64,000 bases of DNA from Akkermansia muciniphila (GTDB lineage: Bacteria; Pseudomonadota; Gammaproteobacteria; Burkholderiales; Burkholderiaceae_C). A model generated the notes under the pieces. It did not search any database. It saw nothing but the letters and a program-made list of their open reading frames with translations, and had not been told where the DNA came from. Made by a program: the position numbers and the translations under genes. The DNA is taken from the NCBI GenBank assembly GCA_943331105.2, contig CALQKH020000001.1, positions 372,001 to 436,000 of the forward strand. The letters are read 5' to 3'. Positions 1 to 64,000 of this stretch are shown piece after piece. How positions within the stretch are numbered: the stretch's first letter is position 1; each line of letters opens with the position of its first letter.

Positions 1-48
1 CGCGATGGGAATGACACCGCGGGAGGATGGTTTATCGGAAGTAGGCAA
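1..48 (-). CDS. ccoG: CcoG-like cbb3 maturation protein, N-terminal fragment
   Basis: Only about 16 codons lie inside the window. In the minus-strand frame that opens after a stop at 64-66, the peptide reads PTSDKPSSRGVIPIA, which resembles the start of betaproteobacterial CcoG/RdxA proteins (basic segment followed by VIPI). CcoG is a membrane ferredoxin-like protein involved in copper handling for cbb3 oxidase assembly, and its gene commonly follows ccoP. The only start codon in this frame is TTG at 46-48, preceded by AAGG at a workable distance. The assignment rests on position plus this short peptide; the body of the gene lies beyond the left edge. Confidence 0.5.
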   Translation of the reverse strand, partial: MPTSDKPSSRGVIPIA

Positions 49-104
49 CGTGCAAACCTTGGATCAGTTTTTGCAGCGGACACGGCCTGCTGCAATGGCT
101 GTCA

Positions 105-1025
105 TCACTTGGTGACTTTGGCCACGGCGTTGTTGGACAAACTCCAGACATACGCCGCGAGGACATGGATCTGGCCTTCGGTCAGCTTATCGGCCTGTGC
201 GGGCATCTGATTGAGCTTGCCGTTGTTGATGATGTTCACGATGGCGTTCTCTCCCCAGCCGTGCAACCAGATGTCGTCGGTCAGGTTGGGTGCGCCCATG
301 GCTTGATTGCCCTTACCGTCCATGCCGTGGCAAGCGGCACAGACCCCGAATTTGGACTTGCCCAGCGATGCACGCAAGGAGTCGTGTGGGCTGCCCGACA
401 TGCTCAGCACGTAGTGCGCCAAGTTGCGCACGTCTTCGGGCGTGCCCACGGCTGCGGCCATGGGCGGCATATTGCCGGCACGGCCTTGTACCAAAGTGGT
501 TTTGATGGCATCTGGCGTGCCGCCATACAACCAATCGGCATCTGCCAAATTGGGGAAGCCCTTGCTGCCGCGTGCGTCAGAGCCGTGGCACTGGGCGCAG
601 TTGTTCATGAACAGACGATCACCAATGGCCAGGGCCTGCGGGTCTTTGGACACTTGCTCGGGCGGCATCCCAGAAAACTTGGCGTAAAGCGGCGCCACTT
701 CGGCATGGCCTTTGGCCACTTCGGCCTCGTACTGACCGGCCGAAGACCAACCAAATTTACCTGCGAAGCTGCCTGCGCCCGGGTACATGGCCAGGTAAAC
801 GAAAGCAAAAATGATGGTGATGACGAACAATCCCACCCACCAGCGTGGCAGCGGGTTGTTCATCTCGCGCAGGTCACCGTCCCAAACGTGCCCCGTGGTG
901 TTGTCGTTGGCCGTCATGGCCTTGGCCTTGCCGCTGAACCACAGCAAAGCCAAGCAGGCGATGATGCTGAACAGCGTGATGCCGGCCACATACACGTGCC
1001 AGAAATTGCTGATGAAGTCACTCAT
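105..1025 (-). CDS. ccoP: cbb3-type cytochrome c oxidase subunit III (CcoP), dihaem
   Basis: A 306-residue membrane-anchored dihaem cytochrome c that passes electrons to the CcoO/CcoN core of the high-affinity cbb3 oxidase. Two hydrophobic segments lie near residues 11-31 and 63-81, as in fused CcoP proteins. Two haem c motifs follow: CAQCH at 143-147 and CAACH at 229-233, each in a cytochrome c domain with downstream methionine ligand candidates (NMPPM, NQMPA). The ATG at 1025 follows a purine-rich site. It is the last complete gene of the ccoNOQP set, 39 nt after ccoQ. Length and domain order are typical of the family. Confidence 0.97.
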   Translation of the reverse strand: MSDFISNFWHVYVAGITLFSIIACLALLWFSGKAKAMTANDNTTGHVWDGDLREMNNPLPRWWVGLFVITIIFAFVYLAMYPGAGSFAGKFGWSSAGQYEAEVAKGHAEVAPLYAKFSGMPPEQVSKDPQALAIGDRLFMNNCAQCHGSDARGSKGFPNLADADWLYGGTPDAIKTTLVQGRAGNMPPMAAAVGTPEDVRNLAHYVLSMSGSPHDSLRASLGKSKFGVCAACHGMDGKGNQAMGAPNLTDDIWLHGWGENAIVNIINNGKLNQMPAQADKLTEGQIHVLAAYVWSLSNNAVAKVTK

Positions 1026-1064
1026 GGAGATTCCTTGGTATTGTTTTTTGTGCTGGAGGATGGC

Positions 1065-1205
1065 TCAGTCGTCCTGGCGAAACGGCAGTTGTGCCGCCTC
1101 GTCAAATTCGGCCTGGTTGCGGCGCGACCACGCCCACGCCACGATGCCGACAAAGCAGCAAAAGGCGAGCAAGGTCACGGCAGAGCGCATGGTGTTGATG
1201 TCCAT
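1065..1205 (-). CDS. ccoQ: cbb3 oxidase small subunit IV (CcoQ)
   Basis: A 46-residue protein starting MDINTMRSAV and ending LPFRQDD, with one transmembrane segment at about residues 7-26 and an acidic or polar tail. CcoQ/FixQ proteins are this size, lie between ccoO and ccoP, and stabilise the assembled oxidase. It begins 10 nt after the ccoO stop. Gene order and topology carry the call, because the sequence itself is short and poorly conserved. Confidence 0.88.
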   Translation of the reverse strand: MDINTMRSAVTLLAFCCFVGIVAWAWSRRNQAEFDEAAQLPFRQDD

Positions 1206-1214
1206 GACAATTCC

Positions 1215-1841
1215 TTATTTGCGGTGGGTACCCAGCACCTGCAGGTAGGCGATGACGGCGTCCAGCTCGGTCTTGTCTTTCACCGCTTCAGGTGCTTTGG
1301 CAATTTCTTCGTCGCTGTATGGCGCACCCAAGGTGCGCAAGCCGTTCATATGGGCTTGGATGGAGGCAGCACTGGCAGGTGCTTTCTCAAGCCACGGATA
1401 GGCCGGCATGTTGGACTCAGGAACCAGATCGCGCGGGTTGGTCAAATGGATGCGGTGCCACTCGTCGCTGTAGCGACCGCCCACGCGGGCCAGATCGGGG
1501 CCCGTGCGCTTGGAGCCCCACTGGAATGGCCGGTCGTAGACGAATTCACCCGCCAGCGAGTAAGGGCCGTAGCGCAGGGTTTCGGCGCGGAAGGGGCGAA
1601 TCATTTGCGAATGGCAGTTGTAGCAGCCTTCGCGCACATACACATCGCGCCCCACCACTTGAAGCGCGGTGTAGGGCTTGAGGCCCGGCACCGGCTCGGT
1701 GGTTGATTTTTGGAAGAACAGTGGCAGGATTTCAACCATGCCACCCACCAACAAAACCAGCAGGATCAGCACGATCATCAGGAAGTTGTTGGTTTCGACT
1801 TTCTCATGCGACAAGCCGCCTGATTTTTGGTTTTGAGCCAT
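1215..1841 (-). CDS. ccoO: cbb3-type cytochrome c oxidase subunit II (CcoO), monohaem
   Basis: A 208-residue monohaem cytochrome c subunit of the cbb3 oxidase. An N-terminal membrane anchor (about residues 20-43) is followed by a periplasmic cytochrome domain with one haem motif, CYNCH, at 73-77. Family-typical segments follow: [36 protein letters not shown] and [10 protein letters not shown], the last holding the methionine haem ligand. It starts 13 nt after ccoN and is followed closely by ccoQ, so the subunits are almost certainly co-transcribed. Confidence 0.97.
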
Positions 1842-1854
1842 GTTTGATTTCTCC

Positions 1855-3294
1855 TCAGGCGTGTGCGATTTCGAGATTGGGGATTCGGACTTCCACCGAA
1901 CGACCTTGCGTCACCGTCTTGAAGGTGTTCCACAACATGATCAACATGCCGCCGAAGTACAGCAAACCACCGAGCAAACGCAACACATAGAACGGGTAAG
2001 TGGCTTTGACGGACTCCACAAAGGTGTAGGTCAAGGTGCCGTCCGCGTTGATGGCGCGCCACATCAGGCCTTGCATCACACCGGCAATCCACATGGCTGC
2101 GATGTAGATCACGATGCCGATGGTGGCCGTCCAAAAGTGGATTTCAATGGCCTTGACGCTGTACATCTGCTTTTGACCAAACAGGCGGGGAATCAGGTAG
2201 TACATGGAGCCCATGGTCACCAGACCCACCCAACCCAAAGCACCCGAGTGCACATGGCCCACGGTCCAGTCGGTGTAGTGGCTCAGCGCGTTGACGGTCT
2301 TGATGGACATCATCGGGCCTTCAAAAGTCGACATGCCGTAGAACGAAAGAGACACGATCAAAAAGCGCAGGATCGGGTCATCACGCAGTTTGTGCCAAGC
2401 GCCCGACAAGGTCATGATGCCGTTGATCATGCCGCCCCAGCTGGGGGCCAACAAAATGAGTGAGAAGACCATGCCGATCGACTGTGTCCAATCGGGCAAG
2501 GCGGTGTAGTGCAGATGGTGGGGACCCGCCCACATGTAAGTGAAAATCAACGCCCAGAAGTGCACGATCGACAGGCGATACGAATACACAGGACGTTCAG
2601 CCTGCTTGGGGATGAAGTAATACATCATGCCCAAGAAACCGGCCGTCAAAAAGAAGCCCACCGCGTTGTGGCCGTACCACCATTGCACCATCGCGTCTTG
2701 CACGCCCGCGTAGGCCGAGTAAGACTTCATCATGCCCACAGGCAAGGCCGCGCTGTTGACAATGTGCAGCAATGCCACGGCGATGATGAAGGCCCCAAAA
2801 AACCAGTTGGCCACATAGATGTGACGCACCTTGCGTGTGCCAATGGTGCCAAAAAACACCACTGCAAAAGCCACCCAGACCAGTGTGATCAGGATGTCGA
2901 TCGGCCATTCGAGCTCGGCGTATTCCTTGCCGCTGGTGAATCCCAAGGGCAAAGAGATGGCCGCCAAGACGATGACCAATTGCCAGCCCCAGAAGGTGAA
3001 AGCGGCGAGCTTGTCGCTGATCAGGCGCACGTTGCAGGTGCGCTGCACCACGTAATAAGCGGCGGCAAACAAGCCGCAACCTCCGAACGCGAAAATCACC
3101 GCGTTGGTGTGCAAGGGCCGAAGACGCCCATAGCTGAGCCAAGAAATGCCGAAGTTGAGCTCCGGCCAAGTCAGCTGGGCCGCAATGATCACGCCGACCA
3201 GCATGCCCACCACACCCCAGACCACCGTCATGATGGCGAACTGTCTGACCACCTTGTCGTTGTACGAAGTCGCCTGCATATTGGCAAATTTCAT
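1855..3294 (-). CDS. ccoN: cbb3-type cytochrome c oxidase subunit I (CcoN), catalytic
   Basis: The 479-residue catalytic subunit, a polytopic membrane protein with about twelve hydrophobic segments that holds haem b and the haem b3-CuB site where oxygen is reduced. Visible signatures are RPLHTNAV (haem ligand histidine), [11 protein letters not shown] (CuB histidine and the tyrosine region), GPHHLHYT (CuB histidine pair) and [10 protein letters not shown] (haem ligands). The ATG at 3294 is preferred over an in-frame GTG at 3300 because AGAGG lies five bases upstream of the ATG. A perfect FNR-type box lies about 60 bp upstream, so ccoNOQP probably has its own low-oxygen promoter separate from ccoI. 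Confidence 0.97.
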
Positions 3295-3354
3295 TTTCAC
3301 CTCTTGTTTTTAAAATCTTCGAAACGAGTGTGCACGGGCGTACATTGCAAGGAC

Positions 3355-3368
3355 TTGATCGAAATCAA
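3355..3368 (-). promoter_or_regulatory. FNR/ANR-type operator upstream of ccoN
   Basis: The 14-bp palindrome TTGATCGAAATCAA exactly fits the FNR/ANR consensus TTGAT-N4-ATCAA. Its centre at 3361.5 would give a transcription start near 3320 if used as a class II site at -41.5. The hexamer in the -10 position (CACACT on the minus strand) is weak. The site overlaps the last codons of ccoS, so it is embedded in coding sequence. Confidence 0.75.
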
Positions 3369-3502
3369 TCGTCACGCAAAATTCGTTCGCCTTCGGCCTC
3401 GATGTCCTCAAATTGACCGCGGTAGATGGCCCACCACAAACCCGCCAAGATGAAAAACACCAAGGCCACCGACAAAGGAATCAACAAATAAAGGATGTCC
3501 AT
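3365..3502 (-). CDS. ccoS: cbb3 oxidase maturation protein CcoS
   Basis: A 45-residue protein beginning MDILYLLIPLS with a single hydrophobic segment (about residues 4-26), then WWAIYRGQFEDIE, the charged stretch typical of CcoS/FixS. CcoS is needed for insertion of copper and haem cofactors into the cbb3 oxidase. The gene starts 10 nt after the ccoI stop, the usual position, and its 3' end overlaps the FNR-type box that serves ccoN. Confidence 0.9.
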   Translation of the reverse strand: MDILYLLIPLSVALVFFILAGLWWAIYRGQFEDIEAEGERILRDD

Positions 3503-3511
3503 GTTGTTGAA

Positions 3512-5914
3512 TTAAGTGGATGGATGGGCTGCATCCGGTGTCGTCAACACTTCGGGCAAGGCCTTGGACAGGCGCAGCGCATTGAGCACAACCCCCAGTG
3601 AACTGAGTGCCATGCCCAAACCCGCCGCCCATGCGGGCAACCAACCCACGACGGCCAGCGGCACACATGCAGCGTTGTAAATGGCCGACCACCACAGGTT
3701 TTGCCGGACGATGCGAAGGGTCTGGCGACTGCGCTGCACCGTACTGACCAGCACATCGAGTTGTCCACTCATCAGCACAAAGTCTGATTTGGACTGCGCC
3801 AATGGAACGGCTTGTCCCAAGGCAAAAGACACATCGGCCCCGGCCAATACAGGACCGTCGTTCAAGCCATCGCCCACCATCGCCACTTTGTGACCTTGGG
3901 CTTGCAAGGCCTGCAGTGCTTGCAGTTTGTATTGGGGGCTGCAACAGCCCTGCGCTTCTGAAATGCCCACCGCATGCGCCACTTGGGTCACTGCCGCTTG
4001 GCCATCGCCAGACAGCACTTTCAAGCGCAACCCCAGCTGTTTCAGTTGACGCACCACGCGCGCAGCCTCGGGTCTGATTTCTTCGGCCAACTCAAAGCTG
4101 GCCATCCATCCCGATGCGTCAGCCAAGCTCACTTGCAAGTGGTGACTAGCGAGAGGCGGTGCAGCGCAAAAAGCGGCAGAGCCCAAGCGAAACAGCATGC
4201 CATCTTGTCCTGGGCACTTCAAAGCACCTTGCACACCCTGCCCCGCTTGCTCAATCAGCTCGTGCGCCGACAGCGCCTCCAGCGCAGGCAATCGGCTCTC
4301 GGCTTGGGCTTGACGCCGGGCTTTGGACCACAAGGCCCGCGACACTGGGTGTAAGGAATGGCGCGCCAAAGTGCCCGCCAAGTCCAAGGCCCGCGCTTGC
4401 CCCACTCCTTCTCGGGTGTGGATGCGAACCACTTCAAATGCATCGCGCGTCAAGGTGCCTGTCTTGTCAAAAATCACGGTATCGATGCCCGCCAGATTTT
4501 GCAAAGCGCTGAGCCGACGCACCAAAACACCGCTGCGGGCGAGTGCCCCAGCCGTGGCCAGCATGGCCGCAGGCGTGGCCAGCGACAAGGCACAAGGACA
4601 GGTCACGATCAAAACCGCCACCGCCACCATCACCGCATGGGCGGGGTCGGTGGGCCACCAGTAGATGGCCGAGCCCAGCGCCGCCAACATCACGCCCATC
4701 AAAAAGGGCTTGGCCCAACGGTCCACCAGCAAAGCCATGGCCGGTTTGGAAACGGCCGCACTTTCCATCAAGGACACGATTTGTGCGTAACGCGTGGATG
4801 CGCCAATTTGCTCAATCTGGATCTGCAAAATGCCACTCAGGTTGTGGCTCCCTGCGATCACACGGTCTCCAGCTTGACGAGCCAAGGGCCGCGACTCCCC
4901 GGTCAGCAAGGCTTCGTCGACTTGAGCCTGGCCACTCAACACCAAGCCATCCGCTGCAAAAGCCTCGCCGGGCAAGACCTCGATCACATCTCCCACTTGC
5001 AGACGACGAACTGACATGAGCACCCAGCAGCCGTCGGGTTGAAGCTTGCGGACGCTTTCAGGCAGTCGGTTCAGCACCGCCTCCAAGGCGCCCGCTGTGC
5101 GGTCGCGCATGCGCAACTCCAGCCATCGTCCCGTCAGCAAAAAGAAAACGAACATGGTGAAGGAGTCGAAAAAAACCTCTGCACCAAACAGCCCGAGAGG
5201 CTCAAAAGTGCCCAAAGTGCTCACCACAAAGGTCACCACCATGCCCAGAGCCACGGGCAAATCCATGCTGATTTTTCGCTCACGCAAGTCGCGCCATGCA
5301 TATCTCAAAAACGGAGCGCAAGAGAAAAAAATCACTGGCAAAGACAAGACCCAAGACGCCCAACGCAGCAGATGCATGGACTCGGGGGCAATGTCACCCG
5401 GATCACTCAGGTACGCCGGGGTCGCGTACATCATGACTTGCATCATGCACATGGCCGACACAGACCAACGCCAGACCATGCGCCGCGCTTCGTCGCGCCG
5501 CATAGCGTGGGCATGGGCGTCGTTGGCAGGCACTGCTTTATAGCCATAGCGATCAACGGCGCGCATCCACTCAGACGGACGGGTCAACTCAGCAGACCAA
5601 ACAATTTGCCCACGGTGGCTGGCACCGCTGATTTGAGCCGACTGCACTCCGGGCACGGTCCGCAATGCATCTTCGAGCGTGATCGCACAAGCTGCGCAAT
5701 GCATGCCTTCAAAGACGACACTCGAGGTCCATCTATCCGGTTCACTTTGGCTCGAAAAACTGAATGCAGCCCACTCCTCGGGGGTATCGAGCAGTTGCAA
5801 GCGGGCATCGGCATCGAGAGCTGCGTCTGCGTCGGGCGATGAATGCACGCTTAGAACACCGTTTGTTTCAGCGGCGTGCGAAGGAAGGCCCGAAAAAACA
5901 TTGACTTGTGTCAT
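3512..5914 (-). CDS. ccoI: Copper-transporting P1B-type ATPase for cbb3 oxidase (CcoI/FixI/CopA2)
   Basis: An 800-residue P1B-type ATPase that exports Cu(I) to the periplasm for cbb3 assembly. In order: a metal-binding domain with GMHCAAC at 70-76; actuator motif TGES at 338-341; transmembrane CPC at 439-441; phosphorylation motif DKTGT with D483; the HP dipeptide at 522-523; and hinge motif GDGLND at 681-686. The first 65 residues are an extension of unclear role. The neighbouring ccoS and ccoNOQP point to the oxidase-specific rather than the detoxifying type. The ATG at 5914 has no obvious ribosome binding site, and a -10-like TATCTT at 5921-5926 suggests a leaderless transcript (see findings). 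Confidence 0.93.
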   Translation of the reverse strand: MTQVNVFSGLPSHAAETNGVLSVHSSPDADAALDADARLQLLDTPEEWAAFSFSSQSEPDRWTSSVVFEGMHCAACAITLEDALRTVPGVQSAQISGASHRGQIVWSAELTRPSEWMRAVDRYGYKAVPANDAHAHAMRRDEARRMVWRWSVSAMCMMQVMMYATPAYLSDPGDIAPESMHLLRWASWVLSLPVIFFSCAPFLRYAWRDLRERKISMDLPVALGMVVTFVVSTLGTFEPLGLFGAEVFFDSFTMFVFFLLTGRWLELRMRDRTAGALEAVLNRLPESVRKLQPDGCWVLMSVRRLQVGDVIEVLPGEAFAADGLVLSGQAQVDEALLTGESRPLARQAGDRVIAGSHNLSGILQIQIEQIGASTRYAQIVSLMESAAVSKPAMALLVDRWAKPFLMGVMLAALGSAIYWWPTDPAHAVMVAVAVLIVTCPCALSLATPAAMLATAGALARSGVLVRRLSALQNLAGIDTVIFDKTGTLTRDAFEVVRIHTREGVGQARALDLAGTLARHSLHPVSRALWSKARRQAQAESRLPALEALSAHELIEQAGQGVQGALKCPGQDGMLFRLGSAAFCAAPPLASHHLQVSLADASGWMASFELAEEIRPEAARVVRQLKQLGLRLKVLSGDGQAAVTQVAHAVGISEAQGCCSPQYKLQALQALQAQGHKVAMVGDGLNDGPVLAGADVSFALGQAVPLAQSKSDFVLMSGQLDVLVSTVQRSRQTLRIVRQNLWWSAIYNAACVPLAVVGWLPAWAAGLGMALSSLGVVLNALRLSKALPEVLTTPDAAHPST

Positions 5915-5920
5915 GTTTCA

Positions 5921-5926
5921 AAGATA
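5921..5926 (-). promoter_or_regulatory. -10-like element for ccoI
   Basis: Minus-strand TATCTT matches TATAAT at four of six bases. It lies at the spacing expected for an FNR class II promoter driven by the box at 5949-5962, which would put the transcription start at the A of the ccoI ATG. Confidence 0.4.
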
Positions 5927-5948
5927 CGCCAGCCGACCCATTCAAAGC

Positions 5949-5962
5949 TTGATGTGCATCAA
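5949..5962. promoter_or_regulatory. Palindromic FNR/ANR-type operator between ccoI and the stress protein gene
   Basis: TTGATGTGCATCAA is a perfect TTGAT-N4-ATCAA site. Relative to the plus-strand gene its centre (5955.5) is exactly 29.5 bp before the -10 element TATGCT (5985-5990), the class II FNR arrangement. Relative to ccoI, the minus-strand TATCTT at 5921-5926 has the same spacing. The site may therefore serve both divergent genes. Confidence 0.8.
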
Positions 5963-5984
5963 GCGGCTGCGTTTGCGGCTCTTT

Positions 5985-5990
5985 TATGCT
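5985..5990 (+). promoter_or_regulatory. -10 element of the universal stress protein gene
   Basis: TATGCT matches TATAAT at four of six bases and places transcription start near 5997, 41.5 bp from the centre of the FNR-type box. No -35 element is needed in that promoter class. Confidence 0.6.
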
Positions 5991-6020
5991 GGGGTTTTCT
6001 TTTCACACCAGGAGCCAACC

Positions 6021-6464
6021 ATGTACCAACGCATTCTTGTCGCCACCGATGGCTCGGCATTGTCCAAAAAAGCCGTGGCCAGCGCCATTCAACTGGCATC
6101 CACCTGCGCCGCTGAGTTGATCGCGCTCAAAGTGGTTCCACGCTACCCGCAGACTTACTTCGAGGGCAGCATTCCCCTGTCTGTCGAGGAAATTTCGCGG
6201 GTCGAAAAGCAATGGACAGAGGCCGCTCAGGCCCAATTGGCCACGGTGGAAAAATCGGCCAAAGTCAAAAGCGTTCCCATCAAGTCGCTGGTGATCAAGT
6301 CCGATGTGGTGTCGGATGCCATCATTGCCGCCGCCAAAAAACAAAAAGCAGACCTGATCGTGATGGCCTCACACGGTCGCAAGGGGATCAAGCGACTGCT
6401 GTTGGGAAGTGAAACCCAACAAGTGCTGACCCACTCGCACGTGCCTGTGTTAGTCTTGCGCTAA
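6021..6464 (+). CDS. Universal stress protein, UspA family
   Basis: A 147-residue single-domain Usp protein. It opens with MYQRILVATDGS, where the aspartate is the usual nucleotide-binding residue, and ends with the ATP-binding loop GRKGIKRLLLGSETQQVL and HVPVLVLR. The glycine pattern G-x2-G-x9-G(S/T) fits ATP-binding Usp proteins. The ATG at 6021 is chosen because AGGAG lies at 6010-6014; the open frame extends further upstream without support. An FNR-type class II promoter precedes it, in keeping with known anaerobic or micro-oxic induction of Usp genes near cbb3 loci in proteobacteria. Confidence 0.93.
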   Translation: MYQRILVATDGSALSKKAVASAIQLASTCAAELIALKVVPRYPQTYFEGSIPLSVEEISRVEKQWTEAAQAQLATVEKSAKVKSVPIKSLVIKSDVVSDAIIAAAKKQKADLIVMASHGRKGIKRLLLGSETQQVLTHSHVPVLVLR

Positions 6465-6480
6465 GGCGGGGGTTGGGGAC

Positions 6481-6498
6481 GGACAGGTCAAGCTGTCC
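6481..6498. terminator. Possible hairpin between convergent usp and matB
   Basis: GGACAG and CTGTCC form a 6-bp stem around a 6-nt loop in the 38-bp gap between two convergent genes. No run of T follows on either strand, so this is at best a weak intrinsic terminator. Confidence 0.3.
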
Positions 6499-6502
6499 TG
6501 TA

Positions 6503-8068
6503 TCAGGATGCGAAAAGACCCTTGTATTGATCACGCAAGAGGTTTTTTTGCACCTTGCCCATGGTGTTGCGCGGCAACTCGGGCACCACAAAACAGCGCT
6601 TGGGGATCTTGAAATTCGCCAGCTTGGCCTTGAGTTCGGCCAGAACGGACTCAGGCTTCACCGATGCGCCGGTCTTGAGCGTGACCACGGCCACCCCCAC
6701 CTCGCCAAAGTCAGGGTGTGGCACGCCCACCACGGCGCTTTCAGCCACGCCCTTCATGTCGTTGATGTAGCCTTCGATTTCGGCCGGGTACACGTTGTAA
6801 CCGCCGCTGATGATCAGGTCTTTGCTGCGGCCCACGATGGTCACGTAACCGCGCTCGTCCACTTTGCCCACATCGCCTGTCTTGAAAAAGCCGTCAGCGG
6901 TGAACTCTTCGGCAGTTTTTTCGGGCATGCGCCAATAGCCCTTGAACACATTCGGCCCCTTGACCTGAATGGCTCCGATCTCACCCACGGGCAGCTGCTT
7001 CCCATCGTCACCATGAACGCGCAGGTCAACACCGGGCAAAGGAAAACCAACGGTACCGCCGCGTCGCTCAGATTGCTTGGCGTAGCGCTTGTCTGCCGCA
7101 TAGGGGTTGGAGGTCAACATCGCGGTTTCGCTCATGCCATAGCGCTCCACAATGGTGTGGCCCGTGCGCTGCTGCCACTCGGTGAAGGTCTCGATCAGCA
7201 GGGGCGCCGACCCGGCTACGAACAAACGCATGTTTTGAACAGCTGCCTGGGTCAAAGAAGGTTCAGCCAGCATGCGCACATACAGCGTGGGCACGCCCAT
7301 GAACACTGTGGCCTGGCTCATGAAGCCAATGGCCCGCTTGGGGTCAAACTTGGCCATCCAAATCATCTTGCTGCCGTTGATCAGCGCACCATGGATGGCC
7401 ACAAACAAACCGTGCACATGGAAGATGGGCAAGGCATGGATGAGCACATCCCCCTGGCCTGTAGGCCCTCCGGTTGCCGTCCAGCCCCAGTAGTCCTTGA
7501 GTGTCAGCGCATTGCTGAGCATGTTGCCGTGCGTGAGCATGGCCCCCTTGCTTCGCCCGGTGGTACCGCTGGTGTACAAAATGGCCGCCAGATCGTCTGC
7601 GTGGCGTTGCACCGGGGTGTGCCGGTCACTTTGCAAAGCCGCGCGGTCAAGCAAGCTACCGGTTCGGTCTTCGTTCAGGGTGAAGACATGCTGCGTACCC
7701 GCCTTGAAGGCGATCTTGCTGACCCAGCCAAAATTGACACCACTGCAGACCACCACAGCAGGCTCAGCATTGCCAATGAAGTACTCGATTTCAGCGCTTT
7801 GGTAGGCGGTGTTCAAGGGCAAGAACACATAACCCGCACGCAAAGTGGCCAAATACAAAATCAAGGCTTCGACGGATTTTTCGACCTGCACGGCCACCCG
7901 GCTGCCCTCCGGCAAGTCAAGGGATTGCAGCAAGTTGGCCACCATGGCGGTGGACCGTTCCAAATCCAACCAACTGTATTCAAGACCTTCATCGGTCTGA
8001 ACAGCCACCGTTTTCAGATCAGATGGAAACGATGCCCTGAGGGCAGAAAACAGATTGTCTTGGGTCAT
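6503..8068 (-). CDS. matB: Malonyl-CoA synthetase (MatB-like AMP-forming ligase)
   Basis: A 521-residue ANL-superfamily ligase predicted to make malonyl-CoA from malonate, CoA and ATP. AMP-binding motif YTSGTTGRSKG lies at 165-175; ALPIFHVHGLF, ERYGMSETAM and the adenylation lysine in NTMGK (K505) follow. From memory, long stretches such as EKSVEALILYLATLRAG and GPNVFKGYWRMPEKT closely match characterised MatB of Rhodopseudomonas palustris, so malonate is favoured over fatty acids, though methylmalonate is possible. The ATG at 8068 is preferred to a TTG at 8083. It is preceded by a Bug receptor gene on the same strand, so receptor and synthetase may serve malonate uptake and activation. Confidence 0.85.
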   Translation of the reverse strand: MTQDNLFSALRASFPSDLKTVAVQTDEGLEYSWLDLERSTAMVANLLQSLDLPEGSRVAVQVEKSVEALILYLATLRAGYVFLPLNTAYQSAEIEYFIGNAEPAVVVCSGVNFGWVSKIAFKAGTQHVFTLNEDRTGSLLDRAALQSDRHTPVQRHADDLAAILYTSGTTGRSKGAMLTHGNMLSNALTLKDYWGWTATGGPTGQGDVLIHALPIFHVHGLFVAIHGALINGSKMIWMAKFDPKRAIGFMSQATVFMGVPTLYVRMLAEPSLTQAAVQNMRLFVAGSAPLLIETFTEWQQRTGHTIVERYGMSETAMLTSNPYAADKRYAKQSERRGGTVGFPLPGVDLRVHGDDGKQLPVGEIGAIQVKGPNVFKGYWRMPEKTAEEFTADGFFKTGDVGKVDERGYVTIVGRSKDLIISGGYNVYPAEIEGYINDMKGVAESAVVGVPHPDFGEVGVAVVTLKTGASVKPESVLAELKAKLANFKIPKRCFVVPELPRNTMGKVQKNLLRDQYKGLFAS

Positions 8069-8130
8069 GATGGCAAAAATCAAACGTGAAAAAGGGCCTG
8101 ATCACAGGCCCGGAGAACTCAGACCAAAGC

Positions 8131-9126
8131 TCAATCGAGTTTGGCGCCCGATGCCTTCACCACTTGGGACCACTTGGCCAATTCTTTTTTGATGAAAGCT
8201 TCGAACTGAGCGCCCGTGAGGTTGGGAAATTCAGCGCCTTGGTTGGCCCACACGGCTTTGGCTTCGTCGGTCTGGCAGGCACGGCGGAACTCTTCGATCG
8301 CTTTGGCCTGTGCGTCTGGGGTGGTGCCTCTAGGGGCCCATACACCGTACCAAGTAGAGACCGTGTAATCGGGCAAACCCAACTCGGTCGAACAAGGCAC
8401 ATCTGGGAAAGCCGCATTGCGCTTGGTGCCAGAGACCATCAGGGCCTTGATGCGCCCACCCTTGATGTGGGCAGCCGAGGACCCGAGTCCATCGAACATC
8501 ATGTCCACGTTGCCCGCAATCAGGTCTTGCAAGGCGGGCCCTGCGCCACGGTATGGGATGTGGGTGATGAAGGTTTTGGTCTGCAGCTTGAACAACTCAC
8601 CGGCCAAATGGTGCGATGTTCCGCCACCAGCAGAGCCGTAGTTCAGACGGCCAGGGTTCTTTTTGAGCATTTCCAGAAATGATTTGAAATCTGGCGAGGT
8701 GATTTTCTTGGGGTTGACCACCAAAACCTGAGGCACAGCCGCCACTTGAATCAAGGGAATCAGATCGCGCTCCAGATCGTAATCAAGGCGTGGGTACATG
8801 CTGGGTGCGATGGTGTGGTGCACGGCCCCCATGAAGTAGTTGTAACCATCGGGCGTCGCTTTGGCAGCGATGCCAGCGCCCAAAGTACCGCCCGCACCAC
8901 CGCGGTTGTCAATGATCATTTGCCGGCCAGTCAGCTTGGCAAATGCAGCAGACATGGGGCGCGCAAAGGCGTCGGTGCCTCCGCCTGCGGGAAAAGGAAC
9001 AATCATGTTGATCGGCTTCGTCGGCCATGCGCCCTGGGCTTGAGCCCACATGGGCAGGGAGCCGGCGGCGACTGAGACGACTTTCAAAAAATCGCGTCGT
9101 TGGCGCAAAGTGATGCTTGTTTTCAT
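8131..9126 (-). CDS. Bug/TctC-type tripartite tricarboxylate transporter receptor, Tat-exported
   Basis: A 331-residue periplasmic solute-binding protein of the Bug family. The N-terminus carries RQRRDFLKVV, a twin-arginine motif, followed by a hydrophobic stretch ending AQAQG, so export by Tat is likely. Family motifs are PTKPINMIVPFPAGGGTD and DNRGGAGGTLGAGIAAKATPDGY. ATG 9126 is preceded by AGGAG; a longer open frame upstream is not supported. No TctA/TctB membrane partners are nearby, which is common for Bug proteins. It lies 62 nt upstream of matB, suggesting malonate or another carboxylate as ligand; the ligand cannot be read from sequence. Confidence 0.9.
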   Translation of the reverse strand: MKTSITLRQRRDFLKVVSVAAGSLPMWAQAQGAWPTKPINMIVPFPAGGGTDAFARPMSAAFAKLTGRQMIIDNRGGAGGTLGAGIAAKATPDGYNYFMGAVHHTIAPSMYPRLDYDLERDLIPLIQVAAVPQVLVVNPKKITSPDFKSFLEMLKKNPGRLNYGSAGGGTSHHLAGELFKLQTKTFITHIPYRGAGPALQDLIAGNVDMMFDGLGSSAAHIKGGRIKALMVSGTKRNAAFPDVPCSTELGLPDYTVSTWYGVWAPRGTTPDAQAKAIEEFRRACQTDEAKAVWANQGAEFPNLTGAQFEAFIKKELAKWSQVVKASGAKLD

Positions 9127-9282
9127 TGTGAGTCTCCTGATGATGGTAGGCGCATCATAAAGACTGCAACGCACTCCAAATGAATCAAGGTGTTCAGCAA
9201 GACCTAGGGTTTTCCAGTAGATTGGCCGTCTTCTGACACCTGAGTGATGCCCCAAAGACACCCAGATACTTGGTAAAGGTGT

Positions 9283-9951
9283 TCATAAAGTAGCAAGCCT
9301 TTGGATAGCCTTTGAGAAACTTTGTGCAGGTTCAAACACGTCAAACGTCACCGCTTGCAAGCCGCAAGCCTTGGCGCCTTCGATGTTGCGTGCTTGATCA
9401 TCCACAAACACCGCGTGCTCAGCCTGCACCCCCAAGGCCTGCAAACACGCCTGGTAAGCGCGTGGGTCGGGCTTGAGGATTTGGGTGTAAGTGGCGTCCA
9501 CAATCACGTCAAACCGCTGGAGCAAGGGAAAAGGCGCGCGAAAATCCGCGCCATAAAACAGATCCAGCTCATTGGACAAAATGCCCAGCTTGTAGCCCAG
9601 CGCCTTGGCCTGGTGGATGACCGCCACTGCTTCGGGCCGGATCACGGCCTGTACATCCGCCCCTCGAGCGCGCCGCACAAAGGTCTGCATCTCGGTCCAT
9701 TCTTCGCCCAACAAGCGACCGACCTCGCGGGTGCGTTGCATCCAGTAATCGCGTTCACTGATTTGATCGGCCTGCATGGCTTGCCAGAGCGCATCGGTTT
9801 CAGGGGCAAACGGGCCTTCCCAGGTGAGCGTGCCGGCAGGCAGGCCCAAAGCGGCTTCACTCAAGGCGTGGGTTTCAAACAGGGTGCGGCTGATCACGCC
9901 GCCAAAGTCCAGAATCAGGGCCTTGTCTTCAGGTCTCAGCGCATCAGACAT
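9283..9951 (-). CDS. HAD-superfamily hydrolase (type IA)
   Basis: A 222-residue haloacid-dehalogenase-like hydrolase. Motif I is LDFGGVI with nucleophile D15; the second aspartate of the usual DxD is replaced by glycine, as in soluble epoxide hydrolase N-terminal-like and related HAD proteins. Motif II is ILSNE, motif III the lysine in ILKPDPRAY, motif IV VFVDDQARNIEGA. The cap inserted after motif I is helical. It starts 9 nt after the UPF0261 gene and is probably the last gene of the amine-type operon. The substrate is unknown; phosphatase or dehalogenase activity is possible. Confidence 0.8.
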   Translation of the reverse strand: MSDALRPEDKALILDFGGVISRTLFETHALSEAALGLPAGTLTWEGPFAPETDALWQAMQADQISERDYWMQRTREVGRLLGEEWTEMQTFVRRARGADVQAVIRPEAVAVIHQAKALGYKLGILSNELDLFYGADFRAPFPLLQRFDVIVDATYTQILKPDPRAYQACLQALGVQAEHAVFVDDQARNIEGAKACGLQAVTFDVFEPAQSFSKAIQRLATL

Positions 9952-9960
9952 GGATCGCTT

Positions 9961-11202
9961 TCATGCCCGCACAGGCATCAACAGCCCTTTGTCCAGCCAA
10001 TCGTCAAACACTGCAAGCACCTGCTGCACAAAAGCAGCATCGTTGATGTGCGCGTCGATGCGCGAGACTTCAGTCAAACCCCAATCGCATTGCGCCATTT
10101 CATCCATCATGGCCGCCAGGCCTTCTGGATCGTGCAGTGGTGCACCGGCCCGGTCCCACTCTTGAATGCCTTGCAATGGCAACACCAAGTGCACCGGGCC
10201 TTGTGCCCGGCGCAGGCGGCTGGCCAACTCGCGGGCAAACTCCCGGCGCATGTCGGCATCAATGCCCACCGAAGCGATCAGGCGGTTGTGGTCGTGCGAG
10301 GGTCGCCCGGCAAAGCGCTCGGGCATCTGACCCCATGCGGGGTAATCCACCAAATCGGTCGCCCCGGGGGCGACGATCATCGGCACGCCTTTGCCGCCCG
10401 CGCCCATCAGGCGGTCGGGGCCTGCGCTCACCACGGAGCCGCCCATCTGGTTGACCAGCTCTTGCAGACTGAAGTCCATCACGCAGGCGAACTGCCCCTG
10501 TGCTGCCAGCAATTCAAACGCCCTGCCCCCCATGCCCGTGGTATGGAACACCGCCAGATCAAACCCACGCTTGTCCAGCTCGGGCTGCAGTTGCACCATG
10601 TATTTCAGGCAACTCGAGCCCAAAGACGTCATGCCCACCACCGGCCGGTCAAAGCGCGGCACACGCGCCACGCGGCAGGCTCCCACCACGGCGCCTGCGG
10701 CTTGCGCCAATGCCGACTGGCACAGGCTGTTGAGGCCATACAAGCCTCCGGCCCAGAGCACCATCATCAAATCGGGCGGCATGCGATCGGGTGGCAACAG
10801 GGGCGAAAACGCCACGGTGGACAACACCACCTTGGGCACGCCCAACGGCAAACTGCTGGCCACGTCCAGCGCCAGGTCGGTGCCCATGGTGCCGCCAAGC
10901 ACCAGCAAGCCGTCCATGCGGCCTTCGCGCTGCAGTTGGGCAGCCAAGCGGCTCGCGCCCAGGGCCATCAAGGCCATGGCGCTGTTTTCGTCGCCGCTGT
11001 CCATCACCTGCTGCAGCGTCACGCCCGCTGCTGCGGCCACAGCGGTGTTGGCCATGTCCGGGACCACCTGCCCTTTGGCCAGCACACCCACGTCCATGAT
11101 CAATGCTCGGCCCCCTGCGGCCTGGACCTGCTCTCGCATGAAGCCGATTTCGTCGCTCTTGGTGTCGACGGTGCCGACGATCAGGATGACGGGGCTCTTC
11201 AT
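9961..11202 (-). CDS. UPF0261 / Tm-1-like ATP-binding domain protein
   Basis: A 413-residue protein of the UPF0261 (Tm-1-like) family. It starts MKSPVILIVGTVDTKSDE, with the conserved GTVDTK segment, and contains the family-typical glycine-rich stretches VLGGTMGTD and VFHTTGMGGRAFE. The ATG at 11202 overlaps the aminotransferase stop as ATGA, so the two are translationally coupled; the longer open frame starting at 11250 is not needed. Members occur in bacterial catabolic clusters and as a domain of the plant Tm-1 resistance protein, but I know of no settled bacterial function. Its coupling to an aminotransferase and aldehyde dehydrogenase suggests a role in the same pathway. Confidence 0.8.
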   Translation of the reverse strand: MKSPVILIVGTVDTKSDEIGFMREQVQAAGGRALIMDVGVLAKGQVVPDMANTAVAAAAGVTLQQVMDSGDENSAMALMALGASRLAAQLQREGRMDGLLVLGGTMGTDLALDVASSLPLGVPKVVLSTVAFSPLLPPDRMPPDLMMVLWAGGLYGLNSLCQSALAQAAGAVVGACRVARVPRFDRPVVGMTSLGSSCLKYMVQLQPELDKRGFDLAVFHTTGMGGRAFELLAAQGQFACVMDFSLQELVNQMGGSVVSAGPDRLMGAGGKGVPMIVAPGATDLVDYPAWGQMPERFAGRPSHDHNRLIASVGIDADMRREFARELASRLRRAQGPVHLVLPLQGIQEWDRAGAPLHDPEGLAAMMDEMAQCDWGLTEVSRIDAHINDAAFVQQVLAVFDDWLDKGLLMPVRA

Positions 11203-12563
11203 GCGCGGCCCTCCTGCACAGCGGCAAACGCGCCTTCGAGCACGTCGCACATGAAGTCGATCTCTTCTCGGGTGATGATCAGCGGCGGCGACAGGATCAG
11301 GTTGGGGCCGGAGATGCGCACCATCAGACCCGCCTTGTAGGCGGCTTTAGCCACCCGCGCCGGGATGTCACTGGTGCGGGTCATGGGCGTGCGTTTGGCC
11401 TTGTCGCTCACCATTTCGATGCCCAGCATCAGGCCCACACCGCGCACATCACCCACAAAGCTGCAGGTGTCCACCAGCTTGCGCAAGCGGGTCTGCAGGT
11501 GCTCACCCACTCGGGCGGCATGGCCGGGGATGTCCAGCGCCTCGATCTGGTCGAGTGTGGCCAGCGCCGCAGCGGCTGCGACCGGGTGCGCGCTGTAGGT
11601 GTAGCCGTGCGAGACCGAGGCCGTGCCCGTGGTGTCGGCGTCAAACACGTCGGCAATGCGGTGGTTGATGGCTGTGGCCCCCAGCGGGATATAGCCCGAA
11701 GAAATGCCCTTGGCCAGGCACCACATGTCGGCATTCACACCCCACAGGCGTGTGCCAAACAGCTCGCCACTGCGACCAAAACCGGTCACCACCTCGTCGG
11801 CGATCAAGAGCACGCCGTACTTGTCGCAAATCTGGCGCACCAGCGGCCAGTAGTTGGGCGGCGGCACGATCACACCGCCCGCACCTTGCACCGGCTCGGC
11901 AATGAAAGCCGCCACCGTGTCCGGCCCCTGAAACACGATTTCGCGCTCCAGCAACTCAGCGCAGATTTCGCCCAGGCGGATCGGGTCATCGGTGTAGGGG
12001 TTGTGGTACGCCCAGGGCGTGTCGATGTGAAAGCAACCGGGCAACAGCGGCTCGTAGGCGCGGCGGAAATTGGTGTTGCCGTTCACGCTCATGCCGCCAA
12101 AGTGCACCCCGTGGTAACCCTGGCGCAGGCTGATGAACTTGTAACGGTCGGCCTGACCTTTGAGTTTCCAGTACTGGCGCGCCACTTTCAGGGCACCTTC
12201 TACCGCGTCAGAGCCGCCAGTAGAAAACATCACCGTGGCCACGCCCTCGGGTTGCATCAACTGCACCAGACGTTTGGACAGCTCGATCGCCCGCACATGG
12301 GTGGTGCCGCGGAACACGTTGTAAAAAGGCAGCTCGTCCATCTGCGCCACGATGGCGTCGCGCACGGGCTTGTTGCTGTGGCCCAGGTTGCAGGCCCACA
12401 GGCCACCAACGCCGTCAAGCATCTTGTGACCGTCCACGTCCCAGATCCAGCAGCCCGCACCTTTGGCGATGATGTCGGGCGCGGATTTCTTCATCGCCCC
12501 CGGGTGGGCCATGGGATGCCAGAGATATTGCGCGTTGTCGGCCTTGAGCTGGTCGTTGTTCAT
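11199..12563 (-). CDS. PLP-dependent class III (omega) aminotransferase
   Basis: A 454-residue aminotransferase that should move an amino group from a terminal amine or omega-amino acid to pyruvate or 2-oxoglutarate. FSTGGSDAVEGALK binds PLP phosphate, LIADEVVTGFGR carries the pyridine-binding D256, and AKGISSGYIPLGA carries the Schiff-base lysine K285. YLWHPMAHP near the N-terminus is typical of omega-amino acid:pyruvate aminotransferases. ATG 12563 is chosen over an in-frame TTG at 12578. It follows the aldehyde dehydrogenase by 18 nt and overlaps the UPF0261 gene. By position it would correspond to PuuE in a gamma-glutamylated amine pathway; the true amino donor is not determinable here. 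Confidence 0.9.
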   Translation of the reverse strand: MNNDQLKADNAQYLWHPMAHPGAMKKSAPDIIAKGAGCWIWDVDGHKMLDGVGGLWACNLGHSNKPVRDAIVAQMDELPFYNVFRGTTHVRAIELSKRLVQLMQPEGVATVMFSTGGSDAVEGALKVARQYWKLKGQADRYKFISLRQGYHGVHFGGMSVNGNTNFRRAYEPLLPGCFHIDTPWAYHNPYTDDPIRLGEICAELLEREIVFQGPDTVAAFIAEPVQGAGGVIVPPPNYWPLVRQICDKYGVLLIADEVVTGFGRSGELFGTRLWGVNADMWCLAKGISSGYIPLGATAINHRIADVFDADTTGTASVSHGYTYSAHPVAAAAALATLDQIEALDIPGHAARVGEHLQTRLRKLVDTCSFVGDVRGVGLMLGIEMVSDKAKRTPMTRTSDIPARVAKAAYKAGLMVRISGPNLILSPPLIITREEIDFMCDVLEGAFAAVQEGRA

Positions 12564-12581
12564 GTCATTTACTTTCAAAAA

Positions 12582-14066
12582 TCAAAGCTGAATCCAGGCC
12601 GTTTTCAGGTCCAGGTATTTGTCCAGGGCGTGCATCGATTTATCGTGTCCATTGCCCGACTGGCGCACGCCGCCAAGTGGCACGGTGATGTCGGGTCCGC
12701 CGTAGGTGTTGACGTGCACCACCCCGGCCTTGATGGCGCGCACCATGCGGTGGGCACGCGACAGACTCCCCGTCCACACGGCCGACGCCAGGCCATAGGT
12801 CGAATCGTTGGCCAGACGCACCGCATCGGCTTCGTCGTCAAAAGGCATGGCCGCCAGCACCGGGCCAAAGACTTCTTCGCGTGCCAAGTTCATGTCGGGT
12901 GTCACACCGTCGAACAAGGCAGGCGCCATGTAGCTGCCGCCCGCCACGGGCTGCAAAGCTTGGCCGCCCACCCGCAGGCGCGCGCCCTGCTGCTGCGCGG
13001 TCTGCACCGCTGCCAAATTTTTGGCAAGTTGCCTGGCGCTGCTGACCGCGCCGATCTCTGTGTTGACATCCAGCGGATCGCCCACACGCAAACTGGCAGC
13101 GATTTTTTGCAGCCGTTCCACGAATTCATCGTGTACCGAACGTTGCACCAAAAGCCGAGAGCCCGCCACACACACCTGACCGCTGTTGCGGAAGATGCCC
13201 ATGGCCGACACTTTGGCGGCTTGCGCTAGGTCGATCGCATCGTCAAAAACAATGTTGGGCGACTTGCCGCCCAGTTCCAGGTACACCCGTTTCAGGTTGG
13301 ACTCGGCCGAAGCCTTGAGCAGCAAACGCCCCACAGGGCCCGAGCCAGTGAAGGTCAAGATGTCCACATCCATGTGTCGCGCCAGTGCCTCCCCCGCCTC
13401 AGCGCCTGTGCCGGTGACCACATTGAGCACTCCCGGCGGCAAACCTGCTTCCAGACACAGCTGCGCGAGTAGCAACAAAGACAGCGAGGCATCTTCGGAC
13501 GACTTGAGCACCACCGAGTTGCCTGCAGCCAAAGCGGGCGCGATCTTCCAAGCACCGATCATCAGCGGAAAGTTCCACGGCACGATGGCCCCGACAACGC
13601 CGACCGCCTCCTTGTGGATCAAGCCCAGCGTGCCTTCTGGTGTGGGGGCGATCTCGCCATTGATCTTGTCCACGCACTCGGCGTAGTAGCGGAAGGTGCC
13701 CGCCGCGCTGCCCGGCTCGGCCTTCCAGGCCATGGCAATTTCGGTGCCGTTGTCGCGCACGCCCAGCACCGCCAGTTCGGCATGGCGGGCTTCGATGCAG
13801 TCAGCGATGCGGTGCAGAATTTTCTTGCGCTCGGCTGGCGCCATGCGCGACCACACGCCCTGCTCGAAGCTGCGGCGGGCGGCCTGAACAGCGCGGTCGA
13901 CATCGGCCTGTCCAGCAGCCGCGATGGTGCAGAGCTGTTGTCCGTCGATGGGTGAAATCACGGGGACCGTCTGGCCGGAGGTCGCAGCGGCCCACTGCCC
14001 GTCGATCATCAGTCCTTGGTCGGGAATGGGCAGGTGGCGCAGGGCGTCGATCTGTTCCTGTTTCAT
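12582..14066 (-). CDS. NAD(P)-dependent aldehyde dehydrogenase (PuuC-like)
   Basis: A 494-residue aldehyde dehydrogenase of the betaine/gamma-glutamyl-aminobutyraldehyde type. VPWNFPLMIGAWKIAPALAAG forms the cofactor site, LELGGKSPN holds general base E264, and NSGQVCVAGSR holds catalytic C299. The segment after the cofactor lysine reads LKSSEDAS rather than the common KPAEQTP. It begins 9 nt after the ferredoxin gene and is followed closely by the aminotransferase. In context it would oxidise an aldehyde made by amine oxidation, as PuuC does. Family is sure; substrate is inferred from neighbours. Confidence 0.92.
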   Translation of the reverse strand: MKQEQIDALRHLPIPDQGLMIDGQWAAATSGQTVPVISPIDGQQLCTIAAAGQADVDRAVQAARRSFEQGVWSRMAPAERKKILHRIADCIEARHAELAVLGVRDNGTEIAMAWKAEPGSAAGTFRYYAECVDKINGEIAPTPEGTLGLIHKEAVGVVGAIVPWNFPLMIGAWKIAPALAAGNSVVLKSSEDASLSLLLLAQLCLEAGLPPGVLNVVTGTGAEAGEALARHMDVDILTFTGSGPVGRLLLKASAESNLKRVYLELGGKSPNIVFDDAIDLAQAAKVSAMGIFRNSGQVCVAGSRLLVQRSVHDEFVERLQKIAASLRVGDPLDVNTEIGAVSSARQLAKNLAAVQTAQQQGARLRVGGQALQPVAGGSYMAPALFDGVTPDMNLAREEVFGPVLAAMPFDDEADAVRLANDSTYGLASAVWTGSLSRAHRMVRAIKAGVVHVNTYGGPDITVPLGGVRQSGNGHDKSMHALDKYLDLKTAWIQL

Positions 14067-14075
14067 GAAGCGCTT

Positions 14076-14390
14076 TCAGTCGGGCACATGCAGCACGATG
14101 CCATCGAGCGCGCTGGACGCGATCAGCTGGCAACTCAAACGGCTGCCCGCTTGGCGTGGCGCTATGACGATGTCGAGCATGGCGTTTTCCACCTCTTCCA
14201 TGGGCGGGCAAGCGGCCAGCCAGGCGTCATCCAAATAGACATGACAAGTGGCGCACGACAGGCAGCCACCGCATTCTCCTGCAATGCCGGGAATGCCGTT
14301 CATCTGCGCGGCGTCCATCAGGTTGGTGCCTTCGTTGACGTCATCGCTCACGCGATCGCCATTGCTCATGATCCAGTGCACTTGGGGCAT
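14076..14390 (-). CDS. 2Fe-2S ferredoxin, adrenodoxin type
   Basis: A 104-residue vertebrate-type (adrenodoxin/putidaredoxin-like) ferredoxin. The cluster ligands are C40, C46, C49 and C87 in the C-x5-C-x2-C ... C pattern (GECGGCLSCATCHVY and RLSCQL); an extra C43 sits inside the loop. Such ferredoxins donate electrons to class I bacterial P450s. The P450 gene lies two genes upstream in the same run, so this is its likely partner. No ferredoxin reductase gene is in the cluster. Confidence 0.93.
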   Translation of the reverse strand: MPQVHWIMSNGDRVSDDVNEGTNLMDAAQMNGIPGIAGECGGCLSCATCHVYLDDAWLAACPPMEEVENAMLDIVIAPRQAGSRLSCQLIASSALDGIVLHVPD

Positions 14391-14408
14391 GGGGTTTGTT
14401 CTTTCAGA

Positions 14409-15701
14409 TCAGATGAATCGGATGTAGTAATCGCGCAGCGCATCGCCTTCCAGGCCTGCCGTGCGTTCAATCTCGTGGCGCTTGATGCCCACATGGTTGG
14501 CCACCAAGCCTTCGCCCAGGGCCTGGGTCAGGGCCGTGTCGGCTTCGAGCGCATCCAGGGCACCGCCCAAAGTTTCTGCCACGCTCTGGGTAGCGTCCTT
14601 GTTTTCGAGGCAGTCGCCCGTCTCTGCGGGTTGCAGCGGGTAGGCGTTGGCCACGCCCAAGCGGGCGGCCTGCAACACTGCCGCAGTGTGCGTGTAGGGG
14701 TTGGCCGCAGCGTCGCCCATGCGGTGCTCAATGCGAGCGCCCGCACCGCTTTCAGCCGACAAGCGCACGGTGACGCCCCGATGGTCCACCGCCCAGTTTT
14801 TCCAAAAGCCAGACAGGCTGGCCGGTTGCAGGCGTTGGTAAGAGTTGGCGCACGGCGCCAATAAGCCCGCCAGCGCCTGGTGGTGGTGCATCAGCCCGGC
14901 GGTGCAGCCCAGTGTGATTGCGTTGAACTGGCTGGCATCGTGCCCGCCCGAAATCGCGTTGTGGCCTTGACCGTCACGCAGGCTGAAGTTGATGTGCACC
15001 CCGCTGCCCCCGACCGTGAGGATGGGCTTGGGCATGAAGGTCAAAACGATGCCGTGCTGGAAAGCGACTTCGCGCGCCAGCAGGCGAAACAAGAAGATGT
15101 CGTCCACCGCCTTCACGGCACGGTCGTAGGTCAGCGTGAATTCGAACTGCGGCGCGTCGTATTCGGTGTTCATGCTGTCGATGCGAAAGCCCGCGGCCGT
15201 GGCTTTTTCCCAAAGGGCGTCGGTGAAACCCCTCGGGTCGGAGAAGGGACCAGTTGAATACACATGGGCCGCAGGCGTGTCGTAGGGTTTGAGCGAGCCG
15301 TCGGGCTCGATCTGGAAAGCAAAGGCTTCGAGCTCAATGCCCACCATCGGGTCGTAACCCATGGCCTGCCAGTCGGCCACGGCGCGTTTCAAAGCACTGC
15401 GCCCGCACATGGGCAGGGGCGTGCCATCGTTGGCTTTGAGATCGCCAATAGCCACCTGGGTGAAGGGCTGCCAGCCCGGGCGAATGTCTTCGGCGGTGTA
15501 AGCCGCCTCCATGTCAGGCAGGCCTTCCATGACCATCGCGCCTGGGGCCGGAATCAGCTCTTTTTCGTAAGTGACGCCAAAAGTGCCTCTGCAAAAACGG
15601 GCACCGCCGCCCTGACCGGGTTTGAGCGTTATGTACTTGCCCCGCGCGATGGCCAGGTGGTCGCAATACAGCACCCGCAGGCGTTCTTGAACATTGGACA
15701 T
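14409..15701 (-). CDS. Glutamine synthetase family ligase, probable gamma-glutamylamine synthetase (PuuA-like)
   Basis: A 430-residue glutamine-synthetase-fold enzyme. Catalytic features are GIELEAFAF, NTEYDAPQFEFTL (metal-binding glutamates), GSGVHINFSL (ATP-site histidine) and RLSAESGAGARIEHRMGDAAANPY. ATG 15701 is chosen; an upstream open frame overlapping the P450 end is rejected. The N-terminal region diverges from housekeeping GlnA, and the setting beside oxidation genes and an amidotransferase-type hydrolase fits enzymes that join glutamate to an amine (PuuA, IpuC) rather than ammonia. The amine is unknown. It follows the P450 by 11 nt and precedes the ferredoxin by 18 nt. Confidence 0.85.
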   Translation of the reverse strand: MSNVQERLRVLYCDHLAIARGKYITLKPGQGGGARFCRGTFGVTYEKELIPAPGAMVMEGLPDMEAAYTAEDIRPGWQPFTQVAIGDLKANDGTPLPMCGRSALKRAVADWQAMGYDPMVGIELEAFAFQIEPDGSLKPYDTPAAHVYSTGPFSDPRGFTDALWEKATAAGFRIDSMNTEYDAPQFEFTLTYDRAVKAVDDIFLFRLLAREVAFQHGIVLTFMPKPILTVGGSGVHINFSLRDGQGHNAISGGHDASQFNAITLGCTAGLMHHHQALAGLLAPCANSYQRLQPASLSGFWKNWAVDHRGVTVRLSAESGAGARIEHRMGDAAANPYTHTAAVLQAARLGVANAYPLQPAETGDCLENKDATQSVAETLGGALDALEADTALTQALGEGLVANHVGIKRHEIERTAGLEGDALRDYYIRFI

Positions 15702-15712
15702 GGTGTTTCCTT

Positions 15713-16978
15713 TCAGATGAGGTGCATGCGCACGGGCAAACGCTTGATGCCCGAGACAAAGTTGGAACGTAAAAAAGCGTGCGGTGCGGTCTGCTCGATG
15801 CGGTCCACCCGCTTGATCAACTCCTGCAGCAAAACTCGCAACTCCAGCCGCGCCAGCCACATGCCCAGGCAGGCATGCGCCCCGCCCTGCCCGAACGACA
15901 GGTGGCGGTTCACGCCCCGGTTCAGGTCGACAGTGAACGGCTGGTCAAAAGCCCGCTCGTCGCGGTTGCCCGAGATGAACCAGAGCAGCACCTTGTCGCC
16001 CGCCTTGACCTGCTTGCCGTGGTACTCGAAGTCCTCGGTCGCGGTGCGGCGAAAGTGCGTGGCAGGTGAGGCCCAGCGGATGAACTCATCGGCCACGCCC
16101 TCCCAGGCGGCCTCGCCCTGCACCGCCTTGAGCTGCGCCATCAAGCCGGGCTGGTTGGCCAGTGCGTGCAAGGCGGCAGCGATCGAATAGCGAGTGGTGT
16201 CGTTGCCTGCAGCCACCAGAAGACAAAAAAAGTTACGAAATTCGGTGTCGCTGATCACATTGCCCTGGGCGTCGGGCTGGGTGATCAGGTGCAGCACGCC
16301 GCTGGTGTCACCCGCTGCGCGCTTGCGTTCCATCATCTGGGCCGCGTAGTCGAACAGGTCAGCCCCGGCGGGTGAGCGAAACGGCATGAAGCGGTAGGCC
16401 TCGGTGTCCATCTTGTCGACCACATGGCTGGTGAAATCGCTGTCGGTGTTGGCCATGAGTGCGTCACCCTTGTCCACCAGCCAGTCCAGGTCCTCCTCGG
16501 GCAGGCCCGCGATGCGCCCGAGCATGCGCATGGGCAACTGGCGGGCGATCTGGTGCGTGGCGTCAAACTCGCCTTGGCCAAGGGCCTGGTCAAGGATGCC
16601 CACACAGAGTTCACGGATCTGGTCTTCGTACAAGGCCATCATGGGCTTGGAGAACGCCTTGGCCACCAGCATGCGGGTGCGGGTGTGCTCGGGCGGGTCG
16701 GTTTCTTGAAAGGTGCGCCGCGCCATGTACTCCTCATGCGACTGGTCTTCCATGCGGATGCCCTGCGCCGAGGACAAGCGCTGGTGATTGCGGTTGAGCT
16801 CCAGAATGTCGGCATGCCGCGTGACCGACCAGAAACCCTTGCCATCCGCCCAATCGCACCAGGCCATGGGGTCTTCATCACGCAGGCGCTTGAAGGTGTT
16901 GTGCGGCGTGCCGTTCACATAGCTGTCGTGGTCCGCCAAATCGGCGTGGCCATCGTCGGTGGGGTTCCAGACGGTCAT
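15713..16978 (-). CDS. Cytochrome P450 monooxygenase
   Basis: A 421-residue soluble bacterial P450. The I-helix oxygen-activation motif is AAGNDTTR (256-263), the ExxR pair is E298/R301, and the haem loop FGQGGAHACLG has ligand C370. That loop has one residue more between F and C than the common FGxGxHxC form; I recall the same spacing in CYP124/125/142-type enzymes. ATGA overlap with the upstream amidotransferase gene and 11-nt spacing to the glutamine-synthetase-like gene place it in the operon. It probably hydroxylates an amine or its gamma-glutamyl conjugate, with electrons from the nearby ferredoxin. The substrate is an inference. Confidence 0.93.
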   Translation of the reverse strand: MTVWNPTDDGHADLADHDSYVNGTPHNTFKRLRDEDPMAWCDWADGKGFWSVTRHADILELNRNHQRLSSAQGIRMEDQSHEEYMARRTFQETDPPEHTRTRMLVAKAFSKPMMALYEDQIRELCVGILDQALGQGEFDATHQIARQLPMRMLGRIAGLPEEDLDWLVDKGDALMANTDSDFTSHVVDKMDTEAYRFMPFRSPAGADLFDYAAQMMERKRAAGDTSGVLHLITQPDAQGNVISDTEFRNFFCLLVAAGNDTTRYSIAAALHALANQPGLMAQLKAVQGEAAWEGVADEFIRWASPATHFRRTATEDFEYHGKQVKAGDKVLLWFISGNRDERAFDQPFTVDLNRGVNRHLSFGQGGAHACLGMWLARLELRVLLQELIKRVDRIEQTAPHAFLRSNFVSGIKRLPVRMHLI

Positions 16979-17703
16979 GGGTTGGTGGTCCTTGCGTGAT
17001 CAAAAAACTGCACCATCCATTGCCCAAACAAGGGCACATCGGCGGCGTTGTTCAGGCTGGTGTGGGCACGGGCCATGGTGGCGGGGTCGAGCTTGTCGGC
17101 CAGATAGCCCAGCAAAGCCTGCATGAACACCAGTGGCATTTCGGGGTGAAACTGAGTAGTCCAGATGTGCTGGCCGATCTGCATCGAGCCGATGGGGCAA
17201 AAGTCACTGCCACCCAAACACACGGCGCCTTCAGGCATGCTGGTGACCTGTTCGTTGTGGGCGGCCATCAAGGTGGTGGTGGTTTGCGGTGGGGTCATCC
17301 AGGGGCGCTGTCGATGCCAATTCGTGGGGGCGGTGCCCAGACCCCAGCCTGCGGCGTTGCGCGCCACCTGCCCGCCCAGCGCCCGGGCCACCGCCTGGTG
17401 GCCAAAGCACAGGCCAATCAGCGGCTTGCGAGCGGCATGCACGGCCCGGATGAAATCCAGCAACTGACCCACCCAATGAAGGCTGTCGTCGTTGACCGAG
17501 GCCGGACTGCCGGTGATGACGTAGCCGTCAAAGGCCTCTGGACTGGCAGGCAGCACCCCGTCCTTGACCGGCACCACCTCATAAGTCCAGTCGGGGCGAA
17601 GGGGTTGGAGCAGATGCACCACCTTTTGGCCATCATTCGGAAATTTCGCGGCAAACGCCGAGGTGTCGTCGTTGGTCAGTAAAACGGCAATGCGTCGTGT
17701 CAT
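16975..17703 (-). CDS. Class I glutamine amidotransferase-like hydrolase
   Basis: A 242-residue GATase1-fold protein. The nucleophile elbow GLCFGHQ holds C99, and TTQFHPEM holds H186 and E188, completing the triad. No synthetase domain is attached, so it is a free-standing amidohydrolase of the GMP-synthase-like GATase group. As first gene of a run with a gamma-glutamyl ligase it may remove the glutamyl group at the end, as PuuD (also a GATase1-fold hydrolase, different subfamily) does. Its stop overlaps the P450 start (ATGA). Promoter DNA lies between it and the divergent regulator gene. Confidence 0.85.
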   Translation of the reverse strand: MTRRIAVLLTNDDTSAFAAKFPNDGQKVVHLLQPLRPDWTYEVVPVKDGVLPASPEAFDGYVITGSPASVNDDSLHWVGQLLDFIRAVHAARKPLIGLCFGHQAVARALGGQVARNAAGWGLGTAPTNWHRQRPWMTPPQTTTTLMAAHNEQVTSMPEGAVCLGGSDFCPIGSMQIGQHIWTTQFHPEMPLVFMQALLGYLADKLDPATMARAHTSLNNAADVPLFGQWMVQFFDHARTTNP

Positions 17704-17858
17704 CGGGTCTCTTTCAGGCAGTTGTCCATGCTATGCAAAAGGCGTCTGCAGCGCTATCAAGTTTGGGCACCGAGGACCCCGGGTTTCCACGAAAAAGCGA
17801 GTGCCGCGGAAACGGGCAAACTCAGGGGCATGCATTTGTGCCGCGTTTTCTGCCTCTG
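17704..17858. promoter_or_regulatory. Divergent promoter region of the amine-type cluster
   Basis: This 155-bp gap separates the minus-strand operon from the plus-strand regulator gene and should hold both promoters and the operator of the AraC/EutR-like protein. I see no clear -35/-10 pair or convincing palindrome in it. Confidence 0.5.
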
Positions 17859-18818
17859 ATGAGCTCCCCCGTGCCCGATTCAGCATGGGTCCAGGTGCTG
17901 GACACCCAAGACATGGACCAGCACGCCCTGGCCCAGCAGGGCTGGGCACTGCAATACGAGCAGCTCTCACCCGGCCAGTTCAAGGGGCGCATTCACCAAG
18001 TGCAGCTCCCCGAGGTGACCTTACTTCGTGAAGACACCAACATTGCCTTGCGTCAGCGCGGGCGGCTTGATGACAGCGTCTATGGTTTTGCCATGGCGCT
18101 GCAGGACTCGCCAGATTTGTTTTTCAACGGTCAAAGGGTGCCGGACCACGCCATCATGTGTGGCAAGGGCGATGAAGTCGACCTGACCACCCCACCCCAC
18201 TTCACCCTGATCGCCGTGGTGGTTAACCGCAGCCTGCTCAACCCGCTTTGGGAGCGCATGTACCAAAAGCCTCTGGCGCATTGGCTCGAAAAGCAGCTGG
18301 TGCTGAAAACCACCGACATCAAGGCGCAAACCCTGCGCGACCTGCAACTTACCGTCCTGGACCAGGCCAGCGCCCTTGCACACCGCCAGCACGACCCACA
18401 GGCCCTGCGCCAACTGCGCGATGAAATCTTGATGGAATGGCTAGAAGCTTTGCCTGCGAAGGTTGACACCTCCGAACTGCCCACCCTAGAGCGGCGCAAG
18501 AAACTGGTGGATCGTGCGTGTGAGCTGATGATGGGCCACGCCGACGAGCCACTGTCCATCCTCGAAGTGTGCAGCCGCGTGGGCACCAGCCGACGCAAAC
18601 TCAATTACTGCTTTCAGGACGTGCTGGGCACCACGCCCATCAAGTACCTGCGCTCGCTGCGCCTGAACAGCGTGCGCCGCGCCTTGCGCCAAGCCGCGCC
18701 CGGCGTGACCATCCAGGACATTGCCTCGCACTGGGGCTTTTGGCACCTGAGCCAGTTCGCACAAGACTACCGCCACCTGTTTGGCGAGCTGCCTTCGGAC
18801 ACGATGCACAAGCGATGA
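17859..18818 (+). CDS. AraC-family transcriptional regulator, EutR-like
   Basis: A 319-residue regulator with an N-terminal sensory region and a C-terminal AraC double helix-turn-helix: RACELMMGHADEPLSILEVCSRVGTSRRKLNYCFQD, then PIKYLRSLRLNSVRRALRQ and IQDIASHWGFWHLSQFAQDYRHLFGELPS. The C-terminal pattern and overall layout resemble ethanolamine-operon regulators (EutR). ATG 17859 (MSSPVPDS) is preferred to the far upstream start at 17697, which would overlap the promoter region and the opposite gene. It is divergent from the P450 operon and likely controls it. Its stop overlaps the exporter gene start (ATGA). Confidence 0.88.
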   Translation: MSSPVPDSAWVQVLDTQDMDQHALAQQGWALQYEQLSPGQFKGRIHQVQLPEVTLLREDTNIALRQRGRLDDSVYGFAMALQDSPDLFFNGQRVPDHAIMCGKGDEVDLTTPPHFTLIAVVVNRSLLNPLWERMYQKPLAHWLEKQLVLKTTDIKAQTLRDLQLTVLDQASALAHRQHDPQALRQLRDEILMEWLEALPAKVDTSELPTLERRKKLVDRACELMMGHADEPLSILEVCSRVGTSRRKLNYCFQDVLGTTPIKYLRSLRLNSVRRALRQAAPGVTIQDIASHWGFWHLSQFAQDYRHLFGELPSDTMHKR

Positions 18819-19690
18819 GCAGCGCCAGCCAAACCCAGCTCACCGCCATCCTGACCATGGTCGCAGCCATGGCCTGCCTGTCAACGCAAGACACCCTGAG
18901 CAAAAAGCTGATGCTCAGCGTGGCGCCCGTCATCATCATCTGGACGCGCTACGCCCTGCAAACCGCGCTGGTCAGCGCCACGATTTGGCGCAGGCATTCG
19001 CCCGAACTGTGGCGCACACGGCAGTGGCGACTGCAACTGCTGCGCGGCGCGCTGGTCGTAAGCGGCAGCGTGTTTGGCTATGGCGCCTTACAGCGCATGC
19101 CAGTGGCCGAGTTCACCGCCATTTATTGTCTGGTACCGCTGGCCGTGACTTTTGTAGCCCGGTTTGTGATGAAGGAAAGCGTGTCCTGGCTGGGCTGGCT
19201 GTGTGTGGCAGGCGGCATGACGGGCGCCTTGTTGGTGGTGCGCCCAGGCGGTGATGTGGACCCCATGGGCGCCAGCCTGGCGATGATGGGAGTGGTTTGC
19301 TACACCGGCTTTCAGACCCTCACGGGCTACTTGGCGCGGCAGGACTCACCGCTCACCATTCAGCTGTGCACCAGCGCGCTGGGCTTTGCGCTGATGTCGG
19401 CCGCAGTGCCTTTTTTCTGGCCTGACCAGATGTCCTGGCCAGACTTGGCCCTGCTGGGCTTGGTGGCGCTGGCGGGCTCTTACGGCCAGTATTTCACGGT
19501 GCTGGCATTTTCCAAAGCGCCCGCCTCGGTCTTAACGCCTTACCTTTACTCGGCCATCGGTTTCTCTGCGCTGGGCGGTTGGTGGATGTTTGACCACCTG
19601 CCGGATGCTCTGGCCCTGTGCGGCATGGGGATGATCGCGGGCTTTGGCCTGGCGGCTGGCTGGCTGAACCAAAGAAAAGCCAAACCATGA
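18815..19690 (+). CDS. EamA/DMT-family membrane transporter
   Basis: A 291-residue drug/metabolite transporter with about ten hydrophobic helices in two EamA repeats (about residues 10-140 and 150-285). Segments such as MACLSTQDTLSKKLM and YGQYFTVLAFSKAPASVLTPYLY are typical. The ATG overlaps the regulator stop and its own stop overlaps the DUF2817 gene, so all three are translationally coupled. It could export or import an amine, amino acid or pathway intermediate; direction and substrate are not known. Confidence 0.88.
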   Translation: MSSASQTQLTAILTMVAAMACLSTQDTLSKKLMLSVAPVIIIWTRYALQTALVSATIWRRHSPELWRTRQWRLQLLRGALVVSGSVFGYGALQRMPVAEFTAIYCLVPLAVTFVARFVMKESVSWLGWLCVAGGMTGALLVVRPGGDVDPMGASLAMMGVVCYTGFQTLTGYLARQDSPLTIQLCTSALGFALMSAAVPFFWPDQMSWPDLALLGLVALAGSYGQYFTVLAFSKAPASVLTPYLYSAIGFSALGGWWMFDHLPDALALCGMGMIAGFGLAAGWLNQRKAKP

Positions 19691-20757
19691 GTACACCGCT
19701 TTTCAGCCCCAATTACCGCGAGGCCCGTGCGCGTTTTGCTCTGGCTGCCGACGCCTGTGGGGCTCAGTTGCACCGTTATGCATTGCCATTGCTGGGCGCA
19801 CAGGGCGAAGAACTCGCCATGGACGTGGCCGTCCAAGGCCCGGCAGATGCCGCCCAAGTGCTGATGACCACCAGCGCGGTGCATGGCATCGAAGGCTTTT
19901 GCGGCTCAGCCATCCAGACCGGTTTGCTGCACTGTCTCTCGCTGCCGCCCGGTGTGGCCGTGGTACATGTGCATGCGGTCAACCCGCACGGATTTTCGCA
20001 TGCGCGGCGGGTCAACGAGGACAACGTGGACCTCAACCGTAACTTCATTGACTTTGCCCGGCCCTTGCCGGTCAACGCCGACTATGCCGAGGTCCAAGAC
20101 CTGCTGCTGCCCCCACAATGGCCGCCCAGCCCGCAAGCCACGACAGCACTGCAAGCCCAGGCCGAGGTCTGGGGCGAGCGCCGCATGCAGCGGGCCATCA
20201 CCAGCGGGCAATACCAGTTTCCCCAAGGCGTTTGGTTCGGGGGTCTGACTCCCACCTGGAGTCACCGCACATTCCGGCAGGTGCTGCGAACCCATTTGGG
20301 TCAGGCCCGCCAGATCGCCTGGATCGACCTGCACACGGGCTTGGGGCCACACGGCCATGGCGAGCGAATCTTTGCTTGCACCGACAACGGCGAAACACTT
20401 CAGCGGGCCCGCCAATGGTGGGGGCCAGACATCACCTCTGTTGACACAGGCACGTCCCAAAGCGTGCCCCTGTCCGGGCCCATTCAGATGGCGATTGACG
20501 AGGAGTGCCCAGAGGCTCAATACACCGGCATTTGCCTGGAGTTTGGCACCTTGCCGCTGGCGCAGATGATCCAAGCCATGCGGGCCGACCACTGGCTGGC
20601 CCTGCACCCCGAGGCCCCGCCCGAGCAGCACCGCGCCATCCGAGCCGACATGCTGCAGGCCTTCAACCCACCGTCGTCCGAGTGGCAAAAACAAGTTTGG
20701 CAGCAAGGCCTGCAAGCGGCCCTCCAGGCGGTGCAGGGCTTGACCACACCATGCTGA
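19687..20757 (+). CDS. DUF2817 family zinc peptidase (M14-like)
   Basis: A 356-residue protein of the DUF2817 group, which has the M14 zinc carboxypeptidase fold. Visible elements are VHGIEG with zinc ligands H66 and E69, the substrate-clamp stretch NEDNVDLNRNF, WIDLHTGLG with the third zinc histidine, and GICLEFGT with the catalytic glutamate. No signal peptide is seen, so it is cytoplasmic. It is coupled to the EamA gene by an ATGA overlap. Hydrolysis of an amide or peptide bond, possibly of a pathway conjugate, is a reasonable guess. Confidence 0.82.
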   Translation: MSTPLFSPNYREARARFALAADACGAQLHRYALPLLGAQGEELAMDVAVQGPADAAQVLMTTSAVHGIEGFCGSAIQTGLLHCLSLPPGVAVVHVHAVNPHGFSHARRVNEDNVDLNRNFIDFARPLPVNADYAEVQDLLLPPQWPPSPQATTALQAQAEVWGERRMQRAITSGQYQFPQGVWFGGLTPTWSHRTFRQVLRTHLGQARQIAWIDLHTGLGPHGHGERIFACTDNGETLQRARQWWGPDITSVDTGTSQSVPLSGPIQMAIDEECPEAQYTGICLEFGTLPLAQMIQAMRADHWLALHPEAPPEQHRAIRADMLQAFNPPSSEWQKQVWQQGLQAALQAVQGLTTPC

Positions 20758-20892
20758 ACCGCATTTCTCGGGAAAACCCAGCCCAGACTTTGCAATTTTT
20801 CGATACCTTCTAAACCGTATCTTGTTCAGACTGTGGTCCTGACCCGGGGTGGCAACCGCTCCCCCTTCAACTGGACCAACAAGGACGAACCC

Positions 20893-21870
20893 ATGATTTC
20901 ACGCCGTACGATTTCCAGCCTGCTCGCGGGCCTGCTGAGCAGCCTGATGGTGCTCAGCGCCTCAGCGCAGGGCTTCCCCAATAAGATGGTCACCGTGATG
21001 GTGCCTTACCCTGCAGGCGGCCCTTCGGATGCAGTGGCCCGCCTGGTTCAGGTCGAGTACGAAAAAAGCTTGGGCCAGAAAATGATGGTGGAAAACCTGG
21101 GCGGTGTGAGCGGCGCTTTGGGCATCCAGAAGGTATTGGCGGCACCAGCTGACGGCTACTACCAGTTACTCGGCACCCCGATGGAGCTGGTGATGGCGCC
21201 GCTGGCCCTGTCAGCCGTCAAGTTCAAACCCGAGGAAGTGCGCTTGGCCAGTTTGTTGGGTCGCACCTCGATCGGCTTGGCCGTGCGCAAGGACCTGCCC
21301 GTCAACAACTTGACCGAATTCCTGGCCTGGGCCAAAGGCAAAAAGGTCAGCTACGCGAGCGTGGGTCAGGGCTCGCTTTATCACATCATGGGTGAGCGCT
21401 TCAAGACGCTGACGGGTCTGGACATGCTGCATGTGCCCTATAAAGCGGCCGTGCAAATCTACACCGATCTGGGCGGGAACACTGTTGACATGGCCTTCGT
21501 GCCGGTCGCAGGCCCCATCATCGGCATGGTCAAGGACAACCGCTTCAAGATCATCGGCATCTCCTCCACCGCGCCCCACCCACAACTGCCTGAAGCTGCC
21601 CCAATCAGCGCTCAGCGTGGCATGTCTGACTTTATTTTCGACATCTGGATCGGTTTGCAGGTGTCCAAAAATACACCTGACGCTGTGGTTCAGAAACTCA
21701 ACCAGGCCATGAACGAGGCCATCAAGTCTGAGGCCTTCGTCAAAGGGATGAACACCACCGGCAGCCAAGTGCCTGCGGGCATGAGCGTGGCCGAACTGGA
21801 CCGCTTCTACACCCAGGAAGTCAGCCGCTACCGCGCGCTGTTCAAGGCCGCCAACGTCGAACCACAGTGA
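20893..21870 (+). CDS. Bug/TctC-type periplasmic receptor, Sec-exported
   Basis: A 325-residue Bug-family solute-binding protein. A Sec signal peptide runs to about residue 25 (MISRRTISSLLAGLLSSLMV ... SASAQG); Ala-Gln is the likely cleavage site. Family motifs are VMVPYPAGGPSDAVAR, ENLGGVSGALGIQKVLAAPADGY and HVPYKAAVQIYTDLGG. ATG 20893 is chosen since the upstream 20 codons lack features. Two amidase genes follow, so the ligand may be an amide or a carboxylate released by them. No TctAB membrane genes are nearby. Confidence 0.9.
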   Translation: MISRRTISSLLAGLLSSLMVLSASAQGFPNKMVTVMVPYPAGGPSDAVARLVQVEYEKSLGQKMMVENLGGVSGALGIQKVLAAPADGYYQLLGTPMELVMAPLALSAVKFKPEEVRLASLLGRTSIGLAVRKDLPVNNLTEFLAWAKGKKVSYASVGQGSLYHIMGERFKTLTGLDMLHVPYKAAVQIYTDLGGNTVDMAFVPVAGPIIGMVKDNRFKIIGISSTAPHPQLPEAAPISAQRGMSDFIFDIWIGLQVSKNTPDAVVQKLNQAMNEAIKSEAFVKGMNTTGSQVPAGMSVAELDRFYTQEVSRYRALFKAANVEPQ

Positions 21871-21974
21871 AGCCCTGAGGGCGCAGCGCACAAGCGCTGA
21901 CGCTCGCGCCACCCGGGACATGCTCACCCCTCGTGACATGCCCGGGTTTTTCATTTCTGCCCTCTTTGTGCCGC

Positions 21975-23435
21975 ATGACCGATTTCACGTACAACACCGC
22001 CACCGAACTGATGGCCCGACTCCATTCAGGCGAAGTCACCAGCATCCAGTTGCTGGCGCAGCACATCACCCGTGTTGAGCAGCGCGATGGCCCGATCAAC
22101 GCGGTGGTGGTGCGAAGCTTTGAGGCCGCCCATGAACGCGCCTCCCAAGCCGACGCGGCGCGTGCCCGTGGCGAGGACTGGGGTCCGCTGCATGGACTGC
22201 CCATGACTGTGAAAGAGTCGTTTGATTTGCCGGGCACGGCCACTTGCTGGGGCTTTCCTCAGTACAAGGACAACATCGCAAAAAAACCGGCCGTGGCCGT
22301 GCAGCGCCTGCTGGACGCCGGGGCTGTGGTGTTTGGCAAGACCAATGTGCCGGTGGCTTTGGGCGACTGGCAGACGTTCAACCCGGTCTATGGCACCACG
22401 AACAACCCCTGGGACCTGCGCCGCTCGCCCGGCGGATCGTCGGGCGGGGCCAGCGCGGCGCTGGCCGCAGACATGACCCCGCTGGAGCTGGGCAGCGACA
22501 TCGGCGCATCCATCCGCAACCCTGCGCATTACTGCGGCGTCTACGGGCACAAGCCCACCTGGGGCTTGGTGCCCATGCAAGGCCACCAGCTGCCGGGCGT
22601 GCGCTGCATTGACAGCCTCGACATTGCCGTGGCCGGTCCCCTGGCGCGCAGTGCTCAAGACTTGCAGCTGGCCATGAAGGTGCTGACCACGCCGCTGCAG
22701 CAGTTTGGACCGCTGGGCTGGACGCCCGCGCAGTGGCGTCGCAACGACAAGCCGCTGCGGGAGTGCCGGGTGGCCATCGTCTACGACGACCCCGAAGCGC
22801 GGGTAGACAAGAGCATCCAAGACCGGCTGCACGCGCTGGCCGATTTTTTGCGCGCCCAAGGCGTGACCGTGCTGGACGAGCACCGCCCGGTGGACAGCGC
22901 GCAGTCACACCGCGTTTACTGCCACCTGCTGCGCGCGGCCACAGGGGCCTGGCTCGACGATGCAACTTTTGCTCGCTTTGAGGCCCTGGGCCAGCAGGCC
23001 GACCCGGCACTCGACACCATGCGCGAACGCGTCTGGCGCGGCAGCACCCTGACGCACCGCGACTGGGTCGAGTTCGACCAGCAACGCGCGGTGCTGCGGG
23101 CACAGTGGCAAAGCTACTTCGAGTCGGTGGATCTGCTCATCACCCCGGTGGCCACATCGCCCGCCTTTTTGCACAACCAGCAAGGCGAGCGCTGGGAGCG
23201 CATGCTGCAGGTCAACGGCCAGGACCAAGCCCACACCGACAGTCTGTTCTGGGCGGGCTATTCCGGCGTGGTGGGCCTACCCGCCACCGCCGTCCCGATC
23301 GGTCAAAGCCCAGGCGGCTTGCCCGTTGGCGCGCAAATCATCGGCAACAGTTTTGCCGATCCGCTGTGCCTGAACATGGCCCGCTGGCTTGAAACCGAAT
23401 GGTGCGGTTTTGTGCCGCCACCGCACCTGGCTTGA
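21975..23435 (+). CDS. Amidase signature family hydrolase 1
   Basis: A 486-residue amidase-signature enzyme. The Ser-cisSer-Lys triad is K80 (MTVKESFD), S155 (SPGGSSGG) and S179 (GSDIGASIRNPA), with the canonical 24-residue spacing between the two serines. It hydrolyses a C-N amide bond of unknown substrate. ATG 21975 follows the Bug receptor by 104 nt and the next amidase follows 21 nt downstream. A GatA role is unlikely because no gatB/gatC genes are present and family members of this length next to Bug genes are catabolic. Confidence 0.9.
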   Translation: MTDFTYNTATELMARLHSGEVTSIQLLAQHITRVEQRDGPINAVVVRSFEAAHERASQADAARARGEDWGPLHGLPMTVKESFDLPGTATCWGFPQYKDNIAKKPAVAVQRLLDAGAVVFGKTNVPVALGDWQTFNPVYGTTNNPWDLRRSPGGSSGGASAALAADMTPLELGSDIGASIRNPAHYCGVYGHKPTWGLVPMQGHQLPGVRCIDSLDIAVAGPLARSAQDLQLAMKVLTTPLQQFGPLGWTPAQWRRNDKPLRECRVAIVYDDPEARVDKSIQDRLHALADFLRAQGVTVLDEHRPVDSAQSHRVYCHLLRAATGAWLDDATFARFEALGQQADPALDTMRERVWRGSTLTHRDWVEFDQQRAVLRAQWQSYFESVDLLITPVATSPAFLHNQQGERWERMLQVNGQDQAHTDSLFWAGYSGVVGLPATAVPIGQSPGGLPVGAQIIGNSFADPLCLNMARWLETEWCGFVPPPHLA

Positions 23436-23456
23436 ACCTCTGAAATCCCCCTGCCC

Positions 23457-24917
23457 ATGTCCGACCTGACTGACATTACCGACTTCAACGCCAGCGAACT
23501 GTCTGAGCGCATCCACCAGCGGAAGTTGTCCTGCACCGAAGTGATGCAGGCTTACCTCAAGCGCATCGAGCGGCTGAACCCGCGCTTTAACGCCATCGTC
23601 AACCTGGCACCCACAGACACGCTGCTGGCACAGGCGCGCCAGTGCGATGCCGAACTGGCCAAAGGTCAGTCGCGCGGCTGGCTGCACGGCATCCCGCAGG
23701 CCATCAAGGACACCGGGCACGCCGTGGGCTTTCCGACCACCTTTGGCAGCACCGTGCTGCAAGCGGCCCTGCCCGCCAAAGACAGCATCATGACCGAGCG
23801 CATGAAGGCGGCCGGGGCCATCGTGATTGGCAAAACCAACATGCCCGAGCTGGGCCTGGGCTCGCACACCTTCAACACCCTGTTTGGGGCCACACCCAAC
23901 GCCTGGGACACGGCGGTGAGCGCAGGCGGCAGCAGCGGCGGCGCTGCAGTTGCTGTGGCTCAACGAATGCTGCCAATCGCAGATGGTTCGGACTTCATGG
24001 GCAGCCTGCGCAACCCGGCAGGCTGGAACCACATTTTTGGCATGCGCCCCTCGCAGGGCCGCGTGCCCTTTGGCCCCGGTGCTGATGTGTGGGTGGACCA
24101 ACTGGGCACCGAAGGCCCCATGGCCCGCAGCGTGCGCGACCTGGCCCGCCTGCTGGCCACGCAATCCGGGCATGACGCACGCCAGCCTTTGTCGATCAAT
24201 GGCAGTGTCGATGCATCAGGATTGGAGTACACACCCGATGCGCAGCGTAGTTTGCCTGGCCTGCCAGGCCTGAGGATAGGCTGGCTGGGCGACCTGAACG
24301 GCCACCTGGCCATGGAGGACGGCATTCTGGACGTGTGCCAAGACGCGCTGCAGCACATGGCGGGCCAAGGCGCCCATGTGGACGCTATCGGTTTGGGCTT
24401 TGACACCCATTCGCTGTGGGACTGCTGGCTGGTCTGGCGCCGGGCGCTGGTGGGCCCCAAGGTGGCGGCCTTGCTGCAAATTCCGGGTGCGAAAGACCAG
24501 CTCAAACCCGAGGCCCTGTGGGAATACGAGAACTCGGTCAAGCTGTCCTACATGGACTTCATGCAGGCCAGCCAGACACGCAGCGCGTTCTATCAGCACC
24601 TGCTCGGCCTGTTCGGCCAATACGACCTGCTGGCCTTGCCCGTGGCCCAGACCTGGCCGTTTGCACTGCAAGAGCGCTGGCCGCAAAACATCGGCGCACG
24701 TGCCATGGACACCTACCACCGCTGGATGGAGTGCACGATCTACGCAACGCTCGCAGGCCTGCCCGCCATCAGCCTGCCCGCGGGTTTTCACCCGACACAC
24801 GGCTGGCCCATGGGCATCCAGTTGATCGGCAAGCCGCAAGGCGATGTGGCTTTGTTGCAGGTGGCAGCGGCCTACGAAGCGGTGCGAGGAGACTGGCTGA
24901 AAAAGCGGCCTAGTTGA
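23457..24917 (+). CDS. Amidase signature family hydrolase 2
   Basis: A 486-residue amidase-signature enzyme with triad K84 (QAIKDTGH), S159 (SAGGSSGG) and S183 (GSDFMGSLRNPA), again with 24-residue serine spacing. It is the same length as the preceding amidase but clearly diverged (for example SDFMGS against SDIGAS), so this is an old duplication or two independent enzymes, not a recent tandem copy. The pair is the last part of the plus-strand accessory run; the next gene is convergent. Confidence 0.9.
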   Translation: MSDLTDITDFNASELSERIHQRKLSCTEVMQAYLKRIERLNPRFNAIVNLAPTDTLLAQARQCDAELAKGQSRGWLHGIPQAIKDTGHAVGFPTTFGSTVLQAALPAKDSIMTERMKAAGAIVIGKTNMPELGLGSHTFNTLFGATPNAWDTAVSAGGSSGGAAVAVAQRMLPIADGSDFMGSLRNPAGWNHIFGMRPSQGRVPFGPGADVWVDQLGTEGPMARSVRDLARLLATQSGHDARQPLSINGSVDASGLEYTPDAQRSLPGLPGLRIGWLGDLNGHLAMEDGILDVCQDALQHMAGQGAHVDAIGLGFDTHSLWDCWLVWRRALVGPKVAALLQIPGAKDQLKPEALWEYENSVKLSYMDFMQASQTRSAFYQHLLGLFGQYDLLALPVAQTWPFALQERWPQNIGARAMDTYHRWMECTIYATLAGLPAISLPAGFHPTHGWPMGIQLIGKPQGDVALLQVAAAYEAVRGDWLKKRPS

Positions 24918-24952
24918 CCAAGGACGCGATCAGGCCTAACAGCACCCGGCGC

Positions 24953-26332
24953 TCAATCGGTCAGTTCGAGCACCGTCGTGTGCCCTTGGGCCATGGGCCA
25001 GGTCAAACCCACGATTTTTTCGCCGTTGAAGCTTGCGCCCACGCTGCGCTGCGTGCTGTCATTCAAGCGCAAGCGGCTCGATGCCACCCCTGCTCCGGGC
25101 GGCACGCCGGGCAAGCTGCTTTGCCCATCCAGGTTCATGGCGTCGCGCCCCGGATCGAAATACCCCCGGGGCCGCGTGAAGCTGAGCACCGCCTGCGCTG
25201 CCCGGTCGGCGTCACTTGCACGCTCTGGCCGCATGTTCAGCCACTGGCTTGATCTGGGCAATGGGCTGCGGTAAATGTGCGTGGTGGCGTAACCTGCCGC
25301 CTGGATCACGAACTCATACGCTGTGTCGCCTCGCCCCCGAAAAGGCCCCCACTTGCCATCAGCCCCGGTGGTTTGAACATGTGCCGCAGCCCCCCGGCGC
25401 TGGCCCGTGGCCGGATCGGTGGCGAAAATTTCCATGCGAGCACCGCGCAAAGGCAGGTTGTTGACGAAATTACCGCTGCCCGAATCCATCGGGTCCAAAC
25501 CCAGGCCCACCAATTTGCCGTTCAGCACCACCTCGTTCTGCCGAACCACACGCGAGCTGGGTGCTTGACCGGTGATGAAACGGTGTGTGGCTTCAAAGGC
25601 GGCTTGAGAGTAAGACGTTTCCCGGTGGTCAATTTTGGGAATGACCACGTTGGTGGCCCCTTTGAGTTCGGGACCATCGAAGCCCACCATCGTGGGTCTG
25701 CCCTTCATGCCCAACCACAGGCCATCGGGTTGCGCAAATTTGTCGTTGTTGTCCGAGCGGATGGTCATCCAGCGGGTAGGGCCACAGACCTCATCGCCTT
25801 GGGTATTTTTGGGGGCATTGAGTTGCTTGAGGAACGGACCCGTGCCTGAAAATTCGTTGGCCTCATTCAGGCCGGGAATAGCCTGCACCCCATGGTTGGG
25901 GGTACCACCCAACACAGCGTGACTGACCACAGCGGCACCGCCACCGTTGCAAATGAAGTTGCGAATCGCATTGCCGCCACGCGAGTTGCCCACCAAAATC
26001 ACTTGGCTTGCCCCGGTTCGGCGCAAGACGGCCTGCACCTCGACCTGCAAAAAGGCCATGTGTTCTTGCGTGGACGATCGTCCGGCTTGCGCTTTGTTGT
26101 CAGCATCGCGAGCCAGTGGGTAAGGCATGTCGAGAGGGTGCAAGCGGTCGGTGGGCCAGCCGTTGGACTCGAAACGCCAAATGGTGGATTGCCACAAGGC
26201 AGCGGAATCACCGTTGCCATGCACAAACACGATGGGTGTTCGCTCTGCCAAGGGTCTGGGCTCCGGCAATGCGCACGCGCTCAGCAGCAATGCTGCCGAA
26301 AGAAGTCCGAATGAGCGACGCTGAAGGTTCAT
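24953..26332 (-). CDS. Alpha/beta hydrolase, lipase-like lipoprotein with RR signal
   Basis: A 459-residue secreted hydrolase. The N-terminus MNLQRRSFGLLSAALLLSAC combines a twin-arginine pair with a lipobox (LSAC, C20), suggesting a Tat-exported lipoprotein. The catalytic domain has TPIVFVHGNGDSAALW (oxyanion region) and the elbow GNSRGG with S117; an acid and histidine (PKIDHRETSY) follow. A C-terminal beta-rich region from about residue 290 is additional. The substrate could be an ester, triglyceride or polyhydroxyalkanoate. ATG 26332 is used in place of an upstream start lacking signal features. Confidence 0.78.
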   Translation of the reverse strand: MNLQRRSFGLLSAALLLSACALPEPRPLAERTPIVFVHGNGDSAALWQSTIWRFESNGWPTDRLHPLDMPYPLARDADNKAQAGRSSTQEHMAFLQVEVQAVLRRTGASQVILVGNSRGGNAIRNFICNGGGAAVVSHAVLGGTPNHGVQAIPGLNEANEFSGTGPFLKQLNAPKNTQGDEVCGPTRWMTIRSDNNDKFAQPDGLWLGMKGRPTMVGFDGPELKGATNVVIPKIDHRETSYSQAAFEATHRFITGQAPSSRVVRQNEVVLNGKLVGLGLDPMDSGSGNFVNNLPLRGARMEIFATDPATGQRRGAAAHVQTTGADGKWGPFRGRGDTAYEFVIQAAGYATTHIYRSPLPRSSQWLNMRPERASDADRAAQAVLSFTRPRGYFDPGRDAMNLDGQSSLPGVPPGAGVASSRLRLNDSTQRSVGASFNGEKIVGLTWPMAQGHTTVLELTD

Positions 26333-26404
26333 GGCATTCCAATCGTGTGCATGGCAAAGCACACATCCTCCTGCGGTAGAGGCCGAAAGCCTGACTCCTG
26401 CGCG

Positions 26405-27211
26405 TCAGCGGGCCTTGTTTTGGGCCCGGCCGAACCCCAACCACAAAAAAGCACCCAAGGCGATCATGGGCAAGCACAGCCACTGACCCATGCTCATGCC
26501 CAAGGAGAGCAAGCCCAAGTGCGCATCAGGCTCTCTGAAAAACTCGGCCACAAAGCGAAAAAAGCCGTATCCGAGCAAAAACGCACCCGAAACCTGGCCC
26601 ATGGGGCGGTCTTTCCGGGCAAACCACCACAACAACACAAACAGCAACAAGCCTTCCAGCGCAATTTGGTAGAGCTGCGAAGGGTGGCGCGGCAATTCAC
26701 CCGCCCCACGGAACACCATGCCCCAAGGCAAGGACGGATCGGCCACACGGCCCCAAAGTTCACCATTCATGAAGTTGCCAATTCGCCCAGCGGCCAGCCC
26801 CGTGGGCACACAGGGCGCCACAAAGTCCATGACCTGCAAAAAAGGCCGCTGACGCGTTCGGGCAAACCAGACCATGGCCAGCATGACCCCCAGCAAACCG
26901 CCATGAAAACTCATGCCTCCCTGCCAAATCGCCATGATTTCCAGTGGGTTAGACAAGTAATACGCCGGTTTGTAAAACAGGCAATAGCCAACGCGACCGC
27001 CCAGGACAACGCCCAACACGCCTAAAAACAAGATGTCTTCCACATCTCTTTTTTGCCATTGCGGCAGATTGGAGAAAGGCAGATGCCCCAGGCGCCGGGT
27101 GCCCAGCCAGTAAAAAAGACCAAATGCGGCCAAATAGGTCAACCCATACCAATGGATGGCCAAGGGCCCCAGTTGCAGGGCGACGGGATCAATTTGTGGG
27201 TGGATCAGCAT
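26405..27211 (-). CDS. lgt: Prolipoprotein diacylglyceryl transferase
   Basis: A 268-residue integral inner-membrane enzyme that transfers diacylglycerol from phosphatidylglycerol to the lipobox cysteine of prolipoproteins. The family signature [13 protein letters not shown] is present, along with [11 protein letters not shown] near the N-terminus and the SFHGGLLG segment. About seven hydrophobic helices are visible. ATG 27211 (MLIHPQID) is the usual start of this family; a 15-codon upstream extension is not supported. It is divergent from ilvD, the gene order seen in many betaproteobacteria. Confidence 0.96.
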
Positions 27212-27336
27212 GCCCGGATTGTGCACCGGCAAGATGCCCTGAAGGACCCGGGACAAATGCTGTGGTCAAGCCGCTTCGGTTTTGGACTGACCGCTAGAAT
27301 GTGACAAATTTTTTTCTAAGCTGAAGAGACGCCACC

Positions 27337-29037
27337 ATGACCGACAAAATCATTCCGATCAAGCCCATCAACGAGCGCAGCGCCAACATCACCGCAGGCA
27401 AATCACGCGCGCCCAACCGCTCGATGTACTACGCCATGGGTTACGAAGAAGGCGATTTCGTCAAGCCTATGGTGGGCGTGGCCAACGGTCACAGCACCAT
27501 CACACCTTGTAACAGCGGCTTGCAAAAACTGGCCGATGCCGCCGTCGAAGGCATCGAAGAAGCGGGCGGCAATGCCCAAATCTTTGGCACGCCCACCATT
27601 TCCGACGGCATGGCCATGGGCACCGAGGGCATGAAGTACTCCCTCGTTTCCCGCGAAGTCATCGCTGACTGCGTCGAAACTTGCGTTCAGGGCCAGTGGA
27701 TGGACGGTGTTTTGGTCGTTGGTGGTTGCGACAAAAACATGCCCGGCGGCCTGATGGGCATGCTGCGCGCCAATGTGCCCGCCATTTACGTTTATGGCGG
27801 CACCATCCTGCCGGGTCGCTACCAAGGCAAAGACCTGAACATCGTCAGCGTGTTTGAAGCGGTGGGAGAAAACGCTGCAGGCAAGATGAGCGATTTCGAC
27901 TTGAAAGAAATCGAAAAGCGCGCGATCCCCGGCACGGGTTCTTGCGGCGGCATGTACACGGCCAACACCATGTCATCCGCCTTTGAAGCTTTGGGCATTT
28001 CTTTGCCCTACTCGTCGACCATGGCCAACGTGCATGAAGAAAAAGTTCACTCCGCCAAAGAGTCGGCCAAAGTCTTGGTCCAAGCCATCCAAAAAGGCAT
28101 CAAGCCCAAAGACATCGTCACACGCAAATCCATCGAGAACGCGGTGGCCGTGATCATGGCCACTGGCGGCTCCACCAACGCGGTGCTGCACTTCTTGGCC
28201 ATTGCCCACTGTGCGGGCGTGGAATGGAGCATCGACGACTTTGAACGCATCCGTCAGCGCACACCCGTTTTGTGTGACCTCAAGCCCAGTGGCAAGGCGT
28301 TGGCGGTCGACCTGCACGTGGCAGGCGGCATCCCTCAAGTCATGAAGATTTTGCTCAACGCCGGCTTGTTGCACGGCGACTGCATCACCATCACCGGTCA
28401 AACCATTGCCGAGGTTTTGAAGGATGTTCCTGACGCGCCGCCCAATGACACCGTCATCCACTCCATCGAAAATGCCATGTACAAGCAAGGCCACTTGGCC
28501 ATCTTGAAGGGCAACTTGTCGCCTGAAGGCGCTGTGGCCAAGATCACGGGCCTGAAAAACCCGGTCATCACGGGTCCTGCCCGCGTGTTTGACGATGAGC
28601 AATCAGCCCTGGAAGCCATTTTGGCCGGCAAGATTGTGGCGGGCGACGTCATGGTGTTGCGTTACCTGGGCCCCAAAGGCGGCCCTGGCATGCCCGAAAT
28701 GCTGGCCCCAACAGGTGCCTTGATCGGCGCTGGCTTGGGCGAGACAGTGGGACTGATCACAGACGGCCGCTTCTCGGGTGGCACCTGGGGCATGGTGGTG
28801 GGTCATGTGGCGCCGGAAGCGGCAGCGGGCGGCAACATCGCCTTTGTCCATGAGGGCGACAGCATCACCATCGACGCGCACAAGCTGCTGTTGGAGCTGA
28901 ACGTGCCCGAAGCCGAATTGGCCAAACGCCGTGAAGGCTGGAAGGCTCCAGCCCCGCGTTACACCCGCGGCGTTCAAGCCAAATTTGCTTTCAACGCCTC
29001 CAGTGCCAGCAAGGGCGCCGTTTTGGACATGTTTTGA
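27337..29037 (+). CDS. ilvD: Dihydroxy-acid dehydratase
   Basis: A 566-residue Fe-S dehydratase for valine, leucine and isoleucine synthesis, converting 2,3-dihydroxy-3-methyl acids to 2-oxo acids. Cluster-binding cysteines lie in [22 protein letters not shown] and [12 protein letters not shown], and a C-terminal catalytic segment [21 protein letters not shown] is present. Length and full conservation fit the short IlvD group. The gene is monocistronic, with an intrinsic terminator just downstream. Confidence 0.97.
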
Positions 29038-29056
29038 TCCATCACCCCCATCCATG

Positions 29057-29084
29057 AAAAAAGCCACCGCAAGGTGGCTTTTTT
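29057..29084. terminator. Bidirectional intrinsic terminator after ilvD
   Basis: The stem GCCACC/GGTGGC with loop GCAA is flanked by six A on the left and six T on the right. It can end ilvD transcription and also that of the convergent GlcG-like gene. Confidence 0.9.
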
Positions 29085-29107
29085 GTGACCGAAAAAACCT
29101 TAGCGGG

Positions 29108-29515
29108 TCACAAGCCGATCGCAGCAATACCTGCCTTGGCGATCTGGGCGTCTTCGGTGGACTTGACGCCGCTCACACCCACTGCACCGAGACAAAAGCC
29201 ATCTTTCATGATCGGGACGCCGCCTTCCAGCATGCCGTGGATGGTGGGCGCTGACAAAAAGGAGGTGCGCCCGCCATTGATGACATCTTCGTAAACCTTG
29301 CTTTCACGGCGACCCAAAGCGGCCGTGTTGGCTTTGGACGGGGCAATATGGGCAGACACAGGGGGGGCGCCATCCAAACGGGTGAAATGGAGCAAATGGC
29401 CACCCGCGTCCACAATGGCGATGCTCACCGCCCAGTTGTTTTTGAGGGCTTCTGCTTCGGCTGCAGCGGCGATGGCTTTGACATCGGACAGTTCTAGCGA
29501 GGATTGGGTCTTCAT
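29108..29515 (-). CDS. GlcG/HbpS-like (DUF336) protein
   Basis: A 135-residue protein of the GlcG/HbpS family. It shows the usual sequence LTLxDVKxIAAAAEAEA-like start, VSIAIVDAGGHLLHFTRLDGA, then SKANTAALGRRES and GGVPIMKDGFCLGAVGVSG. Family members bind haem or act beside glycolate or propanediol genes; the role here is unknown. ATG 29515 is preferred over 29530 by alignment with family starts, though neither has a good ribosome site. It is a single gene between two convergent or divergent neighbours. Confidence 0.85.
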   Translation of the reverse strand: MKTQSSLELSDVKAIAAAAEAEALKNNWAVSIAIVDAGGHLLHFTRLDGAPPVSAHIAPSKANTAALGRRESKVYEDVINGGRTSFLSAPTIHGMLEGGVPIMKDGFCLGAVGVSGVKSTEDAQIAKAGIAAIGL

Positions 29516-29705
29516 GGCGGAATCATTCAAAAAAGAAAAAAGAGAGCATACACGCGTCAGATCAGCAGATTGAGCACCTCAAAGCAAAACTGATTCAACT
29601 GGATAACCCCATCAACTATGGGAAATCAGCCAAACAAGGTCCAAGGAAGAATCTGCCCTCTACAATGGAAATACCTTTTTTAAAGGCTTATCTAGGAGAT
29701 ACACC

Positions 29706-30398
29706 ATGAGCGACCTTCGCACCCTCAATTCTGCTGGCTGGGGCCATGTTGACCTGGCGGCACGCAACCGCGTTCTGCGCAACACCTATTGGCTGCTGGC
29801 CTTGAGCATGCTGCCCACCGTGCTGGGCGCTTGGGTCGGCGTCAGCACAGGCATCACCCAGTCCCTGACAGGCTTTATGGGTCTGGTGGTGTTCTTGGGC
29901 GGCGCATTCGGATTCATGTTCGCCATCGAGAAAACCAAAAACTCGGCCGCTGGCGTGCCCGTGCTGCTGGCCTTCACCTTCTTCATGGGCCTGATGCTCT
30001 CGCGCATGATCGCCATGGTGCTTGGCTTCAAGAACGGCTCTGACCTCGTCATGACCGCTTTTGCAGGCACTGCTGGCGTGTTTTTTGTGATGGCCAGCCT
30101 GGCCAGCGTCATCAAGCGCGATCTGTCTGGCATGGGCAAATGGCTGTTTGTCGGGGCCATGGTCCTGATGGTGGGCGGCATCATCAACGTTTTTGTGGGC
30201 TCTACCGCAGGCATGTTGGTCTTGTCCACACTGGCCATCGGCATCTTCAGCGCATTCTTGTTGTATGACCTCAAGCGCATCCTGGATGGCGGCGAGACCA
30301 ACTACATCAGCGCCACCTTGGCCCTTTACCTCAGCGTTTTCAACATCTTCCAAAGCTTGTTGGCTCTGCTCGGCATCATGGGCGGCGAGCGCGACTGA
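29706..30398 (+). CDS. Bax inhibitor-1 / YccA family membrane protein
   Basis: A 230-residue inner-membrane protein with seven hydrophobic segments, of the BI-1/TMBIM family. The conserved C-terminal part reads FSAFLLYDLKRILDGGETNYISATLALYLSVFNIFQSLL, holding the family aspartates. E. coli YccA of this type modulates FtsH proteolysis. AGGAGAT lies just upstream of ATG 29706. A terminator follows directly, so it is monocistronic. Confidence 0.93.
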   Translation: MSDLRTLNSAGWGHVDLAARNRVLRNTYWLLALSMLPTVLGAWVGVSTGITQSLTGFMGLVVFLGGAFGFMFAIEKTKNSAAGVPVLLAFTFFMGLMLSRMIAMVLGFKNGSDLVMTAFAGTAGVFFVMASLASVIKRDLSGMGKWLFVGAMVLMVGGIINVFVGSTAGMLVLSTLAIGIFSAFLLYDLKRILDGGETNYISATLALYLSVFNIFQSLLALLGIMGGERD

Positions 30399-30423
30399 AC
30401 TCCCACCCCTCACCTCAAAACAA

Positions 30424-30447
30424 AGGCTCCCTTGGGAGCCTTTTTTT
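30424..30447 (+). terminator. Intrinsic terminator after the YccA-like gene
   Basis: AGGCTCCC and GGGAGCCT form an 8-bp stem with a minimal loop, followed by a run of T to 30447. It lies in the convergent gap with rlmD. Confidence 0.88.
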
Positions 30448-30495
30448 GTGGCCCCCCTTGTCCAAAGAGGCTCCAAAGCAAGAAGCGCGTTCAGA

Positions 30496-31932
30496 TCATG
30501 CCAATTCAAAGACCGCCATGCTCTCGACATGCGCGGTGTGAGCGAACATATTGACCACGCCAGCGCTCACGCAGCGGTAACCGGCGCGGTGCACCAGTAA
30601 ACCCGCATCGCGCGCCAATGTGGCAGGGTTGCAGCTCACATACACAATGCGCTGGGGCGGCGTCCAGCCCTGTCGCAACTCCTTGTTTTCGTTCAACTCT
30701 GCCAGCGCCTTGGCCAGAGCAAAAGCGCCCTCACGAGGAGGGTCCACCAACCATTTGTCGGCCGTGCCATCGGCCACCAGCGTGGCGGGCGTCATGTCAA
30801 ATAAATTGCGCGCCACAAACTCTATGGGGGCCAAAGCCTGACCGGCTGGGCGCATGGCCTGGTTGGCCATGTGGTTCTCACGCGAGCGGGCCACCAGGGT
30901 TTCGGCACCCTCAATACCCAACACCTGCGCCGCTTGGGTGGCAATGGGCAGCGTGAAGTTGCCCAAACCGCAAAACCAGTCGATCACGCGTTCGGTCTTT
31001 TTGGCTTGCAGCAAGCGCAGCGCACGCGCCACCAGCACGCGGTTGATGAAGGGGTTGACCTGGGTGAAGTCAGTAGGCCGAAACGGCATGGTGATGCCAA
31101 AGTCGGGCAAGCCGTAATTCAGTTGCGCCCCACCCTCGTCCAGCAAATGCACCGTGTCAGGCCCTTTGGGCTGCAACCACCACTGCACCTGGTGCTCGGC
31201 GGCAAAAGCGCGCAGCAAGGCTTTGTCGCCATCGCTCAAGGGCTCCAGGTGGCGCAAGACCAATGCCGTGACATCGTCACCGCAGGCCAACTCGATCTGC
31301 GGCAGTGTCTCGCGCGCATCCATTTGAGCTATCAGCGCACGCAAGGGCATGAGCATGGTGCTGACATGCGGCGGCAACACGGGACACGCCTTCATGTCGG
31401 CGATGTAGCGGCTCTTGCGCTCGTGAAAGCCAATCAACACCTCGCCCTTTTTGATCACATAGCGCACAGACAGTCGGGCACGGTAACGATAGCCCCAAGT
31501 CGGTCCCTCGATCGGGCGCAACAGGGTTTCGGCCTTGACCTTGCCCAAGTGCCAGAGGTTGTCCTCGAGCACACGCTGTTTGACCGCCACTTGGGCTGAG
31601 GCCTCCAAGTGCTGCATCTTGCAACCGCCACAAGCGCCTTGGTGCAAACCAAAATTAGGGCACCCAGGGCGAACACGCTGCGACGATTCGTGGTGGATCT
31701 CGGTGACGGTGCCTTGCTCCCAGTTGTTTTTCTTGCGGTGCACGTTGACCGAAACAATTTCAAAGGGCAAAGCGCCTTCGATGAAAACCACCTTGCCATC
31801 AGGCCGACGGGCAATGCCTTGGGCATCCATGTCCAACGACCCCACACGCAAAAACCCTGCGGGCAGGTCTTCACTGGAGTGGCTGGTGTCGTCGGCGTGG
31901 GCTTGGGATAGGGAAATGTCTAATTCACTCAT
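30496..31932 (-). CDS. rlmD: 23S rRNA (uracil-1939-C5)-methyltransferase
   Basis: A 478-residue SAM-dependent RNA m5U methyltransferase of the RumA group. An N-terminal TRAM-like region (about 20-85) precedes the 4Fe-4S cysteine set in [14 protein letters not shown]. The Rossmann methyltransferase domain contains [12 protein letters not shown] and VDPPREGA, and the catalytic cysteine lies in [12 protein letters not shown]. The product modifies U1939 of 23S rRNA. It follows nlpD on the same strand after 106 bp without a clear terminator. Confidence 0.95.
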
Positions 31933-32038
31933 CCCCCGATTGTCTCAGGATGAGCGACAGAAAAATCAAAGGGCTATGGCGCTGCTCAATGGATTTTTAC
32001 GCTGACTTCGGGCACCAGGCCCGGTGTCACAGACAAGG

Positions 32039-32890
32039 TCAGCGAGCTGGCAAAAACTTGGTGGGATCGACAGGCTTTCCTTGACGCCGAATTTCAAAAT
32101 GCAGCTTCACGCGGTCTGCATCGGTTTTGCCCATCTCGGCGATCTTTTGCCCCTTGCGAACCTGCTGGTCTTCTTTGACAAGCAGCGCCTGGTTATGGGC
32201 GTAAGCGGTCAAGAAGGTGTTGTTGTGCTTCAAGATGATCAGGTTGCCATAACCGCGCAATCCCGCACCGGCATAAACCACTTGACCATCGGCAGCCGCC
32301 AAGATCGGATCGCCCGCTTGGCCTGCGATGTCCAAGCCTTTGTTTTTCACCTCGTCAAAGTTGCCAATGACTTGACCATTGGCTGGCCAAGAAAAAGCAA
32401 AACCTTTATCCGGGGCAGCTTGCGTGGGCGGCGTTTGAGCTTGGGGCAAAGGTTTAGGCGCAGCTTGAGTCGCAGGACCCATGGGCTGGACGACGACGCC
32501 GCTGGGCTCGGTGATGGCGTTGGGTGGGGCTACCCGCAAGACTTGACCCACCTCAATCAAGTTCACATTGGACAAACTGTTCCACAAGGCCAAATCACGC
32601 CAAGACTGACCGTTGTCCAGCGCAATCCGTGTCAGGGTATCGCCGCGTTGCACGGTGTAAAAACCAGGCTTACCAGCATTTTCTGCACCAGGCATCGGTT
32701 TTGCTGAAGTGCTCGCTGCAGGAACATCAGGCGCAGTTGAAGACATAGGTGAAGGCGCAGGGGATGCAGGGCGGCCTGAGACACTTCGGCTTTCCACAGG
32801 GGCAGGCACTCTGGGCGGCGTGTTGCAGCCCGCCAAAAGTACCAGGGCGAGCCCTGCAAGCCAAAGACGGGAAACATGACTAAAAATCAT
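32039..32890 (-). CDS. nlpD: NlpD-type murein hydrolase activator lipoprotein (LysM + degenerate M23)
   Basis: A 283-residue lipoprotein. The signal peptide ends in LLAGC (C22). A proline/serine-rich linker leads to a LysM domain (FYTVQRGDTLTRIALDNG ... VLRV, about 76-120) and a C-terminal M23 domain. The zinc-binding histidine of active M23 peptidases is replaced (NKGLDIAG), as in E. coli NlpD, which activates amidase AmiC rather than cutting murein itself. The order surE-pcm-nlpD is conserved in proteobacteria. rpoS, the usual next gene, is absent here. Confidence 0.93.
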   Translation of the reverse strand: MIFSHVSRLWLAGLALVLLAGCNTPPRVPAPVESRSVSGRPASPAPSPMSSTAPDVPAASTSAKPMPGAENAGKPGFYTVQRGDTLTRIALDNGQSWRDLALWNSLSNVNLIEVGQVLRVAPPNAITEPSGVVVQPMGPATQAAPKPLPQAQTPPTQAAPDKGFAFSWPANGQVIGNFDEVKNKGLDIAGQAGDPILAAADGQVVYAGAGLRGYGNLIILKHNNTFLTAYAHNQALLVKEDQQVRKGQKIAEMGKTDADRVKLHFEIRRQGKPVDPTKFLPAR

Positions 32891-32904
32891 CCGGGTTCAA
32901 TCCT

Positions 32905-33699
32905 TCAAGCAATGCCTGATTTTAGGGGGACAAAGTGAACCGCCTCTAAAACCTGACGGTCGAACCCCTGGCTCGTTTTGTGAATCACCACCAGCGCTTG
33001 ATGGCCGGAGGGCGTCACTGTCGGTGCGACCAAGCGTCCTCCTGTGGCCAACTGATCCAACCAAGCCTGAGGGACGTTGTCTCCACCCGCCGCTGAAATG
33101 ATGCCAGCGTAAGGCGCCCCCTTAGGAAAGCCCAGCATGCCGTCTCCCAGTATCAGATGCACATTCGGCAAACGGAATGGAAGCAGATTCTTTTTGGCTT
33201 TTTCGTGCAAGCCGCGCAAACGTTCAATGCTGTAAACCTCGCTCGCCACATGGCTGAGCACGGCTGCTTGGTAACCACAGCCCGTGCCAATCTCCAAGAT
33301 CCGACCCAACTTGCCTTGAGCGCCTTGACGCAGCAACTCGATCATCCGGGCCACGACATTGGGTTTGGAGATGGTTTGTTCAAATCCTATCGGTAAACTG
33401 GTGTCCTCGTAAGCCTGACCGGCCAATGCCGATTCAACAAAAAGGTGTCGCTCCACCCGGCCCATGGCGTGCAAAATCAGCGCATCTTGGACCCCTTGCG
33501 CCGCCAATTTGGCCACCATCTGAGCCCTGACAGCACCCGAATCCAAGCCCAAGCCCATTGATACAGGTGGTGGGCGATGGGCAGAGATGCTCTTGGATGT
33601 TCCGTTTGCCAGCGTTTTCGATACGGGGATGCTCAAGCTGGGCTTGGGCTTCACGCCCGAGCCATTCAAATTGGCAGGAAAACTGGGCCTTGGCTTCAT
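32905..33699 (-). CDS. pcm: Protein-L-isoaspartate O-methyltransferase
   Basis: A 264-residue SAM-dependent methyltransferase that starts repair of isoaspartyl residues. The SAM motif is ILEIGTGCGYQAAVLSH, and family motifs MGRVERHLFVESALAGQAYEDTSLPIG and QTISKP precede it. The first 50 residues (proline, serine, lysine-rich) are an extension beyond the usual core. ATG 33699 overlaps the surE stop as ATGA, supporting this start over one ten codons upstream. nlpD follows after 14 nt. Confidence 0.95.
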   Translation of the reverse strand: MKPRPSFPANLNGSGVKPKPSLSIPVSKTLANGTSKSISAHRPPPVSMGLGLDSGAVRAQMVAKLAAQGVQDALILHAMGRVERHLFVESALAGQAYEDTSLPIGFEQTISKPNVVARMIELLRQGAQGKLGRILEIGTGCGYQAAVLSHVASEVYSIERLRGLHEKAKKNLLPFRLPNVHLILGDGMLGFPKGAPYAGIISAAGGDNVPQAWLDQLATGGRLVAPTVTPSGHQALVVIHKTSQGFDRQVLEAVHFVPLKSGIA

Positions 33700-34466
33700 T
33701 CGCCGTCCTGCTGCCAAAGGCGACTGCAAGTTTGAGTCCAGGCTTGCAGGTGGTCGTGCTCGGTCAGATCCACTTTCAGAGGTGTCACCACGACATGCCC
33801 TTGATCAGCCGCATGGAAGTCTGTGCCAACGCTGTCATCCATGGCGGCACCCGCAGCACCAATCCAGTACATGGTCTGACCCCTGGGGTCAACTTGGGTG
33901 ATGACCGGCTCAGCAGCATGGCGGCGGCCCAAACGGCAAACCTTGGGCGATTTGATCTGCGACTCCGGCAGATTGGGAATGTTCACATTCAACAACCAAG
34001 GCCGCATGCCGATCAGGTCTTGCTGAATCATTTGCTGGACCATTCGCTTGACCGTGCTGGCCGCCCCATCCAAATGGGCCCAACCCTTGTCAATTTGGGA
34101 AACGGCAATGGCCGGTATGCCAAACAGAAACCCCTCCATGGCCGCGCCAACCGTGCCCGAGTACAGGGTGTCATCTCCCATGTTGGCGCCATTGTTGATG
34201 CCGGAGATCACCAAATCCGGGCGATAGCCCAACAAACCCGTCAAAGCAATGTGCACACAATCAGCGGGCGTGCCGTTGACGTATCGAAAACCGTTGTCTG
34301 CGCGGTTGACATACAGCGGTGTGTGCAGCGTCAATGCATTCGATTTGGCACTGTTGTTGTGCTCTGGGGCCACCACCTCGACCTCGGCGATGTCCTTGAG
34401 CGCGGCATGCAGGGCCACGATGCCTTCGGCCCGAAAGCCATCGTCGTTGGAAATCAGTATTTTCAT
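33696..34466 (-). CDS. surE: 5'/3'-nucleotidase SurE
   Basis: A 256-residue metal-dependent survival-protein phosphatase. MKILISNDDG holds the metal-binding aspartates D8 and D9; the SGINNGANMGDDTLYSGTVGAAMEG segment holds the conserved asparagine and serine. It acts on nucleoside monophosphates and exopolyphosphate. ATG 34466 is the family start; the longer frame is not used. It is first in the surE-pcm-nlpD run and coupled to pcm. Confidence 0.96.
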   Translation of the reverse strand: MKILISNDDGFRAEGIVALHAALKDIAEVEVVAPEHNNSAKSNALTLHTPLYVNRADNGFRYVNGTPADCVHIALTGLLGYRPDLVISGINNGANMGDDTLYSGTVGAAMEGFLFGIPAIAVSQIDKGWAHLDGAASTVKRMVQQMIQQDLIGMRPWLLNVNIPNLPESQIKSPKVCRLGRRHAAEPVITQVDPRGQTMYWIGAAGAAMDDSVGTDFHAADQGHVVVTPLKVDLTEHDHLQAWTQTCSRLWQQDGE

Positions 34467-34632
34467 GGCTGGTTTTTGATCAATCGTCCATTGTAGGTCG
34501 ATGACTGTTTTATGGGACACAACACGCAGCGACAACCAAACACATCAAGTGGTCGCTGGCGAGACATGAAACGGATATCCATGATGACTAAGATAGAAGT
34601 TTGATTTCATTGAAAAGATTTGGAGAAAAAAC

Positions 34633-35607
34633 ATGCACGCTTGGCTTTGCGAAAACCCAACAGGCGTTGATGCCCTGAACTGGAAAGAGCTGCCCACACC
34701 GACACCAGGTCCTGGTCAAGTGCTTGTCAAAATCGAAGCCGCCAGCCTGAATTTCCCCGACCTCCTCATCGTCCAAAACAAATACCAGATGAAGCCCGAG
34801 TTGCCCTTTGTGCCAGGCTCGGAATATGCGGGCACCGTTCAGGCTACAGGCGAAGGCGTGACCCACCTGAAAGTGGGCCAAAGCGTGGCCTGTCTGTCGG
34901 GCACGGGCGGCTTTGGCACCCATACCCTCGCTCCTGCAAAGTTGTGCATGCCCTTGCCTGCTGGTTTTCCAGCAACTGATGGCGCGGCTTTCATCATGAC
35001 GTACGCCACCTCGCATCACGCCTTGGTGGACCGTGCCGCCCTCAAGGCCGGAGAAACGGTGCTCGTGCTGGGCGCAGCCGGAGGCGTCGGTACCGCCGCG
35101 ATTCAGGTCGCCAAGGCGATGGGCGCCAAAGTCATTGCAGCGGCCTCCACCGATGAAAAATGCGCTTTGTGCATGACATTGGGGGCCGACGCCACGATCA
35201 ACTACACCCGTGAAAACCTGCGTGAGGCGTTGAAAAGCCTGACCGATGGCAAAGGGCCAAACGTGGTCTACGACCCGGTTGGAGGCGACTTGGCTGAACC
35301 AGCTTTCCGCTCCATCGCATGGCGTGGCCGTTATCTGGTGGTGGGCTTTGCAGGTGGGCCTATTCCCTCTCTTCCCCTGAATCTGCCCTTGCTCAAAGGC
35401 GCCTCATTGGTGGGTGTTTTTTGGGGTGACTTTGCCAAACGAGAACCCCAAGCCAACGCGGCCATGATGGGCGAACTGGCGCAGTGGTACGGCCAAGGCA
35501 AAATCAAACCCGTGCTCGATCGCACTTTGCCGATGAGCGAACTCAAAGCGGCTTACGCCTTGATGGGCTCACGCAGCGTGAAGGGCAAATTGGTCATGGT
35601 CAATTGA
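34633..35607 (+). CDS. NADPH:quinone oxidoreductase, zinc-free MDR family
   Basis: A 324-residue medium-chain reductase. The GroES-like half contains PLPTPTPGPGQVLVKIEAASLNFPDLL and PFVPGSEYAGTV; the Rossmann half contains VLGAAGGVGTAAIQVAKAMGA. Zinc-ligand cysteines of alcohol dehydrogenases are absent, as in quinone oxidoreductases (QorA/crystallin-like). GGAG lies upstream of ATG 34633. It is a single gene with a terminator at its end. Confidence 0.9.
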   Translation: MHAWLCENPTGVDALNWKELPTPTPGPGQVLVKIEAASLNFPDLLIVQNKYQMKPELPFVPGSEYAGTVQATGEGVTHLKVGQSVACLSGTGGFGTHTLAPAKLCMPLPAGFPATDGAAFIMTYATSHHALVDRAALKAGETVLVLGAAGGVGTAAIQVAKAMGAKVIAAASTDEKCALCMTLGADATINYTRENLREALKSLTDGKGPNVVYDPVGGDLAEPAFRSIAWRGRYLVVGFAGGPIPSLPLNLPLLKGASLVGVFWGDFAKREPQANAAMMGELAQWYGQGKIKPVLDRTLPMSELKAAYALMGSRSVKGKLVMVN

Positions 35608-35635
35608 TGGGCGGGCCTGACCCAATTTGAAAACA

Positions 35636-35661
35636 AAAAAGGAAGCAGAAGCTTCCTTTTT
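35636..35661. terminator. Bidirectional intrinsic terminator between quinone reductase and tRNA-Gly
   Basis: GGAAGC and GCTTCC pair across the loop AGAA, with A-run on the left and T-run on the right, so it can act on both strands. A second hairpin GAAAGACT/AGTCTTTC at 35667-35687 lies just 3' of tRNA-Gly and lacks a T-run. Confidence 0.85.
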
Positions 35662-35693
35662 GGTTTGAAAGACTTGGTGAGTCTTTCTTTGTT

Positions 35694-35769
35694 TGGAGCG
35701 GGAAACGAGGCTCGAACTCGCGACCTCAACCTTGGCAAGGTTGCGCTCTACCAACTGAGCTATTCCCGC
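35694..35769 (-). tRNA. tRNA-Gly (GCC)
   Basis: The 76-nt minus-strand sequence folds as a cloverleaf. Acceptor arms GCGGGAA/TTCCCGC pair fully, the D-loop is AGCTCAGTTGGTAGAGC, the anticodon loop TTGCCAA gives anticodon GCC, and the T-arm contains GTTCGAGCC. CCA is encoded at the 3' end (35694-35696). Confidence 0.97.
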
Positions 35770-35868
35770 GCATTTCAGACAACTTGGCATTGTATGCCTT
35801 GTACGCTGCAATGGCCAAATTGTAATGCAATTTCAAGCCGACTTTGAGGTCGACCTGAAAATTTTGCA

Positions 35869-38292
35869 TCAATGCTTGACCGCCTCGGCTTTGGCTGTGG
35901 CCGGTACAGCCGTCAAAGCCGCAGCGGCGACTTCTTCGTCGCTCAAAGGCACGGGTTTGGCTTCCAAAGCCACCTCCAAAACTTGGTCGATCCATTTAAC
36001 GGGCACGATCTCCAAACCATTTTTGACATTCTCAGGAATGTCCTGCAGGTCTTTCACGTTGTCCTCGGGAATCAACACGGTCTTGATGCCACCGCGCAAA
36101 GCAGCCAACAGCTTTTCTTTCAGGCCACCAATGGCGGTGACTTCACCGCGCAAGGTGATTTCACCCGTCATGGCCACATCGGCCCGAACAGGAATCCCCG
36201 TCATGGCCGACACCATGGCCGTGGTCATGGCAGCACCAGCGCTTGGGCCATCTTTGGGCGTAGCACCGTCAGGCACGTGAATGTGCAGGTCTTTCTTTTC
36301 AAAGACTTCGTCTCTGATGCCCAAAAGACGCGAGCGGCTACGGACAACAGTGCGGGCGGCCTCGACCGACTCTTTCATGACATCGCCCAACGAACCGGTG
36401 CGGGTGATCACGCCTTTACCCGGCATCAGGGCCGCTTCGATGGTCAGCAAATCGCCGCCCACTTCGGTCCAAGCCAAACCAACTACTTGGCCAACTTGAT
36501 TTTTTTGCTCAGCGCGGCCGTAGGTGTACTTGCGCACGCCCAAAAAGTCGTTCAGGTTGTCCTCATTCACCACCACCTGAGGCGTCATTTGTTTGAGCAA
36601 CAAAGCCTTGACCACCTTGCGGCAGATTTTGCCCAGCTCGCGCTCAAGGGATCGCACACCAGCCTCGCGGGTGTAGTAGCGCACCACATCACGCACAGCG
36701 GCTTCGGTCACCTGCAACTCGGTGTCTTTCACGCCGTTATTGGTCATTTGCTTGGGCAGCAAATACTTCATGGCGATGCTGGTTTTCTCGTCTTCGGTGT
36801 ACCCAGACAAGCGGATCACTTCCATCCGGTCCAACAGGGCCGAAGGAATATTCATCGAATTGGAGGTGGCTACGAACATCACATCGCTCAGGTCAAAGTC
36901 GACCTCAACATAATGGTCGCCAAATGTGTGGTTTTGCTCGGGGTCCAGTACCTCCAGCAAAGCGCTGGACGGGTCACCCCGGAAGTCAGTACCCAGCTTG
37001 TCAATCTCGTCGAGCAAGAACAATGGGTTCTTGGTACCAACCTTGTTCAGGTTTTGCAGCACCTTGCCGGGCAAGGCACCGATGTAGGTGCGACGGTGAC
37101 CACGAATCTCGGCTTCGTCACGCATACCGCCCAAGGCCATGCGCACGTATTTGCGTCCGGTAGCCTTGGCGATCGACTGACCCAGCGAAGTCTTGCCCAC
37201 ACCAGGTGGCCCAACCAAGCAAAGAATGGGGGCCTTGACCTTGTCCACGCGCTGCTGCACTGCGAGGTATTCCAGAATTCGATCTTTGACTTTGTCCAAA
37301 CCAAAGTGGTCCTGGTTGAGGACATCTTCGGCGTTGGCCAAATCGTGCTTGAGCTTGGTCTTTTTGCCCCATGGCAAACCAATGAGCACGTCGAGGTAAT
37401 TGCGCACCACCGAGGCTTCGGCCGACATCGGCGACATGAGCTTGAGTTTTTTCAACTCACCCTCGGCCTTTTTGCGGGCCTCGGCCGACATCTTGGCTGA
37501 CTTGATCTTCTTTTCGATTTCCTCGATGTCTGCGCCCTCTTCGCCATCGCCCAGCTCTTTCTGGATGGCCTTGACCTGCTCGTTCAGGTAGAAGTCGCGC
37601 TGGTTCTTTTCCATTTGACGCTTGACGCGGCCGCGAATGCGCTTGTCGACATTCAAGATATCAACTTCGTGCTCCAACTGGGCAAAAAGGTTTTCGAGGC
37701 GCGACTTGATGTTGGCCAAGTCCAGGACCTGTTGCTTGTTTTCAAGCTTGAGCGGCAGATGCGCGGCAATGGTGTCGGCCAAACGGCCTGGGTCATCGAT
37801 GCTGGAGATCGAAGTCAGGATCTCTGGTGGGATTTTTTTGTTCAGCTTGACGTACTGGTCAAATTGCTGCATCACGGCACGGCGCAGTGCTTCGATTTCG
37901 CTGCTGGCGTCTGACTGCTCAGAAAGGGGGTCGACCGGTGTGACAGAGGCCACGAAATGGACCTCTCCGTCTGTGATGGACTTGACGAGCGCGCGTTGCT
38001 GGCCTTCAACCAACACTTTGACCGTGCCATCAGGCAACTTCAGCATCTGCAGGATCGTGGAGACACAACCCACATCGAACATATCGTCCACCCCAGGCTC
38101 GTCTTTGGCCGCTGTTTTTTGCGCCACAAGCATGATGCGGCGTTCAGCTGCCATGGCCGTTTCAAGGGCCTTGATGCTCTTGGGACGGCCCACAAACAAA
38201 GGAATCACCATGTGAGGGAACACCACCACATCGCGCAAAGGCAACATGGGCAGTTCGATCAAAGTGGGCGGCAAAGGCGTGTGTCCAGACAT
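35869..38292 (-). CDS. lon: ATP-dependent protease La (Lon)
   Basis: An 807-residue AAA+ serine protease that degrades damaged and regulatory proteins. The N-terminal substrate domain (LPMLPLRDVVVFPHMVIPLFVGR) leads to a coiled region, the Walker A motif GPPGVGKTS, Walker B FLLDEIDK, and a C-terminal protease domain with the catalytic serine in GPSAGAAM (near residue 680) and the catalytic lysine region following GEVTAIGGLKEKLLAA. It follows clpX by 100 bp. A sigma-32-like promoter lies in that gap. Confidence 0.98.
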   Translation of the reverse strand: MSGHTPLPPTLIELPMLPLRDVVVFPHMVIPLFVGRPKSIKALETAMAAERRIMLVAQKTAAKDEPGVDDMFDVGCVSTILQMLKLPDGTVKVLVEGQQRALVKSITDGEVHFVASVTPVDPLSEQSDASSEIEALRRAVMQQFDQYVKLNKKIPPEILTSISSIDDPGRLADTIAAHLPLKLENKQQVLDLANIKSRLENLFAQLEHEVDILNVDKRIRGRVKRQMEKNQRDFYLNEQVKAIQKELGDGEEGADIEEIEKKIKSAKMSAEARKKAEGELKKLKLMSPMSAEASVVRNYLDVLIGLPWGKKTKLKHDLANAEDVLNQDHFGLDKVKDRILEYLAVQQRVDKVKAPILCLVGPPGVGKTSLGQSIAKATGRKYVRMALGGMRDEAEIRGHRRTYIGALPGKVLQNLNKVGTKNPLFLLDEIDKLGTDFRGDPSSALLEVLDPEQNHTFGDHYVEVDFDLSDVMFVATSNSMNIPSALLDRMEVIRLSGYTEDEKTSIAMKYLLPKQMTNNGVKDTELQVTEAAVRDVVRYYTREAGVRSLERELGKICRKVVKALLLKQMTPQVVVNEDNLNDFLGVRKYTYGRAEQKNQVGQVVGLAWTEVGGDLLTIEAALMPGKGVITRTGSLGDVMKESVEAARTVVRSRSRLLGIRDEVFEKKDLHIHVPDGATPKDGPSAGAAMTTAMVSAMTGIPVRADVAMTGEITLRGEVTAIGGLKEKLLAALRGGIKTVLIPEDNVKDLQDIPENVKNGLEIVPVKWIDQVLEVALEAKPVPLSDEEVAAAALTAVPATAKAEAVKH

Positions 38293-38320
38293 GGTGTGTC
38301 CCTCAGGTCAATTCAGCTAC

Positions 38321-38347
38321 ACATGGATGCTGCACCCCAGATTTCAA
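38321..38347 (-). promoter_or_regulatory. Heat-shock (sigma-32-like) promoter of lon
   Basis: On the minus strand TTGAAA (38342-38347) is followed after 13 nt by ATCCATGT (38321-38328). Compared with CTTGAAA and CCCCATNT this matches well, and lon is a classic heat-shock gene. The start would be about 20-25 nt upstream of the ATG. No experimental data support it here. Confidence 0.5.
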
Positions 38348-38392
38348 CCCACAAACTGGTAAGGGAGTGAATCAGGGTGCTTCTCATGTGGG

Positions 38393-39658
<1,266 letters not shown>

Positions 39659-39702
39659 AAATCTCGCCTCGGAATCCGGAATCCGTCAATGATAACGAAA
39701 GA

Positions 39703-39737
39703 AAAACGGCGCTCACCCTTTCCGGGTAAACGCCGTC
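39703..39737 (-). terminator. Terminator-like hairpin between clpP and clpX
   Basis: On the minus strand ACGGCG...CGCCGT forms an outer stem and ACCC...GGGT an inner one, followed by four or five T. It may terminate or attenuate clpP transcripts before clpX. Confidence 0.65.
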
Positions 39738-39766
39738 GCCATGGTTACCGGTTGGCCCGGCCAAAC

Positions 39767-40375
39767 TCAAGCGCGTTTGGAGATCACTTCGTCAATCAAC
39801 CCGTAGTCTTTGGACTCGGTTGCTGACAAGTAATAGTCGCGCTCGGTATCGAGTTCGATCTTGGACAAGGGCTGTCCTGTGTTCTCGGCCAGGATGCGGT
39901 TCAAATGGGCACGGGTCTTGACAATCTCACGGGCCGCAATTTCGATCTCAGTCGCCTGACCACGCGCACCGCCCAAGGGCTGGTGAATCATGATCTTGGA
40001 GTTGGGCAACGAAAAACGCTTGCCTTTGGCACCCGAAGACAACAAAAACGCGCCCATGCTGGCCGCCATGCCGTTGCACAAAGTGGACACATCGGGCTTG
40101 ATGAAATTCATGGTGTCGTAAATCGCCATGCCTGCACTCACCGAGCCGCCTGGCGAGTTGATGTAAAGCGAGATGTCCTTTTCAGGGTTCTCACTCTCCA
40201 AAAACAACAACTGAGCAACGATCAGGTTGGCCATGTGGTCATTGACCTCGCCCACCAAAAAGATCACGCGCTCCTTGAGCAAACGCGAATAAATGTCATA
40301 GGCGCGTTCGCCACGACCCGATTGCTCGATGACCATGGGGACCATGCCCAAGCTTGTGATGTCCATTGCGCTCAT
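39767..40375 (-). CDS. clpP: ATP-dependent Clp protease proteolytic subunit ClpP
   Basis: A 202-residue serine peptidase that forms the tetradecameric proteolytic chamber. The catalytic triad is S106 ([10 protein letters not shown]), H131 (IMIHQPLGG) and D180 (ELDTERDYY). Of two adjacent ATGs (40378 and 40375) the second is chosen because GGAG lies at better spacing; an 18-residue upstream extension is not supported. It lies 123 nt after tig. Confidence 0.98.
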
Positions 40376-40498
40376 CATTTCTCCAAAAAATATGAAAGAG
40401 ACTTTAACCCGAGAAGTCAAGCCCACCAACGAAATAGGGCTTGTCAGCCGAACAAGCTGTTCGGCACAAGCCCCATTGTCGAGGGAATCAGAAAGCGA

Positions 40499-41812
40499 TC
40501 AGCCTTGTTGCCCCATCAGCTCTTCGAAAGAGATGGCTTTTTCGACCACTTTGGCTTGGGCCAAAACAAAGTCGGACACATTGCTTTCGATCACCACGGC
40601 TTCGACTTCGGCCATGCGCTGGTTGTCGCTGTTGTACCAGCGAACCACATCATCGGGTCGCTCGTAGCTGGAAGCGAGCTCCAAAATGTGCGCCTGAATC
40701 TGATCGGGCTTGGCGTGCAAGGTGTTGCCACGCACAACTTCGGCCACCACCAGACCTAAACGCACGCGCTGCTCGGCTTGAGGGCGGAAGATGTCGTCAG
40801 GAATAGGCGCCTTGTCGGCGTCTTTGACACCGCGCTGCTTCAAGTCGGCGCGGGCACCTTCTTTCAAGCGCTCGATTTCGTTTTGCACGATCGACTGTGG
40901 CAAGTCCAACTCGGCTTTGGCGACCAAAGCGTCCATGGCAGCTTGCTTATTTCGGGCCAGCAAGCGGAACTTGACTTCTCGCTCCAGGTTTTTGCGGATG
41001 TCTGCACGCAGACCTTCGACTGATGCGTCGGCAATGCCCAAAGACTTGGCCAAGGCTTCGTTCACTTCGGGCAGGTTGGCCGCTTCAATTTTCTTCACGG
41101 TGACCATGAAGTCGGCGGTTTTGCCAGCGACATCTTGACCGTGGTAGTCGGCGGGGAAAGCCAGCGGGAAAGTCTTGCTCTCGCCAGACTTCATGCCGCG
41201 CACCGCGTCTTCAAACTCCTTGAGCATCTGGCCGTCGCCCAAAATAAACTGGAAGTCTTCGGCTTTGCCGCCAGAGAACACTTCGCCGTCGATCTTGCCT
41301 TCGAAGTCGATGGTGGCGCGGTCTCCGTCTTGCGCAGCGGCGTCTTGTGCGCGCTGAGCAAAGGTACGGCGCTGCTTGCGCAGGATGTCCACAGTCTTGT
41401 CGATGGCGGCGTCAGACACTTCAGCCGTCAGTTTTTCGACTTCGGTGTCGACCAAGTTACCCAGCTTCACTTCGGGGTACACCTCAAAAATGGCTTCGAA
41501 ATTCAGCTCACCTTCAGGCGCGCCTTCTTTTTCGGAGATACGGGGCTGACCGGCCACGCGCACTTGGGCTTCGTTGGCGGCAACGGCAAACGCCTCGCCC
41601 ACTTTGTCGTTCAGAACTTCATACTGAACCGAGTAACCATAGCGCTGAGTCACCACATTCATGGGGACTTTGCCGGGACGGAAACCGTCCATCTTGACCG
41701 TGCGGGCCATTTTCTTCAAACGTGCATCCACTTCAGACTGGATGGCCGTCACAGGCACAGTCAGGGTGATCTTGCGTTCCAGCTTTTCCAGGGTTTCAAC
41801 AGTCACAGTCAT
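40499..41812 (-). CDS. tig: Trigger factor
   Basis: A 437-residue ribosome-associated chaperone. The ribosome-binding signature GFRPGKVP is at about residues 44-51, the FKBP-type prolyl isomerase domain covers roughly 160-240 (GDRATIDFEG ... FPADYHGQDVAGKTADFMVTV), and a helical C-terminal domain follows. It is first in the tig-clpP-clpX-lon block, preceded by tRNA-Leu on the same strand. Confidence 0.97.
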   Translation of the reverse strand: MTVTVETLEKLERKITLTVPVTAIQSEVDARLKKMARTVKMDGFRPGKVPMNVVTQRYGYSVQYEVLNDKVGEAFAVAANEAQVRVAGQPRISEKEGAPEGELNFEAIFEVYPEVKLGNLVDTEVEKLTAEVSDAAIDKTVDILRKQRRTFAQRAQDAAAQDGDRATIDFEGKIDGEVFSGGKAEDFQFILGDGQMLKEFEDAVRGMKSGESKTFPLAFPADYHGQDVAGKTADFMVTVKKIEAANLPEVNEALAKSLGIADASVEGLRADIRKNLEREVKFRLLARNKQAAMDALVAKAELDLPQSIVQNEIERLKEGARADLKQRGVKDADKAPIPDDIFRPQAEQRVRLGLVVAEVVRGNTLHAKPDQIQAHILELASSYERPDDVVRWYNSDNQRMAEVEAVVIESNVSDFVLAQAKVVEKAISFEELMGQQG

Positions 41813-41876
41813 CGTCGTTCTCGGTTAATTGAATGTCTCTCGAGCCGCAGGCTTGAACCCTTGGCCACCAGTCAGT

Positions 41877-41963
41877 TGGTGCGCGGGGCGGGACTCGAAC
41901 CCGCACAGTGTTGCCACCGTCAGGACCTAAACCTGGTGCGTCTACCAATTTCGCCACCCGCGC
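41877..41963 (-). tRNA. tRNA-Leu (UAG)
   Basis: An 87-nt minus-strand class II tRNA. The acceptor stem GCGCGGG/CCCGCGC pairs fully, the D-arm contains GGCGAAATTGGTAGACGC as in leucine tRNAs, the anticodon loop gives TAG, a long variable arm follows, and the T-loop reads GGTTCGAGTCC. CCA is encoded at 41877-41879. It lies upstream of tig. Confidence 0.95.
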
Positions 41964-42079
41964 ATGTCCAAACAAAAAGGGCGACAGGCTCACCACAAGG
42001 CTATGTCAACCTTGGGTTTGCCTGACCGCCCGCTTGAAATCGGTCAACTTTATATTTTAGCCGCTTAGATTGGCCAAAA

Positions 42080-45000
42080 TCATGCACGGGCTTGATTTGG
42101 GCGCTCAATTCGGAACCAAGCCGCGTACATGGCCGGCAGCGCCAGCAGCGTCAAGGCCGTGGCCACGATCAGCCCACCCATGATCGCCACCGCCATAGGA
42201 CCCCAGAAAATGCTGCGCGACAGTGGAATCATGGCCAGCACCGCCGCAGCAGCCGTGAGCACGATGGGACGTAAACGCCGAACCGCCGATTCCACAATCG
42301 CCTGCCACGGTGCCATACCTGCAGCCCGGTCCTGCTCAATTTGGTCAATCAAGATGACTGAGTTGCGTTGGATCATGCCCATGAGCGCGATCACGCCCAG
42401 CAGAGCCACAAAGCCAAAGGGCCTGTCCAGCACCAACAAAGCCCCTGCCACACCCGCCATGCCCAGTGGCCCAGTCAAAAACACCAGCATGGCGCGGCTG
42501 AAGCTTTGCAGCTGCAACATCAGCAAAGTGAAGGTGATGAAGAGCATGACCGGCACACCTGCCGCAATGGAGGCCGAGCCTTTGGCGCTTTCTTCGACCG
42601 CGCCCGCCACCTCGATGCGGTAAGCGTTCAAACCCTGCCCCTGCCAAGAGGCCTCGGTCCTTTTCAGGTCAGGCAGTAACTGCGCCGTCACCGTGGCCCC
42701 TTGCAGGCCCTCGGCAATATCGGCCTGCACGGTGATTGCAAACTCCCGACCCTCGCGCCACATCACGCCTGGCTCCCAAGCCAACACCGGGGTCGCCACT
42801 TGCAACAAAGGAATGAACCGACCCGTGGCCGTGGGCACATAGGCTTGGTTCAAGTCGGACAAGGCATCGCGCTCGGAAAGCGGCTGGCGCAACACAATGT
42901 CGATCAGTTTGTCACCGTCACGGTACTGGCCCACGGTGGCACCCGACAGCAAGGTGCGTGAAACCTGGGCAATCGACTGGCTGCTCACGCCCAAGGCGCG
43001 GGCTTTGGCCTGGTCTACCTCCAGCCGCACCGACTTGACCGACTCATTCCAGTTGTCGTTCACGCCACGCGTGTTGGGGTTCAGGCGCATCTGGGCCTTG
43101 ATCTCGTCAGCCTTCAGGCGCAGAACCTTGGGGTCCGGACCCACCACACGGAACTGCACCGGGTAAGGTACAGGCGGGCCATTGGGTAGCAATTTCACTC
43201 GACCGCGCACCTCAGGGAACTCCTGCGACAGCAAGGCAGGCAATTTGGCCCGAAGCACCTCGCGGGTTTTCAAGTCAACGGGCTGAACAATCAGCTGAGA
43301 CACATTGGATTGAGGGAAAACTTGATCCAGTGGCAAATAAAAGCGCGGCACGCCCGAGCCGACCCAAGACGTGACCGATTTGACGCCCTGCTCTTGCGCC
43401 AAGCGCTGCTCCACACGACGGGTGATGTCCTCGCTGGCCTTGACGGGAGAGCCCTCAGGCAACCACAAGTCCACCATGATTTCAGGACGTGAAGAGTCCG
43501 GGAAGAACTGCTGCTGCACCTTGCCCATGCCCACGATCCCCATGGCGAACAAAAAGACCGTGATGCCAATCGTTTTCCAGCGGTGGGTCACGCACCAAGT
43601 CACCCCAGCACGAAAGTGTTGGTAAAAAGGCGTGTTGAACATCTCGGCCGAATTCAGGTGCTCCGTAGACACGGCGTGCGCAGGCGGCTTGAGCAACCAG
43701 GCCCCCAAATAAGGCACAAAGTAGACCGAAGCCACCCAACTGACCAAGAGCGCCACCACCGTGACCGCAAAAATCGCAAAGGTGTACTCACCCGTCATCG
43801 ACTTGGCCATGCCAATCGGCAAAAACCCGGCGGCGGTGATCAAGGTGCCCGTCAACATGGGCATGGCGGTCAAATCATAAGCAAAGGTCGCCGCCCGCAG
43901 CTTGTCGTAGCCCTCTTCCATCTTGCGCACCATCATCTCCACCGCGATGATGGCATCGTCCACCAGCAAGCCCAACGCAATGATGAGCGAACCCAATGAA
44001 ATTTTGTGCAGACCAATGCCCAGGTAATGCATGGCCAAAAACGTGACGGCAAGCACCAACGGAATGGTGATGCCCACCACCAACCCCGGACGGATGTCCA
44101 GGGTCCAGCGCCGCCACAAGGGGTGCTGACCGGGGCGTTTGTGCAGCCCCAGCGCCAAAAAGCTCACCGCCAACACGATCACCACCGCCTCGATCAGCAC
44201 CTTGATGAACTCGTTGACCGAGGAGGCCACCGCGCTGGGCTGGTCTTGGACCTGCGTCAGTGTCATGCCAGCTGGCAGCGTGGCCTGCGAGGCCGTGATC
44301 GCCAAGCGCAAAGACTGGCCCAGGGCGATGATGTCGCCCCCTTTGGCCATGGACACACCGAGCGCAATGACTTCTTGGCCATCGTGACGAACCTTGACGC
44401 TGGCAGGATCGGCATAAGCGCGGGTGACCGTGGCGATGTCAGACAAGCGAATTTGCGCACCCGATGCGCCGCGAATCGGCATGGCCCTCAGCTCATCTAG
44501 GCTCTGAAACTGCCCGCCCACCCGCACTTGAACCACATCCATTGGCGACTGGATGCTGCCCGCCGGCTCCACCGCGTTTTGCTGGTTCAGCTGAGCCAGC
44601 ACAGCCCCCATGTCCAAACCCATTTGCGCCAAGCGCTGCTGAGCAATTTCAACGAACACCTTTTCGTCTTGCACGCCAAACAACTCGACCTTGGCCACAT
44701 CGGGCACGCGCAGCAATTGTTGGCGCAAGATGTCGGCTTGGGTTTTGATCTCAGCTGGCGTTAAACCCGTTCCTCCCAGTGCGTAAATCACACCGAACAC
44801 ATCACCAAACTCATCGTTGAAAAATGGTCCCACCACCCCCGGCGGCAAGCTTGCGCGCATGTCGCCGATTTTCTTGCGCACGGTGTACCAAATCTGCGGG
44901 ACAGCCCCGGGGTCCGAGTTGTCCTTGATCTGAAAAATGATCTGCGCCTCGCCGGGTTTGGAATAACTTCGAATCTTGTCGGCAAAAGGCACTTCTTGGA

Positions 45001-45235
45001 GGGAGCGCTCGATCTTGTCGGTCACCTGCTCGGCCACTTGCTCAGCCGTGGCCCCGGGCCAATAGGCCCTCACCACCATGGCACGGAAGGTAAAGGGTGG
45101 GTCTTCGTCTTGCCCCAGCTGAAAATAAGACGCCATGCCCAGCACCATCAACACCACCATCAGGTAGCGGGTCAGGGCCGGGTGCTCCAGCGCCCAGCGC
45201 GAGAGGTTGAAACGGGTGTTGTCGGTGCTGCTCAT
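42080..45235 (-). CDS. RND-family efflux transporter, inner-membrane pump
   Basis: A 1051-residue pump with the AcrB/HAE1-type layout of two repeats, each a large periplasmic loop between TM1 and TM2 and then five helices. Features include QDEDPPFTFRAMVVRAYWPGATAEQVAEQVT near the start, GLLVDDAIIAVEMMVRKMEEG in TM4 (proton-relay aspartates) and the C-terminal helices with GVIALMGMIQRNSVILIDQI. It starts 4 nt after the membrane fusion gene. Export substrate is unknown; the sequence style is closer to the multidrug/solvent than the metal pumps. ATG 45235 is used, not the 30-codon upstream extension. Confidence 0.93.
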   Translation of the reverse strand: MSSTDNTRFNLSRWALEHPALTRYLMVVLMVLGMASYFQLGQDEDPPFTFRAMVVRAYWPGATAEQVAEQVTDKIERSLQEVPFADKIRSYSKPGEAQIIFQIKDNSDPGAVPQIWYTVRKKIGDMRASLPPGVVGPFFNDEFGDVFGVIYALGGTGLTPAEIKTQADILRQQLLRVPDVAKVELFGVQDEKVFVEIAQQRLAQMGLDMGAVLAQLNQQNAVEPAGSIQSPMDVVQVRVGGQFQSLDELRAMPIRGASGAQIRLSDIATVTRAYADPASVKVRHDGQEVIALGVSMAKGGDIIALGQSLRLAITASQATLPAGMTLTQVQDQPSAVASSVNEFIKVLIEAVVIVLAVSFLALGLHKRPGQHPLWRRWTLDIRPGLVVGITIPLVLAVTFLAMHYLGIGLHKISLGSLIIALGLLVDDAIIAVEMMVRKMEEGYDKLRAATFAYDLTAMPMLTGTLITAAGFLPIGMAKSMTGEYTFAIFAVTVVALLVSWVASVYFVPYLGAWLLKPPAHAVSTEHLNSAEMFNTPFYQHFRAGVTWCVTHRWKTIGITVFLFAMGIVGMGKVQQQFFPDSSRPEIMVDLWLPEGSPVKASEDITRRVEQRLAQEQGVKSVTSWVGSGVPRFYLPLDQVFPQSNVSQLIVQPVDLKTREVLRAKLPALLSQEFPEVRGRVKLLPNGPPVPYPVQFRVVGPDPKVLRLKADEIKAQMRLNPNTRGVNDNWNESVKSVRLEVDQAKARALGVSSQSIAQVSRTLLSGATVGQYRDGDKLIDIVLRQPLSERDALSDLNQAYVPTATGRFIPLLQVATPVLAWEPGVMWREGREFAITVQADIAEGLQGATVTAQLLPDLKRTEASWQGQGLNAYRIEVAGAVEESAKGSASIAAGVPVMLFITFTLLMLQLQSFSRAMLVFLTGPLGMAGVAGALLVLDRPFGFVALLGVIALMGMIQRNSVILIDQIEQDRAAGMAPWQAIVESAVRRLRPIVLTAAAAVLAMIPLSRSIFWGPMAVAIMGGLIVATALTLLALPAMYAAWFRIERPNQARA

Positions 45236-45239
45236 GGGA

Positions 45240-46379
45240 TCACCGTGCAGGGGCAACCGGCGCAGCGGGTGCCATGCTTGGCACGGCGCCATAAATCGTG
45301 ACCTTTTGACCCGGCGACAGCACATGAACTCCGGCGCTCACCACTTTTTGCCCCGGTGTGAGCCCCGAACTGACCACGACATCGTTGCCATTCACCGGCC
45401 CCAACTGCACCGGCTGGCTGTTGACCGTCATGGTGGCTTCGTCCAGCACCCAAACCGCCGTGCCCTGCCCCTCTTGTCGCAAAGCGCTGGTGGGCAGCAA
45501 TATCGCCGTGGTCGCTGAGCCAGACAAACCCGGTGCCCGGACATTCAGCGTGGCCCCCAAGGGCAAGGATGTTCCGCCATCCAAGGCCAACTTGACTGTG
45601 AAGGTGCGCGTGACCGGATCGGCCATGGCGGCCAACTCCCTCACCTTGCCTTGAACAGTTTGTCCCGTGCTCAGTACCGTGGCGTGCATGTTTTGGCCGA
45701 TCTTGAGCGTCATGATGGCGGTTTCGGAGACCGCAAAAACCGCATCACGCGGGCCATCATGCGCCAACCGCACAATGGGCTGTCCGGCTGAGACCACTTG
45801 ACCTGCCTCAGCATCAACCCCAGTGATGACACCGGCATGACTGGCCGTCAAACGGGCATAGCCTGTTTGGTTACTTTGCGCCTGTGCTTGGGCCTTGGCC
45901 TGAGTCAATGCCGCATCGGCCGCCTTCAAACTGGCCTCGCGCCGCTCCAATTCGGCGCCACTGATGAAGTTTTGGGCTTTCAACGCCTCAAATCTTTTGA
46001 AATCAGCCAGGGCCAAGTCGCGCTGGCTTTGGGCAGCGCTGACCTGCGCCTGAGCTGCCGAGGCGGCCAACTCAAAATCTTGTGCATCCAGCACGCCCAA
46101 AAGCTGCCCGGCGGCCACCCGCTGGCCTGGTTCAACGGCTCGCTGCATCAGTTTGCCGCCAACCCTGAAACCCAATCGGGTCTCGACTCGGGCACGCACC
46201 TCGGCTGAAAATGTCCCGTCCGACGTCAAATCGCTGCCCAACACAGTGATCAACTTGACCGAACGCAAAGGCTCCAGTGGCGCCTCGGTCTTGGAACATG
46301 CCACCAAAGTAATCAAAAAACCGGTGAACGCGCAGAAACGAAGAACTCGCCCTGAGGCGAGTGACATCAAAAAATGCAT
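45240..46379 (-). CDS. RND efflux membrane fusion protein (periplasmic adaptor), lipoprotein
   Basis: A 379-residue adaptor. The signal peptide ends in a lipobox LVAC with C28, so it is anchored to the inner membrane. Then come a lipoyl/barrel-sandwich half (GFRVGGKLMQRAVEPGQRVAAGQLLGVLD), an alpha-helical hairpin rich in Ala/Gln (about 100-160), the second lipoyl half (ASHAGVITGVDAEAGQVVSAGQPIVRLA) and a beta-barrel domain. It is the first gene of the pair, with an operator-like palindrome just upstream. No outer-membrane channel gene is adjacent. Confidence 0.92.
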   Translation of the reverse strand: MHFLMSLASGRVLRFCAFTGFLITLVACSKTEAPLEPLRSVKLITVLGSDLTSDGTFSAEVRARVETRLGFRVGGKLMQRAVEPGQRVAAGQLLGVLDAQDFELAASAAQAQVSAAQSQRDLALADFKRFEALKAQNFISGAELERREASLKAADAALTQAKAQAQAQSNQTGYARLTASHAGVITGVDAEAGQVVSAGQPIVRLAHDGPRDAVFAVSETAIMTLKIGQNMHATVLSTGQTVQGKVRELAAMADPVTRTFTVKLALDGGTSLPLGATLNVRAPGLSGSATTAILLPTSALRQEGQGTAVWVLDEATMTVNSQPVQLGPVNGNDVVVSSGLTPGQKVVSAGVHVLSPGQKVTIYGAVPSMAPAAPVAPAR

Positions 46380-46400
46380 GGTGTATCCAAAGAATAATAA

Positions 46401-46414
46401 TGACCGATTGGTTA
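46401..46414. promoter_or_regulatory. Operator-like imperfect palindrome upstream of the efflux pair
   Basis: TGACCGATTGGTTA is an imperfect palindrome (five of seven pairs) that resembles TetR/AcrR-type operators. It is 22 bp upstream of the adaptor start, in the 85-bp gap to the divergent squalene-synthase-like gene. No tetR gene is in the window. Confidence 0.45.
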
Positions 46415-46464
46415 GTAATTTATTCAAAGCGGATGCAGCTGTCAAGCGACAATACCGATTGACC

Positions 46465-47583
46465 ATGACAAAAGCCCCCCCATCCAGACGACTTACCGGC
46501 TCCGGATTGAACCGGCAACAACGTCTGCTGCTGCGCCGCGTGTCTCGCTCGTTTGACTTGTCAATCCGGCTTTTACCCTCCGCTTTGCAGGCCCCCGTGA
46601 CCATCGGCTACTTGTTGGCACGCGCGACAGACACCGTGGCGGACACCAGCGCCCTGCCCTTGGCCGAGCGACAAACCTTGCTGCAACTCATGACGCAGGC
46701 CATCGCTGTCACTTCGGCAGGCGACACACAAGACAGCGCACTGACCAAGCTGACCCAAGCCTTTGCAGCGCAGCAAACCAACCCGCACGAACGCGCTTTG
46801 ATGCAAGCGCTGCCGCAATGTCTGCCATTGCTGCACACATTGTCTGAGCCTGACCAAGCCAGCGTGCGTACCGTACTTGGCCACATCACACTAGGGCAGC
46901 ATCTGGACATGGCCCGCTTTGGATCGGGTCCTCAACGGCTTGAGTCTTTGCAAAACGAGACGGAATTGGAAGACTACACCTGGTTGGTGGCTGGATGCGT
47001 GGGGGAATTCTGGACGGAGTTGTGCGGCCGCCACCTGCCCGGTTATGCACTTTTGACACAAGAAGAAATGATGCACATCGGTCGCCAATACGGCATGGGC
47101 CTGCAACGCCTGAACATTGTTCGCGACATGGGCGCCGACTTGGCAGACGGGCGCTGCTACTGGCCGGTCGAAACTTTGGCGCAAGCGGGCCTGACGCCCG
47201 AATGGCTGGCAGAAGCTGCACGCGCCACAAACGGCACAGGCGATGCCAGCGTACCAAGCTCTCGAAAAATCAACACACTGACATCCATCACCCCGCTTTA
47301 CAACCAGTGGCTGGACACAACCCAGTCTCAGTTGGCCAGCGGCATGCGCTACGCATTGGCGGTCAAGCCTTGGCGTTTGCGTCTGGCCAGTGCCTTGCCC
47401 GCCCTGATCGGTGCCCGCACTGTGGCTCTGCTGCGAGAGGCGGGTCCTGCCGCCCTGACCCAACGCATCAAAATGCCACGCCATGAGGTGCGCGCACTGC
47501 TCTGGCGCATCGCCTTGGGCCTTGGGTCTGTGCCCGCTCTAGAAAGAGAATTTCTCCAATTGTCTGGCCAGCCCCAGCCTTGA
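46465..47583 (+). CDS. Squalene/phytoene synthase family protein (farnesyl-diphosphate farnesyltransferase-like)
   Basis: A 372-residue isoprenoid synthase. The first Asp-rich motif is DTVAD (56-60) and the second lies in VRDMGADLADGRCYWP, with the tyrosine/arginine-rich YTWLVAGCVGEFW between. The N-terminal SRSFDLSIRLLP and the overall pattern are nearer to eukaryote-type squalene synthases than to HpnC, so it might make squalene or work with the next gene. ATG 46465 is chosen; the longer frame runs through the divergent promoter. Its partner hpnD-like gene follows after 31 nt. Confidence 0.85.
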   Translation: MTKAPPSRRLTGSGLNRQQRLLLRRVSRSFDLSIRLLPSALQAPVTIGYLLARATDTVADTSALPLAERQTLLQLMTQAIAVTSAGDTQDSALTKLTQAFAAQQTNPHERALMQALPQCLPLLHTLSEPDQASVRTVLGHITLGQHLDMARFGSGPQRLESLQNETELEDYTWLVAGCVGEFWTELCGRHLPGYALLTQEEMMHIGRQYGMGLQRLNIVRDMGADLADGRCYWPVETLAQAGLTPEWLAEAARATNGTGDASVPSSRKINTLTSITPLYNQWLDTTQSQLASGMRYALAVKPWRLRLASALPALIGARTVALLREAGPAALTQRIKMPRHEVRALLWRIALGLGSVPALEREFLQLSGQPQP

Positions 47584-47614
47584 TCCTGCGCTTTGAATGC
47601 GAGAATCCCAGTCC

Positions 47615-48454
47615 ATGAGCCCGCAAGATTACGTCCAACAAAAAGCCGCCGCCTCAGGCAGCAGTTTCTATTACGCTTTTTTGTTTTTGCCGCCTGAGCG
47701 GCGTGCCGCGATCACTGCTTTTTATGCGTTTTGCCGAGAAGTGGACGATGTGGTCGACGAAATCAAAGACCCAGGCGTGGCCGCCACCAAACTTGCCTGG
47801 TGGCAAAAAGAAGTGTTACAGGCCTTCGCCGGACAGCCCAGCCACCCCGTGATGCACGCCCTCATGCCCTTGGCTTCCAGTTTTGGCATAGAAAGCCGAC
47901 ACCTGATGGCCGTGATCGAAGGCTGTCAGATGGATCTGAACCAAACCCGGTATTTGGACTTTGCGGGCCTGACAAAATACTGCCATTTGATCGCCGGTGT
48001 GGTGGGCGAAGTCGCCGCCCGCATCTTTGGCCAGACTGACGAGGCCACCACCCAGTACGCCCACAAGCTGGGTCTGGCTTTCCAAATGACCAACATCATC
48101 CGCGACGTAGGCGAAGACGCTATGCGCGGACGCATTTATTTGCCGCTGGACGAGCAACAGCGCTTTGGCGTCAAGGCCAATGAACTGATCCAACGGGATT
48201 ATTCAGACCGCTTCAAAGCGCTGATGCAGTTCCAGACCGAACGTGCCCATGCCCTTTACGACGAAGCCCTGGCCCTGCTGCCCGCTGCCGACCGCCGCGC
48301 CCAAAAGCCAGGCCTGATGATGGCCAGCATTTACCGCACCTTGCTGCGCGAAATCGAGGCTTCGGGCTTTCAGGTCTTGCACCAACGCATCGCGCTCACA
48401 CCGCTGCGCAAGCTGTGGCTGGCTTGGAAGATGCAGGCGCTGGGGCGGTTTTAA
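47615..48454 (+). CDS. hpnD: Presqualene diphosphate synthase (HpnD-like)
   Basis: A 279-residue squalene/phytoene synthase-fold enzyme. The two Asp-rich motifs are in FCREVDDVVDEI (D44, D45, D48) and NIIRDVGEDAMRGRIYLP, the latter a strong match to HpnD, which condenses two farnesyl diphosphates to presqualene diphosphate in hopanoid synthesis. ATG 47615 (MSPQDYVQQKAAASGSSFYYAF) is the family start. The squalene-forming hpnE gene is not adjacent; a GST gene is convergent downstream. Confidence 0.88.
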   Translation: MSPQDYVQQKAAASGSSFYYAFLFLPPERRAAITAFYAFCREVDDVVDEIKDPGVAATKLAWWQKEVLQAFAGQPSHPVMHALMPLASSFGIESRHLMAVIEGCQMDLNQTRYLDFAGLTKYCHLIAGVVGEVAARIFGQTDEATTQYAHKLGLAFQMTNIIRDVGEDAMRGRIYLPLDEQQRFGVKANELIQRDYSDRFKALMQFQTERAHALYDEALALLPAADRRAQKPGLMMASIYRTLLREIEASGFQVLHQRIALTPLRKLWLAWKMQALGRF

Positions 48455-48472
48455 CGGCCTGACTCAGAAGTT

Positions 48473-49123
48473 TCACTTCATGCCCCGGGCTTGCGCCTGG
48501 GCCGGGCGGGCCAGACAAGCCTCCATCCAGCTTGACACGGCCGGGTACTGCGCCAACAAGGCAGGCGCAGGCCGCAACCAACCCGCCACACTGGCCACGC
48601 AGACATCGGCCACCGTGAAGCGTTGGGCGGCCAAATGCGCCTCGCCTTTGGCGTTTTGGGCCTGCAAGTGGGCTTCCAACACCGCCAATGGCACCTTCAA
48701 ACGACTTTCAGCCTGTTCGGCCAATTCGGGCTTGCGCTGGTCAGCGGGCATGGCCATGCGGTGCATCAACACCATGAGCGCGTCTTTTTCCAACTCGGAC
48801 ACCGTCCAAAAACTCCAACGCAAAGCCTCAGCCTCTTCGCGGGGTGAAGCGGGCGTGATGGACTGGCCATCGGCTTGGCCATGCACGCGGGCGATGTACA
48901 AAGCGCAAGCCATGCTCTCCCACACGGTGACAGCGCCATCGGCACGCTCGTCCACGACCACCGGAATGTGGCCATTCGGGTTGAGCGCCAAAAACTCGGG
49001 CGTTCGGGTCGCGCCACCAGCATAAGGCGTGCCTGTGTGCTCAAAGGCCACGCCCAGTTCCAAGGCGGTCCACAAGGGTCGTGCTGCGCGGGACGCGCCA
49101 ATGCCGTAAATTCTCAAAGCCAT
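48473..49123 (-). CDS. Glutathione S-transferase family protein
   Basis: A 216-residue GST. The thioredoxin-fold N-terminal half has MALRIYGIGASRAARPLWTALELGV with a catalytic serine or cysteine candidate near residue 9 and the glutathione-binding NPNGHIPVVVD and ESMACALYIA segments; the C-terminal half is all-helical with FTVADVCVASVAGWL. GGAG precedes ATG 49123. Substrate unknown. It lies between hpnD and a HAD phosphatase, on the minus strand. Confidence 0.88.
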   Translation of the reverse strand: MALRIYGIGASRAARPLWTALELGVAFEHTGTPYAGGATRTPEFLALNPNGHIPVVVDERADGAVTVWESMACALYIARVHGQADGQSITPASPREEAEALRWSFWTVSELEKDALMVLMHRMAMPADQRKPELAEQAESRLKVPLAVLEAHLQAQNAKGEAHLAAQRFTVADVCVASVAGWLRPAPALLAQYPAVSSWMEACLARPAQAQARGMK

Positions 49124-49180
49124 CAGGTTCTCCAAGTGTCAAATTGCAAAAAATTTCAAGCTGGTTCTCAAGCCGCAGCC

Positions 49181-49888
49181 TTACCGCTCATAGTCAGACC
49201 AACTGTCGCACAACAGATGCAAGTCTCGCACCTCCAAGTTCGGACGGGTGTCGCCATGGGTCCAGTCGTGGCCTTCGCGGTTGAGCCAGGCCACTTGCAT
49301 GCCCGCTGCCAAAGCACCCACACAGTCGGCGTGAGCATCGTCACCCACGTGCAAGACCTCATGGGGCTGCACGCCGGCAGCAGCAGCAGCCGCTTCAAAA
49401 ATGCGTAAATCGGGCTTGGCCACGCCCAAGGACTGCGCACTCACACTGGCGTGAAAGTGCTCCCCAATGCCCACGCGGTGCACGTCAGCATTGCCGTTGG
49501 ACAGGGCGATCACAGGGTAGCGTTGGCTCCAAAAACGCAAGGCCGGCAACGCATCGTTAAACAAATCCACCCGCTGACGCTCGGCAAAAAAGACCTCAAA
49601 AGCCGGCTCGGCCAAGTGCAGCGGATCACCGGCTTGCTGCAACAAGGCGCGAATGGATTGCAGACGCAAAAACGACAAGTCGTGAGCCCTGTCCGCATAG
49701 CGGGCGTTGATTTCGGCGCGAACGGCCTTTTTGAGTTCAGCATCGGCCGACAAGACCGCTGTGCTTGGCGCATGCGCAGCCAACCAAGCTTGTAAGGCGG
49801 TTTCTGCACGGCCAATCGTGGGCCAGACGGGCCACAGTGTGTCGTCCAGATCGAGGGTAATGGCTCTGATTTTGGTAATGTCAATCAT
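49181..49888 (-). CDS. HAD-superfamily phosphatase (YigB-like)
   Basis: A 235-residue HAD type IA phosphatase. Motif I DLDDTLWP has D13 and D15, motif II is ALSNGN, motif III is the lysine of GVAKPDLRIFEAAA, and motif IV is VGDDAHADCVGALAAGM. WPVWPTIGRAE after motif I recalls the YigB group of FMN/riboflavin-pathway phosphatases. ATG 49888 is chosen over one at 49909 that would overlap the divergent hemH start. Substrate assignment is tentative. Confidence 0.85.
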   Translation of the reverse strand: MIDITKIRAITLDLDDTLWPVWPTIGRAETALQAWLAAHAPSTAVLSADAELKKAVRAEINARYADRAHDLSFLRLQSIRALLQQAGDPLHLAEPAFEVFFAERQRVDLFNDALPALRFWSQRYPVIALSNGNADVHRVGIGEHFHASVSAQSLGVAKPDLRIFEAAAAAAGVQPHEVLHVGDDAHADCVGALAAGMQVAWLNREGHDWTHGDTRPNLEVRDLHLLCDSWSDYER

Positions 49889-49907
49889 GGTGGTGGGAGA
49901 ATAACGC

Positions 49908-50996
49908 ATGGCATTTCAACAAGAACCCTCTTTCCAGCATGGTCAGGCAGCTCGCACGGCTGTTTTGTATTGCAATCTGGGCACGCCCAGCGCCCCCACA
50001 GCACCCGCCCTGCGCAAATACCTGGCCGAGTTTTTAGGCGACAGCCGCGTGGTCGAAATCCCCAAACCCATTTGGTGGCTGATCCTGCATGGCATCATCT
50101 TGCGCGTGCGACCGGCCAAGTCTGCCGCCAAATACGCCAGCATCTGGACCGAGCAAGGTTCGCCCCTGAAAGCTTTTACCGACCAACAATCCCAATCATT
50201 GGGCACGTCACTGCAAGAGCGTGGCCACCATGTCACCGTGCGCTACGCCATGCGCTATGGCCAGCCGTCTATCCCTGCGCAACTCAGCGCCCTCAAAGCA
50301 GAAGGCGTGCAGCGCGTCCTGATTGTGCCGGCCTATCCGCAATACAGTGGCACAACCACAGCCAGCGTGTTCGACGCGGTTTACCACTGGGGACTCAAAA
50401 CCCGCCTCATTCCAGAAATGCGTTTCGTCAACCGATACCACGACGACCCGCGTTACATCGCCGCGCTGGCGCAAACTGTGCGCGACCACTGGGCGGCCAA
50501 CGGCCAATCCGAACAACTGCTGATGAGCTTTCACGGCGTGCCCGAACGCACTTTGCAATTGGGTGATCCTTACCACTGCGAGTGCATGAAAACCGGCCGA
50601 TTGCTGGCCGAAGCCTTGGGCTTGCGCAAAGACCAATACAAACTCACCTTCCAGTCACGCTTTGGCAAGGCCAAATGGCTCGAGCCCTACACCGAACCGA
50701 CCCTGATTGCCATAGCGGGCCAAGGCGTGAAATCTGTCGACGTGATCTGCCCGGGCTTTACCAGCGACTGCTTGGAAACACTCGAAGAAATTCAGCTTGA
50801 AGCCAAAGAAGCCTTCTTGCACGCAGGTGGAGAAAGCTTCAACTACATCCCCTGCCTGAACAACAACGCCCAGTGGATCGATGCCCTGACCGACATCAGC
50901 CTCGACCACATGCAGGGCTGGGACTTGTCGGCGCCTGACGCAAAAGCCTTGGCCGCCAGCCGCGAAAGGGCCTTGTCACACGGGTCCAAGGTCTGA
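49908..50996 (+). CDS. hemH: Ferrochelatase
   Basis: A 362-residue enzyme that inserts Fe(II) into protoporphyrin IX, the last step of haem synthesis. Visible features are NLGTPSAPTAPALRKYLAEFLGD near the N-terminus, PAYPQYSGTTTAS, the metal-binding histidine H209 in LMSFHGVPERT, and VICPGFTSDCLETLEEI. GGGAGA lies upstream of ATG 49908. A stable terminator hairpin follows. It is the last housekeeping gene before the second accessory region. Confidence 0.97.
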   Translation: MAFQQEPSFQHGQAARTAVLYCNLGTPSAPTAPALRKYLAEFLGDSRVVEIPKPIWWLILHGIILRVRPAKSAAKYASIWTEQGSPLKAFTDQQSQSLGTSLQERGHHVTVRYAMRYGQPSIPAQLSALKAEGVQRVLIVPAYPQYSGTTTASVFDAVYHWGLKTRLIPEMRFVNRYHDDPRYIAALAQTVRDHWAANGQSEQLLMSFHGVPERTLQLGDPYHCECMKTGRLLAEALGLRKDQYKLTFQSRFGKAKWLEPYTEPTLIAIAGQGVKSVDVICPGFTSDCLETLEEIQLEAKEAFLHAGGESFNYIPCLNNNAQWIDALTDISLDHMQGWDLSAPDAKALAASRERALSHGSKV

Positions 50997-51003
50997 AAAG
51001 AAA

Positions 51004-51034
51004 AAACCCTAAACAGTCAGACTGTTCAGGGTTT
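51004..51034 (+). terminator. Intrinsic terminator after hemH
   Basis: AAACCCTAAACAGT pairs with ACTGTTCAGGGTTT over a CAG loop (13 of 14 bases paired). Its 3' arm ends with TTT and continues TTTGGTCTT. It is also A-rich on the left, so it can work for the opposite strand. Confidence 0.85.
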
Positions 51035-51060
51035 GGTCTTGGCGGGCCAGAAGATACCAG

Positions 51061-51130
51061 ATCGCAAACCGCCTAAGATTTTGACGGGCAAGCAAATTAA
51101 GCTCTTGGGGTCCGGTTCATCATTCTAAAT
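51061..51130 (+). repeat. 70-bp direct repeat, copy A
   Basis: This segment, starting with ATCGCAAACCGCCTAAG, matches 58006-58075 at 61 of 70 positions (hand alignment, no gaps). It starts 26 nt after the hemH terminator. On the minus strand both copies could encode a short peptide ending SLI-LP-KILGGL with a stop just before, so the repeat could be a decayed gene end or an element border. No transposase is nearby. Confidence 0.8.
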
Positions 51131-51209
51131 GTGGAGACAGCCGCGTGCTGCGTAAGTTTGCCAAACCTCTGTGTTTGATTGCTACGGAATTCGAACCTGA
51201 TAGGTATAG

Positions 51210-51317
51210 TTACCCCCACTGTGACACAGCGCGGTTCACCGCGTTACGCTGCTCGGGGCGGTTGATGGTCACGATCGCCATGCCATCATCGTGTTCGACC
51301 AGAACTTCTTCGGTCAT
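51210..51317 (-). pseudogene. Truncated enoyl-CoA hydratase/isomerase, N-terminal relic
   Basis: On the minus strand, ATG 51317 opens a 35-residue frame containing AIVTINRPEQRNAVNRAVS, the start of a crotonase-fold protein, and then stops at 51210 soon after. It closely resembles residues 5-33 of the intact enoyl-CoA hydratase encoded at 58678-59445 (VLIEHSDGLVIITINRPEQ and NAVNRAVS). The remaining 220 residues are missing. The frame begins 13 nt after the nitronate monooxygenase stop, in the same operon orientation, so this was probably its downstream partner before a deletion or rearrangement near the repeat at 51061-51130. Confidence 0.8.
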
Positions 51318-51329
51318 GGGCTGCTCTTT

Positions 51330-52460
51330 TCAATCGTTGGCGGCGTTAAGCCGCTGCAGGCGCTCGACGGCTTCCAGGTATTCGGTCTGCATGCGGTACA
51401 TCAGCTCACGCACGCTGGTTTCTTCATTGATCATGCCCACCACCTGCCCGGCTGGCGCGGAGTAAAGGTCTTTGCGCTGAGCCCGCACCACGCGTGCGTG
51501 TGCTTCGTTGTAGAGAATGCCCTGCAAAGGTGTGGGCAAGTATGGGGGCGCGCCTGGCTGCTCCCAGGCCTCAGAAAGCTGACTTTTGAGCATGCGCACA
51601 GTTTTGCCTGTGCGGGCCTTGCGTCTAACGGCATCGTCCGCACGGGCTTCAAAGAGCACACCTTTTTCAAATGGGTTGAGCTCGCTCTCGCGCGTGCCCA
51701 ACCACACAGTGCCGCACCACACACCTTGTGCACCCAGCGCCAGAGCGGCCGCAATTTGGCTGCCACGGGCAATGCCGCCTGCGGCCAGCACGGCCACGCC
51801 GTCGCCACAAGCCTCGACCACCTGGGGAACCAACACCATGGTGGCAATCTCGCCAGTGTGGCCCCCTGCCTCGGTGCCTTGCGCCACGATCACATCGACG
51901 CCTGCTGCGATGTGGCGCACCGCGTGCTCGGCTTTGCCACACAGGGCGCCAATCAAGATGCCGCGATCTCGCAACTCGGCCACCACGTCAGGCGGCGGAG
52001 AACCTAAGGCGCTGACCACAAAATTCACCTGCGAATGGGTCAGTGCGACCGCCAAAAGCCGTCTGGCACCGTCGGGGGTCATGTTGCCGCGACCATCGAC
52101 AATTTCTTGTTCAATCCTTTCTTTCTCACCATCGGGCAAAGCTGCCACGCCCGCCTTAGACAGCAAGTTTTCCATGAAATCCTTGTGGACCTGTGGAATT
52201 AGCGCACGCAAGTCTTCGGTGCTGTCTTCTGACGCCTGGTCGTAGCGCGTGGGGATGATCACATCTACACCATACGGCCGGCCTTCGACATGTTTGTCGA
52301 TCCAGCGCAATTCGGCCTCAAGCTGCTGGGGTGAAAAGGTAGATGCGCCCAATACCCCAAATCCGCCAGCGCGGGTGACGGCGACCACCACGTCGCGGCA
52401 GTGAGAAAAAGCAAAAATCGGCAGCTCGCAGCCTAGCCGTTGACACAAAGGAGTTTTCAT
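51330..52460 (-). CDS. Nitronate monooxygenase family FMN protein
   Basis: A 376-residue TIM-barrel flavoprotein of the nitronate monooxygenase/2-nitropropane dioxygenase family. Motifs are PIFAFSHCRDVVVAVTRAGGFGVLGA (FMN-binding start), VIVAQGTEAGGHTG with the catalytic histidine, and VPQVVEACGDGVAVLAAGGIARG. The start at ATG 52460 is preceded by AAAGGAG. It follows the acyl-CoA synthetase by 13 nt. Natural substrate unknown; family members also include enoyl-reductase-like enzymes. Confidence 0.87.
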   Translation of the reverse strand: MKTPLCQRLGCELPIFAFSHCRDVVVAVTRAGGFGVLGASTFSPQQLEAELRWIDKHVEGRPYGVDVIIPTRYDQASEDSTEDLRALIPQVHKDFMENLLSKAGVAALPDGEKERIEQEIVDGRGNMTPDGARRLLAVALTHSQVNFVVSALGSPPPDVVAELRDRGILIGALCGKAEHAVRHIAAGVDVIVAQGTEAGGHTGEIATMVLVPQVVEACGDGVAVLAAGGIARGSQIAAALALGAQGVWCGTVWLGTRESELNPFEKGVLFEARADDAVRRKARTGKTVRMLKSQLSEAWEQPGAPPYLPTPLQGILYNEAHARVVRAQRKDLYSAPAGQVVGMINEETSVRELMYRMQTEYLEAVERLQRLNAAND

Positions 52461-52473
52461 AGAGTTTTAAGGT

Positions 52474-54681
52474 TCACAATAAATGGACAGCGCTGTGTTG
52501 GGTCGATTTGACGGCTGTCCCATCGGGCCGCCAAACCATTAAAGCATCAAGCGCTTCCACCTGATCGCCGCGCACCCACAGCGGATTGATGTCGAGTTCA
52601 AGCAGATCGGGTCCCATTGCAGTAATTGCTTGGCTGATGCGCGCGATCACCGTCGCCAGCACGTCCAAGTGGGCGGCAGGCAAGCCGCGGTGACCTTGTA
52701 ACAGAGGCAGCCCCCGCAAGCTTTTGAGCATTCGGAGTGCTTCCTGGGCGCTGACTGGCAGGGGGCGCAAAGCCACGTCCTGCAGCACCTCGACCCAGAC
52801 GCCGCCCAAGCCGACGGCCATCACAGGCCCCCACAGTGAATCGCGACTGAATCCGACCAGCAGCTCGGTGCCCGGCGGCCGCATAGGAGCCACCAACACA
52901 CCATCGAGCCTGGCCTCAGGTGCATGCAGGCGGACTGCATTGGTGATTTGTGCAAAGGCTTCTTTGACGGCACTTTCACCGAGCAAGTTCAAGATCACCC
53001 CGCCTATGTCGCTTTTATGGGCAATATCGGCGCTGGCCACCTTAAGCACCACTGGGCCGCTCCAGATCTGCGCGTATTTCACCGCCTGTTCGGCCGTCGT
53101 GGCCATGCGGCCTGGGACCACTGGGACGCCCCAAGCGGCCAGCGCGTCCAGTGCCTCGCGCTCAGAGCGCGCTTGCCATTTTGGCTTGTGCTTTCCAAAA
53201 GAAGGCTTTGGCGTAGCGAAAGGCGGCGGCTCGGCCGAGTCATTAGACTCTTCTAAATAACGCTGTGACCATCGCACCGCCCCGGCCACCCCCGCCAGTG
53301 CTCGGTCCATCCCGCAAGCCAAGTAATTGGCGCCGATGTCGGCAATCGTCTGGCGCGCCATGTCGTTCACCACTGCCGGTGTGTAACTGGCCAAAAACCC
53401 CGGCACGCCAGCCTCACGCAATCCGCGCACGAGGTGCAGGTGCAATGCGGTCAATCGTTCATTGACCTGTTGGGGCTCGCTGGGAATGTCATACCAGGGA
53501 CACAGAAGTGCGGCGCAATCGGCCACGCTCGCCATGGCAAGCACTGCGCCCTCGCATTGTTCAGGAGTGACGGTACCGGTAAGATCGAGTGGGTTTTGGG
53601 CTGTGGCCACGGAAGGGATGGTGGACACCATCGCTGCTGCTGCTGCATCATTGAGCGGTGGCAGCACTAAACCATGGCGATGTGCGGTATCGGCTGCAAT
53701 CTCGCCCACCCCCCCCGAATTGGTCACGATGCCCACCCCCCGGCCGCGCAAAACGCCGCAACGGCCTGCAATGTCGGCGGTTGCAAGCAGGTCCTCCATG
53801 GCGTAGGTACGCAGGATTCCAAACTGCTGGCAAATGCCGTCAAACACCTTATCATTACCTACTAGGGCCCCTGTATGTGCCAAGGCAGATTGGGCGGTCA
53901 CCTCGCTGGAGCCTACCTTCAGCACCACCAAGGGTTTGCCAGCTCGCAAGGCCCTTGCGGCCACACGTAAAAAGCGCTCCGGCTCCCGCACCGTCTCAGC
54001 AAAAACTGCAATGGCGCGTGTTTGCGGCTCTTCAATCAAGCAGTCGATAAAGCTGGTGATGTCCAGGTCTGCCTCGTTGCCGGTTGAGATGACATGGCTC
54101 AAACCCACGTCCTGCTGATGCGCCAATTGAGCAAGAAAATGCGCAGTGGCGCCACTTTGGGACACGATCGCAACGCCATGTGCTCGCGAAGGCGCCTGAA
54201 CAGGCGTGGTCCAGGCGATGGCGTTTTGCGTGAAGTTGATGAAGCCCAAGCAGTTGGGGCCCAGCAGACGAATGCCGAGCCGCTTGGCTAAACCCAAAAT
54301 AGCATCTTGTTCGGCACGGCCTGCGGGGCCAAGCTCGGCATAGCCAGCGCTCAAGATGACGGCAGAGCGCCCGCCCGCGTCAGCCAATTCAGTCAGCGCC
54401 TGAGGCACGGCTTCACGGGGCACCATGATGAGTCCCAAGTCCAGTTGCTCGCCCACTGCTGCGCAGTGAGTAGCGCACAAGCGGCCATGCGCCATAGCAC
54501 CGCGCGGGTTGACCAAGTGGAGGCTGCCCGCATAAGCGTGGCGGACCAAGTTGTCGTGCACGCTGGTCGACCAGCGGGATTTATCTGAGGCACCTACGAG
54601 GACCACACTTTGCGGTGTCAACAAGGCCCGGGCGGATTCGGCCAACTTGCTGTCGTGAGAGGCATCCACGAGCCTAGACAT
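52474..54681 (-). CDS. Acetate--CoA ligase (ADP-forming)-type acyl-CoA synthetase
   Basis: A 735-residue fused acyl-CoA synthetase. The CoA-binding domain (about 20-130, SVVLVGASDKSRW) is followed by two succinyl-CoA-ligase-like domains with AIVSQSG and the phosphohistidine region ALAHTGALVGND, then a C-terminal ATP-grasp domain (GPVVLKVASADIAHKSDIGGVILNL, DINPLWV). The reaction is reversible acyl-CoA + ADP + Pi to acid + CoA + ATP for ADP-forming members. Start ATG 54681 lies 1 nt after the Bug gene stop. It is in an operon Bug-synthetase-nitronate monooxygenase-(broken hydratase). Exact acyl group unknown. Confidence 0.87.
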   Translation of the reverse strand: MSRLVDASHDSKLAESARALLTPQSVVLVGASDKSRWSTSVHDNLVRHAYAGSLHLVNPRGAMAHGRLCATHCAAVGEQLDLGLIMVPREAVPQALTELADAGGRSAVILSAGYAELGPAGRAEQDAILGLAKRLGIRLLGPNCLGFINFTQNAIAWTTPVQAPSRAHGVAIVSQSGATAHFLAQLAHQQDVGLSHVISTGNEADLDITSFIDCLIEEPQTRAIAVFAETVREPERFLRVAARALRAGKPLVVLKVGSSEVTAQSALAHTGALVGNDKVFDGICQQFGILRTYAMEDLLATADIAGRCGVLRGRGVGIVTNSGGVGEIAADTAHRHGLVLPPLNDAAAAAMVSTIPSVATAQNPLDLTGTVTPEQCEGAVLAMASVADCAALLCPWYDIPSEPQQVNERLTALHLHLVRGLREAGVPGFLASYTPAVVNDMARQTIADIGANYLACGMDRALAGVAGAVRWSQRYLEESNDSAEPPPFATPKPSFGKHKPKWQARSEREALDALAAWGVPVVPGRMATTAEQAVKYAQIWSGPVVLKVASADIAHKSDIGGVILNLLGESAVKEAFAQITNAVRLHAPEARLDGVLVAPMRPPGTELLVGFSRDSLWGPVMAVGLGGVWVEVLQDVALRPLPVSAQEALRMLKSLRGLPLLQGHRGLPAAHLDVLATVIARISQAITAMGPDLLELDINPLWVRGDQVEALDALMVWRPDGTAVKSTQHSAVHLL

Positions 54682-54682
54682 C

Positions 54683-55675
54683 TCAGAGTGCGATACCAAG
54701 CTTTTTAACCACCGCAGACCAGCGGTTGACCTCGGCTGTCACATACTGGCGCGCCAACTCTGGGCTTGACTTGGAAAAGGCTTGAATGCCGAGTTGGTCC
54801 AGCCTTTGCTGGACCGATGGTTTTTGCATGGCGCGCACTGTGGACCTCGCCAAGTAATCCACCACGTCTGCCGGTGTACCTTGGGGAGCGGCCAACAAGT
54901 TAGAGGTTCCAGCAATCAGGTCGTAGCCAGCTTCTCGCGCAGTAGGTATGTCGGGTGAAATTTTCTCCCGCGCCTCGGCCATGCAGCTGATGATGCGCAG
55001 TTTGCCGCTCTTGTGGTGGGGCAGCAAGGTGCCTGATGTTTCAACAATGAATTGCACATTGCCCGCGATGGTGTCGGTAATGGCCCCAGCACTGCCGGCG
55101 TAAGGTACGTCCACCACCTGTAGGCCAGCACGGTCCTTGAACAGTTCAGCTGCCAAGTGCACCGTGGTCCCCAAACCGGCATGCCCATAGGACAACTTGC
55201 CCGCATTGGCTTTGCAGTGGGCCACCAACCCCGGCAAGTCGGTCACGGGCAAGGCTGGGTTGACCGCAATGACAAAGGGCGCATTGGTGAGCAGTGCTAA
55301 CCACTGAAAGTCTTCAATGGGGTTGTAAGGTGGCTTGGCCCGTGAAATGGGTGCCGACACCGCGGTGGAGCCAGTGGCCAACATGAGATGGCTGCCATCC
55401 TTTGGGGCTCGCAAGAAATTCACCGCCACCGTCAGACCGCCCGCGCCAGGGCGGTTCTCCACGACCACGGGTCGACTGAGCTCCTCGCGCAGGGCTTCAG
55501 CCAAAATGCGTGCAAACAAGTCTCCTGAGCCGCCCGGCGGAAAACCTACAAACAGCCTTGCTGTGCCTTCGCTGGAGGGTATTTGCGCCGTAGCGCTCAG
55601 GCTGCTCATGCACAGGCCGGCTGCGGCGCTGAGGATTTGGCGGCGCTGCAAAAAACCAGAGTTACCTTGGGTCAT
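54683..55675 (-). CDS. Bug/TctC-type periplasmic receptor, Tat-like signal
   Basis: A 330-residue Bug-family solute receptor. The signal peptide has FLQRRQILSAAAGL, Tat-like, and ends near SATAQ. Motifs RLFVGFPPGGSGDLFAR and ENRPGAGGLTVAVNFLRAPKDG are typical. It precedes the acyl-CoA synthetase by 1 nt, so the ligand probably becomes that enzyme's substrate. It is the first gene of the minus-strand part of the repeat-bracketed block. Confidence 0.9.
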   Translation of the reverse strand: MTQGNSGFLQRRQILSAAAGLCMSSLSATAQIPSSEGTARLFVGFPPGGSGDLFARILAEALREELSRPVVVENRPGAGGLTVAVNFLRAPKDGSHLMLATGSTAVSAPISRAKPPYNPIEDFQWLALLTNAPFVIAVNPALPVTDLPGLVAHCKANAGKLSYGHAGLGTTVHLAAELFKDRAGLQVVDVPYAGSAGAITDTIAGNVQFIVETSGTLLPHHKSGKLRIISCMAEAREKISPDIPTAREAGYDLIAGTSNLLAAPQGTPADVVDYLARSTVRAMQKPSVQQRLDQLGIQAFSKSSPELARQYVTAEVNRWSAVVKKLGIAL

Positions 55676-55812
55676 GGAGAGTCTTTCAGTTGTCTATAAA
55701 GACTGCGGTTGCAAAGTGTCAACCGAAGGGTACAAAAAATGTAGCAGTGACCTAGCCCAGGGTCAATGGGGTTTTGCCCTCTTTCGGTCTTTTGCTGGCT
55801 TTGATAACGTTC

Positions 55813-55847
55813 TTTACAGGCTACTCTAAGCGCAAAAGTTCTGTAAA
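55813..55847. promoter_or_regulatory. Inverted repeat TTTACAG/CTGTAAA in a divergent gap
   Basis: TTTACAG at 55813-55819 and CTGTAAA at 55841-55847 form an inverted repeat with 21 bp between. It lies in the 294-bp gap between the Bug gene and the luciferase-like gene, which also holds an ATTTCGAAAA site (55871-55880). A transcription-factor binding role is possible but unproven. Confidence 0.35.
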
Positions 55848-55870
55848 CATTTTTTTAGCTTAAGGCCTAA

Positions 55871-55880
55871 ATTTCGAAAA
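55871..55880. promoter_or_regulatory. ATTTCGAAA motif upstream of the luciferase-like gene
   Basis: ATTTCGAAAA shares the core ATTTCGAAA with sites at 61480-61489 and 61609-61618 between the IclR and acyl-CoA ligase genes. It could be a shared operator of the IclR protein. A hairpin CGGTGG/CCACCG (55921-55940) lies between this site and the start codon. Confidence 0.45.
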
Positions 55881-55969
55881 TAAGATTTCAGGACCGGCTT
55901 TCTTGCCCCAACCGCAAAACCGGTGGTGAAAGCGCCACCGTCTAACCGCCACCTAAGGAGATATATCGC

Positions 55970-57046
55970 ATGAAGCTCGGATTTTTCACCATGCCCATGC
56001 ACCCCATTGGTAAGGATTGGCAGCAATCTTTGCGTGAGGACAGGGAGGCGTTCATCTTGGCCGACGAGTTGGGCTTCGTCGAGGGTTACTGTGGCGAGCA
56101 TTCCACCGACCCTGAAGAAAACATCACCTCCAGCGCGATTTTCATGGCCACGCTGGCCCATGCCACGCGCCGCATCAAGCTGGGCACGGGCACGCTCAAC
56201 ATGCCCAACCACCACCCGGCTGCGGTGGCCAGCGAAATTGCCATGCTTGACCACCTTTTGGGCGGGCGATTCATCTTGGGTATCAGCCCGGGCGCACTGC
56301 CGTCAGATGCCGAGGTCTTTGGTAACATGGACATGGCCAGGCCGGCCATGTTTTTGGAGGCCATTAACCAGGTCTTGCAAATTTGGGCGAGCGAGCCGCC
56401 CTACAACATCCAGGGCCAGTTCTGGAACATCAGTTCTGCGCGAACGCACATTCCTGAAACAGGCATGGGCACCATCCCCAAGCCGCTTCAACGCCCGCAC
56501 CCGCCCATTGTGGTGACGGCGGTGGCCCCCTTCTCGCAGGGCATTGCCGAGGCCGCTGCCCGTGGGTGGGAGCCGATTTCAGCCAACTTTTTGCTGCCCA
56601 AGTGGGTGCGCACGCATTGGACAAAGTACGTCGAAGGTTGTGAGCGCACTGGACGCGTTGCCGATGAGGCAAACTGGCGCGTGGCCAAAACGGTGTTTGT
56701 GGCCAAAGACGACGCAACCGCCAAGGCCTACGCGATGGACCCCGCAGGCCCTTACCACTACTACTACAACACTTTGTTCAAAAAGCTCAAACGGCGCGGC
56801 GCACTGGGGGTGTTCAAGTCAGACCCTAAAATGCCTGACGACCAGGTCACGCTCGAAGGCGTGATGGAACAGTTGGTCATTCATGGTTCACCAGGCCGGG
56901 TGGTCGATAAGCTTCATGAATTCCGAGAAGTCACAGGCGATTTCGGCACCCTGCTTTACGCGGGTGTGGACTGGAAAGACCCGGCGCTGGCCCGCCAGTC
57001 CATGACTCTGATGGCCGAGAAGGTTGCCCCCCTCGTGGGCCGCTGA
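55970..57046 (+). CDS. LLM-class (luciferase-like) flavin-dependent monooxygenase
   Basis: A 358-residue bacterial-luciferase-fold flavoprotein. Residues MKLGFFTMPMHPIGKDW at the start, GLFAE-like EGYCGEHSTDP, LGTGTLNMPNHHPAAVASEIAMLDHLLGGRFILGISPG and the C-terminal VIHGSPGRVVDKL are characteristic. It needs FMNH2 supplied by a separate reductase, which is not seen nearby. A strong Shine-Dalgarno (AAGGAG, 55955-55960) precedes ATG 55970. In sequence style it resembles limonene- or alkane-type LLM oxidases, but the substrate is unknown. Confidence 0.88.
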   Translation: MKLGFFTMPMHPIGKDWQQSLREDREAFILADELGFVEGYCGEHSTDPEENITSSAIFMATLAHATRRIKLGTGTLNMPNHHPAAVASEIAMLDHLLGGRFILGISPGALPSDAEVFGNMDMARPAMFLEAINQVLQIWASEPPYNIQGQFWNISSARTHIPETGMGTIPKPLQRPHPPIVVTAVAPFSQGIAEAAARGWEPISANFLLPKWVRTHWTKYVEGCERTGRVADEANWRVAKTVFVAKDDATAKAYAMDPAGPYHYYYNTLFKKLKRRGALGVFKSDPKMPDDQVTLEGVMEQLVIHGSPGRVVDKLHEFREVTGDFGTLLYAGVDWKDPALARQSMTLMAEKVAPLVGR

Positions 57047-57139
57047 GCAGGCGCAGCCCCATTACCCAAGATCGTGCTGCGCACCGAGCAGACCATTGCC
57101 GAGCTGGGCGGCATTAGATGTTTGAGAAATAACACTCTT

Positions 57140-57895
57140 TCATTGCGTGTCAATGCCGCTTCGGGCCTGCACTGGAAATTGCAAAACCAAGAGTTCTGCA
57201 CCTTCGCTTCCAGCTTGCATCAACAAGTCTTCCTCATGCGAGCCGAAAGCGACTGTCATGGTCTGTGCCTCGGCGTCATTAAGTTTGACGGAGCCGCTTG
57301 TCACAATGTAATAACGCCCACCGTAAGGACTTTGCGTCGGCAGTTGTTGACGGCTGCCGGGCGGCAGACGGACAAAGTGTGCCGCCAAGCCATCCGCGCG
57401 GGGGCCAATTAAATTTTCGACGCTGGGTGCCATGAGTGCAGGCAAGTCACAGGTGCCAACCGAGCCAGTCGGTACGCCATGAGTTTGTTCTCGTTTTTGT
57501 CGGACGCCCGATCTGAGTCGTTCCAGAGAGCCAGGCTTGTGAATGTACCAAGCCCCCGTGTCACCCGACATGCGCATGGTCAGGTACGAGACGCCTTCAG
57601 GCCCTGCGGTGATCGGGCCGTACGCCGTTTCTGGCGCTGAGTAATGTACGTTGAGCCGATTAACAACATGCTTTCCGATAGACCCACTGCCGGCCATGAT
57701 GACCTGGAATTGGTGCTCTAAGTGGAAGTGCGTCGGAGTCACCCATAGGGGGTCTTGCTCAACTAAAAAAGCCTGTGCGCCCGGATGTCTTTGCGTGTGG
57801 GTGCCAATGATGTCGGTGATTCGTCCTTCAAATGTGTCTTTTTTAAAGGCTTTTCTTCCGAGTTCTGCGGTTTCCCAGTTTTGAATTTTGAGCAT
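57140..57895 (-). CDS. Cupin-like protein of unknown function
   Basis: A 251-residue protein with an apparent bicupin fold. THFHLEHQFQVIMAGSG (about 55-72) gives cupin motif 1 with metal-binding histidines and glutamine; a second half (residues 180-250, GRYYIVTSGSVKLNDAEAQTMTVAFGSHEEDLLM) is a second beta-barrel lacking an obvious metal set. I do not recognise a named family. It is convergent with the luciferase-like gene and may supply a dioxygenase, isomerase or sensor step in the same pathway. Confidence 0.6.
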   Translation of the reverse strand: MLKIQNWETAELGRKAFKKDTFEGRITDIIGTHTQRHPGAQAFLVEQDPLWVTPTHFHLEHQFQVIMAGSGSIGKHVVNRLNVHYSAPETAYGPITAGPEGVSYLTMRMSGDTGAWYIHKPGSLERLRSGVRQKREQTHGVPTGSVGTCDLPALMAPSVENLIGPRADGLAAHFVRLPPGSRQQLPTQSPYGGRYYIVTSGSVKLNDAEAQTMTVAFGSHEEDLLMQAGSEGAELLVLQFPVQARSGIDTQ

Positions 57896-58005
57896 CTTGC
57901 GTCTCCCAAGGAGGTATGAACTTGGTTGGCTGCCCTAGCTTTTGGGCGAGGGTGCCAGTTGGTTCAGGTTTGAAGTCTTTGTACCGACAGATCATGACAT
58001 ACCTC

Positions 58006-58075
58006 ATCATAAACCGCCTAAGATTTTGATGGGCAAGTAGATCAAGCTCTTGGTGTCCAGTTCATCTTTCTAAAT
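58006..58075 (+). repeat. 70-bp direct repeat, copy B
   Basis: The segment starting ATCATAAACCGCCTAAG matches 51061-51130 at 61 of 70 positions. With copy A it brackets about 6.9 kb holding five intact genes and a truncated crotonase. It precedes the decayed mazF by about 85 bp. Confidence 0.8.
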
Positions 58076-58159
58076 ATTGGGGCGGCGCCACTACCCATGG
58101 CTTTAGACCGAGAGATTCGCTAAAGCCCCTACTGCCGGCTAAACCGCTTAATCAACTGA

Positions 58160-58456
58160 TCCACGCGCTGCGGACATGAACTTGAGTTCGGCCAAGGTGT
58201 GTTCATCGTATTTGCGAACGGCAAAACAGGCTTGATGGCCTGTTGCCCGATGTTCACCAAAATCAAAGATCATCCGTTCGAAGTGGTCACCCAAGTCAAC
58301 GGCGTTGATTGTGCGGTCCTATCAGACCAAGTGAAGTCTCTCGATTGGAAAATCCGACGCGCCAAAAAGAATGCCGTAGTCAGTGCAGACGTTATGCTGC
58401 ATGTCGGGGCCAAAGTGAAGGCTAGAACAAGACGCCAAACTGACACAAGCCACTAG
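58160..58456 (+). pseudogene. mazF: MazF-type mRNA interferase, decayed 5' end
   Basis: The frame reads GHELEFGQGVFIVFANGKTGLMACCPMF, then PFEVVTQVNGVDCAVLSDQVKSLDWKIRRAKKNA, which matches the C-terminal two-thirds of MazF/PemK toxins (NGKTGL, PFEV, DQVKSLDW). The N-terminal part with the conserved RG(D/E) strand is absent, and an in-frame stop lies at 58157-58159. A GTG at 58199 could restart translation, but a shortened protein would lack catalytic residues. No antitoxin gene remains. It is probably a remnant left by rearrangement beside repeat copy B. Confidence 0.7.
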
Positions 58457-58677
58457 CAATGCACAGGTCAATGCAATGGCGCCACCAAAGACTATGAATT
58501 TTCAGAATTTCATCATCGCTGGATTTTAGAGATGCTTGATTTTGTGTGTTTATTCGCCGTTGGTGATCGATTGATTTAATGTGGTTTTTATAAATTTGTT
58601 AATGAGTCAGCCCACCCCATACACCCTCGCCCAGCGACCTCAGCAAACTCAGAAAGAACAGAAAAAAACTGAACCGA
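58457..58677. other. AT-rich gap without recognisable gene
   Basis: These 221 bp hold no supported ORF. The stretch from about 58530 to 58610 is noticeably AT-rich for this genome (TTTATAAATTTGTTAATGAG), consistent with foreign or decayed DNA next to the mazF relic. Confidence 0.5.
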
Positions 58678-59445
58678 CTACTCACCACCCCACACAGGCG
58701 GACGACGCTCAGCAAACGCTAGGGCGCCCTCTCGTGCATCCTTTGATGCAAGCACCGGCGCAGTGATCGGATCTTGCAGGGCAAACATGAGGTCCAGCGG
58801 CCAGTCGCGCTGCTCAACGATGACTCGCTTGCTGGCAGCGACAGACATTGGGGCATTGGCAATCACACGCCGCGCAAGCGCGATGGCTTCAGGCAAGGCC
58901 TGGCCTGGCTCCACCACTGCATTGAAAAGGCCGAAAGGCGCCAAGCGTTCAGCAGAATACATTTCACCGGTCAGCGCCATCTCCATGGCGATGCGCTGGG
59001 GCAACAGGCGGGGCAGCCGCATCAATCCCCCCGCGGCGGCAGCTAGGCCGCGCTTGGCTTCAGGCAGACCAAACTGGGCATTACGCGCCACCACGGCCAA
59101 GTCGCAGCACAGCATGGCCTCGAAGCCACCTGCTAGGCAGTAGCCCTCCACGGCAGCAATCAGCGGCTTAAGCGGCGGCGTGCGCGCTATGCCCAAAATA
59201 CCGCGACCTTCCACACGCGTAACCTCACCACGCAAAAAAGCCTTGAGGTCCATGCCCGAGCAGAAGGTACCGCCCGCGCCAGTCAAGACGGCGGCGTGCA
59301 ACGCAGGGTTGCGCTCCATCTCGTCGATGGCTTCGCACACACCGTAAGAGACAGCGCGGTTGACTGCATTTTTTTGCTCAGGCCGATTGATGGTGATGAT
59401 GACCAGGCCGTCTGAGTGTTCAATCAAAACTTCAGGAGTGTTCAT
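58678..59445 (-). CDS. Enoyl-CoA hydratase/isomerase (crotonase) family protein
   Basis: A 255-residue crotonase-fold enzyme. The oxyanion-hole stretches are GAGGTFCSGMDLKAF (about 57-71) and AVEGYCLAGGFE (about 98-109); GLPEAKRGLAAAAGG carries a glutamate in the acid/base region. The exact reaction (hydratase, isomerase or hydrolase) cannot be decided. It is last in a minus-strand run IclR-CaiB-crotonase, 18 nt after the CoA-transferase. A truncated relative lies at 51210-51317. Confidence 0.9.
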   Translation of the reverse strand: MNTPEVLIEHSDGLVIITINRPEQKNAVNRAVSYGVCEAIDEMERNPALHAAVLTGAGGTFCSGMDLKAFLRGEVTRVEGRGILGIARTPPLKPLIAAVEGYCLAGGFEAMLCCDLAVVARNAQFGLPEAKRGLAAAAGGLMRLPRLLPQRIAMEMALTGEMYSAERLAPFGLFNAVVEPGQALPEAIALARRVIANAPMSVAASKRVIVEQRDWPLDLMFALQDPITAPVLASKDAREGALAFAERRPPVWGGE

Positions 59446-59463
59446 GAGGGTGTCAATGTTGAG

Positions 59464-60678
59464 TCAAGTGGTGCCGTTTTGAGCAAGCGTGGCGATGCGA
59501 GCCGCATCGTAACCAAGTGCCGCAAGCACATCACCCGTATGCTGCCCAAGCGAAGGTGGTGGCGAGTTGATGCTTGCCGGTGTGCCAGAGAACTTCACTG
59601 GGAAACCCAGCTGCGGAATGCGGCCCTCGATCGGATGGTCTACATGCAAAAGCATTTGACGCGCACGCATGTGCGGGTCGTCGAATGCCTCACGCATGGA
59701 ATTGACCGGGCCACCAGGAATGTCGTTGGCAAAAAACAGGTCAACCCATTCCTGTCGTGTTCGCTGGCGAAAGACATTCTCCATCAGTTGGAACTGGCTC
59801 TCACGGGCATCGCCCTCGGGAAACTGATCTTCCTTCAGCTGTGGCACGCCTGCGAGATCGCAAAAGCGAGCCCAAAAATGATCCTCTAGCGCGCCCAGCG
59901 TCACATAGTGACCATCCTTGCAGCGAAAAATGCCGTAGCACGGCGCGCCGCCAGTATTGCGGTATTCACCCCCCTTGGGCTCCACGCTGCCAAACAAGGG
60001 CTCCGCCGCATGGTAGGTAAGGAACGCCACAGCGGCGTCCATCATGGAGACATCGACGAACTGGCCTTCTCCTGTGTTTTGTCGCGCGAGCACGGCTGCC
60101 AGAATGCCCCAGGCGCCAATCATCGAAGCACCAATATCTGCGGCAAGGAGCCCAGGCACCATCGGGCCTTCGCCTGCTTTGCCAAAGAGGGGCAGCGCCC
60201 CGATAACGCCAAGGTAATTGAGGTCATGCCCCGCAACACGCCGATAAGGTCCGTCCTGACCATACCCGGAGATGGCGCAGTAAACCAGACGAGGGTTGAT
60301 CTTCTTGAGTTCTTCGTAACCTAAGCCTAGACGGTCCATGACGCCTGGACGAAAACCTTCGACCACCACATCGGACTGCGCAGCGAGTTCGCGAAAGATC
60401 TTTTTGCCTTCCTCGTGTTTGAGGTTCAAGGTCATGCTCCGCTTGTTTCGGTTGCATAAGAGAAATGTGCCTGAATCGACCTTGCCCATTGGCGGGAAGC
60501 TACGCTGGTAATCGCCGCGTCCAGGCTCCTCCACCTTCAGAATGTCAGCTCCAAGATCACCCAACAATTGGGTGCAGAGGGCGGCAGGTAACAGCCGACT
60601 TGCATCTAGCACTTTCAGTCCAGTGAGCGCACCGCGCAGATCTTTTGGGGTGTGGGTATTGCGGTCACTGTTTGTCAT
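59464..60678 (-). CDS. CaiB/BaiF family CoA-transferase or racemase
   Basis: A 404-residue class III CoA-transferase-fold protein. VLDASRLLPAALCTQLLGDLGADILKVE and GHDLNYLGVIGALP (catalytic aspartate in GHDLNY) are typical; GEGQFVDVSMMDAAVAFL follows. The local sequence resembles alpha-methylacyl-CoA racemases and related CoA-transferases. Its ATG overlaps the iclR stop as ATGA. It probably moves CoA from a product or donor to the acid handled by this cluster. Confidence 0.88.
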   Translation of the reverse strand: MTNSDRNTHTPKDLRGALTGLKVLDASRLLPAALCTQLLGDLGADILKVEEPGRGDYQRSFPPMGKVDSGTFLLCNRNKRSMTLNLKHEEGKKIFRELAAQSDVVVEGFRPGVMDRLGLGYEELKKINPRLVYCAISGYGQDGPYRRVAGHDLNYLGVIGALPLFGKAGEGPMVPGLLAADIGASMIGAWGILAAVLARQNTGEGQFVDVSMMDAAVAFLTYHAAEPLFGSVEPKGGEYRNTGGAPCYGIFRCKDGHYVTLGALEDHFWARFCDLAGVPQLKEDQFPEGDARESQFQLMENVFRQRTRQEWVDLFFANDIPGGPVNSMREAFDDPHMRARQMLLHVDHPIEGRIPQLGFPVKFSGTPASINSPPPSLGQHTGDVLAALGYDAARIATLAQNGTT

Positions 60679-61448
60679 GTGGAGGCTTTCCTTCGTGTGC
60701 CGCGGTGTTCGTGGCCCAATTGTTTGTCAATCTGATCAACACAGGCACGCGCCTCTGTCAATATTTTGCGCTCGTGTGTTTTGGTTGCGCGGGTGGACAG
60801 CACCGACACGTGCACTGCTGCAACAACGTTCCCCGTCCCGTCGCGTATTGGTAAGGCATAGCCCACCACGCCGGCCATGGCTTCCTCCTCGCTTCTCGAG
60901 AAGCCCACGTCACGAATGCGAGCGTATTCCTTCTTTAACTGCTGCGGATCGGTGATGGTGACGGGCGTCATTTTGGGCAGCTTGCCGGCAAGCGCATGAG
61001 CTTCGAGCCGCCCATCGAGTGCCGCAAATAGCTTTCCAGTGGCAGTGCAGTGCATCATCAATGGCTCGCCCAGTCGAATGTCCAGTGAGATTCGCTGGTT
61101 GCCTAAAACGCGGTCCACGTAGATAACTCGTTGGCCAACTCGCATGGCCAGGTAAATGTCGTCACCAAGTTCGCGCGCAAGGTCCTGCAGCGGCCGCCGT
61201 GCCACCGTGCGCAAGTCAAGCGACTGGACGGTGCGCAACGCAAGCGACACTGTGCGCGGACCGACGGCATAGCGCAGGTCGTCATCGATCGTGACCACCT
61301 CAGCGCTCACCATGGTCTGCAGCATGTTGTGCAGGCTGCTCACTGGCAGGTCTAGAGCCTGTTTGATTTCTGTCAGGCGCAAAGGGGTATTGCGCTCGGT
61401 CAGCAGCTTGAGGATGTCGAAGGTTCTCAGGTAGCGCTCTGGGCTCAT
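60675..61448 (-). CDS. IclR-family transcriptional regulator
   Basis: A 257-residue regulator. The N-terminal winged helix-turn-helix (ERYLRTFDILKLLTERNTPLRLTEIKQALDLPVSSLHNMLQTM) is followed by the IclR effector domain with LPMMHCTATGKLFAALDG-like stretch, VGFSRSEEEAMAGVVGYALPIRD and AAVHVSVLS. It is divergent from the acyl-CoA ligase across a 192-bp gap that holds two ATTTCGAAA sites, and overlaps the CoA-transferase gene, so it is autogenously placed to control both operons. Confidence 0.92.
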   Translation of the reverse strand: MSPERYLRTFDILKLLTERNTPLRLTEIKQALDLPVSSLHNMLQTMVSAEVVTIDDDLRYAVGPRTVSLALRTVQSLDLRTVARRPLQDLARELGDDIYLAMRVGQRVIYVDRVLGNQRISLDIRLGEPLMMHCTATGKLFAALDGRLEAHALAGKLPKMTPVTITDPQQLKKEYARIRDVGFSRSEEEAMAGVVGYALPIRDGTGNVVAAVHVSVLSTRATKTHERKILTEARACVDQIDKQLGHEHRGTRRKAST

Positions 61449-61479
61449 GGTCGGTGCGGACTCACATTAAAAATTCGTA

Positions 61480-61489
61480 ATTTCGAAAC
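61480..61489. promoter_or_regulatory. ATTTCGAAA motif near the iclR start
   Basis: ATTTCGAAAC lies 31 bp upstream of the iclR ATG. The core is shared with 61609-61618 and 55871-55880. Confidence 0.5.
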
Positions 61490-61580
61490 TAAATTCGGAT
61501 GATGGAAATTATCTGAAGTCAGACAATCCGTCAAGCTGTTATCAAAAAACAACTTGCCGAGTAGACTCGGGTGCGTTAAC

Positions 61581-61598
61581 ATTTCCTAATTATGGAAT
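61581..61598. promoter_or_regulatory. Imperfect inverted repeat in the iclR/ligase gap
   Basis: ATTTCCTAATTATGGAAT contains an inverted repeat TTCC-N7-GGAA, a form common in IclR-family operators. It sits about 10 bp from the ATTTCGAAAT site at 61609-61618. Confidence 0.4.
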
Positions 61599-61608
61599 AG
61601 TTTTCCAG

Positions 61609-61618
61609 ATTTCGAAAT
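61609..61618. promoter_or_regulatory. ATTTCGAAAT palindrome upstream of the acyl-CoA ligase
   Basis: A perfect 10-bp palindrome, 23 bp before the ligase ATG. Sharing its core with 55871-55880 and 61480-61489 suggests an operator for the IclR protein. Confidence 0.5.
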
Positions 61619-61640
61619 ACTAAACATCTCGAACAATGCC

Positions 61641-63293
61641 ATGAGCATGCCCGAATCCAGGACCATTCCGCTGCTGATCAAGGAGCAAGCCAGGCGCTTC
61701 GCCAGCAATGAAGCGCTGATTGACGGCACGCGCCGCTATACCTACGCGCAGCTTCTTGATGAAACCAACAGCGTGGCGCGCGGGCTCCTTGCGATTGGCG
61801 TGACGCGTGGCGATCGCGTTGCCATCCTCATGGGTAACCGAGCAGAATGGCTGATCACATTTCTGGCCATTCAGCAAATCGGCGCCGTGTCAGTGGGGCT
61901 GAACACCTGGTCCTCCGCTCGAGAACTCGAATACACCCTGTCGCATGCCGAGGTCAGTTGCTTGGTGGCTGCAGGCCGACTGCGCAGCCAAGATTTCCGC
62001 GCTGCCATTGCCGGCATCCGTGGCCGTGGCTCCCTGAACCGTTTGCAAAGCCTTGTCTGGATCGATGATCACCTGGCGCCTGAGGTGGCGTCTGAACTCA
62101 CCGATAAAATTAGCGGCGAACTGAACGGCGAACTGAATGGCGAAATCAACTGGAGCGAACTGTTGCGCCGCGGTCAGGCTATAACTCAAGAACAGGTAGA
62201 CATATCAGCACATGCCGTGCAACCTGACGACGACGCCATGTTGTTATACACCTCTGGCTCCACCGCCGCGCCCAAAGGCATCCTGCTGCAGCACGGTTAC
62301 TGGATCAGCAACTCCTTCCAGATTGGTGAGCGACAGCACGTCACGCAGCACGACAGGCTGTGGTTGGCAGTATCGTTGTTCTGGAGTTTTGGGATTGTCA
62401 ATGCAGCGCCCAATTTGCTCACCCACGGCGGCTGCGTGGTGTTGCAAGAAAGCTTTGATGCCAGTGAGGCGTTAGCGTTGATCGAGCGCGAGCGCTGCTC
62501 CATTTTCTATGGCACACCCAACATCGTTCAAGCCTTGTGGGAGCACCCTAAGCGCGCGCAGTTCGACCTCTCCTCGCTGCGCAGCGGCGCCACCATCGGC
62601 ACACCTGAGCAGGTTCAACGCACCATTGACCTGGGCGTGCGCGAGATCTGCAACATCTACGGTCTGAGCGAAACATATGGCAATTGCGCTGTGACGGATG
62701 CGCACGACCCACTCGCGATAAGGCTGCAATCGGTCGGCCTTCCTCTGCCTGGTGTCACCTTGCGCATTTGCCACATCGACTCGGGAGAGCCACAGCCTGC
62801 GGGCGAAGTGGGTGAGATCAGGGTTAAAGGACCGGTGGTCAGGGAATACCTCAAGGATCCAGCAAAAACTGCAGAATCCTTCGACGAAAGCGGCTTCTTT
62901 CGCACAGGAGACTTAGGCTTGCTCGATGCCGATGGCCGCTTGTACTTCAAGGGCCGTATCAAGGAAATGATCAAGAGTGGCGGTATCAACATCGCCCCCG
63001 CCGAAGTCGAAGAGGTGCTGATGCGCCATCCAGCTGTCCGCACTGCTTATGTGATTGGCGTACCGCATCCGGGACTGGACGAGGCGCTTGTTGCCATTGT
63101 CATTCCCGAAGCCGGACTGATACCAGTGCACGCTGAGTTGTTGGCATTCTGCAAGAATGAAATGGCCGCCTACAAAGTACCGCATCAGTTCCACTTCACC
63201 ACCGAAATAGAGTTACCCCTGACCACCACTGGCAAGGTGCAGAAGGCCAGGTTGCATACACTTCTGCCAACCAACGGAGAGCCCAAACCATGA
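61641..63293 (+). CDS. AMP-forming acyl-CoA ligase (class I adenylate-forming)
   Basis: A 550-residue ANL-superfamily ligase. The P-loop is LLYTSGSTAAPKG, the A5 motif is NIYGLSETYGN, and the adenylation lysine is in TTTGKVQKARL (K532). It should join an organic acid to CoA with ATP. The substrate is unknown; the pattern is that of the broad fatty-acid/aromatic-acid ligases. The segment SGELNGELNGEINW near residue 160 contains a threefold 12-bp repeat. The ATGA overlap with the cyclase gene couples them. It is divergent from iclR. Confidence 0.9.
   Translation: MSMPESRTIPLLIKEQARRFASNEALIDGTRRYTYAQLLDETNSVARGLLAIGVTRGDRVAILMGNRAEWLITFLAIQQIGAVSVGLNTWSSARELEYTLSHAEVSCLVAAGRLRSQDFRAAIAGIRGRGSLNRLQSLVWIDDHLAPEVASELTDKISGELNGELNGEINWSELLRRGQAITQEQVDISAHAVQPDDDAMLLYTSGSTAAPKGILLQHGYWISNSFQIGERQHVTQHDRLWLAVSLFWSFGIVNAAPNLLTHGGCVVLQESFDASEALALIERERCSIFYGTPNIVQALWEHPKRAQFDLSSLRSGATIGTPEQVQRTIDLGVREICNIYGLSETYGNCAVTDAHDPLAIRLQSVGLPLPGVTLRICHIDSGEPQPAGEVGEIRVKGPVVREYLKDPAKTAESFDESGFFRTGDLGLLDADGRLYFKGRIKEMIKSGGINIAPAEVEEVLMRHPAVRTAYVIGVPHPGLDEALVAIVIPEAGLIPVHAELLAFCKNEMAAYKVPHQFHFTTEIELPLTTTGKVQKARLHTLLPTNGEPKP
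62115..62150 (+). repeat. Three tandem 12-bp units inside the acyl-CoA ligase gene
   Basis: GGCGAACTGAAC, GGCGAACTGAAT and GGCGAAATCAAC follow one another, encoding GELN GELN GEIN. The frame is kept, so this is a small in-frame expansion in a linker. Confidence 0.8.
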
Positions 63294-64000
63294 GCGAAGA
63301 CAGCTTCTTGAACGAGCGCCCGAATGCCTGGGGTCGCTGGGGTGCAGAAGATGAAGCAGGCGCACTCAACCTCATTGGCCCCGAGCAAGTCAAGCGCGCA
63401 GCTGGCTTGGTGCAGACTGGCAAGGTGGTGCGGCTTGCACAACTCCTCTCTGACAAAACGCCTGTACCACGCCACCGTGCGGGTCTGCAACATTTCATGG
63501 GACGCGACGGCGGTGATTACGCTGCAGGCGCCAAGCGTCCCGGTGGTTTCCAGTTTGCAGAAGACACCGTGGTCATGCCTTTGCACATCGGCACCCACAT
63601 CGACGCGCTTTGTCACGCTTGGTGTGACAGCCGCATGTTCAACAACTACCGTGAAGAAACCATGCGCAGTACCAGCGGCGCCACACGACTTGGGGTAGAA
63701 AAAATGCCGCCAGCCGTCACCCGTGGCTTGCTGCTAGACGTGGTTGGCTTGCGAGGCCGCCCCTTGCACGGTGGCGAAGTGGTCTCGAGGGCTGACCTTG
63801 AAGCCTGCCTTGCTGCTGCACAACTTCAGATCGAGCCCGGCGACGCGGTACTGCTGCATACCGGTTGGTTGGCCGCTCAAAAAGGCGTACACGATGTCGA
63901 CTTCAATACAGAGCCTGGCATCGACCACGAGGCAGGTCTCTGGCTGGCGCAACAAGACGTTTCCCTCATTGGTGCCGACAACTACGCTGTCGAGGTGTTG
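63290..64000 (+). CDS. Cyclase-family (kynurenine formamidase-like) hydrolase, partial
   Basis: The first 237 codons of a cyclase-family protein run to the right edge. The metal motif HIGTHIDALCH (residues 99-109, HxGTHxDxxxH) is present, with WGAEDEAGALNLI near the start, which is typical of this group. Members hydrolyse formamides, lactones or cyclic compounds with Zn or Mn. ATG 63290 overlaps the ligase stop. In this cluster it could open a ring or cleave an ester before CoA activation. The C-terminal end is missing only because the window ends. Confidence 0.85.
   Translation, partial: MSEDSFLNERPNAWGRWGAEDEAGALNLIGPEQVKRAAGLVQTGKVVRLAQLLSDKTPVPRHRAGLQHFMGRDGGDYAAGAKRPGGFQFAEDTVVMPLHIGTHIDALCHAWCDSRMFNNYREETMRSTSGATRLGVEKMPPAVTRGLLLDVVGLRGRPLHGGEVVSRADLEACLAAAQLQIEPGDAVLLHTGWLAAQKGVHDVDFNTEPGIDHEAGLWLAQQDVSLIGADNYAVEVL

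What the first reader, a model, noticed from the sequence alone, without database searches (positions are those of the whole stretch)
11199..17703. Puu-like amine operon with a P450 and ferredoxin in place of the flavin oxidase
Seen directly: one co-directional run holds a GATase1 hydrolase, a P450, a glutamine-synthetase-like ligase, a 2Fe-2S ferredoxin, an aldehyde dehydrogenase and a class III aminotransferase, with ATGA overlap at the GATase-P450 junction and short gaps elsewhere. Known: the E. coli Puu pathway uses PuuA (glutamyl ligase), PuuB (FAD amine oxidase), PuuC (aldehyde dehydrogenase), PuuD (GATase1-fold hydrolase) and PuuE (aminotransferase). Every class has a counterpart here except PuuB, and P450 plus ferredoxin stand where it would act. 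I also recall P450 genes next to glutamine-synthetase-like genes in morpholine-degrading mycobacteria. Inference: a gamma-glutamylated amine or N-heterocycle is oxidised by the P450. The substrate is unknown.
Basis: partly seen in the sequence, partly recalled or inferred. Interest (0 to 1): 0.82.

Follow-up and report, generated by a model that had tools for sequence, protein, structure and literature searches.

The report
P450 operon for glutamate-tagged aromatic amines
A freshwater bacterium carries a set of genes that probably ties glutamate onto an aromatic amine such as tyramine, lets a P450 enzyme hydroxylate the tagged molecule, and then burns it as food, a route that looks new although its chemical trick is known from other amines.

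Summary
The gene run is real: GATase hydrolase, P450, glutamine-synthetase-like ligase, 2Fe-2S ferredoxin, PuuC-like aldehyde dehydrogenase and class III aminotransferase, continuing into UPF0261 and HAD genes. The ligase follows the P450 in 34 of 37 Limnohabitans-type loci (3 contigs end too early) and 59 of 61 Rhodobacteraceae loci.

By alignment the ligase has lost ammonia-site residues of glutamine synthetase. Glutamylation followed by a P450 is already in print for isopropylamine.

The Puu or N-heterocycle reading is not favoured. Of 61 Rhodobacteraceae loci, 15 hold a homoprotocatechuate-pathway (Hpa) gene near the P450 and 10 a decarboxylase match (one of each is weak). L181 holds most of the route. 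P450 and HpaH co-occur in 58 of 62 genomes against 68 of 283 (phylogeny uncontrolled). The window's genome has an Hpa cluster on another contig.

Best reading: tyramine is glutamylated, ring-hydroxylated by the P450, released as dopamine, deaminated and oxidised to homoprotocatechuate. No enzyme activity is shown, and HpaB is not depleted where the P450 is present.

The parts
16975..17703 (-). Class-I GATase-fold hydrolase; proposed gamma-glutamyl amide hydrolase
   Evidence: Pfam GATase 57 bits; motifs GLCFGHQ and FHPE; nearest solved sequence is gamma-glutamyl peptidase 1
15713..16978 (-). Cytochrome P450; proposed oxygenase of the gamma-glutamyl amine
   Evidence: Pfam p450 63.7 bits; AGNDT at 257; invariant Cys370 in FGQGGAHACLG; best solved matches CYP125MRCA, CYP268A2, CYP126
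14409..15701 (-). Glutamine-synthetase-like ligase; proposed gamma-glutamyl amine synthetase
   Evidence: Pfam Gln-synt_C 235 bits; scores nearly alike against GGputSyn (182.9) and type III GS (182), both far below their cut-offs; flap Glu replaced, no aligned Asp50
14076..14390 (-). 2Fe-2S ferredoxin, putative electron donor of the P450
   Evidence: Pfam Fer2 32.6 bits; cysteines at 40, 43, 46, 49, 61, 87
12582..14066 (-). Aldehyde dehydrogenase, PuuC/KauB-like
   Evidence: NCBIfam PuuC 549.5 bits (cut-off 850), HpaE 472.5, StyD 464.2; nearest solved KauB
11199..12563 (-). Class III aminotransferase, PRK07481 subfamily
   Evidence: 706 bits, over cut-off 575; nearest solved 5lh9 (omega transaminase) and 6s54
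9961..11202 (-). UPF0261 (Tm-1-like) protein, overlapping the aminotransferase stop by ATGA; role unknown
   Evidence: NCBIfam PRK02399.1-4 571.7 bits over cut-off 556; in 32 of 37 Limnohabitans-type and 12 of 61 Rhodobacteraceae stretches
9283..9951 (-). HAD-family hydrolase, next gene of the run; role unknown
   Evidence: Pfam Hydrolase 70 bits; in 30 of 37 Limnohabitans-type and 4 of 61 Rhodobacteraceae stretches
8131..9126 (-). Tripartite tricarboxylate transporter receptor (TctC), possible solute-binding protein; membership uncertain
   Evidence: Pfam TctC 210 bits; TctA genes in 32 of 61 Rhodobacteraceae stretches
17859..18818 (+). Divergent AraC-family regulator, EutR-like
   Evidence: HTH_18 79.7 bits; EutR model 169.7 (cut-off 319)

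Best explanation
A catabolic operon for an arylethylamine, most likely tyramine. Step 1: the GS-like ligase joins the amine to the gamma-carboxyl of glutamate at the cost of ATP. Step 2: the P450, fed by the ferredoxin and a reductase encoded elsewhere, hydroxylates the ring of the tagged amine (gamma-glutamyl-tyramine to gamma-glutamyl-dopamine). Step 3: the GATase hydrolase removes glutamate. Step 4: the class III aminotransferase turns the amine into an aldehyde. Step 5: the aldehyde dehydrogenase makes homoprotocatechuate (3,4-dihydroxyphenylacetate), which the Hpa meta-cleavage pathway, on another contig of this genome, degrades. Shown: gene content, conservation, loss of ammonia-site residues by alignment, linkage and co-occurrence with Hpa genes and a decarboxylase in relatives. 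Inferred: every reaction, the substrate, and the order of steps.
For: P450-ligase adjacency (within 400 bases, same strand): 34 of 37 Limnohabitans-type loci (the other 3 contigs end in or at the P450), 59 of 61 Rhodobacteraceae, 8 of 10 others, the last set hand-picked. Ligase: the flap Glu of the genome's GlnA is replaced and Asp50 has no aligned counterpart; no Glu at the flap in the 78 of 94 relatives where the motif could be read. Such losses are reported for organic-amine ligases (PMC11335346, passages). In L181 a same-strand run reads ALDH, TctA, TctC, GATase, P450, ligase, CHMI, HpaE, HpaD, decarboxylase, HpaG, HpaH (two small unidentified ORFs left out), with IclR and aminotransferase genes diverging from it; HpaE and HpaD pass their cut-offs, HpaH and HpaG do not. 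Decarboxylases of L042 and L181: best solved match DOPA decarboxylase. Of 61 stretches, 15 hold an Hpa-type gene (HpaD in 7, HpaI without HpaD in 7, a 37% HpaG match alone in 1) and 10 a decarboxylase match (9 at 58-82% identity, one at 25%). On the P450 tree this linkage label needs 11 changes (10-12 over bootstrap trees), at least 6 on well-supported branches. P450 and HpaH: 58 of 62 against 68 of 283 genomes, Fisher 1.9e-25. The window's genome holds HpaR, HpaD, HpaE, HpaG-C and HpaH over cut-off, HpaI 2 bits below, and CHMI. L040, the window type's sister in the tree (support 90/71), has part of HpaD, a decarboxylase, an HpaG-like protein and HpaH beside the set.
Against: If the P450 replaced HpaB, HpaB should be rarer where the P450 is present; it is not: 9 of 58 against 14 of 68 HpaH-positive genomes, p=0.50. 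A flavin monooxygenase (PRK08132) beside the set in 8 loci, and under 4 kb from the window genome's Hpa cluster, could be the ring hydroxylase instead. In Ruegeria TM1040 the set lies next to paaABCD, which would suit a phenylacetate sink. In Limnohabitans no Hpa gene is near the P450 (0 of 37 stretches, 28 of them 16 kb or more), and presence does not track: LigB-type HpaD in 31 of 33 P450-positive and 50 of 57 P450-negative genomes, p=0.48. 46 of 61 Rhodobacteraceae stretches show no Hpa gene; the HpaI of L042 is below its cut-off (331 of 369). The aldehyde dehydrogenase is closest to PuuC/KauB. UPF0261 and HAD have no role in the scheme. The co-occurrence test does not correct for phylogeny, and the tree's bootstrap had not settled.
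Confidence: 0.5

Rival explanations
1. Same kind of arylethylamine pathway and same glutamate tag, but the P450 does other chemistry (for example O-demethylation of a methoxylated phenethylamine, or hydroxylation of phenethylamine), and the catechol is made by another enzyme such as the PRK08132 flavin monooxygenase, or the product is a phenylacetate.
For: PRK08132 monooxygenase with decarboxylase and HpaI upstream of the set in L139, L141, L143, L146, L147, L151, L042, L045; HpaH-positive, P450-negative genomes mostly lack HpaB too, 54 of 68, so another source of homoprotocatechuate exists; paaABCD next to the set in Ruegeria TM1040.
Against: L181, L183, L144 and L158 carry Hpa genes but no PRK08132 match in the stretch read, leaving the P450 as the only hydroxylase recognised there. 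Tyramine needs just one hydroxylation.
Confidence: 0.24
2. One reading: a Puu-like or N-heterocycle pathway. A cyclic or aliphatic amine is glutamylated, oxidised next to nitrogen by the P450 to a gamma-glutamyl aminoaldehyde, then processed by ALDH, GATase and aminotransferase to a semialdehyde.
For: Every core gene has a step; ALDH is closest to PuuC/KauB; in Gulosibacter, P450 genes bioI and pipA and glutamine-synthetase genes have neighbouring locus numbers (PMC9477822, passages).
Against: Linkage to homoprotocatechuate genes and an aromatic decarboxylase in several lineages is unexplained. Relatedness to PipA/MorA was not tested: no named sequence could be fetched.
Confidence: 0.12
3. An Ipu-type pathway for a short alkylamine such as isopropylamine, the P450 hydroxylating a methyl group.
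For: P. aurescens pTC1 carries GATase, P450, ferredoxin, reductase and IpuC together.
Against: P450 and ligase of pTC1 are only 27% and 30% identical to the window's; Hpa linkage unexplained.
Confidence: 0.05
4. The ligase is an ammonia-using glutamine synthetase paralogue and the clustering with the P450 reflects nitrogen assimilation only.
For: Belongs to Pfam Gln-synt_C.
Against: The genome has a second, much better Gln-synt_C match, its GlnA, on contig C2; flap Glu lost and no aligned Asp50; fixed pairing with a P450.
Confidence: 0.03

Closest known systems
Ipu pathway (isopropylamine, Pseudomonas KIE171; Paenarthrobacter aurescens TC1 pTC1/pTC2)
   Same: GS-like ligase tags the amine; multicomponent P450 oxidises the tagged amine; amidotransferase-type hydrolase postulated to release it (PMC6776027, passages; pTC1 genes)
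   Different: Alkyl substrate; P450 27% and ligase 30% identical; reductase in the cluster; no class III aminotransferase or Hpa gene annotated in the stretch read
Aniline/1-naphthylamine pathways (AtdA, NpaA1-A5)
   Same: GS-like organic-amine ligase plus GATase-like enzyme plus an oxygenase acting on the gamma-glutamyl aromatic amine, product a dihydroxylated ring (PMC11335346, passages)
   Different: Rieske dioxygenase rather than P450; arylamine rather than arylethylamine
Puu putrescine pathway of E. coli (recalled)
   Same: Four of its five enzyme classes occur: ligase, aldehyde dehydrogenase, GATase hydrolase, aminotransferase
   Different: No PuuB in the run; P450 and ferredoxin present; proposed order of steps differs; ligase and ALDH below the GGputSyn and PuuC model cut-offs
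Mycobacterium pip/mor P450 operons (piperidine, morpholine) and Gulosibacter bioI/pipA clusters
   Same: P450, ferredoxin and a nearby glutamine-synthetase gene (Gulosibacter by locus numbers, PMC9477822, passages; Mycobacterium layout recalled)
   Different: N-heterocycle substrates; relatedness of the P450s not tested here
Tyramine/4-hydroxyphenylacetate pathway via amine oxidase and HpaBC (recalled)
   Same: Ends in homoprotocatechuate and the Hpa meta-cleavage enzymes
   Different: There deamination comes first and HpaBC hydroxylates the acid; here hydroxylation of a glutamate-tagged amine would come first

Membership tests
Organic-amine GS-like ligases (GoaS: PuuA, IpuC, AtdA1, NpaA1) | GS catalytic fold with conserved motifs | tested here: met
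   Gln-synt_C 235 bits; R.E[HNV]R motif in 94 of 94 full-length relatives, GGSG.H in 90 of 94
Organic-amine GS-like ligases (GoaS: PuuA, IpuC, AtdA1, NpaA1) | Loss of the Glu-flap residue of glutamine synthetase | tested here: met
   GlnA HYEAPV aligns with PASLSGF; no Glu there in 78 of 94 relatives with a readable motif, 16 not readable. Criterion from PMC11335346, which prints the residue as Glu357; I recall it as Glu327
Organic-amine GS-like ligases (GoaS: PuuA, IpuC, AtdA1, NpaA1) | Loss of catalytic Asp50 | tested here: inconclusive
   No Asp aligns with the DGSS motif of GlnA, but the region is gappy and the structure model is poor there
Organic-amine GS-like ligases (GoaS: PuuA, IpuC, AtdA1, NpaA1) | Activity with an organic amine and not ammonia | not testable with these tools
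   Needs an enzyme assay
Puu pathway | FAD amine oxidase PuuB | tested here: not met
   No such gene in the run 9283-17703; the rest of the genome was not searched for it
Puu pathway | PuuA and PuuC equivalogs over curated cut-off | tested here: not met
   GGputSyn 182.9 of 650 bits; PuuC 549.5 of 850 bits
Ipu-type system (ligase, P450, redox partners, hydrolase) | Ligase, P450, ferredoxin and GATase encoded together | tested here: met
Ipu-type system (ligase, P450, redox partners, hydrolase) | Isopropylamine as substrate | not testable with these tools
   No assay; pTC1 P450 and ligase 27% and 30% identical
Homoprotocatechuate (Hpa) catabolism, upper branch | Linkage or co-occurrence with Hpa genes | tested here: met
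   Met in relatives: an Hpa-type gene in 15 of 61 Rhodobacteraceae stretches (HpaD in 7); co-occurrence with HpaH 58 of 62 against 68 of 283
Homoprotocatechuate (Hpa) catabolism, upper branch | P450 takes the place of HpaB (HpaB depleted where P450 is present) | tested here: not met
   9 of 58 against 14 of 68, p=0.50
Homoprotocatechuate (Hpa) catabolism, upper branch | Linkage in Limnohabitans itself | tested here: not met
   0 of 37 stretches; Hpa cluster on another contig of the window's genome
CYP151 N-heterocycle P450s (PipA/MorA) | P450 sequence relatedness to PipA/MorA | not tested
   No named sequence could be fetched

The most novel reading that the evidence does not exclude
An undescribed bacterial tyramine/dopamine route: a P450 that is an obligate gamma-glutamyl-arylethylamine ring hydroxylase, paired with a dedicated glutamyl ligase, making dopamine from tyramine under a glutamate tag before deamination, found in freshwater Limnohabitans and in roseobacters, and extending from tyrosine to ring cleavage in a single gene cluster in some of them.
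Probability: 0.43. Interest if true: 0.75.

Novelty: new variant of a known kind. Interest (0 to 1): 0.6.

Why it matters
It would explain how aquatic bacteria, most of which here lack HpaB (88 of 90 Limnohabitans genomes; 310 of 345 Rhodobacteraceae genomes), could use aromatic amines, give a function to a conserved P450-ligase pair, and supply a P450 that recognises a glutamate handle, which could be useful for making catecholamines. It also suggests that glutamine-synthetase-like genes beside P450 genes mark glutamate-tagged substrates more generally, a testable rule that bears on the older piperidine and morpholine operons.

Tried and rejected
Puu-like or N-heterocycle reading: kept as a rival only; it does not explain the Hpa and decarboxylase linkage.

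HpaB replacement test: I expected HpaB to be depleted among P450-positive, HpaH-positive genomes; it was not (9 of 58 against 14 of 68). The genus-level test in Limnohabitans was uninformative because HpaD is near-universal there (31 of 33 against 50 of 57, p=0.48) and HpaB near-absent (2 of 90).

Literature: ten searches in the open-access library listed no paper that I recognised from its title or the start of its abstract as describing a glutamate-tagged tyramine P450 route. Several lists were capped (for example 15 of 132, 20 of 46), and subscription papers and preprints are not held, so this is weak evidence of novelty. The original Ipu and PipA papers are not held and are known to me only through citing papers and recall. 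Of three papers I saw passages (PMC9477822, PMC6776027, PMC11335346); of all others only search listings.

Structure of the ligase: a middling model (mean pLDDT 65, 124 of 430 residues under 50), so no fold search was made from it. My pattern for the common P450 heme motif matched 0 of 97 relatives because the motif here is one residue longer.

Rows left out or weak: the P450 fragment of G557 was not fetched, so 61 of 62 P450-positive Rhodobacteraceae genomes were read, 54 of them over 16 kb or more. One search dropped AMT, ALDH and HpaE matches under 40% identity and under 250 bits, and all matches under 70 bits. The linkage label has 22 rows, including rows with HpaI or decarboxylase only and two weak ones (L170, L172). 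The ten 'other' loci were picked by hand, some because both genes were known to be there; L057, counted as a miss, has a distant ligase in the same cluster with the GATase in between.


Full report
WHAT IS THERE. The window lies in a 3.4 Mb genome whose closest named matches are Limnohabitans and other Comamonadaceae. On the minus strand, in order of transcription, are a class-I GATase-fold protein (16975-17703), a P450 (15713-16978), a glutamine-synthetase-like ligase (14409-15701), a 2Fe-2S ferredoxin (14076-14390), an aldehyde dehydrogenase (12582-14066) and a class III aminotransferase (11199-12563). The GATase and P450 genes overlap by ATGA. The run continues into a UPF0261 gene that overlaps the aminotransferase stop by ATGA, then a HAD-family gene. 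An AraC-family regulator related to EutR diverges from about 17859.

CATALYTIC PARTS. The GATase has the motifs of an active hydrolase (GLCFGHQ, FHPE), and its best solved relative is gamma-glutamyl peptidase 1; each motif is present in 91 of 92 full-length relatives. The P450 has AGNDT (the general form in 97 of 97 relatives) and a heme Cys in a motif one residue longer than the common bacterial form; its best solved relatives are CYP125, CYP268 and CYP126 types. Against the genome's own GlnA, the ligase keeps the R-x-E-x-R and GGSG-x-H motifs but the flap Glu is replaced; in 78 of 94 relatives where the flap motif could be read none has Glu. Asp50 of GlnA has no aligned counterpart, though the region is gappy. 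PMC11335346 (passages) reports loss of the flap Glu (printed there as Glu357) and Asp50 in organic-amine ligases and that none was reported to convert ammonium. No ferredoxin reductase is in the window's run; 4 of 37 related loci have one between ligase and ferredoxin, and 3 of 37 an amino-acid permease between ferredoxin and aldehyde dehydrogenase.

CONSERVATION. A scan of bacterial and archaeal species genomes gave 45 loci. In the 37 Limnohabitans-type loci the ligase follows the P450 in 34, and the other 3 contigs end in or at the P450. In a sample of 345 genomes of the family of a Ruegeria relative, 62 have the P450 at E up to 1e-110; I read 61, and in 59 the ligase is within 400 bases on the same strand; of the two others, L154 has it 1 kb away on the other strand and L172 shows none. 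The GATase is in 58 of 61, ferredoxin in 27, aminotransferase in 32, aldehyde dehydrogenase in 26, UPF0261 in 12 (stretches up to 20 kb, some much shorter). L047 of the first scan has the P450 without the ligase. Within the genus of the window 33 of 90 genomes have the P450; in the wider family the ligase was found in 4 of 299 genomes.

SUBSTRATE EVIDENCE. L040 (Hyphomicrobiales) has the end of HpaD (cut by the contig edge), a PLP decarboxylase, an HpaG-like protein (170 of 276 bits) and HpaH over its cut-off immediately beside the set. L042 and L045 have a PRK08132 flavin monooxygenase, a decarboxylase and an HpaI-type aldolase (L042: 331 of 369 bits). The decarboxylases of L042 and L181 have DOPA decarboxylase as best solved match. 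In the Rhodobacteraceae sample 15 of 61 stretches hold an Hpa-type gene: HpaD in 7, HpaI without HpaD in 7, only a 37% HpaG match in 1; 10 of 61 have a decarboxylase match, one of them (L170) only 25% identical; 17 of 61 have one or other. In L181 a same-strand run reads ALDH, TctA, TctC, GATase, P450, ligase, CHMI, HpaE, HpaD, decarboxylase, HpaG, HpaH, leaving out two small ORFs of unclear status, with IclR and aminotransferase genes diverging from it; HpaE (749 of 638 bits) and HpaD (411 of 321) pass their cut-offs, HpaH (342 of 351.5) and HpaG-C (177 of 276) do not. On a P450 tree of 69 sequences the linkage label (22 rows, weak ones included) needs 11 changes of state, at least 6 on well-supported branches, against 18.9 on average for shuffled labels, so it is clustered yet was formed or lost repeatedly. 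More distant relatives on Novosphingobium and Streptomyces plasmids lie with LigB dioxygenase and FAH-family genes, but lack the GATase and aminotransferase in the stretch read and may act on something else.

CO-OCCURRENCE. HpaH (E up to 1e-90) is in 126 of 345 genomes (114 over the curated cut-off), in 58 of the 62 with the P450 and 68 of the 283 without (Fisher p 1.9e-25). This ignores shared ancestry. Of the 4 without HpaH, G557 is a P450 fragment and G402 has decarboxylase and HpaI beside the P450 (L151). All 10 genomes reached through ten chosen P450 loci have an HpaH match, 8 over the cut-off. The window's genome has HpaR, HpaD (Fe type), HpaE, HpaG-C and HpaH over cut-off, HpaI 2.2 bits under, and a CHMI gene, on contig C4, while the window is on C1.

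RESULTS AGAINST. HpaB is not rarer where the P450 is present (9 of 58 against 14 of 68 HpaH-positive genomes, p=0.50), so the P450 cannot be called a replacement of HpaB on this evidence. Within Limnohabitans HpaD is nearly universal (81 of 90) with no clear tie to the P450 (31 of 33 against 50 of 57, p=0.48), and HpaB is in 2 of 90. No Limnohabitans-type stretch has an Hpa gene (0 of 37). A flavin monooxygenase might be the ring hydroxylase; it also lies under 4 kb from the Hpa cluster of the window's genome. In Ruegeria TM1040 the set lies next to paaABCD, pointing to phenylacetate. Most Rhodobacteraceae stretches (46 of 61) show no Hpa gene.

MECHANISM. The most economical scheme that uses each core enzyme is: tyramine plus glutamate plus ATP to gamma-glutamyl-tyramine (ligase); ring hydroxylation to gamma-glutamyl-dopamine (P450, ferredoxin); release of dopamine (GATase); transamination to the aldehyde (aminotransferase); oxidation to homoprotocatechuate (aldehyde dehydrogenase); then the Hpa enzymes. 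The tag would hold the substrate in the P450 and shield a reactive catecholamine (inference). I give about 0.85 to a glutamate-tagged amine oxidised by the P450, about 0.7 to an arylethylamine, mostly feeding the Hpa pathway, and about 0.5 to the exact tyramine scheme.

COMPARISON. Glutamylation followed by a P450 is in print for isopropylamine: PMC6776027 (passages) describes it for P. aurescens TC1, citing earlier work, and pTC1 carries GATase, P450, ferredoxin, reductase and IpuC together. Glutamylation followed by a Rieske dioxygenase is known for aniline and 1-naphthylamine (PMC11335346, passages). The present set works like these, with sequences far from pTC1's (27% and 30%) and a different likely substrate. 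It resembles Puu in enzyme classes only: PuuB is absent from the run, and ligase and ALDH fall well below the GGputSyn and PuuC cut-offs.

VERDICT. A real, conserved catabolic operon; a new variant of a known strategy; substrate predicted with moderate confidence and readily tested.

Noticed in passing
window 9961-11202 and 9283-9951: UPF0261 (Tm-1-like) and HAD genes travel with the operon in Limnohabitans and with the same gene set in some Rhodobacteraceae (12 and 4 of 61 stretches); neither has a role in any proposed pathway.
   Followed up: partly
L040:7272-8621 and L184: A second, divergent glutamine-synthetase-like gene lies beside the P450-ligase set, next to an alpha/beta-hydrolase and an acyl-CoA-dehydrogenase-like gene in L040.
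   Followed up: no
L014:7059-8069 and L031:5099-6058: A gene that looks like a DNA cytosine methyltransferase (judged by eye) is inserted between ferredoxin and aldehyde dehydrogenase in some Limnohabitans-type loci.
   Followed up: no
L047:9001-10260: A 60% identical P450 without the ligase, beside what look by eye like Rieske dioxygenase and CoA-ligase genes; it may have taken another job.
   Followed up: no
L053:10988-20438 and L056:761-9260: Novosphingobium and Streptomyces plasmids carry the P450-ligase pair with LigB dioxygenase, FAH-family, aldehyde dehydrogenase and acetoacetate-decarboxylase-family genes, perhaps a related pathway with direct ring cleavage.
   Followed up: partly
L074:6097-7794 (G000:C4): PRK08132 flavin monooxygenase (820 bits, cut-off 416) near the genome's Hpa cluster, the same family as the one beside the P450 set in eight other loci; a candidate ring hydroxylase.
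   Followed up: partly
L054:6523-10321 (Ruegeria TM1040 megaplasmid): paaABCD and a 2Fe-2S protein gene lie directly upstream of the GntR-GATase-P450-ligase set.
   Followed up: no
window 19618-24917: DUF2817 protein, a TctC receptor and two amidase-family genes follow the divergent regulator; the first two recur at this place in several relatives.
   Followed up: no
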